From assembly GCA_905250025.1 (NCBI GenBank), contig CAJNOJ010000027.1:124001-188000 (forward strand): DNA of 64,000 bases. The letters are read 5' to 3'. The stretch comes from Adineta ricciae. Lineage: Eukaryota; Rotifera; Eurotatoria; Adinetida; Adinetidae. This document shows, one piece after another, positions 1 through 64,000 of this stretch (its first letter is position 1; each line of letters starts with the position of its first letter). The notes beneath the pieces were generated by a model. The model did no database searches. It had not been told where the DNA came from and saw only the letters and a list, made by a program, of their open reading frames with translations. Both the position numbers and the translations under genes were made by a program.

Positions 1-785
1 TCTTACATGCTGTGCAATGACCCTTGATTACTTTTTCTATTTCTACATGTATTACCAGTAGGCGCGGCCTGCTTTATTTTCATTTGAAAAGCGTTCTTAT
101 CAATTTTACACAAATAAAGAAAAAGGCTTTTCTGCTTCATTGTTCATCAGCTAGCTGATTTAGACACAATTAGTATCAGTTTTATGAAAATCTTCAATTG
201 TACTTTATACAGTAGAACATTTCGAAGCATCACGCCCATAGTGCGTTTTCTTTCTCGTATCGAAGGTTATTCAAATCGATTTCAACTAGTTCTGCAACCG
301 ATGAAAAGAAAATCCACTGTGTAATACCTATCTGTCAAGTCGAATAGTCATCAACAACACCCATCTGTTTCAATTTAGTAATCAGATACCTATCGACTTT
401 AATCTATACATATAATTATTTGTCTTTTGGTTATTTATGATTACACTTATTATTCTCATAACATTCACGCCGTTATCTGAATACAGACGAAAAATATGAC
501 TTGTGTGGGCAACCGAGGAAGCAAACAAATTGTATTTGACTGTGTCCCGTGATATGTTGACTAAGGACTAAAGCAAGAAGCAAAAGAAAATAATACCTTT
601 TTCTTTTATTATTGCCTATTGATAATCACCAGAGTCCCACGGTATACCTTTTCTTTCATTCTTGTTGATTATTCAGTTCGACATACACGTTCTCAATTTT
701 GCATAAAATATTTGTTTTACAATGTTTCCTTCTCATAAGCAGCACTGTTTCTTCCGTATTTTTCACATTTTCAAGATCCTCATCG
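1..785. other. Non-coding stretch, copy 1
   Basis: No convincing coding sequence. By analogy with copy 2 this should be the region downstream of an ACADM gene lying left of the window. It aligns with 15215-15995 with many substitutions, as expected for unconstrained DNA. Confidence 0.6.
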
Positions 786-2100
786 ATGGAGGCAGACCAA
801 CAAGACTCAGCAAGACCATCATTGCATCTCGATACTCTTCAACTACCGAATTCTCATGAGATTGAAATTAGCGACCGACAACGAAGATCTTCCGTGAGTA
901 TTGACCTCAAATCTATATTAACGCATTCTGCTTACGCACTTCTCTTGTAAGAATACCAAACGCTTCGGTTCCTTGTCTTACCGATTGAAGACAAAAGAAA
1001 AATCAAGTTACTATCATGGATGATGATGATAACGTATAAGCGTCCTACTCATGTACCGTCTTTTTCATATTTTGCGTACAGAATGCAAAAAAAAAGAAAA
1101 AGAAATCGAAAGAGAGAAAAAAGAGCACCCTAGGCAGATATCACAGAGCGTATTTTCGTTCGAGCGCGACGATGAAGTGTACATAGGCAATATACTTCCA
1201 AAGATATGTAACTTTCGCGCTACTCCTTTGGTTCTCAGTTCTGAAATACACGTCTGAAAAAAATTGCACGAATCATCAACCTAAAGCACGTACTTTTCTC
1301 TTTCTGCGGTTCTCTTCTGATTTCTCGACCGATTGTCCTTCGCGAATGGCGCACATTTGCATATACATTGATTTTTTCCCGCGTCATTTCTTCGTGAGAC
1401 TAGAGGATTGTTTTTTTCCATCGTTAACTGCTAGTATACCGAGATAAGATATTTTGTAATCGATCACAAAGGGTAATCCAACTAGTTAGAAAGCAGAACT
1501 CGTCATTTAATTGAGACATCGATCTATTGTTGATATTGAAGCACTGTAGATTTCTAACAGAAAGGGACAAAACATAAGCAGGTGACATGAGTGCTAATTG
1601 ATTGTATAGATGATATTTATTGACAACGATACGCTTCATTAATAGATTCATAGCGAAATACAAAAAGAAATATGTCTTCAGACGATCCACATGGTATTGA
1701 AACGGCAGGTGTAAGTTTGTTTATTATCATTTTGAATCGATGTTGATTACTGATTCTTGCACAGAAACTCAACTTTTTTTCTCTTTACTAGCCTGCTCTG
1801 TTCGATCGAGACCGTGAAGGATCGGAGTCCGAACGACAGACTTGGAATATCAAACAGCATATACCTTCAGCTATGCGTGCTCCCGACCGATCAGTACGTA
1901 TATCTTTCGAATATGGGACTTTTTATATCGAGATATTTTCTTTAGAGACCACCGAACTTTCTACTGGATGTTCGATTTTATTCAATGAAGAAGACAGCTA
2001 TGACTTTGATGTGCTTATTGGTAAGAAACCGACTGAAGTTAAAACAGAACAGTCTAAAGACAGACACGTATGTCACGATCTTGCTATTAGCAGTCATTGA
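786..2100 (+). CDS. Unresolved multi-exon coding locus upstream of the small membrane protein gene (copy 1)
   Basis: Not recognised. An open stretch begins at ATG 786 and ends at a good donor (GTGAGT, 894). A second conserved open stretch containing ATG 1669 reaches a GTGTAAGT donor, then continues from an acceptor at about 1793 through an acidic segment to a stop at 2100. A long intron (about 894-1650) would join the first two in frame, with an acceptor just before the second stretch. Copy 2 keeps both frames, but the first exon has accumulated amino-acid changes, so coding status is moderate. It may be a separate gene or the 5' part of the gene at 2259; exon boundaries are not settled. Confidence 0.35.
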
Positions 2101-2258
2101 CGTCGTTTCAATACTAACCTTGCATATGATGCAATTGAATAGCGACAAAATAATAATTATGATATTATCAGTAGTCATAAAGAAAGGAATATGTCTTTCT
2201 ATTTCCAGAGCAGAAGAAAAAGAAGAAGAAGATTTGATAATTCTCGTCTATTTCCTAG

Positions 2259-2897
2259 ATGATCATCATGAGTAACAGTGTTCAACTCAAACATGTACTC
2301 AAACAAGGTTCTTCACATCCCTTCTATGGCACTCAAGTTTCATTAGGAATTATTTCGGTATTGATGTGCACCTCAATAGGTAAGCGGCATTTGTTTTTCT
2401 GGTTTCGCTTCTCTCTCTCTTTCTCTATGTTTTCGAGTTTTGAACAGTTCGATCTCGTTAAATCAGTCGTAATCATATCCTACCTTCCCTTGACGGTTTC
2501 TAGGCTGTATCCAATTGTATACATTTCTCTTTACTTGGCATGATCATCTCCTATTGCCATCCAGTTTTACGGCAAATTTGACACGTTATGATCAACTTCT
2601 TATCGTACTTCCAGCTATTTTAACAATTCTACTGTTCTTATTTGATGCAACATTTCTTGCGATTATGTTTCAGTTTTAATAGACGAAAAGAAAAAAACAC
2701 GAATCCAAATAAAGAACTTTTAGTTAAACATTCTTGTTTTGATGTCTTATGTTTTAGGTGTGGTTCTCATGTATGTCATGCGAGTCGATTTCAATGATCA
2801 ATACAAACATCCTAAACTTGATTATATAGACAATTGTGTCATATGTCTGCTCTTCATTCTGGGCATCTTTAACATCTTTATTACTGCATGCAGCTAG
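2259..2897 (+). CDS. Small multi-pass membrane protein (copy 1)
   Basis: No family recognised. The first exon (2259-2379) has two in-frame Met codons and ends at a GTAAGC donor. The next exon starts after TTTCTAG and joins in phase. Hydrophobic segments follow in order: one across the splice (SLGIISVLMCTSIG onward), one at about 2605-2670 (LLIVLPAILTILLFLF), and a third in a downstream open stretch (CVICLLFILGIFNIF) ending at TAG 2895-2897. The link between the second and third segments is unclear: the second exon meets a TAA near 2677 and I found no splice that keeps phase, so the last segment may be a separate exon or non-coding. The 371-bp identity tract shared with copy 2 covers this part. 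Confidence 0.5.
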
Positions 2898-3419
2898 TGC
2901 AGTTCGTTTACGTCTCCCAAATGCATAATGTAGAATCTTAGGGTGTCTTTCGTTCTTCTTCTTCTTCTTGCTCTACTGTTTGTTCTCTTTTTCATTTTTT
3001 ATGATTTATGTGTAGACAAATCAAGATATACACATATCAACAAATTTGTATTAAAACTTTCAAGTCAGAAAGCAAAGCATCCTTCCTAATCACATATTTG
3101 CCGTGAGCATTCAAATAGACTCACTGTGTGTACAAAGCGAACTTCGCTGTATTGTATAGCTTGACCCGTGTTGATAGCGACATCTTTTAACACGTTCGAT
3201 TGTGATTGGTGCATGTTATTCTATCGAATGAAATCTAAGGTCTTGTCATTCGTATGCCTTTGTACTCATGCGTTGAATTTATCTAATACATTTAATTCCA
3301 GAATAGCTAATATATTTGCTTGAAATCTGCAAAGTTTCATATGGTAGAGGTATTTATTTCGAAAGTAAAACAAACTAAATTGGGTTATTTTTGAAATTTT
3401 CATTCAGACAGATTCGAAC
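2898..3419. other. Intergenic, upstream of SMARCB1 copy 1
   Basis: AT-rich, with a CTT run near 2955-2970 that is shorter in copy 2. No open exon with splice sites seen. It presumably holds the membrane-protein 3' UTR and the SMARCB1 promoter; an acceptor-like TTTTCATTCAG lies just before the start codon. Confidence 0.5.
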
Positions 3420-4970
3420 ATGGCATCAGCCAAAAAATCAACAGCAGCACCTAATCCACTATTAAAGACATATGGTGAACGGCCTGCTCCGTTTCAATTT
3501 CCTGATAGTCAGGAGAAAATGTATATTGGATCTGAAGTACGTTCTATTTGATTTGTTTATTGAAAAATTTCATCGTATTTTTAGGTCGGTAATTATCTAC
3601 GGTTATTCCGCGGAACACTGTACAAGAAGTATCCATCGCTATGGCGTCGAATGATAACATTAGAAGAGCGTAAATGGCTAATTGAATTAGGTTGTTCAGA
3701 ATCATCATTACCAACAAACTTAACGTTATTACGCGCAAATGAAGTTGATGAGATTTTAAATGGTGACGACGAAAAATACCGTGCTCTAACTTTAAATAGT
3801 GAATCGTCGTCAGCACGAGCGTAGGAATCTCACTCTGTTTGTGTATGGTAAAAAGAATTGTTTTGTTTTAGTGATAAATCGAAACGTTCAACATGGTTAC
3901 CAACATTCCCAACCAATTCGCATCATCTCGATGCTGTGCCTGCTGCAACACCTATCAATCGAAATCGAACATCAACAAAAAAGAAAATATTTCCTTTATG
4001 GTACGCACTCGCCTTTCCCTCGTTCTGTTTGTCTACATGGCAAATGTTCTAGTTTTGATTATACAGACACAGCTTCTGCTTTGGAAAATTCTCAACAATC
4101 AGAAGATCTTGTCCCTATTCGACTTGACATGGAAATCGAAGGGCAAAAGTTACGCGATACATTTACATGGAATAAGAACGGTGAGACAAACTGAAATACA
4201 CTTCATTCGAATACTCTGCTTTGTTTTCTTTAGAACAATTGATCACGCCAGAATTGTTTGCGGAGATCCTTTGCGATGATTTAGATCTGAATACAGTGGC
4301 GTTTGTACCTGCCATAGCACAAGCTATTCGTCAACAACTTGAATCGCACCATAATGACTTTCTCGAAGATAATAGCGACCAAAGGATTACAATTAAAGTA
4401 GGATGACTTCGACGTTAGTTTGACATCACTTTTATTCTTTCCGTGTAGTTGAATATCCATGTGGGAAATGTCAGTTTAGTTGATCAATTCGAATGGGATA
4501 TGTCGGATAAACACAATAGTCCTGAAGAATTCGCTCGTGTATTAGCATCCGAATTAGGTAATTGAAAAACTGAAAGCACTTTTCGAGGAAAATATTTCTG
4601 CATGTATCCAGGACTTGGCGGTGAATTCGTTACTGCAATAGCTTACAGTATTCGCGGTCAACTTAGTTGGCATCACAAAACTTTCTCCTATAGGTAAGTT
4701 ACATTGATTGAACGATGGATAATATCGAAAGTTCTTATCTAGTGAAACGCCAATGCCAACTGTTGATGTTGCTACGCGAACAAATCATGATGCTGAGCAA
4801 TATTGTCCATTTCTGGAAACGCTTACGGATGCGGAAATGGATAAGAAGATTCGTGACCAAGATCGGAACACAAGGTATAGATCTAATTGGCTGAATAATC
4901 AACAAATGAATCGTGCTTGTCTTTGTTTAGACGTATTCGTCGTTTGGCAAATACTGGTTCAGCTTGGTAG
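3420..4970 (+). CDS. SMARCB1: SMARCB1/SNF5/INI1, SWI/SNF core subunit (copy 1)
   Basis: Core subunit of the SWI/SNF (BAF) chromatin-remodelling complex, nuclear. Nine exons can be placed: 3420-3536, 3585-3820, 3872-4000, 4053-4180, 4234-4397, 4449-4557, 4612-4693, 4743-4874 and 4931-4970, giving about 378 residues, close to the 385 of human SMARCB1. The N-terminal winged-helix region is followed by a conserved linker ([17 protein letters not shown]). The two SNF5 repeats then carry hallmark stretches: [26 protein letters not shown] and [12 protein letters not shown] in repeat 1, and [19 protein letters not shown] and [13 protein letters not shown] in repeat 2. The C-terminal coiled region ends in [10 protein letters not shown], matching the conserved SMARCB1 C-terminus. 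All introns are 48-56 bp. No disabling change. Confidence 0.97.
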
Positions 4971-5032
4971 ACCTAATTGTATCTTACACTTTCTTGTTGT
5001 TATTAGTTTGTCTTCGTCAAAATTTCTTTGTG

Positions 5033-5038
5033 AATAAA
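5033..5038 (+). terminator. Polyadenylation signal AATAAA, SMARCB1 copy 1
   Basis: First AATAAA after the SMARCB1 stop (62 nt downstream), conserved in copy 2 at 20259-20264. Confidence 0.55.
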
Positions 5039-5864
5039 AACTTAATAAACATATAGCGATCAATACGCAGCTCTGGATATAATCTACAGGTTATCAGTCG
5101 AAATATAGTGATGGTCCAACGTGCTTTTGTCATTAGAAATTAGAATTATTCGAGAGTAGATAACAGTATGGTTCGCCGCAAACTCAAAGTTATACTGAAG
5201 TGAAATCTATGATGTGACGATTAATCTGCATACATATTACACTCATAAGTCAAGTTGACAAAATACTTTGATATAGATACAAAACAGCCGATTGTATTGA
5301 GTCATTATTATTTATTCGCGAATATAATTGGCGAAAATACGATAATATATTTAACTATAATTCAATCTGTTATTAGTAATCAAATATTCGAATATAAACT
5401 AAACAATGTCTCAGCAAAAGTCCGAGGCAATAACGAAGATATGCTTGATAATGTATCATTTTGTTATTATTCTTTTCGTCTGTCATACAAATCATCAGCA
5501 TTGATTAGCCGATTTTTCCTATACGTCATCAGTATCTCTTTCCAAAACGATATCGTCTTCGTCTTCTGTTTGATTTGACTGACTGTCTATTAATAGATAA
5601 AACTGATTGACAAATTCCTTTTCCCTTCTCTTCCTTTTCGCCCCATTGTCTTTGTATTGGTTCAGATTTTAATCCAATCATTATCAAGGAAATATTTGTA
5701 ATCTGATGACTAATAAATCATCAACTGTAGCTTGCATATGTGCTTATTTTGTCGTTTTCTGCTAAAACTTGTTTTGTCTATCACCACGAACCTGTAGTGT
5801 AATCATTCGATCGTTCATATCGAGCGCGTCTTGTTTTTGTATATTGGAAAATCCAACGTCATAG
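5039..5864. other. Intergenic, SMARCB1 to CLASP (copy 1)
   Basis: AT-rich and without supported genes. An open frame at 5255-5578 shortens and changes in copy 2, so I do not call it. The segment presumably contains the CLASP promoter. Confidence 0.5.
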
Positions 5865-7690
5865 ATGGCAGAGAATAAAACTCTCGGCGATTTTTATCAG
5901 AGTGTTACGTCAAAAGAGCCAAGCGTACGGTTAGAGTGTTTTTCAGCACTGGAAAATTTATTATCAGACAGTGAAACATCAGTTGACTGCGATGATCTAC
6001 CTGGTTTTATAAATGGTTTAATTAAATGGATCGAAGGCAGTAATTTCCGAGTAGGAGTTCCTTTTTTTTCTTACATATTGGTTTAATGAAAGCTCGAGAT
6101 TCTATTTAGATTGCAACTAATGGTTTGCGAACGTTAGAATTACTTCTCGATCGATTAGGTTCGGATGAGTTCGGACACTATGTTGAACAAGGTATAACAC
6201 CATCTTCCTTTTTTTCGATTGGTATCCGAAAAAATGATGATACGTGTTACATTTAGTTACATCTGCAACAGTCGATCGTTTGGGCGATGCTAAAGATCAA
6301 GTAAACTCAACTATGTCAAAAGTCAATTATCGTAACACTAGCTTGATTTAGGTTCGAGAAGCTGCATCTAATCTTCTTATCAAATTAATGACCACTTATA
6401 CTCCTCAGGTATTCGTTCTTTTAATATCAGTGAAGATACTATTCGATTCTTTGTAGCGTATATGGGATTTAATACAACCATTAGCATTTGATAGTAAACA
6501 ATTTCGTATCAAAGAAGAAAGTCAACGCGTATTAATACGATCATTAGAAGAGTACGTATTTGAGCTAAGCTGACTTACTGCTTGATAGTAGAACTGGAAG
6601 GAAGGAGGAAAAGAAGAAGAAGATCTTATCGTTCCTATCGACCTTTTTTTCTTACCCGAAAGTGATTTGTTATTGTAACAATCGACTGCGGTTTTATTCG
6701 ACATAAAGCAATCATTTCGATGATAAACAAACATATGTTTGTATGCTCTATAATTGAGCATATACAATCAACTATTTGAGTCTCTCTTCTTCATGTTTTT
6801 TTCTCATTCTCATAGACACGTTTTGTATATGTCTGCGTCCTTCTGTCATCATTAATATAAAAAAAGGATAATATAAGAACAAAGTGAAAGAAATGTAAGG
6901 ACAACTGTTGAACGGTCAGCAACTCTATGAAGTATCAAACATTATAAGAGAACGAAAGAAGCGTAGATAGAAGAAGAGAGAGAGAAAGAAAATATACTAT
7001 TGTGACTATCTAATTGACTGCGTTGAAATATACTGTTCGTCAGTTCTTCTATCACATTCAACGCGTGGTAACCTTCTGAGTAGGAAAGGCTAGAACTTAT
7101 TGCATTAATGATTAATCAAAGATGACAACGATGAAACGAACTTCGATCTTCGAGTAAGTTCATTACAAAATGATTTTTTTGTTATTGTCATCGTGTCCCT
7201 GAACGTTCGCCTTGAATGTAAAAGCTAATTTAATAACGACGAAAGAAATTGATCTTTTCATACTAATAAGTCATTGAAACCTTGCCGTAATGTCTTCATT
7301 ACAGTTTCTTTTTGAAAACTAAGTATACTTTTATGACGACATACCTTGACTCTTGTTCGTTCAAGCACGAATGTGTAACTTCATTGATGTGTCTGTGCAC
7401 AGAATGTTGGACAGCGTACTGTGTGTGTATGCTATACAAACAGATAGAGATATAATGATTGTTAGAGTGCATTACGCAAGATGTAAATGACATATTTCTC
7501 TCGCTAACGATAGCCATCGCCTTTTCTTCTGTCTATTTAATCCAACTGCGTAGTATTATCGTAGTGGATTTCGATCATTTCTTTGTCTTGTCGTCTGTTG
7601 TGAGTTTCTTTCGACTGAGTTAATTTCCCTGGTCAATAGACAAGAAAGGATCAGAAATTATCCGAGTGCTATCAATATTCTTTAATTGAT

Positions 7691-7725
7691 ATGAAACGTA
7701 CCTCGCCCACGCAGATCATTAATAA
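7691..7725 (+). other. Candidate alternative first coding exon of CLASP (a), copy 1
   Basis: A 35-bp exon inside the large intron between the fourth-fifth part of TOG1 (ends near 6552) and the exon at 7815. It starts with ATG, encodes MKRTSPTQIINK and ends at GTAAGTG. Its phase matches the acceptor at 7815, giving MKRTSPTQIINK joined to FGASTIQL. Copy 2 (22909-22943) differs by one synonymous change (CGT to CGC). Confidence 0.5.
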
Positions 7726-8456
7726 GTAAGTGAATTGTAAATCACTTCGATTTCTCGCTTTGTTTGATTTGCATGGAAATCATGAGAAAATGTTGAACCT
7801 ATTTGTTTTTCAAGATTCGGTGCATCGACAATACAATTGAGTAAACTCGTTCCACTGATTTCAAAACTAATATCCGATTCGAATGGTGCTGTAAGTATAT
7901 CTCTGATCAAATTAACCTTACGGATTGTGTTCGATCGTTTTTTCATTAGGTTCGTCAGCAAGCGGTAGATACTCTTGTCGAAATTTATCGTCATGTTGGA
8001 GAGAAAGTTCGTAGTGATATTGCTAAACGAGATATTCCTGAAGCGAAGTAAAATACGAATCTCTGTTCGTCTTGTTAACTTACTTGACGCTCTGATCTGT
8101 GTGTAGATTGAAACAATTGTACGAAAAATTTGATGATGTTATTGCCAGCGGTCGAATGATTGCTAAAGCGTCGGATGCAACTGATGATGGTAAGTTACAC
8201 CTTGTCTTCGACCGAATTTTTGACTCTTAATCAAACTGAAAGATCAGACTTGTATTAACTCAGATATCGAAAGTGTAACGATAGAAATCACGATAAGATG
8301 AGAGCGAGAGATAGACGAAAAAAAGTGCGAAACGAGGGAGGCATACATTGAATATGTAGATACATAGGTGGATATATATGTATATGTACAAGTGACAGTG
8401 TACGTTAGTATTGTACTTGAACTTTTCGAAGTTAGGTATTTGCCTGAGCTGAAGCA

Positions 8457-8604
8457 ATGGATTCGTCTTTATTTGAACGGTTTTTCGATTCGACATCGAC
8501 TCATTTTCAGTTGCCGACGTTGAATGAAGAAGAAAATGATGAAGTCTATCCGTTGCTTCATATTGAATTCTATCGGTTAAATAAAACACGACAATTATTA
8601 ATAG
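8457..8604 (+). other. Candidate alternative first or cassette exon of CLASP (b), copy 1
   Basis: 148-bp open exon beginning MDSSLFERFF and ending KTRQLLI at a GTATAT donor, lying in the intron after TOG1. It joins in phase 1 to the exon starting CACGACCG (ARPKPTTTR). An in-frame TGA lies just upstream of the ATG. An acceptor-like AG two bases before the ATG would also allow use as an in-frame cassette. Copy 2 (23677-23824) differs in five codons, four of them synonymous, which is a coding signature. Confidence 0.6.
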
Positions 8605-9757
8605 GTATATAAGAAAACTTCGTTTCATATGTAAAGTTGTCTTATTTATTCTCACTTTTTTCCTTTATCAAATTCTAATCGATTCGTTGAACCTCGAAAT
8701 TGATTTCTCTTTCGTCCATTCTTTTCATACACATGTACATCCATCAGCGCTTCATTTTTTCTTTTCTTTCTTCTTCTTCTTTTCAATTCCATCTAAGGTA
8801 TCAATGATCGTTTATATGCACATGTGTAATTTGTATTGATATTCAAATTCAATCAATAGTCAAAAAAGAGAACGAGAGTGAAGTAGAATGAACATGCCCA
8901 TAGTAGAAATGTTTTTAACGAGTAAACCTCGTAAGATCACTGAACTTGTTGTGATAGTTTCTTATTTGCAAAATTTTTCGTTTCAGCACGACCGAAGCCA
9001 ACAACAACTCGATCTCGTTTGAATTCAGATAGTAGTACAACATCGACGCGTTCACGGCCAAGTGGTGGTGTACCAGCTCGATCAGCTGCACCTGTCTCTG
9101 CAGGTAATTACACGGCAAACATTCCTTTTCAGCTTTGATCGTATAAGACATATGAGCAAATGTAGTTTCATCTCCTAATAACCCTCGTGCGCGTTCATCG
9201 TCGAGTATTTCTCGTCCATATGCATCGACATTATTCACAACAGGAGGTATTATTATTATCATCATCTTTCTTTTGTTCTGCGGTGTCGTCTCTCCATGCT
9301 GTTGTTCTATCTATACTAGTCATCTTACAACACGCGTTTTTGTTATTGTTTGCTTCAGTCATGTGTACAGTTATTGCATGATGATGTAAGATAGTGATCA
9401 GACAAAGAATAGAAGATTATCCTAAAAATATTGAATGGTTTGATTAAAAAAAACAGAAAGCGAAAAATGCATTTCTTTGTTTTTAGCTGTGGCAAGCGGT
9501 GCTGTCGATGAAGCAATCTTCGAAGAGGCATTCAAGTCATCCCCTGCAATCTCTGTAAGAATGATAACTTTGACCTATTGTAATCTAAGATGTGAAAACA
9601 TTTACTTATATGTCAAATATCCCATCTGGCAAAAATATCGAGATTATCTCATCAAGTCCATTGAATCCTGAAGATATTTTTTTTTAATTTCAGCTGTCAT
9701 CGGGCAAAGATGTCGAAAATCAATTATCAACTATTCGAGATACACTCGCCGACACGA

Positions 9758-9758
9758 N
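9758..9758. other. Ambiguous base at the copy 1 breakpoint
   Basis: A single 'n' sits at the exact position where copy 1 stops matching copy 2. It interrupts a CLASP exon; downstream sequence bears no relation to CLASP. This looks like an assembly join or a one-base gap rather than a natural polymorphism, though a real rearrangement breakpoint is possible. Confidence 0.9.
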
Positions 9759-10547
9759 TGTTCGCATTTCCGAAATAATTATCACTGTACGCTTGTCTAT
9801 TATAGTCATTTGAGATGAACGTTACGATCAAATTATTCTTAGTCATTCTCTAATCGAACTACTTGATAAAAATAGAACTTTATAAGATAATTTCCCTTCT
9901 TACGTGCGAATGTTTTCTCTCTCATTTAAAAGCATATCGATGTATAATGTGGCAAAAGCTTTTAAGCATGTTCATTCAGTCTGTGAATAGATATGGAAAA
10001 TAACTGAAGCATTACTTAACATGTTCAATGATATGGAGTTCGAGAGAATAGTCATCGCTGAAGTTCGACAATGAATTTTAAGTGCATCCATCTGTTCTCA
10101 TCAGGTTCCAATGGCTAACACATGCTTGAACAGTGAAATGCTTTTAAAGGAGCTTTTTCTCCAAAAACAAAACCGCTCGTTGTCTGTTTGAACAGAATTT
10201 CCTGGATGGCATGTCACCTTATTCTTTGTAGTTGATTATCTGCACAGACTTGCAAGTATTTATACAATAATTAATCGGTGTTTTCATTGTAAAGCTTCTT
10301 AGTGACTGTAACATATGGAAAACGAGACATTTTTTAGTATTTAGTTTTGTTCTTGTTGATAATCACATATATCAAAAAGAAGAAGAAAAAAGACGAGGAA
10401 AATTCGGTAATAGAAAAACAAATAGAACACGTCTTTTTTTTTCTCTACTAGTTTTGTTGAAAGATTAAACTAATAAAAGGAAAAACACAACAGTGAAACT
10501 TTCTTTTTTCATCCTAATCGTGTCGTTTGGAATGTTTTTTCGGTTTT
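9759..10547. other. Intergenic, breakpoint to TOMM70 3' end
   Basis: Unrelated to CLASP or to copy 2. It contains no supported gene. It probably holds the TOMM70 3' UTR and the downstream neighbour sequence of whichever haplotype this part belongs to. Confidence 0.5.
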
Positions 10548-12987
10548 TTAAACTATTCCACCACCACCCATCCAATTAGCCAAACCGCCAGCTGGAGGAA
10601 AGCCACCTGGAAAATGTAAACTAAGACGTTTAATTGCTCGCCCTTGAGCACGAATTGCATAGAGTAACGCAGCATATTGCAGCAGTTTCTCATCACCGCG
10701 AGTACATTTTATTGCACGTTCATACAATTTTGCGGCTTCTTCGAAATCATTTCTAGAGAAAGGAACAGACATTGCGATCGAAGTTGAAGTTAAAAAGATG
10801 AACAAACCGATTGCATTTGAATATGGCAAACATTGTCAGAACAGTTTCGTTAGAACGATCGATTCGAAGTGCGTCGACAAAGAGTTCTTCTGCCTCAGCA
10901 TTGTTCGATGGATCAGTTGACATTAAACAATTCCTGAACAATAGATTCAAATTAGATGCTAAAATACGATGCCCGAGAATATAGAAATTATCCAAGAGGA
11001 AACTAACGTTAAGTACTCATACATGCTAGTAAGCAGTCGACCGTGCTGTCGAGAACATTTTCACACGTTTTTATTTTAAGAGTATTAAATTATCATGTTT
11101 TATCGTATACATACGCTTTTAGAGCCATTAGGGTTGGATTGTTCGGTATTTCTTCCACGAATCGATTCAGATAATGGAGTGCTTTGTCTTTTCGATCGTT
11201 ATCCAAATAACACTAAAGGAGAATTGAAGGAAATTTCTTAGTGGAATTTTTTGCGGAGACATATTTACGGATGTGATTGCCAGGGCATAGTAAATATCCT
11301 TTTTACATGAATCAAAATATTCTTCAAAGCTCGCCAGGGCTTGTTCAACGCGCTCAGGCCGATTTTCCTTAGCACCGATTTTAGCGTCGTTAATGAGTTT
11401 TTGATATTTTGCACGAAGATTTGTTGGAGTAATGTTTAATGCCTCGGTGAAATCTTCGTGAGCTTCCGAATAACTTTCCAATAGAGTTTTTAACTAGATA
11501 AGAAATCGAATGAAACCAATGTGAAATCAACAGAAGAAAAAAGGCGAACCATTCCACGATGAACACGTGGCGAACATTCAAATGGATGATTGTTGATACA
11601 TTGATCATATTCTTGTAAAGCTCCTTCGAGATCACGTTGATGAATCTTCGTATTTGCTCGTTTCAGCTCAGCGTTGAGTTTCAACTAGATATTTACAAGT
11701 ACAACAATAGACTAACTCATTTATTGCGAAATCTCACATTTTCTGATGCTTCTGGATTGCTGATCACTTTGTTGAAGTCATCGAGGGCTTCAGCATAGTT
11801 TCCCATTAGTAAATAGAACGAACCACGTAGCAGCAATGCTTCTAATTCGTACGTTGATGTTTCCGAAGACTCGATTTCTTGTGTACACAACGATGGAATG
11901 TCAGTGAATCGACCCTCGTCGAATGCTTCATAAGCACGTGCTAGTGAACTGTCGGGTTGACTGCTACGCACTTCGTCGATGAACGTTTCACTAATCGTCG
12001 GATCATTTTCGAATTCGTTGAGTGATGTACGAACAAAATCTTTCGATAATTCAGCGGTGCTCTACGTTCCAATAAAGAGTTAACAAAATCTTAATGAGTT
12101 TGTCACTTACAGGAGGTAAAGTTTCGATATAACGTTTAGCTAGTTCAGTGAGAACTTTATCCGCAGCCATTATATAAGCTGGTTGATATGAATCAATAAA
12201 GCATACCGTTGAATAATCTGTGAACAGTCAAGAAGGTGAACGATGCCTTTCTTCTCTCAGAGATAAGACGTACCTTCGAGAGCTAGTTCGAAGTTTTCGA
12301 TTGTTTCAGCTGCACGAGCACGGCGTTGGATGCATTTGATATATTTAGGATTGAGTTCAATAGCTTTAGAACAATCTTCAATAACTTTCGCATAGTTTTT
12401 CTGAATGATAGAAGTAAATTTCTCAGCACAAGCAGTCAAAATGTATCTTACCAATGATTCCCAAGCAGCAGCACGATTCTGATAGAACTGTGCAAGTTCC
12501 TCTGTCGATTCTGGTGGGCAAGTTTCAATTGCTTCTACAAACAGAACATATCAGAAAATTAGTCACGATTTATCGTTTATTTTCAGACCTGTATAAAATT
12601 CAATTGCTTCATTAAATTTCTGTTCACGATATTTAACATTGCCTTCATTCTTCAATTCAATAGCGGATGTCAAACGATTCTAAATATGAAAATACAATTT
12701 AGGCAAACAAATTGTTTCCATTGACAAACCGTTGCTCGACCATCTGATGTTGTCGCTGAGGTGTCTCTTTCACCTCGGGCTAATGGCCTAGGTAATGACG
12801 AACGTCGAGGAGTTGCCGTTCTATTCTGTTTCTGTCGGTATATTAAATACGCTGTAACGCATACCGCAGTGGGTACCCCGATGATTAACGCCCATTTGGC
12901 TATGCGTTTGCCTAGATCATTAGCTGGATTATTTGAATTCGCTGTTGCCGATGACGTTTCTGCAACTTTGCGAAGATAGGACGCCAT
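10548..12987 (-). CDS. TOMM70: TOM70-like mitochondrial import receptor
   Basis: Outer mitochondrial membrane receptor that takes Hsp70/Hsp90-bound preproteins (carriers and others) to the TOM channel. The start (12987) gives MASYLRKVAETSS and is followed at about residues 28-50 by a single hydrophobic anchor (WALIIGVPTAVCVTAYLIY) with basic flanks, the N-anchored TOM70 layout. After a short basic linker come the TPRs. The first reads AIELKNEGNVKYREQKFNEA (clamp-type), later ones include AKVIEDCSKAIELNPKYIK, EALLLRGSFYLLMGNYAEA, GALQEYDQCINNHPFECSP and AAKLYERAIKCTRGDEK. At least eight short introns interrupt it. The C-terminus ends with a Gly/Pro-rich tail (FPPAGGLANWMGGGG). It is divergent from ACADM with 219 bp between start codons. 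The last intron, near 10755-10840, uses a GTTTGT donor. Confidence 0.9.
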
Positions 12988-13066
12988 TACTAAATTGAAG
13001 ATAAAACAAGAACGCTTGTAGAAAAAGCCAACTTTTACACACACCTTTTACATGAAGGTCGTACTA

Positions 13067-13122
13067 ATTGGTATAGAGAAGAACCAATAAAATTTGGTGA
13101 ATTTTTCTCCTCTGATGATTGG
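13067..13122. promoter_or_regulatory. CCAAT-box cluster in the TOMM70/ACADM divergent promoter
   Basis: Three CCAAT pentamers lie within 56 bp: ATTGG at 13067-13071, CCAAT at 13084-13088 and ATTGG at 13118-13122. All sit between the two divergent start codons (12987 and 13207). Such clusters are typical NF-Y sites in bidirectional promoters. Both genes are nuclear-encoded mitochondrial genes, so shared control is plausible (inference). Confidence 0.5.
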
Positions 13123-13206
13123 TAGTCCATTGTTTCTCGTTAACATTTTTCGGGTTCAAAGTCTCTCATTTCATTTTTTCGACTCGTCAAATTAAAACTA
13201 ACAAGC

Positions 13207-15174
<1,968 letters not shown>

Positions 15175-15995
15175 ACATTCATTCAATTCAATTTTCTTCA
15201 AGTGCCTCAATCGTTCTTACATGCTGTGCAATGACGCTTGATTACTTTTTCTATTTCTATATGTATTACTAGTAGGCGCAGCCTACTTTCTTTTCATTTG
15301 AAAAGCGTTCTTATAAATTTTACACAAATAAAGAGAAAGCGTCTGATTCATTATTCATCAGCTAGCTGATTTAGACACAACCAGTATCAGTTTTATGAAA
15401 AATTTTCAATTGCACTTTATACAGTAGAACATTTCGAAGCATCACGACCATAGTGCATTTTCTGTCTCGTATCGAAGGCTATTCAAATAGATTTCGACTA
15501 GTTCTGCGACCGATGAAAAGAAAGTCCGCTGTAATACCTATCTGTCAAGTCGAATAGTCATCAACAAAACACATCTGTTTCAATTTGGTAATCCGATACC
15601 TATCGACTTTAATCTATCCATATAATTATTTGTCTTTTGGTTATTTATGATTACACTTATTATTCTCATAGCATTCACATCGTTATCTGAATACAGGCGA
15701 AAAATATGACTTGTGTGGGCAACTGAGGAAGCAAACAAATTGTACTTGATTGTGTCCCGTGATATGTTGACTAAGGACTAAAGCAAGAAGCAAAAGAAAA
15801 TAATACCTTTTGTGTTTATTATTGCCCATTGATAGTCGTCAGAGTCCCACGGTATACTTTTTCTTTCATTCTCGATGATTATTCAGTTCGACATATACTT
15901 TCTCAATTTTGCATAAAATACTTGTTTTACAATGTTTCCTTCTCATAAGCAACACCATTTCTTCCATATTTTTCACATTTTCAAGATCCTTATCG
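15175..15995. other. Non-coding stretch at the start of copy 2
   Basis: Downstream of ACADM; aligns to 1-785 from 15215 on. No supported gene. Confidence 0.6.
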
Positions 15996-17322
15996 ATGGA
16001 GGCAGAACAACAAGACTCAGCAAGACCATCATTGCATACCGATACTCTTCAACTACCGAATTCTCATGAAATTGAAATTAGCGACCGACAACGAAAATCT
16101 TCCGTGAGTATTGACCACAAATCTCTATTAACGTATTCTGCGTACGCAGTTCTCTTGTAAGAATACCAAATGCTTTGGTTCCTTGTCTTACCGATTGAAG
16201 ACAAAGAAAAATCAAGTTACTATCATGGATGATGATGATAACAACGTATAAGCGTCCTGCTCATGTACCGTCTTTTTCATATTTTGCGTACAGAATGCAA
16301 AAAAAAGAAAAAGAAATCGAAAGAGAGAAAAAAGAGCACCCTAGGCAGATATCACAGAGCGTATTTTCGTTCGAGCGCGACGATGAAGTGTACATAGGCA
16401 ATATACTTCCAAAGATATGTAACTTTCGCGCTACTCCTTTGGTTCTCGGTTCTGAAATACACGTCTGAAAAAAAAATGCACGAATCATCAACCTAAAGCA
16501 CGTACTTTTCTCTTTCTGCGGTTCTCTTCTGATTTCTCGACCGACTGTCCTTCGCGAATGGCGCACATTTGCATATACATTGATTTTTTTCCCGCGTCAT
16601 TTCTTCGTGAGACTAGAGGATTGTTTTTTTCCATCGTTAACTGCCAGTATACTGAGATAAGATATTTTGTGATCGATCACAAAGGGTAATCCAACTAGTT
16701 AGAAAGCAGAACTCGTCATTTAATTGAGACATCGATCTATTGTTGATAGTGAAGCACTGTAGATTTCTAACAGAAAGAGACAAAACATAAGCAGGTGACA
16801 TGAGTACTAATTGATTGTATAGATGATATTTATTGACAACGATACGCTTCATTAATAGATTCATAGCGAAACACAAAAAGAAATATGTCTTCAGACGATC
16901 CACATGGCATTGAAACGGCAGGTGTAAGTTGTATTTTCTTGTTTATTATCATTTTGAGTCGATTTTGATTACGGATTCTTGCACAGAAACTCAACTTCTT
17001 TTCTCTTTACTAGCCCGCTCTATTCGATCGAGACCGTGAAGGATCGGAGTCCGAACGGCAGACTTGGAATATTAAACAGCATCTACCTACAGCTATGCGT
17101 GCTCCCGACCGATCAGTACGTATATCTTTCGAATATGAAACTTTTTATATCAAGATATTTTCTTTAGAGACCACCGAACTTTCTACTGGATGTTCGGTTT
17201 TATTCGATGAAGAAGACAGCTATGACTTTAATGTGTTTATTGGTAAGAAACCGACTGAAGTTAAAACAGAACAGTCTAAAGATAGACACGTATGTCACGA
17301 TCTTGCTATTAGCAGTCATTGA
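15996..17322 (+). CDS. Unresolved multi-exon coding locus (copy 2)
   Basis: Counterpart of 786-2100. ATG 15996 opens a stretch ending at the same GTGAGT donor. The second open stretch begins near ATG 16885 and has the same GTGTAAGT donor, with a few extra bases in its intron. Frames are kept but several amino acids differ, which is weak evidence of constraint. Product unknown. Confidence 0.33.
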
Positions 17323-17477
17323 CGTCGTTTCAATACTAACCTTGCATATGATGCAATTGAATAGCGACAAAATAATAATTATGATATTATCAGTAGTCAT
17401 AAAGAAAGGAATATGTCTATCTATTTCCAGAACAGATGAAGAAGAAGAAGATTTGATAATTCTCGTCTATTTCTTAG

Positions 17478-18122
17478 ATGATTATCATGAGTAACAGCGT
17501 TCAACTCAAACATGTACTCAAACAAGGTTCTTCACATCCCTTCTATGGCACTCAAGTTTCATTAGGAATTATTTCGGTATTGATGTGCACTTCAATAGGT
17601 GAGCGACACTTGTTTATTTTGTTTCGTTTCTTTCTCTCTCTCTCTCTCTCTATGTTTTCGAGTTTTGAACAGTTCGATCTTGTTAAATCAGTCGTAATCG
17701 TATCCTACCTTCCCTTGACGGTTTCTAGGCTGTATCCAATTGTATACATTTCTCTTTACTTGGCATGATCATCTCCTATTGCCATCCAGTTTTACGGCAA
17801 ATTTGACACGTTATGATCAACTTCTTATCGTACTTCCAGCTATTTTAACAATTCTACTGTTCTTATTTGATGCAACATTTCTTGCGATTATGTTTCAGTT
17901 TTAATAGACGAAAAGAAAAAAACACGAATCCAAATAAAGAACTTTTAGTTAAACATTCTTGTTTTGATGTCTTATGTTTTAGGTGTGGTTCTCATGTATG
18001 TCATGCGAGTCGATTTCAATGATCAATACAAACATCCTAAACTTGATTATATAGACAATTGTGTCATATGTTTGCTCTTCATTTTGGGCATCTTTAACAT
18101 CTTTATTACTGCATGCAGTTAG
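17478..18122 (+). CDS. Small multi-pass membrane protein (copy 2)
   Basis: Counterpart of 2259-2897 with the same first exon, donor (here GTGAGC) and hydrophobic segments. From 17701 to 18071 it is base-for-base identical to copy 1, including positions after the TAA that look non-coding. The 3' end has the same uncertainty as copy 1. Confidence 0.5.
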
Positions 18123-18641
18123 TGCAGTTCGTTTTCGTCTCCCAAATGCATAATGTAGAATCTTAGGGTGTCTTTCGTTCTTCTTCTTGCTCTACTGTTT
18201 GTTCTCTTTTTCATTTTTTATGATTTATGTGTAGACAAATCAAGATATACACATATCAACAAATTTGTATTAAAAGTTTGAAGTCAGAAAGCAAAGCATC
18301 CTTCCTAATCACATATTTACCGTGAGCATTCAAATAGACTCACTGAGTGTACAAAGCAAACTTCTGTATTGTATACCTTGACTCGTGTTGATAGCGACAT
18401 CTATTATCAAGTTCGATTGTGATTGGTGCATATTATTCTATCCAATGAAATCTAAGGTCTTGTCATTCATATGCCTTTGTACTCATGTGTTGAATTTATC
18501 TAATACATTCAATTCAATCCCAGAATAACTAATATATTTGTTTGAAATCTGTAAAGTTTCATATGGTAGAGGTATTTATTGCGAAAACAAAACAAACCAA
18601 ATTGAATTATTTTTGAAATTTTCATTCAGACAGATTCTAAC
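18123..18641. other. Intergenic, upstream of SMARCB1 copy 2
   Basis: AT-rich, several indels relative to copy 1. No supported gene. Confidence 0.5.
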
Positions 18642-20196
18642 ATGGCATCAGCCAAAAAATCAACAGCAGCACCTAATCCCCTATTAAAGACATATGGCGA
18701 ACGGCCTGCTCCGTTTCAGTTTCCTGGTAGTCAGGAGAAAATGTATATTGGATCTGAAGTATGGTCTATTTAATTTGTTTATTGAAAAATTTCATCGTAT
18801 TTTTAGGTCGGTAATTATTTACGGTTATTCCGCGGAACATTGTACAAGAAATATCCGTCGTTATGGCGTCGAATGATAACATTAGAAGAGCGTAAATGGC
18901 TAATTGAATTAGGTTGTTCAGAATCATCATTACCAACAAACTTAACGTTATTACGCGCAAATGAAGTTGATGAGATTTTAAACGGTGACGATGAAAAATA
19001 CCGTGCTTTAACTTTAAATAGCGAATCGTCGTCAGCACGAGCGTAGGAATCTCACTCTGTTTGTGTATGGTAAAAAGAATTGTTTTGTTTTAGTGATAAA
19101 TCGAAACGCTCAACATGGTTACCAACATTCCCAACTAATTCCCATCATCTCGATGCTGTGCCTGCTGCAACACCTATCAATCGAAATCGAACAACAACAA
19201 AAAAGAAAATATTTCCTTTGTGGTACGCTCTCGTCTTTCCTTCGTTCTGTCCGCCTGCCTACATGGCAAATGTTCTAGTTTTGATTATACAGACACAGCT
19301 TCTGCTTTGGAAAATTCTCAACAATCAGAAGATCTTGTTCCTATTCGACTTGACATGGAAATCGAAGGGCAAAAGTTACGCGATACATTTACGTGGAATA
19401 AAAACGGTGAGACAAACTGAAATGCACTTCATTCGAATATTCTGCTTTGTTTTCTTTAGAGCAACTGATCACGCCAGAATTGTTTGCGGAGATCCTTTGT
19501 GATGATTTAGATCTGAATACAGTGGCGTTTGTACCTGCCATAGCACAAGCTATTCGTCAACAACTTGAATCGCATCATAACGACTTTCTCGAAGATAATA
19601 GTGACCAAAGGATTACAATTAAAGTAGGACAACTTCGACGTTAGTTTGACATGACTTGTATTCTTTCCATGTAGTTGAATATCCATGTGGGAAATGTCAG
19701 TCTAGTGGATCAGTTCGAATGGGATATGTCGGATAAGCACAATAGCCCTGAAGAATTCGCTCGTGTATTAGCATCTGAATTAGGTAAATGAAAAATTGCA
19801 AACACTTTTCAAGCGAAATATTTCTGTATGTATTCAGGACTTGGCGGAGAATTCGTTACTGCAATAGCTTACAGTATTCGCGGTCAACTTAGTTGGCATC
19901 ACAAAACTTTCTCATATAGGTAAGTCACATTGATTGAATGATGGACAATATCGAAAGTTATCATCTAGTGAAACGCCAATGCCAACTGTTGATGTTGCTA
20001 CGCGAACAAATCATGATGCTGAGCAATATTGTCCATTTCTGGAAACGCTTACGGATGCGGAAATGGATAAGAAGATTCGTGACCAAGATCGTAACACAAG
20101 GTATTGTTCTAGTTGGCTGAATAATCAACAAATGAATCGTGCTTGTTTCTATTTAGACGTATTCGTCGTTTGGCAAATACTGGTTCAGCTTGGTAG
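18642..20196 (+). CDS. SMARCB1: SMARCB1/SNF5/INI1 (copy 2)
   Basis: Same nine-exon structure and signatures as copy 1, from ATG 18642 to TAG 20196. The two proteins differ at only a few residues (for example PDSQEK versus PGSQEK near residue 28, and TSTKKK versus TTTKKK). Many silent and intronic differences are seen, showing purifying selection on both. Both copies could be expressed as alleles or paralogues. It keeps [29 protein letters not shown] and the C-terminal NTGSAW. Confidence 0.97.
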
Positions 20197-20258
20197 ACCT
20201 AATTGTATCTTACACTTTCTTGTTGTTATTAGTTTGTCTTCGTCGAAATTTCTTTGTG

Positions 20259-20264
20259 AATAAA
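20259..20264 (+). terminator. Polyadenylation signal AATAAA, SMARCB1 copy 2
   Basis: Same position relative to the stop as in copy 1. Confidence 0.55.
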
Positions 20265-21082
20265 AACTTAATAAACATATAGCGATCAATGCGCAGTTCT
20301 GGATATAATCTAGTTTATCAGCCGAAATCCAGTGATAGTCAAACATGCTTTTGTCATTAGAATTATTCGACAGTCGATAATAACACGATTCATCGCAAAC
20401 TCAAAGTTATACTGAAGTGAAATCTATGATGTGATGATTAATCTACATACATATTAGATCCACAAGTCAATTTGACAAAATACTTTGATATAGATACAAA
20501 ACAGCCGATTGTATTGAGTCATTTAGCATTTATTCGTGAATATAATTGGCGAAAATACGATAATATATTTAGCTAAAATTCAATCTGTTATTAGTAATCA
20601 AATATTCGAATATAAACTAAACAATATCTCAACAGAAGTCCGAGGCAATAACAAAGATATGCTTGATAATGTATCATTTTGTTATTATTCTTTTCGTCTG
20701 TCACACAAATCATCAGCATTGATTAACCGATTTTTCCTATACGTCATCAGTATCTCATTCCGAAACGATATCGTCTTCTGTTTGACTTGACTGACTGTCT
20801 ATTAATAGATAAAACTGATTGACAAATTCCTTTTCTCTTTCCTTCTTCTTCTTTTTCGCTCCATTGTCTTTGTATTGGTTCAGATTTTAATCCAATCATT
20901 ATCAAGGAAATATTTGTAATCTGATGACTAATAAATCATCAACTGTAGCTTGCGCATATGTGCTTATTTCCTCGCTGTCTCTGAAAACTTGTTTTGTCTA
21001 CCACCACGAACCTGTTGTAATCATCCGATCGTTCATATCGAGCGCGTTTTGTTTTTGTATATTGGAAAATCGAACGTCATAG
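20265..21082. other. Intergenic, SMARCB1 to CLASP (copy 2)
   Basis: Aligned to 5039-5864 with substitutions and indels; no supported gene. It should hold the main CLASP promoter. Confidence 0.5.
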
Positions 21083-24000
21083 ATGGCAGAGATATCATCA
21101 ACGGCAGTGAATAAAACTCTCGGTGATTTTTATCAGAGTGTGACGTCAAAAGAACCAAGCGTACGATTAGAGTGTTTCTCAGCACTCGAAAGTTTATTAT
21201 CAGACAGTGAAACATCAGTTGATTGTGATGATCTACCTGGTTTTATAAATGGTTTAATTAAATGGATCGAAGGCAGTAATTTCCGAGTAGGAGTTCCTTT
21301 TTTATCTTACATATTGGTTTAATGAAAGCTCGAGATTCTATTTAGATTGCAGCTAATGGCTTGCGAACGTTAGAATTACTTCTCGATCGATTAGATTCGA
21401 ATGAGTTCGGACACTATGTTGAACAAGGTATATCACCATCTTTTCTTTTAACGGTATCCGAACAAATGATGATACGTGTTGCATTTAGTTACATCTGCAA
21501 CAGTCGATCGTTTGGGTGATGCTAAAGATCAAGTAAACTCAACTATGTCAAAAGTCAATTATCTAACACTAGTTTGATTTAGGTTCGAGAAGCTGCATCT
21601 AATCTTCTTATTAAGCTAATGACCACTTATACCCCTCAGGTATTCGTTCTTTTCATATGAGTGACGACACTATCCGATTCTTTATAGCGTATATGGGATT
21701 TAATACAACCATTAGCATTTGATAGTAAACAATTCCGTATCAAAGAAGAAAGTCAACGCGTATTAATACGATCATTAGAAGAGTACGTATTTGAACTAAG
21801 CTGACTTACTGCTTGATAGTAGACCTGGAAAGAAAGAGGAAAAGAAGCAGAAGATCTTATCGTTTCTATCGACCTTTTTTTTCTTACCCGAAGATTATTT
21901 GTTATTGTAACAATCGACTGCGTTTTTATTCGACATAAAGCAATCATTTCGATGATAAACAAACATATGTTTGCATGCTCTATAATTGAGCATATACAAT
22001 CAACTATTTGAGTCTCTCATACTCATAGACACGTTTTGTATATGTCTGCGTCCTTCTGTCATCATTAATATATAAAAAAAAGGATAATATAAGAACAAAG
22101 TGAAAGAAATGTAAGGACAACTGTTGAACGGTCAGCAACTCTACGAAGTATCAAAGATTACAAGAGAACGAAAGAAACACAGATAGAAGGAGAGAGAGAG
22201 AAAGAAAAGATGCTATTGTGACTATCTAATTGATTGCGTTGAAATATACTGTTCGTCAGTTCTTCTATCACATTCAGCGCGTGGTAACCTTCTGATTAGG
22301 AAACGCTAGAACTTATTGCATTAATGATCAATCAAAGATGACAACGATAAAACGAACTTCGATCTTCGAGTAAGTTCATTACAAAATGATTTTTTTTTGT
22401 TATTGTCATCGTGTCCCTGAACGTTCGCCTTGAATGTAAAAGCTAATTTAATAATGACGAAAGAAATTGATCTTTTCATACTAATAAGTCATTGAAACCT
22501 TGCCGTAATGTCTTCATTACAGTTTCTTTTTAAAAACTAAGTATACTTTTATGACGACATACCTTGACTCTTGTTCGTTCAAGCACGAATGTGCAACTTC
22601 ATTGATGTGTATGTGCACAGAATGTTGGACAGCGTACTGTGTGTGTATGCTATACAAACAGATAGAGATATAATGATTGTTAGAGTGCATTACGCAAGAT
22701 GTAAATGACATATTTCTCTCGCTAACGATAGCCATCGCCTTTTCTTCTGTCTATTTAATCCAACTGCGTAGTATTATCGTAGTGGATTTCGATCATTTCT
22801 TTGTCTTGTCGTCTGCTGTGAGTTTCTTTCGACTGAGTTAATTTCCCTGGTCAATAGACAAGAAAGGATTAGAAATTATCCGAGTGCTATCAATATTCTT
22901 TAATTGATATGAAACGCACCTCGCCCACGCAGATCATTAATAAGTAAGTGAATTGTAAATCACTTCGATTTCTCGCTTTGTTTAATTTGCATGAAAATCA
23001 TGAGAAAATGTTGAACGAATTTGTTTTTCAAGATTCGGCGCATCGACAATACAATTGAGTAAACTCGTTCCACTGATTTCGAAACTTATATCTGATTCGA
23101 ATGGTGCTGTAAGTATATCTTTGATCAAATTAACCTTAAGGATTGTGTTCGATCGGATTTTCATTAGGTTCGTCAACAAGCAGTCGATACTCTTGTCGAA
23201 ATTTATCGTCATGTTGGAGAGAAAGTTCGTAGTGATATTGCTAAACGAGATATTCCTGAAGCGAAGTATAATATGAATCTCTTTTCGTCTTGTTAACTTA
23301 CTTGACACTTGGATCTGTGTGTAGGTTGAAACAATTGTATGAAAAATTTGATGATGTTATTGCCAGTGGTCGAATGATTGCTAAAGTGTCGGATGCAACT
23401 GATGATGGTAAGTTACATCTCGTTTTCGACCGAATTTTTGATTCTTGATCAAACTGAAAGATCAGACTTGTATTAACTCAGTTATCGAAAGTGTAACGAT
23501 AGAAATCACGATAAGATGAGCGAGAGATAGGCGAAAAAAAGTGCGAAACGAGGGAGGCATACATCGAATATGTAGATATATAGGTGGATATATATATACG
23601 TATATACACAAGTGACAGTGTACGTTAGTATTGTACTTGAACTTTTCGAAGTTAGGTCTTTGCTTGAGCTGAAGCAATGGATTCATCTTTATTTGAACGA
23701 TTTTTCGATCCGACATCGACTCATTTTCAGCTACCGACATTGAATGAAGAAGAAAATGATGAAGTCTATCCGTTGCTTCATATTGAATTCTATCGGTTAA
23801 ATAAAACACGACAATTATTAATAGGTATACAAGAAAACTTCGTTTCATATGTAAAGTTGTCTTATTTATTCTCACTTTTTTCCTTTATCAAATTCTAATC
23901 GATTCGTTGAACCTCGAAATTGATTTCTTTCTTCGTCCATTCTTTTCATACACATGTACATCCATCAACGCTTCATTTTTTCTTCTTTTTCTTCTTCTTT

Positions 24001-27000
24001 TCAATTCCATCTAAGGTATCAATGATCGTTTATATGCACATGTGTAATTTGTATTGATATTCAAATTCAATCAATAGTCAAAAAAAGAGAACGAGAGTGA
24101 AGTAGAAAGAACGTGCCCATAGTAGAAATGTTTTTAACGAGTAAACCTCGTAAGATCACTGAACTAGTTGTAATAGTTTCTTATTTGCAAAATTTTTCGT
24201 TTCAGCACGACCGAAGCCGACAACAACTCGATCTCGATTGAATTCAGATAGTAGTACAACATCTACACGTTCACGGCCAAGTGGTGGTGTACCCGCTCGA
24301 TCGGCTGCACCTGTCTCTGCAGGTAATTACACGTCAAACATTCCTTTTCAGCTTTGATCGTATAAGAAATGTGAGCAAATGTAGTTTCATCTCCTAATAA
24401 CCCTCGTGCGCGTTCATCGTCGAGTATTTCTCGTCCATATGCATCTACATTATTCACAACAGGAGGTATTATTATTATCATCATCTTCCTTTTGTTCTGC
24501 GGTGTCGTCTCTCCATGCTGTTGTTCTATCTATACTAGTCATCTTACAACACGTGTTTTTGTTATTGTTTGATTCCGTCATGTGTACAGTTATTGCATGA
24601 TGATGTAAGATAGTGATCAGACAAAGAATAGAAGATCATCCTAAAAATATTGAATGATTTGACTGAAAAAAAAAGAAAACGAAAAATGCATTTCTTTTGT
24701 TTTTAGCTGTGGCAAGCGGTGCTGTCGATGAAGCAATCTTCGAAGAGGCATTCAACTCATCCCCTGCAATCTCTGTAAGAATGATAACTTTGACCTATTG
24801 TAATCTAAGATGTGAAAACATTTACTTATATGTCAAATATCCCATCTGGCAAAAATATCGAGATTATCTCATCAAGTCCATTGAATCCTGAAGATATTTT
24901 TTTTAATTTCAGCTGTCATCGGGCAAAGATGTCGAAAATCAATTATCAACTATTCGAGATACACTCGCCGACACGAATAATGATTGGGAAAAACGTGTCG
25001 AAGCAGTAAGAACATTTCAAACATTGATATGTCTTACTTGTGTTGATAATCCATTTTCTAGTTGAAACGACTACGTTCGATTGTAACCGGTGGCGGTGAT
25101 CAGTATGATGAATTTTTTCGTAATCTTCGTCAACTTGACCTACCTTTGGTCGCAACCGTCAAAGACTTACGCTCACAAATTGTTCGTGAAGTTTGTATTA
25201 CTCTTGCATTCATGTCAATACGACTGACCAATCGATTGGAACGAACGGCTGAATGTGTTCTTCCTGCAATGTTAAGCCTGATTCAGAATAGTGCTAAAAT
25301 AATGGCGACAAGCGGTGCTGTTGCTTTACGTTACATTGTAACCAATACACAATCGAGTAAACTAATTCCGTTGATATTGACGGGAATTGAATCAAAATCA
25401 AAAGATATTCGAAGGTGATTTGACTTCTGTTTTCTATCTTGAAGAAGATTTTATCTTCAATGTTCTAGACAAGCTTATGAACTGATAGTCATTATGCTCT
25501 CCCATTGGGATTTGGTCTACATGGAAAAATATGGCCAATTACTTCATGATGCGATTAAAAAAGGCCTGTCCGATGCTGATGCAGAAGCAAGATCGAATGC
25601 TCGCAAAGCATTCGGATCATTTCGTGACCAATTTCCAACATTAGCTGACGTACTCCTTGCGTCATTGGACTCATCGAAAAAGAAAACATTAATGGTTTGT
25701 TGGAAATTCATGAAATTTCTCTGAGAAGTTCTCAATCGTTGTTATAGGGTGAAATGAGTAATGCATCCAGTACACATTCATTGGCGAGTGTTGGTAGTTC
25801 AAGAATACGTAGTGCAAAAGAGTAAGTCAAGTTAAGCGACAGACGACTTGTTATATGTGCAACTAATTCTTTAGAACGGGATCAAAACAAGTGCGAAGAG
25901 AGAGTGTTGGTAAGATATTAATTATAGAGCTAGACAAGAACAAATTGTTCAAATTAAACACTATGATCTAGATAAACAAGGTTCATCGAGTAGTCTTGCT
26001 CGGTCATCAAGTGCGAATGAACTTGCTCTACGCCAAAAGAGTTCATTATCAAACAGTACGTTTCTTCGTGCGCCGCATTTCAATAACTAGTCTTCTTTTT
26101 AGGTTTGAATGCAACGAGTATTCCAACAAAGACCAGTAAATATTAGTGAACAAGATTTGAATTGTCTACTATCTCTGATTTGTTCAGGTCGAACTCGATA
26201 CCTTCCTCAACAATCGGGTGTAGTAAAATCTACTTCAACTACATCACGTCCACCCCAAACGGTTTCCCAATCTCAACCGGGCAGTCGTTCAACATCACCG
26301 AATTCATTGCGATTGTCATATCTATCGTCAACCCGCACGCCAACTAATACCCGCTCGCGGATACCAGTTGGTTCCAACGGAGGTTCACGAATATCAAGTC
26401 GAGAATCAAGTCCAGGACGGACAAGTACGTACTTCTTCTAAACTCTTTTTTTCGACTCTGTTCATATGTGAAAGTTAAAAAAGTTGACGGTTCAATACAC
26501 TCAGACATTTTTCAGCTTTGTCTTCTAATGGTATCAGCGGTAATAGACGTCGATCAGGACGTAAGTTTAGTGTAGGAAAACCTGTGTACATTTATGTTGT
26601 GTGCTAACATCGTAGTTGTGATCTATTGATTAATATGAAACTGATCAACTGTTCTCGACTGAAATGCATGAATTTTTATTTTACAGGATCGTTTGGTTAC
26701 CGAGGACCAGGAAGTGATTATGGCGATCATGGCAATCAACGTCGTGTTAGTGGTTCTTGGTATGGTGACAGCGGAGATGATGCATCCGAAACGTCAAGTA
26801 TTTGTTCGGAAAGATCATTGGAAGTATGTGTTTTCGTTTTGAAAGTGCTAGTTTATTATATTCGAATCAAATTAGGATATTGCGGACGTATTACGTCGTA
26901 TGTCAAGTAATGAATGGGCTGAACGTAAAGAAAGTTTATCCAGTTTATACCATATGATTCGTGCTGGTCGTGCATTTAGGTAGAGCATGATTCGATTATG

Positions 27001-30000
27001 TAAATCTGACTTAATTTTGTATTTTTAGTCCGCCAGAAATGAAACGTTTGACCGAATTGTTAACAAAGCGTTTCTATGATTCCAATTCACATGTATTTGT
27101 CGCATTTCTTGATGTTTTACCTGAGTTCATCTTTGCGTACAAACGCGAATTGAGTGATTGGCTCTATGCTCTATTAACTCGTTTATTAATTCGTTTGGGT
27201 TCTGTCGATTTACTTGATTCGGTCGCGAAAAGGCTGAAACAATGCTTAGCAGTAGTTAATTCTTCATTTGATGTTCATGCACAATTTACAGTTCTCATTC
27301 GTTTCATTAACGATAATTCATCTGCACCAAGCGTTAAAGCAAAGGAAATTGTGCTTCGTTATTTACAGCAAGTTATTCAACATATGGAGCCTGTCGATAT
27401 CACCAACAATAATGATGTACGTACAGCTCTATCGAGAATTATCAATTGGTCAAGTGAACCGAAAAGTATTGAAATGAGAAAAGTAAGGAACACTCGAAGT
27501 TTAGTCAATTGTTTCTACGCGATCATTCCAGGCAGCTCAAGCGGTTATTGTTGCTGTGCACAATCTTAACCGACCGGAATTCAATTTGATGCTCACGACA
27601 TTAGCGCAAAATTGCCAAGTAAGTACTTTTCCAGTTCGTCAGTCGTTGGATACTCACTTTGCCATGAACATAGTGTTCCAAAGCACTGAAACTCTGTAAT
27701 CGAGAAATTTCGAGAAAAACAAATGTATTGTATGGCACAGCTTTTATCTGACATTGTTAAATGCACTTTTATTGAACATTCTAAGCGAAAGCGTAGAATA
27801 AATCCGTCGACGATCGTCCTTAAAATGACGTGCTACATGCTGATGCAAATAGATTTTATCTCGAGTTTTCCTTGTTAGTTGTGTGGATCAATTCACTAAT
27901 CTGAGCATCCATCTGAAAATACATTTCTCGTTAGATATTAAACGATTCTAAACTTAGCAAGAAAAATGTCGAACGCTTCCTCCGAATAACTAATTTGTTT
28001 CAAATGCTACGATGTATTTTTGATTCCTAAAAATAGTACCAAACAATGTTTATCATTTGCAGGATGCCGCAGCGAAAATCATTCAATCTGCCACTGATTC
28101 ACAATCGCAACTCGACAACAAGTAACAGAAAAAAACTTTATTTTTCGATACATTTTTTTACCTAACTCATTCTCTGATTTCTCGTCAGATATGACTTTTT
28201 TCGACGAACAAGTCTCTCTGGTTTAACATCACCTATGGCATCATCCATGCATTCTGATGTTCAAGCGCCCACATATGCATCTGACATGCGTATTCTAATG
28301 GAGAATATGCAAGCTTTGAATGTGAATCACCGGCAGGATGAGTTATTAGTTAATTCAGCATCGTTGAAAGAGAAAGAACACCGATCAATGATTCCCGTAC
28401 GGCATCATACATCCCACATGTATCACTCACGAACACAACAAGCAGAGCCGTCAGATGTACGTGATCTCAGTTGGAAAAAATCTTCGTCATGACTTTGTCT
28501 TTTCTTTACGGCGTAAATTTAGAGTATTTCTGACGCACCCGATCGTCCTGAAGCAATCGACAGAGCACTTAACGTTGCTAATAATAGCACTTCAACAAAA
28601 GATCAACGACAGCATGCTCTACGTTGTGTATTGAAATTTGCCAAAGTAAATGATGCCGAAACATGGGATTTGGCATTTAGTAAAACACTGAATATATTAA
28701 CGCAAATTCTCGATAATTCGGCTGATGAAGTTCTCTATAAAATTTACAGTTTAAGAATCTTGCGCGAATTATTGACGCATCATACGAATCTGTTTATGAC
28801 TTATATCGAATTAACAATCTTTCGCATATTAAAAGCGCAAAGTGAAACTGAAGGCGAAGTAAATATTTGCAATTATAGAGAGAATTATTCTAGTTCTTCT
28901 TCTTTCGAAGATCACTCGTTTTGCTGAACAAGCAGCTCATGCTGCTGCTGAACATCTACCACCAGAGAATACTGTTCGTGTGCTGAAACCAATCATTGAA
29001 CAAGCGAAATATCCAATGAATCAATCAGCTATAACAATGTTACAGAAAACGATCGAACTGATGAACAAAGAAATCTGCATTGAATTGATGCCTGAAATCA
29101 TCCCACCGCTCCTAACGGTAACGTAACTATTGTTTTCTCTTCGTCTCGATTAAAAAGTTCTTGACATAAAAAGGCGTGGGACAGTAATTCCCATAATCTC
29201 ACCGGTGGAACCAGTGTAAGTGCATGCGAGTTCCGTTGGATTGTTGTTTTTTTCATACAGGAAACGAAAACATCAATGCTTCTTGCGAAACTACCCGCAT
29301 GTTAAAATGCATTTAAATCAAAACTGCTTGACATACGAGAAAATCAGTGTTTACTTTCGGTGAAGACTCACCAGTCGGTTTCTATTTTAGTCATGGGACA
29401 ATGAAACATCAAGCGTACGAAAAGCAGCCGTCTTCTGTCTGGTGTCGATTTACATGGTCGTTGGCGATACTCTTCGCACACATTTACATAAACTAAGCGC
29501 AAGCAAGGTGAGTTTACTCGAGCACGGTTTTGCAACTATGTTTAAATACGAAAACTAACGCGTGAGGTCATTATAAAGTCATTTTATCCATTAGGATTAA
29601 TCTGCAGTCATCAGATACATGAGATCGATTTGAGCGAGATTAGAATAATTATTCTGCCTTGTAGCATTTAGCTTCAGTTAGGATCGTGAGTAAATGATAG
29701 AATATCGAATAAGTTCATCCTTTTCGAAATATTCTGCATGTATCACATGACAGGGATGAAAGAAAGCGCTTTTAAAAAACAGGAAACTTACTTAATCCTC
29801 CGAGAGGAAGTAATGCTGTGCATCTACTGACTTACTTGTATATGTTTGATAGTCAAAATCGTGTTTGACCTGCTCTAGTCGAATAATCATTGATTCAGAT
29901 CTCATGTCATTTAAAAATCCATTCGAAACAGTTGTCATTGTTGTTAAAGGGCATTGCAATAGACATATTCTTAACCTTTTTCTTGATAGTTCGAGAAAAG

Positions 30001-30444
30001 TTAATGATAATCTTCGTTTGAAATATTCGCATAATTACTGTGTTATGCATCGAGTTCTATTAAAAAACAAAACGGCATACGCTTGTAAAAGTCGGTTCAA
30101 ATGATCACCTCAGGATACGTTTGGATTCTTAATCATCCGCAATGTTAGCCATTTTTTTCGTTGTATCCAGTAAATTATTAAAAAGATTTTCATCACGGAG
30201 TAATAATTATCCGAGAAAATACTACTTAAGAACATATATTATAATCGGCTCGGAGAATTTATATTTGACTTGATTTGTCTTTTTCTTTCATCGAATGCTG
30301 AATGGAGTATCAATCCTGTTCTTATCTTATTTTTAGCTCAAATTATTAAATGTTTACATCTCAAAAGCTCAACAACAAACAGCTACGAGCAATTCTGAAA
30401 AGTCAACAGCATCAAATGGGCTTAACAATAATCAAACTTCCTGA
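21083..30444 (+). CDS. CLASP1: CLASP, microtubule plus-end rescue factor (complete)
   Basis: CLIP-associating protein: binds tubulin lattices and EB1 to stabilise microtubule plus ends at the cortex, spindle and kinetochores. More than 20 exons. Order: TOG1 (21083 to about 23430); Ser/Thr/Arg-rich linker; TOG2 (about 24900-25720: LKRLRSIVTGGGDQYDEFF, DLRSQIVREVCITLAF, IQNSAKIMATSGAVALRYIV); a long basic Ser-rich region with an SxIP EB1-binding motif (SRIP at 26355-26366) and TSIPTKTS; TOG3 (about 26875-27620: MSSNEWAERKESLSSLYHMI, FVAFLDVLPEFIFAYKREL); and the C-terminal CLASP domain (28540 onward: EIIPPLLT, NETSSVRKAAVFCLVSIYMV, LKLLNVYISKAQQ) that binds CLIP-type and adaptor partners. Most introns are short; long ones lie at about 27618-28063, 29121-29392 and 29508-30336. 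The symbol marks the family; it is a single invertebrate-type CLASP here. Confidence 0.95.
22909..22943 (+). other. Candidate alternative first coding exon of CLASP (a), copy 2
   Basis: Counterpart of 7691-7725; encodes MKRTSPTQIINK, donor GTAAGTG, in phase with the exon at 23033. The only difference from copy 1 is synonymous. Confidence 0.5.
23677..23824 (+). other. Candidate alternative first or cassette exon of CLASP (b), copy 2
   Basis: Counterpart of 8457-8604, encoding MDSSLFERFFDPTST through RLNKTRQLLI, then a GTATAC donor, in phase 1 with the exon beginning ARPKPTTTR. Use as a first exon would give a CLASP isoform without TOG1. Confidence 0.6.
29174..29215 (+). other. Candidate 42-bp in-frame cassette exon in the CLASP C-terminal domain
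   Basis: Lies in the intron between EIIPPLLT and SWDNETSSVRK. It encodes AWDSNSHNLTGGTS, resembles the start of the following exon (aligned W-D), ends at a strong GTAAGTG donor, and is 14 codons long so inclusion keeps frame. The acceptor (CATAAAAAG) lacks a pyrimidine tract, which is the main doubt. Confidence 0.35.
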
Positions 30445-30547
30445 CATTATCTTCCTATTTTTCTTTTATGTGTGTGTATTTGTGTGTGTGTGTACATAGA
30501 GAGTTAGTCTTTTTACCTTTCTATTAACTTAATGTACGTGTGTCTTT

Positions 30548-30553
30548 AATAAA
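30548..30553 (+). terminator. Polyadenylation signal AATAAA, CLASP
   Basis: First AATAAA after the CLASP stop, about 104 nt downstream. Confidence 0.45.
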
Positions 30554-31690
30554 AACAAGGGAATTTCTCTCGCAATTAATGGCTGGCTGGTTCGAACACG
30601 GACAGCAAATCGTTGCCAAGGAGGATGGCTCGCGGATAGGAAAACACTCAATAACTTTGGCGAAGATCTTCTTCACGCCTATTTGCCATAACAGAAAAGA
30701 ATTAGCAAGATCCGTTTGTCTAGCTGAAACATATGTATATCTATTTATGTGTGTAATCAATTGTAAAATGAAGAGACATCGACGGAATATTCGTGGTTAA
30801 ATTCATTAAATAATTATATTGTTAGTAATGCATGGTTTATCGGAAATAATTATGATATATCTTCGAGAAGATTCGTCCATATTTCTCCATGTAGCATTGA
30901 GTGGGTAGAAGAGGAAAAATGTGAAATAGGAAGGGGTTTTGTATTCGAGTAAGGAGATCTGACATATCATTTTGCGCGATTAACAGATGGGCTAATTGTA
31001 AATTCTGTTCAAGAGATAAATAGCATCTGTTAATATTGTCCTATTATGTCTATGTATTGATTCATGATTGGAACGAATATTTATATCAATTAGTAATATA
31101 TTATTACGTGAGGAGACTTTTGATAACCGATGAAAATTGTTTTCATCGGTTATCAAACGCGGTTATTTTTCTTCAGTAGTTGCCAGTGCAGATTTATATT
31201 CTTTGAACTTGTGAATTATTCATAAACAGTTTTCTTCTTTTATTGTGCTGAAACTATAGTTAGCATTCTTTGTAATGAATAGGAAAGTAAGGTAGGTCTA
31301 TTCTTTCGAGATAGAAGTGTATGCAGTCTTTATTATTGAATATGATACATATCTAGGCTTAATTTGAATAACAATTCATTTCCGAAGAAGATTGCAATAA
31401 GAATATTAAAATCTGACAGAAAAAGAATCTCTCTATAAATAGAAATCTTTCGCTGGAGCAAGACGATTATCTCCACGGATAACAGAGATATCTTCTGCGG
31501 AGGCAGAGTCCGTAGACAAGGCAAGCACGAGAGAGATGAAGAGAGAGAGAGAAAAGAGAAGAAATACTTTTTCTCTTTCTCTCGTTTTCTGCTTCTTCTC
31601 GAGTCTCATCGGTGTCATTTCTTTCACCTTCAATCCGTATTCAACATTATCTTCTTAAGCCTATCTTGCATTTCAGACTCATCATCCAAC
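30554..31690. other. Intergenic, CLASP to Trp-amide precursor gene
   Basis: AT-rich. Contains a perfect 18-bp inverted repeat (31119-31157) and a purine run followed by a pyrimidine run (about 31530-31605). No supported gene. A good acceptor (TTGCATTTCAG) shortly before 31691 suggests a spliced 5' UTR for the next gene. Confidence 0.5.
31119..31157. repeat. Perfect inverted repeat, 18-bp arms, 3-nt loop
   Basis: Arm 31119-31136 (TTTGATAACCGATGAAAA) is exactly complementary to 31140-31157, around the loop TTG. Too short for a typical pre-miRNA. It could be a transcript-end hairpin or a remnant of a small mobile element. Confidence 0.85.
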
Positions 31691-32490
31691 ATGAAAGTGT
31701 ACTTTTTTGTATTCGTTGTACTTATCGTTTTGGTACAAACATATTTCTCCAATGCCGAGTTCTCGGAGAGCTCGTCAGAAAACGACAATCTCAACCGGTA
31801 AGTGGATCAGACGTTTCCCAACATTGCCCATTCTAAATATTTACATGATTGCAATATTCCGTAACATGCCGAAGAATAAACAAAGTTAGATGAGAAGTAC
31901 ATTCGATGTCTCGTCCTAACGATTATTTTTGCTCATGCTTCTGACGGCAAGCATTCTGTTTGATGACTATGTGTTTCGCGCATATTTATTTATCATGGAG
32001 TCGACTTGTTTTTCTGACTGTTTATTAAATCAATTGATTAATATCCACGTGAGTGAAGTTGTCAGTTTGCTTGAAACATTATTCAATCAAATGTGTAATT
32101 ATATTCCACATCTTACGTTTTTTTTTGAAAAATCTGTTTGTCATCAACATAGAAACTTTTCTTATGGATCTAATCAACAAAATGCTCTTTTATTTCTCGG
32201 TATTTTCGAAGGTTCATGAACAAACGCTTGAGCTCACAATGGGGAAAACGTTTACAGACAATTTGGGGTAAACGATCTGCCAGTGATAATAACGAATTAT
32301 ATCAACATATTCTTCGCGAACTTTATCGACCTTCGGCACGTATGCGGCAATTGGAACAATCTCAAAATTCAGTTGACAATGACCGTAGGTTCGTACATTC
32401 GAATCGATTTGTCATTGGTTAACATGTATTCTTCTTCGAACGTTTTTAGCGAATCATTTAACTCTTGAAGAGTTCATGGCACAGCGTTGA
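31691..32490 (+). CDS. Putative secreted Trp-amide neuropeptide precursor
   Basis: Predicted 106-residue precursor from three exons (31691-31797, 32212-32384, 32450-32490), all joined in phase. The N-terminus is a clear signal peptide (MKVYFFVFVVLIVLVQTYF, then SNA and likely cleavage). Exon 2 encodes three Lys-Arg sites in tandem, FMNKR, LSSQWGKR and LQTIWGKR. The Gly-Lys-Arg context predicts two short peptides, LSSQW-amide and LQTIW-amide, after convertase, carboxypeptidase and amidating-enzyme action. The remaining C-terminal region (SASDNNELYQHILREL onward) looks like a spacer. I cannot place it in a named family; Trp-amide ends occur in myoinhibitory and GWamide peptides of protostomes, but lengths differ. 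It is small and split, so easily missed. The 414-bp first intron could hide a further exon. Confidence 0.65.
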
Positions 32491-32669
32491 ACATGAAGAC
32501 AAATGCCAATGCAAAAAGAAACGGAAAATATGTTATAAAAAAAAAAGATCCTAAAGAATAATCTTCATCCTTTTTTCTTTAACTCTGAGTTTTTTTTCTT
32601 ATATATTTTGTGTCAAATTCTACTGCAACAAATAAAAGTCAACTAACGTGCTGTGAATCTTTGTTATCC

Positions 32670-33640
32670 TTAAGTATATATTAAACTCACTTCGGAAGAA
32701 GATACGTCATTTTGTTGAGAAAAAGAGGTGGGAATAATCTGTCCGTGTGCATTAGCAAATTCACTTGTGATATTTTGTTTTCTCGTTCGAAATGAATCAC
32801 CAAAACAATAATGTTCATACTTTACATATTTATCGACAATTAAATCAGTTTTATATCTAATGTCAATGTCCAAATGGCTTGTTTTCAATTGAAAACTAAT
32901 TGTATCGAGTTGATTAGTTGCATAGATCAAGGTGATGCAAATGTTAGAGATTCTCACATCAAGGACGTGCGCATGACTTCATCGTCGATATCCGTTTGAT
33001 CTTCTTGTTTTATACTTTTATTTTATCAGACTACTCGTATATCTCAGATACTTTTTACGAAGTATTCATCTCTATGACATAATAATCAACTCTTTCTCTA
33101 TTTCGCCACGAATGACTGCACATTTCCTTCGTTATCATGAGAAAGTACTAGTAGAATAGAGCAAGACAAACGTGAAAAATTCGATGAGAACAAAAAAGAC
33201 ATGAGATGTTTATAGAAAACAACTAAGAAACTATTCCTCTGACAGTCGGCGTTTTCCAATCCAAAACAGACTTGCATGACAATGGCAATATACACGGTAA
33301 GACGTTTTTGTGTCAAAGACGGGGATTTAATCAAAGAAGAAAACTAACATCGAGAACCCGGCGATCCATTGCATGTGCTGTAAATACAGTAACAAACCAG
33401 CTGTAAATGAGAATATGCCAAGTTCCAGTGTCTCGATTTTCGATGACATAGAACGTTGATGTTTTTATTGAATGCGCTCCGAATATTAAACATTTTTTTG
33501 CGTTACTAATTTGATTAACTTCGATGTGATTTACCTAAGTCAAAACATGATTCAAAGCCAAGTTAAGCTCGTTTTACGTCATCTCGATTAATAATTGAGT
33601 TAAATTCCGTCGTCTTTTCTACTTATGCTATTGTTTAGAA
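32670..33640 (-). CDS. Unrecognised minus-strand multi-exon gene (model incomplete)
   Basis: No family recognised. The best evidence is a 62-codon open exon at 33349-33534, bounded by an acceptor (TTTTGACTTAG) and a GTTAGT donor, containing NAKKCLIFGAHSIKTSTFYV then ENRDTGTWHILIYSWF and HAMDRRVLD. An upstream open piece ends at GTAAAA near 33557. Downstream open stretches at 33098-33240 (FLVVFYKHLMSFLF) and 32670-32957 (ISNICITLIYATNQLDTISF) could be later exons. Start, junctions and length are not established. It lies tail-side of the CRMP gene on the same strand. Confidence 0.35.
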
Positions 33641-34081
33641 AAATTATGTTGATTTCAAACGAGACAAACTTTCTTGAAATCGTCACTTGGCACACTTTTA
33701 AATAGAAAGAATTAAAAGTTCATGTCATTAAATCGGAATGAGATCAAGATATTCCATAGAGAGAACAGAAACAAAAGAATTACAGCAATCGTATAAAATA
33801 AAACTTCTATGCTGTTGAGTTAAAGCACAAAAATGAATCTACGAAAATATTGAGAAGAAAAGAAACCCGAAAATGTAACTTTAAAAAAAAACGGCTGTTT
33901 TCACAGTTTCCTATGAAAAACAACAACGGAAAATTATGTTATAGAACTCGATGTACTCCAAATTATGACTGAATACATATTGTTTAATCTAAATATGCTG
34001 AGTTAAATTGAAAAGAAACAAGTCCTTTTGATTATCAGGAAGAATAGAACAAAAGACTGAAGACAAGCAATTGAATATTTT
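33641..34081. other. Intergenic, upstream of the unrecognised minus gene
   Basis: Very AT-rich; nothing recognised. It would contain the CRMP/DHP 3' UTR. Confidence 0.45.
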
Positions 34082-37594
<3,513 letters not shown>

Positions 37595-38920
37595 TCTTCT
37601 ATTTTATATTCTGAGGTTAGTAAAAAGAGTTACTTGGGTAGGAATGTTTCCCTTACAACTAACATCTCGACTAGGCTTTTTTTCTTCGCTCCTCAGTTTT
37701 TCTTTCTTCTTCTTCTTCGTCTCACGATCTATCCGACTAGGTTCATTATTTCTTTCTCCCCTTCTTTTTTTTTGTTGTTTCTCGTCCTGTCAACATAGAA
37801 AAGGAAAAACTATAGATCCTGATCGATAAATAAATACTATTTCAAAACACAACAACACTCTTACTTCTGACTTTAGCGCTGCGGCTGGTTCGTTATGTTG
37901 ATTTCTAATCGGCATGAGTGGTACACGAAATGAGTATAGGAAATCTAGAATGAGAGACGATATAGAAAGTCGAGTTCTCTCTTGTTCAACTCGACTCGAT
38001 TGTAAAATGTGAACCAACAAGTGTCAAATGAGTTGTCAACAACGTTCGAGATCGCGTCTACACACTTACGTTACGTCTGATATTTGTTTAAGGTATACAT
38101 GGTGATCAACGAACGGAAGTGTCACATCACAATCATATCGAATGATTGAACTCTATTGTGTAAAGATCGACATTCAATCAAAACTGTATTGAACGCGATT
38201 TATTCGCTTTCTCGTCGCTGTGTTTTTTACTTTTCAAAGAGAAGAAGGATAAACTGTGAGCAGAACAAATGTAAAATTTTAATGGCAAGCCATTCGAATA
38301 TGATACCATCACTCAATGTACATACAGCTGAGCGAAATTGAACACGATTGTCGACAGCTGAAGCATTCCTTCATTATCACACAAATCAACAATTTCAAGC
38401 ACTGCCTTGTGCGGCAATATCTATGAACAATTGTTACATTCGTAGAATTATCTTGGAAGTGTTTGTTATGCAATGAGAAAGGGTCCTTATCATATGAGAA
38501 TAATTTTTGAGTCATACACTCTTTAAAATTATGGAGGACATGGCCTACATTGAGTAGCCGGTGCTTACAGACACAGGATTGAATACATTCTGTTAATTGT
38601 AACATTAATCATTTACCTAGTAACAGAAAAACAAAATCCAGCCGCTCTAATGAAATTAGTATTAATCATCTTGAACTAACGCCCTCTATCCATTTGATAA
38701 ACGATTTTGCAATATTTGCTTTGGAATTATTTTTTAATACGTCTAACTTGCTTTTTATATGATAAATTCTAGTGAATCTACGTGCTTTTTTACTTTCATA
38801 TACGTGAAATACAATTCGAGATAATAATCATTTATATACGTTTAGACGTTTCATTCACGCTATTATATTCTTCTACGTTCTTCGTACAAACAAACACCAA
38901 GAACGATTGAATAATTCATA
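37595..38920. other. Intergenic between divergent CRMP and PCYT1 genes
   Basis: The CRMP-proximal part shows a minus-strand 5' UTR intron (GTTAGT to CTAACCTCAG, about 37611-37660) and pyrimidine-rich tracts. The rest has no supported gene. A cysteine-rich minus-strand frame at 38309-38605 is discussed among rejected items. Confidence 0.5.
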
Positions 38921-40086
38921 ATGGATAATAAATCAGCTCCAACAACGCCAGGTGTTTCAGGTGTCGATGAATGGCATGATGCATCAGCAGAAAGCAGTCC
39001 AACAAACGAAGAGTCTTCGTCGAAAAAAAAAGCAAATACCGGAACAGTTGATAAACGTTCTATGCAATTTAGTGGTAGTCTTGATATAAATGTGGACTTG
39101 AATTTAGGTCCTGCACCGCTGTCTTACGAAGAAAAGGCAATCCAAGAGCGGGAAAATTGTGATTATAAAACAAAAATCACCTTAGACATGGCGAAAAGTG
39201 GAACAGCACCACGCAAAATTCGTATTTATGCTGACGGTGAGTTGAACTTCATTGGTAGTCAGCTCAGATTCGATTTTTTCTCTTTAGGCATCTATGATTT
39301 ATTTCATGCTGGTCATGCTCGACAATTAATGCAAGCCAAGAACATCTTTAAGAACGTTTATCTACTTGTTGGTGTTTGTAATGATGATTTAACACATAGT
39401 AAGAAAGGCAAAACAGTTATGGACGAAGCAGAACGTTACGAAAGTGTGCGACATTGTCGGTACGTCGACGAAGTCGTCATTGATGCACCTTGGGTACTTG
39501 ACGATGAGTTTTTAACACAAAATAAAATCGATTTTGTTGCTCATGATGAAATCCCATACGGTGCTGAAGGCAGCGATGATATTTATCAACATATCAAAGT
39601 AAATCTCGAATCATGAATTTGGGATTAATAGTTTTCTTTCCGACGTCATTTTAGGCTCGTGGTATGTTCGTTGCAACTCAACGTACCGAAGGTGTCTCAA
39701 CATCTGATATTATTTGTCGTCTTGTTCGTGATTATGATATGTATGTTCGACGAAACTTAGCTCGGGGTTACTCGGCTCAAGACTTGAATGTTGGTTTTCT
39801 CAAGAAGAATCAACTGGAATTGCAAACACGTTTGGATACAGTGAAATCAAAATTTCGTACATATGAGGAAGAATCCAAAACATTTATGGAACGATGGGAG
39901 GACCGGAGTAAAGAATACATTCATAGTTTTATTAGTTTGTTCGAAAAATCAGGTGTTTTGCATTTACTTCACCGTTCTCAATCACCATCTATGATCGTCG
40001 GTGGTCACAGTGGTAAAAGTGACACTGAAGATGAAGATATTGCTTCTCAAAAGAAATCATCCAAATCAACGCATGAAACAAGATAA
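38921..40086 (+). CDS. PCYT1A: CTP:phosphocholine cytidylyltransferase
   Basis: Rate-limiting enzyme of the CDP-choline (Kennedy) pathway: CTP + phosphocholine to CDP-choline. Three exons (38921-39236, 39288-39598, 39655-40086) give 352 residues versus 367 in human PCYT1A. An acidic/Ser-rich N-terminus is followed by the nucleotidyltransferase fold: [20 protein letters not shown] with the HxGH motif, [37 protein letters not shown], and the CTP-binding [11 protein letters not shown]. An amphipathic membrane-sensing region follows ([29 protein letters not shown]), then a Ser/acidic tail that in the family is phosphorylated. The N-terminus lacks the Lys/Arg-rich nuclear signal seen in vertebrates, having only SSKKKANTG. 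Confidence 0.96.
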
Positions 40087-41097
40087 TTCTCTCATCTAAA
40101 CAAGAGTTTTGTTAGTTTTTATATAGAAATGTGCATAACATTGATGTATAACTTCTCTATCTTTCGGTTTTTTTTCTTGCCTCGAACAAATATTTAACAA
40201 AGCGTCTTATATAAAACTTAATCGATTGTGATCTCGTTGTTTATTGTGATTTCTGCAAAACATTTCAAGTATCTGCTAACCAAAATCTACCGTTTGCTTC
40301 TTCATTCAGTTTGTTTTCTTGTTATTCAACCAGTTCTAATCACTTTCTTCTACGAGTGAAATTAATAACAGAGAATATATGTTTTATTGGCTCGAAGCAT
40401 TCTCTCTTTTCAAGACTCATATAACAACACTAATGGTATGATGTCAGAGGAAAAGAACCGTTCTGTTAGTTCAGTGTTCGTATATAAATAATCTTGCGCG
40501 ATGGAAGGAAAGAAAGAAAGAAAGAAAAGGAGAAAAAAAATCGTCAAAGAAAAAAAGAAGTTCTAAACAACAAAAGAAAAAAAAAGTATTCGTCGATGTT
40601 GGTTGGTGCTTGATTCTCGTCTCGGGTATGTAATTCATTTCAGCGATGATTCGAACTGTGTGAAATAAAAAGAACTTCTTACTCAGTTCGAAAGTTCACA
40701 TTGCAAAGGAGAAAAGCATCGCTCTATTAAGCAGTTGCACAGCGTTTTGCATGCATCAGATGAGGTCGCTACCAATTCGAATACAAAAAAGAACTCGAGT
40801 TGTTCTCTGTATCAATCTGTCATCGCAATAATTTCATCGACAGTTCGCGTTGCTTACGGGTATGATTAGATAAGACTCGCCGAGATGATAATAGTTTGTT
40901 ATTCACATCATCCTTTCTAGCTAATGATTAGTCCATGTATAGAATAAATAGATGCAGTTTCTATTCCGATTCGGATCAAGCTTAGTGCTAAGTAAATCTC
41001 ATGAGTTTCTATCATCGATGGAAGATTTGCATGAGATATAAATAGAAGCATCAGTTTTTTTGTTTAGAAAGTTTTGACATCTCTGCATTGATATGCG
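40087..41097. other. Intergenic, PCYT1 to fucosyltransferase
   Basis: AT-rich, with a purine-only tract containing a GAAA microsatellite (about 40504-40530) and more A/G runs to 40585. No gene supported. Confidence 0.5.
40504..40530 (+). repeat. GAAA microsatellite
   Basis: About four consecutive AAAG/GAAA units in a purine-only stretch. Confidence 0.8.
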
Positions 41098-42620
41098 ATG
41101 GACAAACGAATCCACATGAAACGTTCAGTTAAGCTGAAGTGTCGGCATTATTTACTTCATTTTAAATGGCCTTTGTTCTGTTGTTTATTTTTACTTATCT
41201 TCATCTCGTTGAACTCGATGAGTTTTCCATCGTTGAGTTCTTCTCCGGATGAATTTCTCGTCCCAATCGAAATTTCGTATACAAATGTGATTTATCCAAC
41301 CGATGTTTTCCATAAAGATAATGGTAATATTAGTATAATCAATTATTTCCAAAGAAAAAATGAATTAAAAGCCATTGATGATAAAAAGGCGATTCAGAAC
41401 AAACAAAAAAGGATTATACCATTAGAGAAAGAGAAATTGGCGGTGAATTCTTATCTTATTCTCGAATTTACACGTGTTTTCCAACATCCACGTTTCTGTT
41501 CACATAAAAAACACGACATTTTCGGACGAACGTGTCCCTATACGAATTGGTACGTTAAAAACCCGAGCTCCTCCAACGAAAATCATGTCCGATTGTTTGT
41601 TCTAGTGAATACACATGTGATCTCAAACGTGAAAACGAATCAAATGTACTTCTAATGCACAAACGTGATTTAAATTTCGAGCAACTCGAAAAAATGACCC
41701 GTAATCCGGAACAAATCTGGCTTCTATGGCATGACGAATCTAACGAACAGTCAGAAAACATCAATCGCTTCAAATTCAACTGGACGGTGACATATCGGAC
41801 GAGTGCAGAAGCGTCCTTAGGTGCATACGGTATAACTATTGTCAAACCGAAACCATGGTCGATTAAACAATTGAACTCATGGATCGACAGTCAATTCACC
41901 ACTAGATATAATCAAGCTGTCTGGTAATGGATTTTTCTCGTCTTCTATGAACTCCGATAATCAAAAGAGGCATTTATATGAATTACTCGAGGGAGTGGAT
42001 TGATTTGACCGAGATCGTGCTGACGTTAAGTGATAATCTTCTGTGTTTTCTTTAGGTTTGTATCGAACTGTCGACCGCAAAAGCGTTTGGCGAAATTTCG
42101 TTCATTCCGTCAGCATTATCCGGTTGCTGCATTCGGCAAATGTATTTCTCCGAACAATTCATTTTCTCTCAACGCTCAATCTCAATCGACAAAAGATTGT
42201 GATCGTCAGTCGTCCTGTGAAAAAGCCTATCTAACAAAATCGAAGTTTTACCTTGCTTTTGAATCACAATCCTGTACGGACTACATCACAGAGAAATTCT
42301 GGCGTACACTCTCCGTCGGCGCCATACCAATCGTTAGCGGACCTGAACGAGAGAATTTTGCGCGTATTGCACCGCCTCATTCGTTTATTCATGTCAATGA
42401 TTATTCCTCCGACAAAGAACTAGCCGATGCGTTGCATTCAATCGAACAAAATCGAACTTTGTATGGAAAATATCATGCATGGAGAATGTATTATGATGTT
42501 TACTACGAAGCGAAAGATGTAGATCCGTATCGATTTTGTGAATTATGTTATCGATTGAATACTAATCGACAACGAATTTGGTACGAGAATATCAACGAAT
42601 GGTTTTTGGAGAAATGTTGA
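41098..42620 (+). CDS. GT10 alpha-1,3-fucosyltransferase
   Basis: Golgi type II glycosyltransferase transferring fucose from GDP-fucose to N-acetylglucosamine. Three exons (41098-41549, 41606-41923, 42056-42620) give 444 residues. A short basic cytoplasmic tail is followed by a signal anchor (WPLFCCLFLLIFISL, about residues 24-38) and a stem. The N-terminal domain of the catalytic part has QIWLLWHDESNEQ and FNWTVTYRTSAEA. The donor-binding half has AAFGKC, FYLAFESQSCTDYITEKFWR and VGAIPIVSGP, the canonical GT10 motif, followed by PHSFIHVNDYSS. Cys pairs near the C-terminus (FCELCYRL, and a final Cys) fit the family. The substrate cannot be told from sequence. Convergent with CCDC39, 112 bp between stops. 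Confidence 0.93.
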
Positions 42621-42732
42621 ATTTGAATGAACTTGCGATTTATGTCAGATATGCCATAGTGCTCAATTGTTTTGCTTATACTTTGTTCTTACTATCAACA
42701 GTGGTCGTGATGAGAAGTTTTTGCTTAGAAAG

Positions 42733-45700
42733 TCAATAAAATCTGTTTAAGCTACTTGCAGATGACTGTCTTGAATTTGAAGAACTATCGATGGAAATGT
42801 TAACAATATTTGGAACGATTTTCATGCTCGATGATGAGGATTTCTTTTCCGATTTCAGTGGAGAGATAGATGGTTTGATTGTAATCTTTCGGCCGTTTTC
42901 TTCAGATAATCGTTCGAATATATCGACAAGATGTTCGTCACCGATAGACAAGCAAAGAGAGATAAGTTGTTGCTCGATTTGCTTATTCATTTCACGCTGT
43001 ACTCGAACATCAACATCTTCCTCATAATCGTGGTCCTTCATCTAAGATGAAAACTTCTACTACACGATCCTTTTCTGGTATTGATTACCAACCCGTTGAT
43101 TGATTCGAGCTATTTTCATATGATACTTATCGATTTCATCTTCGAATTTTCTTGCAATCTCGTGCTTATCGGCAATAGCGATTGAATTGCGCTGAATTTC
43201 ATCTTCTAATTCAGCAAGAGAATTCTGTATGGAAGAAAAAATATTATTCTAGCGACGAAATCTTGTTATCCTACTGATTTATGCTTGTCTATCAATTCCT
43301 TTAAACATTTCCGACGGATTTTTACTTGTTCAGTGGCAGCTCGAAGATGCTCTTCAAGTTCTTTCATTTCGCACATTTTCTCACTCGATTCGTTCAGTTT
43401 CTCAAACGTCTTTTTCACATCGGAGTTTTTCCACTTCAATATTTGCACTGTATTCTCCAAAGCACGCAATTCCGTTTCAGCCTTCATCACTAGTGCTTCC
43501 AATTGATCACCTTGTTTCAACAGATCTTCTTTCATTTGAGCCGACTATGCGACACATAAAGCAATCAGACGTAGACTTCATCAATTCATCTACTTTAATG
43601 ATATGTTGAGCTTGAAGGAGAAGATTTTCTTCATCGGAGCTGACAGTATTGATGATCATAGCGTAACCTTCATACCGTTGCTTTAATTTCGTGATTTTAG
43701 TTATGCGCATTGCTAATTCCGTGGAAATAGTCGCTTTTTTCGTTCGCTCATCGTTGTAGCGTAAACGAAATAGATGTGTATTTGCTTGAACTTCCAGACG
43801 ACGTTCTTTCATCGCCTAGATGAACGTATAGGAAATGTTGTCTGTGGAATTTAACATCTACTTTTTGTATTTCGATTCGTTGTTGTTCTAAAGTAGAATT
43901 GGTTTCACTTGAGTTATGTAGAATGTCTTTCAAATGGTTTAATTCCACTCGAAGAAGATTTATTTCGACTAAAGAATCCTTTAAACAAGAAATCGAATGA
44001 TTTTTCTTCGAAAACAAGTTTTTACTTCTTTTTCATCGTTGAGTTTCTTCATCATTTTGTCACTTAGATTTGTATAAAGGTCAAACTGAAGAAACTTTTC
44101 GTTGAACTCATTCTTCTCTGTATTCGATTGATCGAAATTCCGTTTAACAATTCGTAATTCTTCGTGAACAACTTTCATTTGATATTCTAATTGATCATGC
44201 TCGGATTTTTTCTTTTCGAAATCATTTTTCAATTGACGAATCTTCGATTCAGTTTCCGAACTCTTCTCGTTACTTTTTTCACCTAACAATCGATTCAAAC
44301 GTCGCTCAATTGTTTGTTTCAGAAAGTCTTGATGGTAAATCAATTCCTGTTGTTTAAATAACTGCTGATCGAGTCTATGAATGTGATTTCGAATGCTTTG
44401 AATCTGATTTCGATACGTTTGATTGTTAATGTCAAATTGTTGTTCGCGTTTTCGCAATGAAGACAACTCATTGTTTAGTTGAAAGAGATGTTCGGAGAAT
44501 GTTTTGAATTGATGATTGAGACTAGTTTGATATTTTCGTTCGTTTACCAGAGATGTTTCGAGTTTCGATAGTTTCTCTTGAATAGTGATGTTTTCGTTGA
44601 GAGTGAACTGTTTACGATCAAGGATTTGCTCTTGACGTTGTTTGAGTTTAGTTAGTCTGAGATAGAAAAGAAAGTTTTGCGTTGATAGAAAAGATGAAAT
44701 ATGTACTGATGTTCTTTGAGAGACAGAGTCGCCTTTAATTCATTGAATACAACACGTTCACGTTGTAATTGAGTTTCTGTGTTGCTGAGAACCGTTTTCA
44801 ATGAAAGTATCTAGTAAAGTGTTCATGTTTATCTTAGTTCTATTTAAGAAGTATTGATTTACTTCGGTTTCTAAGTTGCGATGGTTATCATTCAACGTCC
44901 TTTGCTTTGCTTTTAATGTCTTCACTTTATGCTTGGCCAGACCGATCAATTTCTCGGTTATTATGTTATTCTTTTGTTCACGTTCGTAAAAAATTTTCTG
45001 TTCGTTTAACTTTTGTCCGCTTGAGCGAAGTTTGATTTTGATTTGAACTAGTTCCTAAATGTTTTCATCGTTTTCTCCTTCGGTTTTCACCTAACCTACT
45101 TGAGCCAGTTTATCGATATCATTGTCTTTCCTTTGCATTTGGATGAGAATAATTTCCCATTGTTTAATCAGCTGTTGACGTTGACTATGAGAACGACGGA
45201 ATGTACCCGCTATTTTATCTAATTCAACTTCTAAGATCGAGTACACAAGTGTTTCTTCTTCGGTAGCTCGTTTCAATTTAACAGATTTTTCAGACAAACG
45301 TTCAAGTTCGTTCGTTAATTCCTATCGAAAAAGGAGAGCGAGATGGAACATCCGAAGGTTTTTCGGTTTACTTTGATTCGAATATCATCTTCTCGGGTAT
45401 ATCTTAGGAAATAAAATGCTTCTTCATCACGTTTTTTCATCGATTCCATTAGATTTTCTAAAATTTCTTTTTCATTGCATGTTTCACTGTCAATCTTCAG
45501 TATTTCTGCCTTCAACCGGCTTACTTCCGACTGATACGAATGCATGAAATGAAAACCCTTCGTTAGTCGTTCGAATCTAATTCACCTCGAAATGAGTTTT
45601 TCTCATGATGAATTTCTTCAATTGATCATCCAGGTGTCCATTTAGCCGTTCTAACCGACGTATTTCAACAATATCGATATTTAAATACGATTGTTCATTT

Positions 45701-46030
45701 GTTTTTTCCGCACGACGTGCTGCTAATAATCTCTAGGAAAAACAAATATTGATTAAACACACGAGATTGTCATGAAAATAATCTTAAAACTTCGATCGTT
45801 TGAATTTCTTCTTGTACGATCTTTTGATGATCTTCGAGTAAATGAATCCGATCGATATTTTCATCAATATCTAATTGTTTCCTTGCGAGTTCTTTCGTTT
45901 TTGCTTCAACGTTCTCTTCCAACAGACGATTTTCATCATTGCTCAATGCTGCTGGAATTCGAGTATCGACATACTCATCATCGAACGTCTTCCGGCTTCG
46001 AAACCAATTCGAAAGAGGTTGAAAGTTCAT
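42733..46030 (-). CDS. CCDC39: CCDC39, axonemal 96-nm ruler coiled-coil protein
   Basis: With CCDC40, forms the ruler that sets the 96-nm repeat of motile cilia and anchors inner dynein arms and the nexin-dynein regulatory complex. Nearly all of it is coiled coil across about ten exons. The start is taken at ATG 46030 (MNFQPLSNWF); an upstream extension would begin with a non-ATG codon. Diagnostic stretches match CCDC39 in order: AALSNDENRLLEENV at the N-terminus, SQRQQLIKQWEIILIQMQRK, KQQELIYHQDFLKQTIERRL and RALENTVQILKWKNSDVKKT. The C-terminus is Ser-rich (SIDSSSNSRQSSASS), as in vertebrates. Cilia are essential for the rotifer corona and flame cells. Confidence 0.92.
42735..42740 (+). terminator. 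Fucosyltransferase polyadenylation signal inside CCDC39 coding end
   Basis: The first AATAAA after the fucosyltransferase stop. On the other strand the same bases are the last codons and stop of CCDC39 (Phe-Tyr-stop, stop codon at 42733-42735). Confidence 0.55.
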
Positions 46031-46361
46031 GTTAAGAGTTTGTCTGAGCGAAGGCGCCACTCATTATCGACAACATTAATTATTTTCAATACGTGTTTAA
46101 CTGTCGTTGAAAACTGCTTGAAATTAATTAATGCCATTGGAAAAGACAAAAAGTTAGAAACAAAAAAATGTCATTTCTACCTTTTTAATCACGCTCCGTA
46201 AACATTCTTTGTGGAGTTAGAAAGACGAGATCTTGTTAGGTTACTGTTTTTGACAAAGAAGACTATACGAGTGAGAAAAAAATCTCTCATATTTTTGTTC
46301 TTTCGCTCTTTCAGAAGTCAAGAATATATAACGGATTAGTTGTGCGTATTGAGTCGGAAGT
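46031..46361. other. Divergent intergenic region, CCDC39 to small gene
   Basis: 331 bp between divergent starts; probably a shared promoter. I looked for an RFX X-box and did not find a good match. Confidence 0.45.
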
Positions 46362-46605
46362 ATGACACTGGAATTAGAATACAGCCCAAGTAATTTGGCT
46401 TTTTATACAACGTGGTGGTTAACGTCAAAATCATCAAATTTTTGCCTTAAATCAGAGGAGAAGTGTGTTACTTTTCCACAGGTAATTCTCGAATGAATAA
46501 TAAACATGTTTTTAAGTGATTTTTTTGTCATTTTAGATTGTTGAAAAGCCAGAACCGAAAGTAAATTGTTGTCTTCCAATAACAAAACTCCGTATAAAAC
46601 GATAG
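46362..46605 (+). CDS. Tiny spliced gene, 62-residue protein, unknown
   Basis: No family recognised. Exon 1 (46362-46481) encodes 40 residues starting MTLELEYSPSNLAFYTTWWL and ends at CAG before GTAATT. Intron 46482-46536 is 55 bp, ends TCATTTTAG, and is of the length usual in this window. Exon 2 (46537-46605) encodes IVEKPEPKVNCCLPITKLRI, then KR and stop. The joined frame is open and phase 0. Four cysteines are present, two adjacent in exon 2; no signal peptide. Reading without splicing stops just after the donor, so a plain ORF search misses it. Head-to-head with CCDC39, so perhaps co-expressed in ciliated cells (inference). Confidence 0.5.
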
Positions 46606-47209
46606 ATCGACGACAAAGATGTGCCTGTTTTTCTCGACAAAAAATCATGAGAACTTTCATCTTTTCTTGTTGACATTTACAACAGTGATTCATACTGGTC
46701 AGACATAATTAGAGTTTTACAGCTTCTCGAAAGGCAAACATATTCTTTTCTACAGATTTAATCGATGCTTATTCAGAAATAAGCAGAAGAATAAACCTGG
46801 ATGTTTTTGATTGATTTCAGAGATTGTATGAAATAAATATTGTTTTTCCAAAACAGTTTAATGGTGGAAATGAAAGTCTTGTCTATTCATACGTTCTTTC
46901 AGCAGTACCTTAATTCACGCTGTTATGTTTCTATAAATAGCCTTATTCACCGATAATGCAATTCACTGCTCCTTTCTCACTTGAAAAGAAAACATCGTAA
47001 TCCTTTTTATGAGTTACTATTTCGTGGGTTGAAAAGTAACGAAATGTTTTTTTTCTTTCGTATTTACTCTGACGAAAACTTTTGCTTTTTTTATTTGGTT
47101 AACAGAGCAAACGAAACGAAATGAAATGAATACTATACTACTTCATTTCAAAGTGCACGCAGCATTTGCAAAGAGAGAAAAAAACGAGTAGAGCACAAAC
47201 AGATTTTCA
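46606..47209. other. Intergenic, upstream of the ADP-ribosyltransferase gene
   Basis: AT-rich; no supported gene. Would include the promoter of the 47210 gene. Confidence 0.5.
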
Positions 47210-49882
47210 ATGTTCACGCGAAAAGCCGAATCAAATCCCATGTTTCCAGAAATATCTGGTGAATCTGAATCCAATGATCAACGAAAGATACAAAACGTTG
47301 TTCTTGTTTGGTTGGATGATAATATCGAGACGAACAGCGAAGATTCTCAAAACACATTAACAAAACTTCAGCAAATTGTTAATAACGTTCATACATTCAC
47401 TGACAACGATCAATGCATCGAATTTATAATAAGCATGAGGGACAACAGAGTATTTCTAATCACTTCAGGAGCCATTGCACGTAATATCGTGCCTTGTGTA
47501 CACGACATTAGTCAATTGAATTTGTTTCTTATATTTTGTGCTAACAAGGAATACCACGAACAATGGGCAAAAGATTGGCCGAAGATCAGAGGTGTTTTCA
47601 CAGATATCAAACTGGTCTGCGATACTCTGAAAAACGCAGCGCGAGAATGTGAAAAGAACGCTATATCAATGAGCTTTGTCACATCTGACAAGCGGCCAGA
47701 TCAATTACCTGCATCGTTCATGTACACACAATTAATAAAAGAAACATTATTAAGAATCCAGTTTGAAGAGTGTCATATCCGAGAATATTTTGACTATTGT
47801 CGCAAATTATTTGCTAATAATAAAGTGCAACTCGATACAATCGACCAAATAGAACAAAATTATCATGATAAACTACCAGTATACTGGTACAGTTACGTTG
47901 GTTTCATGTATTCTATGCTTAACCAAGCTTTAAGACTGATGGATACAGATATAATTATACGAATGGGTTTTTTTGTTAAAGATCTCCATCAATGCATCGA
48001 GCAACTGCACAAAAAGCAATGCATGACTCATCACTTCCCTCCCAAATTTACTGTTTATCGTGGTCAAGGATTGTCAACTGCAGAATTCCAACAGTTGACG
48101 CAAGCCAAAGGTAGTCTACTATCGTTCAACAACTTCTTGTCTACGAGCCTCGACTATGATACTTCTGAAGCCTTTGCTGCGAATAATGCGAACAACGCTG
48201 ACACAATAGGAATTCTCTTCCTGATCGATATCGATCCCACACAGACAACAACTCCGTTTGCATCAATTCAAGAGTATAGTAATTATAAATCCGAGGTAGA
48301 GATACTATTTTCCATGCATAGCATTTTTCGCGTGCAAGACATCAAACCTGTTCGCCATAGAAATCAACTCTATGAAGTACCTTTGGCACTTACCAACGCC
48401 AATGATCCACAGTTAGTTGCGCTTAGTAATTCCATCAGACAAGACGCCTTTTCAAATGCCGAAGGGTGGTCTAGTTTATGCACAATACTATCCGCCCTCG
48501 GTCAGCATTCCAACGCAGAACAAATTTATAACAATAGACTGGATCAGGAAACAGATCCCCATGTTCGACATTCACTACAAAGAAATCTCGCCATCATCCA
48601 TAGTAAAAACGGAGCATATCTAACGGCACTCCAGGTTTTCGAGGAATCGATCATTATCGACGAGAAAGCTCTACCTTCCAATCATCCTGATTTAGCCTCC
48701 TCATACAACAACATCGGGTTAGTTTATTCTGATATGGGTGAATATCAAAGAGCACTTTCATCCTACGAAAAAGCTCTGGCGATTCAGCAACAAATTCTAC
48801 CTTCCAATCATCCTGATTTAGCCTCCTCATTCAACAACATCGGGTTAGTTTATTCTCGTATGGGTGAATATCAAAGAGCACTTTCATCACACGAAAAAGC
48901 TCTGGCGATTCGTGAACAAATTCTACCTTCCAATCATCCTGATTTAGCCTCCTCATACAACAACATCGGGGCAGTTTATTCTCGTGTGGGTGAATATCAA
49001 ACAGCACTTTCATCGTTCGAATCAGCTCTGGCGATTCGTGAACAAATTCTACCTTCCAATCATCCTGATTTAGCCTCCTCATACAACAACATCGGGTTAG
49101 TTTATTCTCGTATGGGTGAATATCAAAGAGCACTTTCATCACACGAAAAAGCTCTGGCGATTCGTGAACAAATTCTACCTTCCAATCATCCTGATTTAGC
49201 CTCCTCATACAACAACATCGGGGCAGTTTATTCTCGTGTGGGTGAATATCAAACAGCACTTTCATCGTTCGAATCAGCTCTGGCGATTCGTGAACAAATT
49301 CTACCTTCCAATCATCCTGATTTAGCCTCCTCATACAACAACATCGGGTTAGTTTATTCTCGTATGGGTGAATATCAAAGAGCACTTTCATCACACGAAA
49401 AAGCTCTGGCGATTCAGCAACAAATTCTACCTTCCAATCATCCTGATTTAGCCTCCTCATTCAACAACATCGGGTTAGTTTATTCTGATATGGGTGAATG
49501 TCAAACAGCACTTTCATCACACGAAAAAGCTCTAGCGATTCGTGAACAAATTCTACCTTCCAATCATCCTGATTTAGCCTCCTCATACAACAACATCGGG
49601 TTAGTTTATTCTGATATGGGTGAATATCAAAGAGCACTTTCATCACACGAAAAAGCTCTAGCGATTCGTGAACAAATTCTACCTTCCAATCATCCTGATT
49701 TAGCCTCCTCATTCAACAACATCGGGTTAGTTTATTCTGATATGGGTGAATGTCAAACAGCACTTTCATCCTACGAAAAAGCTCTGGCGATTCAGCAACA
49801 AATTCTACCTTCCAATCATCCGAAATTAACGTCTTTACAGGAGCTCATGACTTTATTGTATTGTAAGTTGAATAGTTATTAG
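47210..49882 (+). CDS. ADP-ribosyltransferase-TPR protein, intronless
   Basis: 890 residues in one uninterrupted frame, unlike the intron-rich neighbours. Residues about 25-165 form an alpha/beta domain I cannot name (NVVLVWLDD, RVFLITSGAIAR, LNLFLIFCANKEYHEQW). Next is an arginine-type mono-ADP-ribosyltransferase domain with the R-S-ExE triad: Arg284 in VYRGQGL, Ser311-Thr-Ser313 in NNFLSTSLDYD, and Glu362-x-Glu364 in KSEVEILFS. Triad geometry predicts an active enzyme using NAD. From residue 488 there are nine 42-residue TPRs of the kinesin-light-chain type, then a partial tenth. TPRs likely bind a protein partner. Such ART-TPR fusions are expanded in bdelloid rotifers. Start chosen at the first in-frame Met; the alternative Met11 is close by. 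Target unknown. Confidence 0.92.
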   Translation: MFTRKAESNPMFPEISGESESNDQRKIQNVVLVWLDDNIETNSEDSQNTLTKLQQIVNNVHTFTDNDQCIEFIISMRDNRVFLITSGAIARNIVPCVHDISQLNLFLIFCANKEYHEQWAKDWPKIRGVFTDIKLVCDTLKNAARECEKNAISMSFVTSDKRPDQLPASFMYTQLIKETLLRIQFEECHIREYFDYCRKLFANNKVQLDTIDQIEQNYHDKLPVYWYSYVGFMYSMLNQALRLMDTDIIIRMGFFVKDLHQCIEQLHKKQCMTHHFPPKFTVYRGQGLSTAEFQQLTQAKGSLLSFNNFLSTSLDYDTSEAFAANNANNADTIGILFLIDIDPTQTTTPFASIQEYSNYKSEVEILFSMHSIFRVQDIKPVRHRNQLYEVPLALTNANDPQLVALSNSIRQDAFSNAEGWSSLCTILSALGQHSNAEQIYNNRLDQETDPHVRHSLQRNLAIIHSKNGAYLTALQVFEESIIIDEKALPSNHPDLASSYNNIGLVYSDMGEYQRALSSYEKALAIQQQILPSNHPDLASSFNNIGLVYSRMGEYQRALSSHEKALAIREQILPSNHPDLASSYNNIGAVYSRVGEYQTALSSFESALAIREQILPSNHPDLASSYNNIGLVYSRMGEYQRALSSHEKALAIREQILPSNHPDLASSYNNIGAVYSRVGEYQTALSSFESALAIREQILPSNHPDLASSYNNIGLVYSRMGEYQRALSSHEKALAIQQQILPSNHPDLASSFNNIGLVYSDMGECQTALSSHEKALAIREQILPSNHPDLASSYNNIGLVYSDMGEYQRALSSHEKALAIREQILPSNHPDLASSFNNIGLVYSDMGECQTALSSYEKALAIQQQILPSNHPKLTSLQELMTLLYCKLNSY
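48671..49804 (+). repeat. Nine 126-bp coding tandem repeats (TPR array)
   Basis: Nine exact-length 126-bp units, each starting with codons for LPSNHPDLASS. Units differ at a few positions (YNNIG/FNNIG, SRMGEYQRAL, SRVGEYQTAL, SDMGECQTAL). Units 3-4 (48923-49174) and 5-6 (49175-49426) repeat as a 252-bp pair, showing recent expansion by unequal exchange or slippage. Confidence 0.95.
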
Positions 49883-52269
49883 AAAACCCATGGGCTTTGA
49901 AGTCGTACAATATCGAATGGTTGACAGCCATTGCGAGCACTGCAGCGGAGAAATGTTTCAACGAGCTGTATTGATAGCTCTTTTTAATTCCACCAGTAGG
50001 AGATAGTTGTAAATGTGTCGAAATTTGTTGATAATCTTTGATCGAAACTCATGGATGAGCAACCATGCATAGGAGTTAACTATTGAGTTTAGTCCAGATT
50101 TAAAAGCGAGATTGTTTTACAATCGTATCTATATGAATAAATGCACACTCGTATTCGAACCGAAATGATCAAGTTATCATTCGATAGAATGACTTGAAAT
50201 GAGACGAAGGGAAACTTCATACTGATGACGAAATGCAAGTAGTTTATTTATGTGTAGGATGTAATCGACATATCTACGTATACATCATACTGATTGGCAT
50301 GATCATTTTTCAGAATCATGTGTATGAGTGAAAGCAGGGAATAGGTTGCGTATCAAGCTTGAAAACATAAATAAGTTGCATTTACCGTTGATTCAGCGAT
50401 ACTTGTACATTTGAGTTATCTTCGAATCGAAAATATTGTATGTCCAATGTTACGAGCGATTGTAATATGATTTTGAGTACGAAAATCTTCGATTGCTGAA
50501 ACGAGTAGTATGAGCTCAACTTAATTATATTAGAGCTTGTTGAAGTCTTCTAAATAACTTGTCCAAACAGAAGGACACGAAATTGCTGAACCATCGAGCA
50601 TATGGCTGTATTGAACAATCCAACAAATCAAACTCGTTGAGACGTATTAAATCACCGTCATAACGATGACAACTGTATTTTGACTACCATTCTGATTTGT
50701 CCTTCATTCGAAAATATCAGATTTCTGAAACAATCCATCGTAAACCACATTGAATTTATATTATTTCATTAGCGCGATTTTACTGACTGACACCTGACTT
50801 TACTGTAGCTTACCGGAAACTATTAGAAGGAGAAAAAACGACTTGATTAAATGTATATGATTATTGTAGGAAAGTGCTTTGATTTGAATAATAGAAAGGA
50901 TGTGGAAGAACATATTTTCTGGAGCGTAGCAAGTTCTAAGATGAATACAATAGATTCAAGTTACTCCTGAGTAAGAAAAGAAAAACAGAGCGACTCGAAA
51001 GCGAAGAAATCGTCAATTAACAATATAAATTCTATTTTTATACCATTAGACTGAAGTTTGTTCCATCTGAAATCTAATTTGATGTTGAAGAAGAAACACT
51101 TCGACCTAATCTTCTTTTCTTCGATGATGAATGTTACTAAATCTATCATTCCGACACATAATTTCATTTTCGATCATTTGTTAACAATTCAATGAATTAA
51201 TTATTAATCGTCGAACATATTTCATTTGCTCCTCTCATGTCACAAATGGAAATTCTTTTATACAGGAAGATTTTCTATGAGTCAAAAAGACATTTTCATT
51301 AGATTCACTGATGAACATCCCGTATTTTTAATTTAACATATAATAAAACAGATTATTATGACGCAAAGCTAGAAAAGATAACAAGTAATTAGTCAAGCAT
51401 ACATTATTAATCATCAAGATGAGGTGACATAGTGCAAATATTGTCAGACGCATCATAATTCTCTTGAACGTCGTCTCACATTTCGTTCTTTCCCAGCAAC
51501 TCAACGAGTTTTCATGTGCAACAGCAATCCTCTGGTGCGATGTCATTTCGAATCAAATCAGATCGAAAAGCAAAATCTGAAAATCTATGTTTGAATTTGT
51601 GAATACAGAACCAAATTGATTGCTTCACGTTCTTCTTCTTCTTTGCAGTCGGTCGATAACACACTAATGACTAGAGATAGTTAACGACACTGAAGAAAAA
51701 AACTGCCCGACAACTCGACCGAACCTCTCGTCTGATTTATTAGACATCTTCTCACCCTCTTCATTCTTTTCCCTTCTGTTCTTCATACAGACTACATCAT
51801 CTATTTTCATCATTGTTGTTAATATAATAATAATAATATTATTACTATTTTCGAGAATGGTTTCTCTCCCTCTCTTCCCTGTCGGTTTTTTTCCTCTTCG
51901 ATATTACTTTTTTTTCTCTTCTTCTTCTTCTTCTCCTATACACCCTAGTCATTCAACTCGTCAAGAATAAACAAAGACAATTTAACTACGAGAATGACGT
52001 TCGTCTACTGTTTTATTTGATTTTTTCCCCTTAACTATCATTGCTGTCGACTAGGCATCGGTGCACACATATGGAGGAAGAGAAAAGGAGAAAAAGAATT
52101 GAATTCGTTTTCATTTTCGATCAGTTAATAATGTATCATACTGCTGTTTCTCATCTCATTTTTGTTGTTTAGAGAAGAAAAAGAAAGTGATTAAATTCCG
52201 CAAAACATCTTCTTAATTAACTTTCCCTTGTTATTTAATTAGACAAAGACAGACTTATCGATCTATCTG
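49883..52269. other. Large intergenic region, ADP-ribosyltransferase to HMBOX1
   Basis: About 2.4 kb without a convincing gene. Short minus-strand frames (50961-51167 and 51328-51546) are not supported. Pyrimidine-rich tracts occur near 51860-51935. An unspliced 5' region of HMBOX1 probably lies towards the right end. Confidence 0.5.
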
Positions 52270-54721
52270 ATGAATAAGGTAAGAAACATTTTCATCAGCT
52301 GACACAGCGAAGAAAACTTTGAAACCGAGAAAGAAAGTTGTTAATCTCCTTTTAATTATTATTTCTCATTCTATTGACATATAAAAGAAAAAAGAGAAAA
52401 GAAAGAACAGCCGTACGATTTGGATTTTGTTGAAGAAAAATTGGAAGACTAAAAAGAGAAACGACTAGATTACTTTTTGATTCTTATACGTATACACATG
52501 CATACATGAATATATATATATGACCATACCCAAGTCGGTTAATGTGTTGGCAATTAAACTTGGCCTATCTCTTTTTTTTTCTCCTCTCATATAACGCTAT
52601 ATATTCGTGAATATGCAAATCGAGCGCGAATAAACGAGGCTTGTATTTGTGTTAATCGCCGATCATTTTCTCTCTCTCTCTTTCGTTCCCCTTTTCTTCG
52701 TTGCACTCTTCTCTTTCTTTTTATTTTTTATAGACATTGATAGGTACTGGACTGATGGCGATGGAAGCATCATCGAATAGTCGAGATGGTTTATCATCAA
52801 CATCATTACAGTTATCTGTTGAACAATGGGAATTACTTCGCCGTTTGCGTAATAGTCATCTCACGAAAGCGCAAATCACACGAGCTTATGACGAATTAGA
52901 TCGACTTGATCGTGAACTCGGAAATCTTTTTAATACAGCACCTTCGACTGATCCTGTTTCACCGTCAATGACCATAACGCAACAAATATCTCCTTCGTCA
53001 TCCTCAGTAATAAATCAGAATAACAAACGACCGCATAGTCACACTGGAAATGGGTTAACCAGTCGATCAACAACGAACGGACATCATTGTAGTACCCCGG
53101 CAAATGTGAATCCAGCACGTCCAAGAAATTCTACTAGTGAACCGAATTCCACCAATGGAAATCAATATGAACCTTTGAATTCGAGTGATATCGAAGAAGA
53201 AACAAGAGAATTGCAGGAATTAATTTCGTATGTATCAATCGTTTATTAATTTTTCGCAGACAGGATATGAGTGAATATTGATTTCATATGACGTGAGAGG
53301 AGAGATATGAAGTGAAACCTTAAAGTTCAATCGAAAGGCTTGTTGCTATGTCTTATCGACCATTTTTTTTATTACTTATTATCATCAAGTAATAAATATC
53401 AAGGTTGTAAACTAATCGACAAATAATCATAAATTAATTTATAGCTTTTCTTTTCTCTCGTCAAATTCACATTACGATCTTATCATTCGTCGATTTTTGA
53501 CTATTAGTAATCGAATAATTATCACACGATTTAATTATTTGTCGCGATATTTTTCTTTTCTAGAAAAGGTGATGCAGCTATTCATAATGAAATCTCTGTT
53601 TTTGTGTATCGATATGACCTAAAGCAATCACAAATAGCTCGAATGGCTTGTAAGATTTGTCCGAGAGTCGTTCAAACTTGCTTCTTTCGTCTTCTAGCCG
53701 TCAATCAAGCATATGTATCGAAATTTCTGCGAGGTGATCTATTCGATTTGTCCGAAAATGGCCGAATGGCTATTTGTCGATGGTATATTCGATATCGAAA
53801 GATTGTTCAATCGATAGGTACATGCGATACTGCTGACCTTTGAGTGAATGTTCAATTGAACTTGTGTGTTTTTTAGGTGGTGGTCCACCGTCCGCGGAAA
53901 TAATGGCGAATTTCACGTCTGGCGAGCCTCCAATAAAAGTACCACGTCTTGCTGAATCTCAAACGAATAGCAATACGTCCTCTGCATCATTCGATGCGCC
54001 AAAGCGGACGCGGTTTACCTTTCGACCTGAGCATCTTGATGTAGGTCATTTTGTGAATAAAAACGTTGAATTCTGTGAACTTTTCTAGATTTTGGAGAAA
54101 GCTTTTCTTGATAATCCCTATCCTGATCCTCGCCGTCGGGAAGAAATTGCTCGTATATGTAACGATGCGCGAACACGTGTAGACGGCAACAATGAACTTT
54201 TGACTGATCGTGATCGAGTGACAGACGCTATCGTTACACACTGGTTTCAAAACAAACGCAAAATGGCTAAAAGTCAACGAGGTATATTCAGCTCTTTTCT
54301 CACTCCCTCTCTCTTTCAACAAATCTTCATCTTCATTCGTTCTATAGCTTCAATTCATGATGAATCACTGCCGTATGGTCTGTCAAATAATAATAGTAAT
54401 AATCACCTATCGGCAATGAACGATTTCGAAAATATCAACGGTGATGAGGATGTAAATATTCATCAGCAAGCTCAACCGCAGAAATCAGCTGTACCTATCG
54501 TTGATATGGATTACTACGAGACACCATCATCGTTACTCGACCCTCAAATGGCTGCGTATCGAGCAATAATGAGTCGAATGGTTCCTTTTGCCAATAATGT
54601 CAACGGAATTCATTCGCCGAAGCGACTTGTCAAACAAGAACCTTTTCAGAACGCTGACGAATCAAGTCAAGGTGAAGAATCGAATTCATCATCACCATTA
54701 AACGAGCAGTTATCACCGTGA
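52270..54721 (+). CDS. HMBOX1: HMBOX1-like homeobox protein
   Basis: Homeobox-containing protein 1 binds double-stranded telomeric repeats in vertebrates. The N-terminal HNF1-type segment (LSVEQWELLRRLRNSHLTKA, then AYDELDRLDREL) matches HMBOX1. After a Ser/Asn-rich linker comes the POU-like domain (AAIHNEISVFVYRYDLKQSQ, VNQAYVSKFLRGDLFDLSEN, RMAICRWYIRYRKIV) with one short intron inside. The atypical homeodomain follows (APKRTRFTFRPEHLDILEKA, NPYPDPRRREEIARICNDA, an extended loop, and VTHWFQNKRKMAK with the recognition-helix WFxNKR). The tail is acidic/Ser-rich. Start: a 9-bp exon (ATGAATAAG, 52270-52278) ends at GTAAGAAAC and joins in frame to the acceptor TTTTTTATAG at 52733. Otherwise translation begins at ATG 52755. 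Largest coding intron about 53229-53565. Confidence 0.88.
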
Positions 54722-55541
54722 ATTTACACATGAAAACAAAATGGAAATTTTCTTTATATAAATATAATTCTATTCTTGTTTATTCTAGTCTCTCTGTCTG
54801 TATCTGTGTAATGTAACACATACATTCCTTTTTTTTTCTTCTTTTCAATATATAAATATAAAAAGAGATTTTTTTTCGCATGTAGAATGAAATATATATA
54901 TATTAGTGAATGATAGTTGCAACTAGATGAATATTTAATGAAGAGTTTCACGTCAAAATTCTTGATTGAACTTGACAAGAATATGTTTCCGCTCTTTACG
55001 GATAGATGATACTCAAGGATCTACGCATGAGTTGAAAAAGTTGCACTCGAAGTAGAAAATTTGGTATTTTTTTTTAAAAGAAAGTGAAATGATGTACATT
55101 TACTTCGTGTAAACGAGAATAAATATTGATTTGTATGTAACGAAAGGTAAACAAATGTTTAGTGAAACGTTAAGTAACGATTCCAGCTTTGCACATTTAT
55201 AAATCTACTTAAAGCTTGTCTGAGTCGCCTAGTGCATTAGCTAATGAATTTTCAAAAGGGAGAATTTTACTCGGCGACATAATAATAAATGAATGTCAAT
55301 TATTTGTGTTCATTTTATTAACTTAAAACGCTGCCAATCTGAACAATTGTCAAAGGACAGAAAAAGAAATTGACGGAAAGCAAAATAAAAAAACACTCCT
55401 AATTACATCAGAGCCGAACTCGATGAGAATATATATATATTAGGTCCTATAGTTAGAGAAAACAAGATAAATGAATGAGATTCACTCAACATATCAACCG
55501 TGCAATATGACTAGTTCATGTTGCTTTCCTGTACACAGATC
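54722..55541. other. Intergenic between convergent HMBOX1 and ANKFY1
   Basis: AT-rich 3' flanks with AT dinucleotide runs near 54890-54901 and 55430-55441. No gene supported. Confidence 0.55.
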
Positions 55542-58500
55542 TCAACGAGCAGCCATCACACCAAGAGTGAGAACATCATTGCATAGTTGACATACTCGTA
55601 CAGGTCTCTGTAAATTGAATTTCATTATGGGTAACTCATTCATTGAACAACGTTTGCAGAGAACCCGTCCACAATGTCGACTGAAATATATAAACATTAA
55701 AAAAAAAGGAAATGATAGACTTCAGAAACAAACCAGTGATGTCTGCGATTGGTGATTGTAAACTTCACTCCACATTCCAAACAAGTTTCACTTTCACCCC
55801 ATGGTGGTTCACGAGGAATAACATCTATTTGAGTTCAACTGTTTGTTTTCTTGCACGAAGAAGAATTTTATGATTACGTACCAAGAATATTGACGAGCAA
55901 AGCTTTACTTGCGGCTGGCATGGTAAATATAGAAAGAGATTCATGGTTGCAAATACTTAGATTAGCACCCGCAATGACGAGTGCACGACATAGTTGTCCG
56001 TGACCATTTTTATATGCTGAGAGAAGAGCTTAAAGGAAAGACTCGATGAGATTAAATGACGTCGGTTTCCGTTTATACAATATACCTGAATTGCCTTGCG
56101 TATCTTGAATGTTAAGAGGAAAGTTTGGATAAAATTGTAACAATGTTGCAAATATCGAATGCGCATTTTCCATACTGTAATATGCCAACACGTGAAGACA
56201 ATTCATTCCCCTAAGTAGAACAATAGAATGCATGACCTAAGAAGTTGTCTTCGTACTTATTATTCAGCGCGAAAACATCAATATCTGATTCGGATAGCAA
56301 TCGACGTACGACATCCAAATGGCCATGTTGAACAGCCAAATGAAGTGCTAAATATTTCACGAAATTACACTGAATATTTATTGAATCTGAATAGAAGTTT
56401 TACCAGTGTTTTGATTCGCGTCGGATAAGTTTGTTTGAATATGATTTTCGATGAGAATACTACAAATAAAGCCACGATTGTTTTCCGATGCAATATGCAA
56501 TGCAGATCGACGGTTGGCCGTAACATCATTGATGTTTGCTCCGGCTAGTAACTAGAATATTTCGCTATGCTGACAACAAAACGCAAATATATGATCGTAC
56601 TAAATTTCTGAGAATAATTTCATTCCCTGTTTGAACGCATAAATGTAATGGTGTTAATTGACTGGCATCTTGTACTCGATTATTTACATTGACGTGGACG
56701 GTTAGGAGGAATAGAACACTTTCGATATCACCATTTTGCACAGCTATGTGAAGAAAATTGCGTCCTCTGTTATCAATCTACATGAAGATATTCCTTGTAT
56801 TGTATGAATGTCGAGAGTATCTTCCGAAGTTTACCTGTTCCGCTGCTTTTGGTTCGCGTTTGAGGATAAGATTTGCTGCTTCATTGTTCTTTGAGACGAT
56901 TGAACAAGCGAATGCTGTTTGATTTTGTTTATTACGAATCGACAGATCAAGATTGTGTGCACGAATCAAGAGATTTATAATATTCAGATGTTGGTTGATA
57001 ATGGCAACATGAATAGGAGTATTTCCTTCGGCGTCCTACATTCCAAAATCATCAGGTAAGTCGAAAGATTCAACATGTTCATTTCATACTTTTTTGTTAA
57101 TGTCTGCATGATATTCGATTAGTGTCGAGACAACACGTTCGAGACCCCATTGACAAGCTAGAGAATGATGGAGAAGGAAATGACGAAGGAGAACCGATTG
57201 AAAATTTACCGAGATGTAGTGGACTTTCAAGAGTTTTACATATATCAGGAGCTTCACCATTCGAACCAACCTGACGCGGTGAATTGATATCACAACCACT
57301 AGATAGAACAAAGGTAAAGCATTGAAATTAACAATCACATTCCGTCTTCGCACCTTCGAATAAGAAAACAAGCGACACTCTCATTATTTTCATCAATCGC
57401 TCGATGTAATAGTGTTTGTCGACAATTTTCTGGTCCACTAGACCATCTACAAACATAAATACATTCGTTCTCATATAACATCTGAGAAGAGATATCTTCA
57501 AATCTCATACTGTGTACTATCACAACCAAATTTAACCAATATCGTTGCAATGTCTTCTTGTCCGGAATCCAGGGCATTCCATATAACACTATTTCCATTT
57601 TCATCGATGATATTCATCTGAGCACTGTTGCGACAAAGAGCTTCGACAACAGAGGGTAAGTGGTATTTCACCGCTAGTTGTATCGGACATAAACCATGCG
57701 CTTTGTGATTAACATCCACATTTTGTTCAAGTAAAAACAGAGCGGCTTGAACATTTTGTTTGATGATTGCTTGCGCTAACAATGGGATTTGTTCTGAGTC
57801 GGTTATATTGATTTGTGCATGGCCAATTTGTAAGAGTTGTTTGGCAATTGGTAACATATTCATCCAAAGTGTGAGAGAGAACACACTTTGACCATGTTCA
57901 TCTTGTAAATTGAAATTCGGTCTGAGATTACTCTCGTGTTCATCGTTGGTGCTCTTCTCAAGAATGTTTATATAGATATGAAGTATACTTTCTTGTGCGG
58001 CATAAACAGCACGATGGATCGGCGTTTGCAGACCGACATTTTCATTAACTTCATCGGCTACTGATGAAGTCATAAGAGTTTGAATATTCGGATCAGCACC
58101 ATGTTCTAACAATGCATTCGTCAGTTTCTCTAATCCATACTGTGATGTTAAATGCAGGGCCGTCTCGCCTTGTTTATTCGTATGGTTAATCGAAGCATGA
58201 TTGTTGATGAGATAGAGGCCAGCAGATTGATACTGATGGCGAGCACATTTATGAAGAAGTGAATCATTCGTCAGTGGATCAACAGCATCGATACTTGCAC
58301 CACGAGCAACAAGTAGACTAGCGAACGTTTCAGTATTTAAATCTAGCTCTAAACACCAGAATGAAGTTATGCTATCGCGAAGAGGACGAAGGCGATTGAA
58401 CTTACGTTTACGTTCTGCTTGTTGAAGAGCGAGCCAAAGTGGAACATGATCATCGATATTTCTTTCATTCAATGACAGATTTTTCACCTTCAATAATTCA

Positions 58501-60001
58501 TGAAAAACACTCATATTTTCTGCTAAAATCGCCCGGTGTAGACATGTGTTGCCTTGTACGTCTTTTTCATTGGCATCTGCTCCATATTCAAGCATCAATT
58601 GTGCAACACGGCACATACCATTCATAATGTCCGTTGAAAGCTCATTAGGATTCAAACTACTCAACAAATGCAATGGAGTTTCACGTTTCATACTCGTTTG
58701 ATGATTGAGCAAACAGGAATGTTTGATTAGGAACGTTGCCGAATGTTCGTCACCTAAAACCAAAACGATCTCTTCGTCTATGAGAGAAAGTAAATGCGAT
58801 CGTCAAACCTCGTTTGATGGCTAGATGAAGTAATGTTTGATTATCCTTATCAATGTGATTGATATCGGCTTTGTGGCGGACAAGATTTTCTGCCATACTA
58901 TCCTGTTTAGTTTTCAGTGCTAATTCAAATGCTAGTTCATTGTGATCATCGATTTCATTAACACGTTCACTTAACTGGAAGAGAAAATCGATAGAAAAAA
59001 GATTTCATATAATAAAAACAGAACTTACATCGGCGTCATTATCGATCAAATAGAGGAAGAGAACATCTTCGCGTTTCATTCGTACAGCTTGATGGAGTGA
59101 ATATTTAGTTTGCTGTTTGAACAGCTTGTATGTCATCGATGCTGATAGATATTGGAAATCTTCACTAGTGAAATCACTCTAAAGATCGAACGAACGAACG
59201 AATGAAATAATCAAAGAATTTTCTCGAAAAACCTACCCAATGTGTACTGATCAGTTGAGTGCAATGTGTGAGAAGCACAGTGGCATTGATTTCTTCGGCT
59301 ATCTTATAGAATTTTAAACAATTACGAACAGTAATGGCTGATATCAACGCCAGTTCGCATTGTTCAATTAACTCATTCAATTCGAATCGTTTGGCAATTT
59401 TCATTAATGTCAAAAGAAAATCTTCGTTTTGTTTTTCGACGATCTCATCCGTATAAACCCATTTGATCAATTGGAATCCCACATCATACGGAATGTCTAC
59501 AACAACAAAAAAAGCATTGTCTATCGAAAACACGCGTTTCGTTGAGATCAAAACCTGATAGATCAAGTTCAGCTGCGTCATCTAATTGTTGCGAATCCCA
59601 CTTTCGACTTCGTGCAGCTAGAATAAATCGATGTCCGTATAGAGTTTCACCATCGAGTTTGATTGAAATATCACTTTGAAAAAAAAACAAAAGAAATCAG
59701 TTTGGACATTTTCAACACTCACACACATGTTCGATCTTTACCTATACAATTCGCGATTGAATAGCTCAGCAACCGTCTTCAATAACCGGCAGATAAATGA
59801 ATCTTGATCAAGTTTGGATGTGACATTGAGAATATTATAATTCTTCTCCAATGTTTTATACCGTTGTTGAAGTTTAACATATTCTTCGCGAAGAAGAACT
59901 AAATGTTGTTGTAATTTACCGATTTCACCTAGATAAAATTGGAAATCGAATGCAAATCAATGACAGGGAAAAGAATTACCTTGAGCATCACCATTGCTCA
60001 T
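55542..60001 (-). CDS. ANKFY1: ANKFY1/Rabankyrin-5, BTB-ankyrin-FYVE endosomal protein
   Basis: Early-endosome Rab5 effector that promotes fusion and macropinocytosis in animals. The start at 60001 gives MSNGDAQ then a coiled coil (LQQHLVLLREEYVKLQQRY). A BTB domain follows (ELYSDISIKLDGETLYGHRF, ILAARS, LIKWVYTDEIV) with a BACK-like helical part (VRNCLKFYKIAEEINATVLL). A long ankyrin array runs from about 58,950 down to 56,200, with hallmark repeats such as ETPLHLLSSLN, GNTCLHRAILAEN, QTLLHRAIDENNESVACFLI and GRNFLHIAVQNGDIESVLFL. The FYVE zinc finger is at the C-terminus with CLECGVKFT, the basic RRHHCRHCGRVLCKRC motif for PI3P, and RPVRVCQLC, ending LTLGVMAAR. Repeat order and C-terminus match ANKFY1 throughout. 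About 15 short introns; no lesions seen. Confidence 0.95.
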
Positions 60002-60368
60002 TGTTACTGTAAATAAAGTAATAGAGTAGTTTATCCGGAGTTAAATCTAAAGCAACCTTCCAGAATATATAGTATGGATATCTGATCAACTTTCTATGGT
60101 TAGAAGTTCGAACCAAAGAAAGAGAGATTACGGTACATAACTAGTGACATCTACTCGTGCTGTACGCGTAAAAAGAAAGATTATCACTTACATTGTAGAG
60201 CAATTAAAGTCGACTGACACTTTTTTCTATTGCGTTAATTAATTGAAGTATAAATATAGAAGTTTTGAATACTTCGTTGTTTCAACGTCAGCCAGAATAT
60301 TTATTGTTCTGAATATTTTATTTGAACTTAGTAGAAAAGAAGAGCAAAAACACAGATCAAAAATGAAT
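60002..60368. other. Intergenic, disordered-protein gene 3' flank to ANKFY1 promoter
   Basis: AT-rich 367 bp; nothing recognised. Confidence 0.5.
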
Positions 60369-61563
60369 TTAATACTGATAGTATATAAATGGATAAAAAG
60401 TATTTGCATTGGTGAACTGAGGTGATATAGGATAACTGAAACGTTGTATAGCGGGATAGGATTTCTGTTCCGGATATGTGACGGGCGGTGGAGGACTGAA
60501 ATAAGGTGGTGGCTGAATGATATAGTCGGAAATAGCTCTGACGGGAACGATGGAACTTGTAGCCGGATGAGTTTTGGATGGTCGTAATCGTTCTTTTCTC
60601 GACTTACTATGTTTTCTCTCGGATGATTTAGAATCACGTCGATCGATTATAGTTACACGTTCACGTCTTGGTCTTGTTCGAGATCGTTGAGGTTTATTAT
60701 CATCGGTCATATCTTCGAATATATCCTCAACGGTTTCGAGTCCTGTTACAGTATTTCGTATCGTTCGTACAGTGTTCAATGTAACATTTCCTTTGTTCTT
60801 TTCGCTGGCGTTCGTTTTCAGAATCGATTTTTGTGATTTCGTGCGAGCCGGTTCAATGTCTTGTTTTTCGGGACTAGTCGCTGTTTTCGATGAATGCTCG
60901 TTGATGACAGTAACGACAATCTTTTGCGATTTAGAATTACGTAAAGGTTTCGAATCTTGATTCGCGGTTGAATGAGAAATGGAGTATGAACGCGACTTTT
61001 TTTCCTTAGGTAAATAATGTATTGAATCAGAAATAATACTCGAGTGCTCATCGATAGATTTTCTGGGTATATCACGATAAGTTGCGTACGGAGTCACGAA
61101 ACGCCAGTCGACCGCTGGTCTGTTTGCTGGTGGATATGATGACAACGTCGATGAGATCGACTTCACTTTTGCTAACGGTTTCGACTTAGAATCTATCAAT
61201 GAAAGTTTCGGTTGAGTTTGTCGAACGGATGGATAAGCAGCTTCGTTATACCGTTTATCATATAGATAATTGGTAGTTGAATCTGGATAGATATATGACG
61301 CACGATGAGAATTTTGATAGATGGGGAATTCATACGCTGTTGTATCGGGTCCCTGAACAATCGACATGAATAGGAATGAAAAATAGGATAAAGGAACAAA
61401 CCTTATTACGAAGTTCTTGTTTCATTCGTAAGACCAATCCATCTAGTTTTGCGGCGATGATATCTGGACTCATATTTTGAGGGTTATTTTTAAGTTCATC
61501 TGATATCATTTGGGCTTCTTCACTGAGAATGTGCGTTAGTTGAGCTACCGTGTACGAATCCAT
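60369..61563 (-). CDS. Unrecognised disordered basic, proline-rich protein
   Basis: Two exons: 61563 to about 61402 and about 61352-60369, with a 49-bp intron (GTTTGT to TTGTTCAG), joined in phase 0 at RNK/GPDTT. The start is taken at MDSYTVAQLTHIL; the frame is open further upstream, so an extension is possible. The N-terminal 55 residues look helical (LSEEAQMISDELKNN, IIAAKLDGLVLRMKQEL). The rest is low-complexity: Tyr-rich, then Ser/Lys-rich with several SKSQK-type stretches, an Arg-rich stretch (RSRTRPRRERVTII) and a Tyr/Pro-rich C-terminus with a PPxY-type motif (QPPPYFSPPPP). No signal peptide or membrane segment. No homologue recognised. Confidence 0.75.
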
Positions 61564-62714
61564 CCGAACTATTCGATCGTTGTGTGAAACGTGGATGAAT
61601 TGCTCGTGAAATGTGCAAAAGTTATTATCAGTAGGTACGTCCGTATATATATGCAAATATGCGTATACTCTTTAACTAGAAAAATCTATAAATTAAAAGT
61701 TGAAAAACGACGACATAGGCAGTGAGTCAATATTTTACCTCGTCTTTTGAAAATGATTATATTTTGTATTTTGTTATTTACTCTAATTTTCTGTTATTTA
61801 TTCATTTTATTCTGTCATGCTTATCTTTAATTTCCACTACTTCAGTCACAGTGTAAAATAGTCATGTCGTTTGATCGCAAACTGATAAAGCACACCTTTC
61901 GTATTTCGGCGATTGAAATAGACGTCAAAGCATGGAACGAGTAACCATGACATCCGTTCCGTGCAGTAGTCAAATCAATTGCTTCAATTACAATGAACTT
62001 GAGAACTTTGATTCTTTGCAAGATGTTCCCACAATCTAAAAATGCAAGTTTCATCTTCACGAATTGATTAGTATAAACTGAAGGATTCTTTCGGAAGAGA
62101 TTTTTCTTTTTGTTAATTGCATATCGATGACAACTTGGACAAAGACAATTGACCAACAAATGGAATCTTGTCGTTCACAACGATTGACATGATTGAGTTA
62201 AGAATTTCGAATTTGATTATGCCTCTGTGTTTTTCCTTTAATTCTTCACGCAAGTTCTGTCAAGATGTCAAAGCTTACGTGAGATAGAAAGGAAGACTTT
62301 GTACGAAATGTTTTCAGTCTCTACGTAGGATATAATTACAGTAATTTCAACTGGAAAACGACTTCCTGAGTGAACAAGAAAAACATCTCAATGTGCCACA
62401 CGCAAGAAAATCTTTTTTATTCAGGCTTTACATCTCGTGTCGGATGAATGTACTTTTGCTTCTACCAGACTACCTTTTCATGTTAATCAGCGTAGACAAT
62501 AAACAAAACTGACGATCCTTCAATCATTAAGACTTTTATTCATCAAAGAGAAAAGAAAACGACTGTTGAGATTATTTCACATCGATTCGATTACTGAAAT
62601 TTTCTTCTGTTGCTCGTTTTTTTTTGTCTATGTTATCATTAAAAAGACATTATTCAACATCAATGAAACAGAATATTCCTTTCGCGCGTGTCGAAGGCGA
62701 TATAAACAAAATCT
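61564..62714. other. Intergenic, VAT1 to disordered-protein gene
   Basis: AT-rich. A minus-strand frame at 61842-62159 has no splice or family support. Otherwise nothing recognised. Confidence 0.45.
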
Positions 62715-63945
62715 TTATGAGCTCGACGACGAAATCTGTTGAAATTCATCTAAATCTTCTTCATCGTTGGCGTCATCATCGGGACCTGATGTCGAACTTG
62801 AATGACCATCATTGGTCAGATCCGTTTTCAACTAAAACAAAGCATTTCGAAACATGAAATAGCAAGTCGAAATACGAAAGTTTTACTTTTTTTACTTTGT
62901 CTGATTTCTTATAGAGACATGGTTCGATTACTACTTTACCGATATTTTGTCGATCGATCAATTTACCAAGAGCGTTATTTACCTGTATACGATAAACGAA
63001 CATGAATAGGACGTATACATATCTACAGGAAAACAAATCTATACTTCTTCGAATGTAAAGACAGAGTCGACGACTGGCTTGATTTTGCCTTCTCTGTAGA
63101 GAAGAAATACTTTGTGCATAATATCAGCTAAATAACGACGTGTCTCATTAGAACCACGTAAAAGTAATTGAAGCAAATTGAAACCATGAATAGATTTGCT
63201 ATCTTGAAAAAGTCGTAAACAACTTATTTTATCATTTTGCCACCACTGAAAGATACATGATCAAGAAGAGCTATGGCGTTTTTGCTTAGATTCTTTCGTT
63301 TTACATACAGTAGACATTCCCTTCGTGAAACCGAACAGATTTTTTACATCCCAACTGAGTAAACTCGATGTACCGTACATGATGTATTTACCATTAAATT
63401 TCAATAGAGCAAGGCCACGCTCACAATCGTCGCCAGCCATACAGTCAAGCACAAGATCGACGCCTTCAGGTGCAATTCTACAATTGTTTATCGATAAATG
63501 AAAGAATTCAATCGATAGAAACATACTTTTTCACATCGGCGACATAGTCGAAATCATGTTCGAATAAATAGTGAATATGAGCGCGTAAGGCATCGAACTT
63601 ATGTGAACTCGCTGTTGCAATGATAGTTAAATTAGGCACAAGTTTGGCAAGTTGTGTTAAGGCAACTATGATCAAAGAAAATATTCGTTGTGAATATTTA
63701 AATTGACATATAACAGTTCTCTTACCACCCACACCGCCTGCTGCCGAATGAAACAACAATGTTTGTCCTGATTTAACATTTCCAATTTCAAATAGAAGTA
63801 TATAAGCGGTGAGATAAGCAACAGGAAAAACAGCTGCTTCTCGGAATGACATTTCTTTTGGGATTTTGAAAACGAGATCCTTTTTAACAACGATCTGCTC
63901 TGCCCATGCTGAAAAACGTGTCAAAACAAGTACACGATCACCTTT
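62715..63945 (-). CDS. VAT1: VAT1-like medium-chain reductase, 5' part outside window
   Basis: Zinc-free quinone-oxidoreductase-type MDR protein related to synaptic vesicle membrane protein VAT-1. The N-terminal part of the GroES-like domain lies beyond 64000: the first exon here starts at 63945 after an acceptor, and the matching donor (GTAAGAG) is the last seven bases of the window. Visible are VFKIPKEMSFREAAVFPVAY, the nucleotide-binding LLFHSAAGGVG, VDLVLDCMAGDDCERGLALL, GKYIMYGTSSLLSWDVKNL and the VAT1-type segment after it (TVWWQNDKISCLRLFQ, LYREGKIKPVVDSVFTFEEV, NALGKLIDRQNIGKVVIEP). A final short intron (GTAAAA to TTTTAG) leads to an acidic/Ser C-terminal tail (DDDANDEEDLDEF) ending SSSSS, stop at 62715-62717. 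Reading through that intron gives a different C-terminus. Confidence 0.88.
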
Positions 63946-64000
63946 CTAGAACGAAATAGAAAAAAAGAAGTAAGAGACGTCATTTGGATTTCTCTCTTAC

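Follow-up and report, generated by a model that had tools for sequence, protein, structure and literature searches.

False heterotype duplications are recognised, in the part of Ko et al. (2022, Genome Biol., PMC9516828) drawn on here, by a gap between the two copies, half depth, discordant pairs and one-copy k-mers. Bdelloid rotifer assemblies contain arrangements of a related kind. The 2013 assembly of Adineta vaga held 25 allelic blocks on one scaffold, 23 of them palindromes and 2 tandem, as re-counted by Nowell et al. (2018, PMC5916493), and for a second assembly of that species a single palindrome is given in the consulted portion of PMC7749112. In the 2018 assembly of A. ricciae, homologous blocks stand in tandem on scaffolds ARIC00305 and ARIC00659 (Nowell et al. 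2018, PMC5916493), and the same authors suspect scaffolding errors where breaks in collinearity cross gaps. The pipeline listed for that assembly, in the sections of the paper used here, comprised Platanus, SSPACE, GapFiller, SSPACE-LongRead and Redundans (PMC5916493).

The locus described here lies on contig CAJNOJ010000027.1 (C27; 635,175 bases) of an A. ricciae assembly of 130,461,839 bases in 1,033 contigs. The window, that is, the whole 64-kb stretch of DNA analysed, corresponds to C27:124001-188000, and gaps and repeats were examined over C27:1-288000. A stretch of 15 kb is doubled in this sequence, and the window truncates the repeat. Very probably the assembly has set two alleles of one locus end to end, making the doubling an artefact rather than a real duplication. 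With the false heterotype duplications of the portion of PMC9516828 used here it shares the gap mark; half depth, discordant pairs and one-copy k-mers are read-based criteria. Like the blocks on ARIC00305 and ARIC00659, the two copies are homologous, run in the same direction and share a bdelloid scaffold. It has in common with the A. vaga 2013 arrays that putative allelic copies share a single scaffold, but the present copies point the same way and meet at an assembly gap. Repeats of this kind, with alleles in direct orientation on a bdelloid scaffold, have been drawn into the debate about ameiotic genomes; a case that coincides with a gap mark calls for caution.

Extent and geometry of the repeat

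Self-comparison of the window returned a direct, collinear match between positions 1-9757 and 15215-24976, with 94.5% identity over 9,828 columns, which bears out the original prediction of two collinear copies diverged by a few percent. The repeat edges placed in that prediction at positions 1 and 15215 had to be revised, as they reflect only the edge of the window: when C27:104001-124000 was added, self-alignment extended the match to window positions -5459 to 9757 against 9753-24976, with 94.7% identity over 15,292 columns. The copies measure 15,211 and 15,218 bases, lie head-to-tail in direct orientation and abut with no intervening sequence, copy 1 ending and copy 2 beginning at the N itself (Table 1). 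This N, the sole one in the window, thus lies exactly between the members of a duplicated pair on one scaffold.

Global alignment of the two copies yielded 680 mismatches in 15,144 aligned bases (4.49%), of which 494 were transitions and 186 transversions, together with 40 indels, none longer than 19 bp. When the alignment was divided into 31 bins of no more than 500 columns, identity between the copies ranged from 92.4% to 99.6%.

Table 1. Positions of the copies, their junction and the gene features named in the text. Negative window positions lie left of the window.
Feature	Position in window	Position on C27	Strand	Basis or remark
Copy 1	-5453 to 9757 (within window 1..9757)	118547-133757	+	self-alignment with flank
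Single N, contig-contig junction	9758..9758	133758	.	self-comparison, alignment
Copy 2, complete in window	9759..24976	133759-148976	+	alignment
Acyl-CoA dehydrogenase (ACADM) exon, copy 1	left of window	123275-123724		assembly search
SMARCB1 exon, copy 1	3585..3821	127585-127821	+	assembly search
Putative CLASP exon, cut by N in copy 1	9694..9757		+	start read by eye from splice acceptor
TPR-containing exon, copy 2	11717..12061		-	TPR_1, under curated cut-off; name TOMM70 from the original prediction
Acyl-CoA dehydrogenase (ACADM) exon, copy 2	14488..14940		+	Pfam PF00441, PF02771
SMARCB1 exon, copy 2, INI1 DNA-binding domain	18807..19043		+	same protein as copy 1; Pfam
CLASP region right of join	25000..28000		+	no second near-identical place listed in assembly

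Three other accounts of the layout were rejected. Chance is ruled out as the origin of a repeat of 15 kb at 95% identity, and a spacer of 5.4 kb between the copies does not exist, since positions 9759-15214 already belong to copy 2, of which they form the first third. A palindrome is excluded by the direct orientation of the copies, which is not the inverted arrangement of bdelloid allelic palindromes; the sole exact inverted repeat of at least 30 bp in C27:1-288000 is one of 33 bp, located elsewhere than the pair.

The only other repeat listed in the self-comparison of the window was a coding tandem array at 48670-49821, with 9.1 copies of a 126-bp unit (93% matches) in a frame open over 426 residues; the units presumably resemble those of kinesin-light-chain-type TPR proteins.

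Genes and substitutions in the two copies

The original prediction had copy 1 halting in mid-CLASP at an ambiguous base, and copy 1 does stop at the N, after the first 64 bases of a putative exon whose start is preceded by ttttaatttcag. Copy 2 runs on beyond the corresponding point of this exon, and the next long frame to the right of copy 2 (25062-25418) matches CLASP_N in Pfam. Among the best candidates scored, the CLASP region right of the join had no near-identical second place in the assembly, matching itself and three pieces of C219 at 69-82%; these three pieces are probably an ohnologue.

Searching the assembly with the SMARCB1 exon gave two matches, which lie on C27 and encode the same protein sequence, so that the predicted lack of a lesion in either SMARCB1 copy stands for this one exon of 237 bp. 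Left of position 1, where the original prediction had suggested looking for ACADM, an exon of this gene is indeed present, with 98% identity in protein. The ACADM exon had two near-identical matches on C27 and a partial match of 54% on C3 in the assembly search. Also inside the pair, the frame at 12670-13047 had no match in Pfam.

Coding substitutions were counted in frames selected as having neither indels nor a stop in copy 1, at least three synonymous changes, and a pS more than three times pN, and the five of these with a Pfam match were used. They differ at 69 of 1,464 bases (4.7%), with 53 synonymous and 16 other changes in a set pre-filtered for that same ratio. The uncorrected values of pS and pN were, respectively, 0.134 and 0.009 for the ACADM frame 14488-14937, 0.226 and 0.043 for the ACADM frame 13409-13552, 0.174 and 0.019 for the TPR frame 11720-12061, 0.173 and 0.013 for the TPR frame 12260-12550, and 0.163 and 0 for the SMARCB1 frame 18807-19043. 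As the list of frames had been filtered for pS above three times pN, the synonymous excess is a weak point, to be taken as a consistency check and not as a test of selection; it would fit two working alleles, as expected.

Gap marks on C27 and allelic divergence

The examined stretch of C27 carries five gap marks (74 N in all), of which four consist of one N and the fifth of 70, and the two flanks of each mark were compared. Flank-to-flank overlaps were found at three of them, of 15 kb at C27:133758, of 151 bp (100%) across the 70-N run, and of 221 bp (100%) across the N at C27:236212. The marks at 9294 and 54305, two of the five, had no flank-to-flank overlap, which counts against a misjoin. 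Outside the 15-kb pair and the 126-bp coding TPR array, the exact direct repeats of at least 60 bp in C27:1-288000 were of 104, 151 and 221 bp, and all three end exactly at a gap mark, the latter two as clean overlaps across the gap. Lowering the threshold to 30 bp added three further direct repeats (35-50 bp), all in the region of diverged repeats near the left end of C27.

In the RPL10 frame (PF00252) at C27:235652-236467, a single N separates two identical stretches of 221 bp, so that about 74 codons near the C-terminal end occur twice. An XPG_N-containing frame (PF00752) at C27:232834-233205, which we take to be ERCC5-like, likewise has its beginning doubled exactly, over 151 bp, across the 70-N run. 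As an exact doubling of 74 residues of a ribosomal protein at an N is not credible biology, it points to overlapping contig ends that were left unmerged, and both the RPL10 and the XPG-like doublings are false duplications of this origin. The repeat of 104 bp has its copies 4.7 kb apart, at C27:49529-49632 and 54201-54304, with the second ending at the N at 54305; it is probably another contig-end defect.

The diverged repeats at the left end of C27 occupy 528-6054 and 8902-9318 (about 72-78% identity), and near them lies a frame that encodes Ig I-set domains and terminates shortly beyond the N at 9294. Repeats and frame are possibly parts of one titin-like gene.

The copies diverge to the degree expected of heterozygosity in this organism: 4.49% compares with a median of 4.55% between separately assembled homologues of A. 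ricciae, in the part of PMC5916493 drawn on here, and with 4.0% in a single control pair from the present assembly. From the same portion of that paper come a mean KS of 0.135, beside which we set the uncorrected pS of 0.13-0.23 in the five frames, and a GC content of 35.6% (PMC5916493); that of C27:1-288000 is 36.8%.

The control pair came from the search with the probe C27:225100-227900, which had two places at 69-74%, on C50 and C138. C50:466744-467543 and C138:26986-27785, 800 bases each, are 96.0% identical to one another (769 of 801 columns) and, judging by this likeness, are probably allelic. Thus near-identical pairs of this divergence exist on separate contigs here, one such pair having been seen. 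Both members are situated some 26-27 kb from a contig end. On the other hand, three DNA probes from C27 outside the 15-kb pair, that of window 25000-28000 included, had no near-identical second place. Overall, one of four DNA probes outside the pair had such a place, and this probe was chosen after the search with C27:225100-227900; separate alleles are therefore not the rule in this assembly, which again counts against a misjoin.

Origin of the doubling

The original prediction favoured a join of two haplotypes, and that reading gains support from the fetched flanks, the other gaps on C27 and the allelic level of divergence, which together argue for a misjoin. The geometry is simpler than in the original prediction: a single overlap between two contig ends, left unmerged, suffices, and a translocation need not be invoked. 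A contig A would comprise the left flank and the segment, and a contig B the segment and the right flank, with an overlap of 15.2 kb represented by different alleles. Because this overlap differs by 4.5% and by indels, it would have been neither recognised nor merged. Read links would then have given the contigs their correct order and orientation, and a negative gap estimate would have led the scaffolder to abut them with one N. That contigs A and B represent different haplotypes, and that the scaffolder followed such a negative-gap rule, we infer. For a negative gap, SSPACE inserts a single n; the literature searched held no support for this rule, and the assembly section of the eLife 2021 paper does not state the scaffolder for the A. 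ricciae sample.

Against the artefact stands the view that the doubling is real. One form of it would be a tandem duplication of 15.2 kb that arose at a CACGA microhomology, took in SMARCB1, ACADM, a TPR gene and the 5' part of CLASP, retained both SMARCB1 copies and has come to differ as much as alleles do; the other, still less likely, would be a genuine linkage of two alleles on the same bdelloid chromosome. Taken as a whole, this view is unlikely. A true local tandem duplication, old enough for 4.5% divergence and with the assembler's break and N falling at its junction, would have the same head-to-tail geometry. The 5-base match CACGA found at both segment ends is of the kind that a microhomology-mediated event could leave, and by chance such a match arose in 0.8-2.2% of 20,000 random position pairs, according to the offsets allowed. 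However, in place of a continuous sequenced junction there is an N, on a contig where three of three other long exact repeats also end at gap marks, and the divergence equals the allelic level. For a junction known to about 15 bases to meet one of five marks in 288 kb, the chance is about 3 in 10,000 by our own arithmetic, uncorrected for hindsight. A tandem duplication is quite improbable, though it is the chief alternative under which the doubling would be real. A real rearrangement between homologues that brought the two alleles together on a single chromosome, a situation formerly inferred for Adineta vaga, would agree with the allelic divergence and with the direct blocks reported in bdelloid assemblies (PMC5916493), but it requires more steps than either alternative, its copies meet at a gap mark, and A. 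ricciae is in print without palindromes and with two tandem blocks, many of the collinearity breaks having spanned scaffold gaps (PMC5916493), all of which makes it most improbable.

As a misjoin, the locus would be biologically ordinary, two alleles of one locus. Gene counts taken from the assembly would probably show two SMARCB1 genes, two ACADM genes and a truncated CLASP.

A further observation concerns another contig of the assembly, C55 (478,188 bases). Near the right end of this 478-kb contig, at C55:464742-469085, a COX1 region with 20.7% GC is present without any N. Its COX1 is readable under the invertebrate mitochondrial code, with 11 TGA codons, and more long frames are found there under that code. 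The region probably reflects a join of mitochondrial DNA to a nuclear scaffold, or else is a nuclear copy of recent origin.
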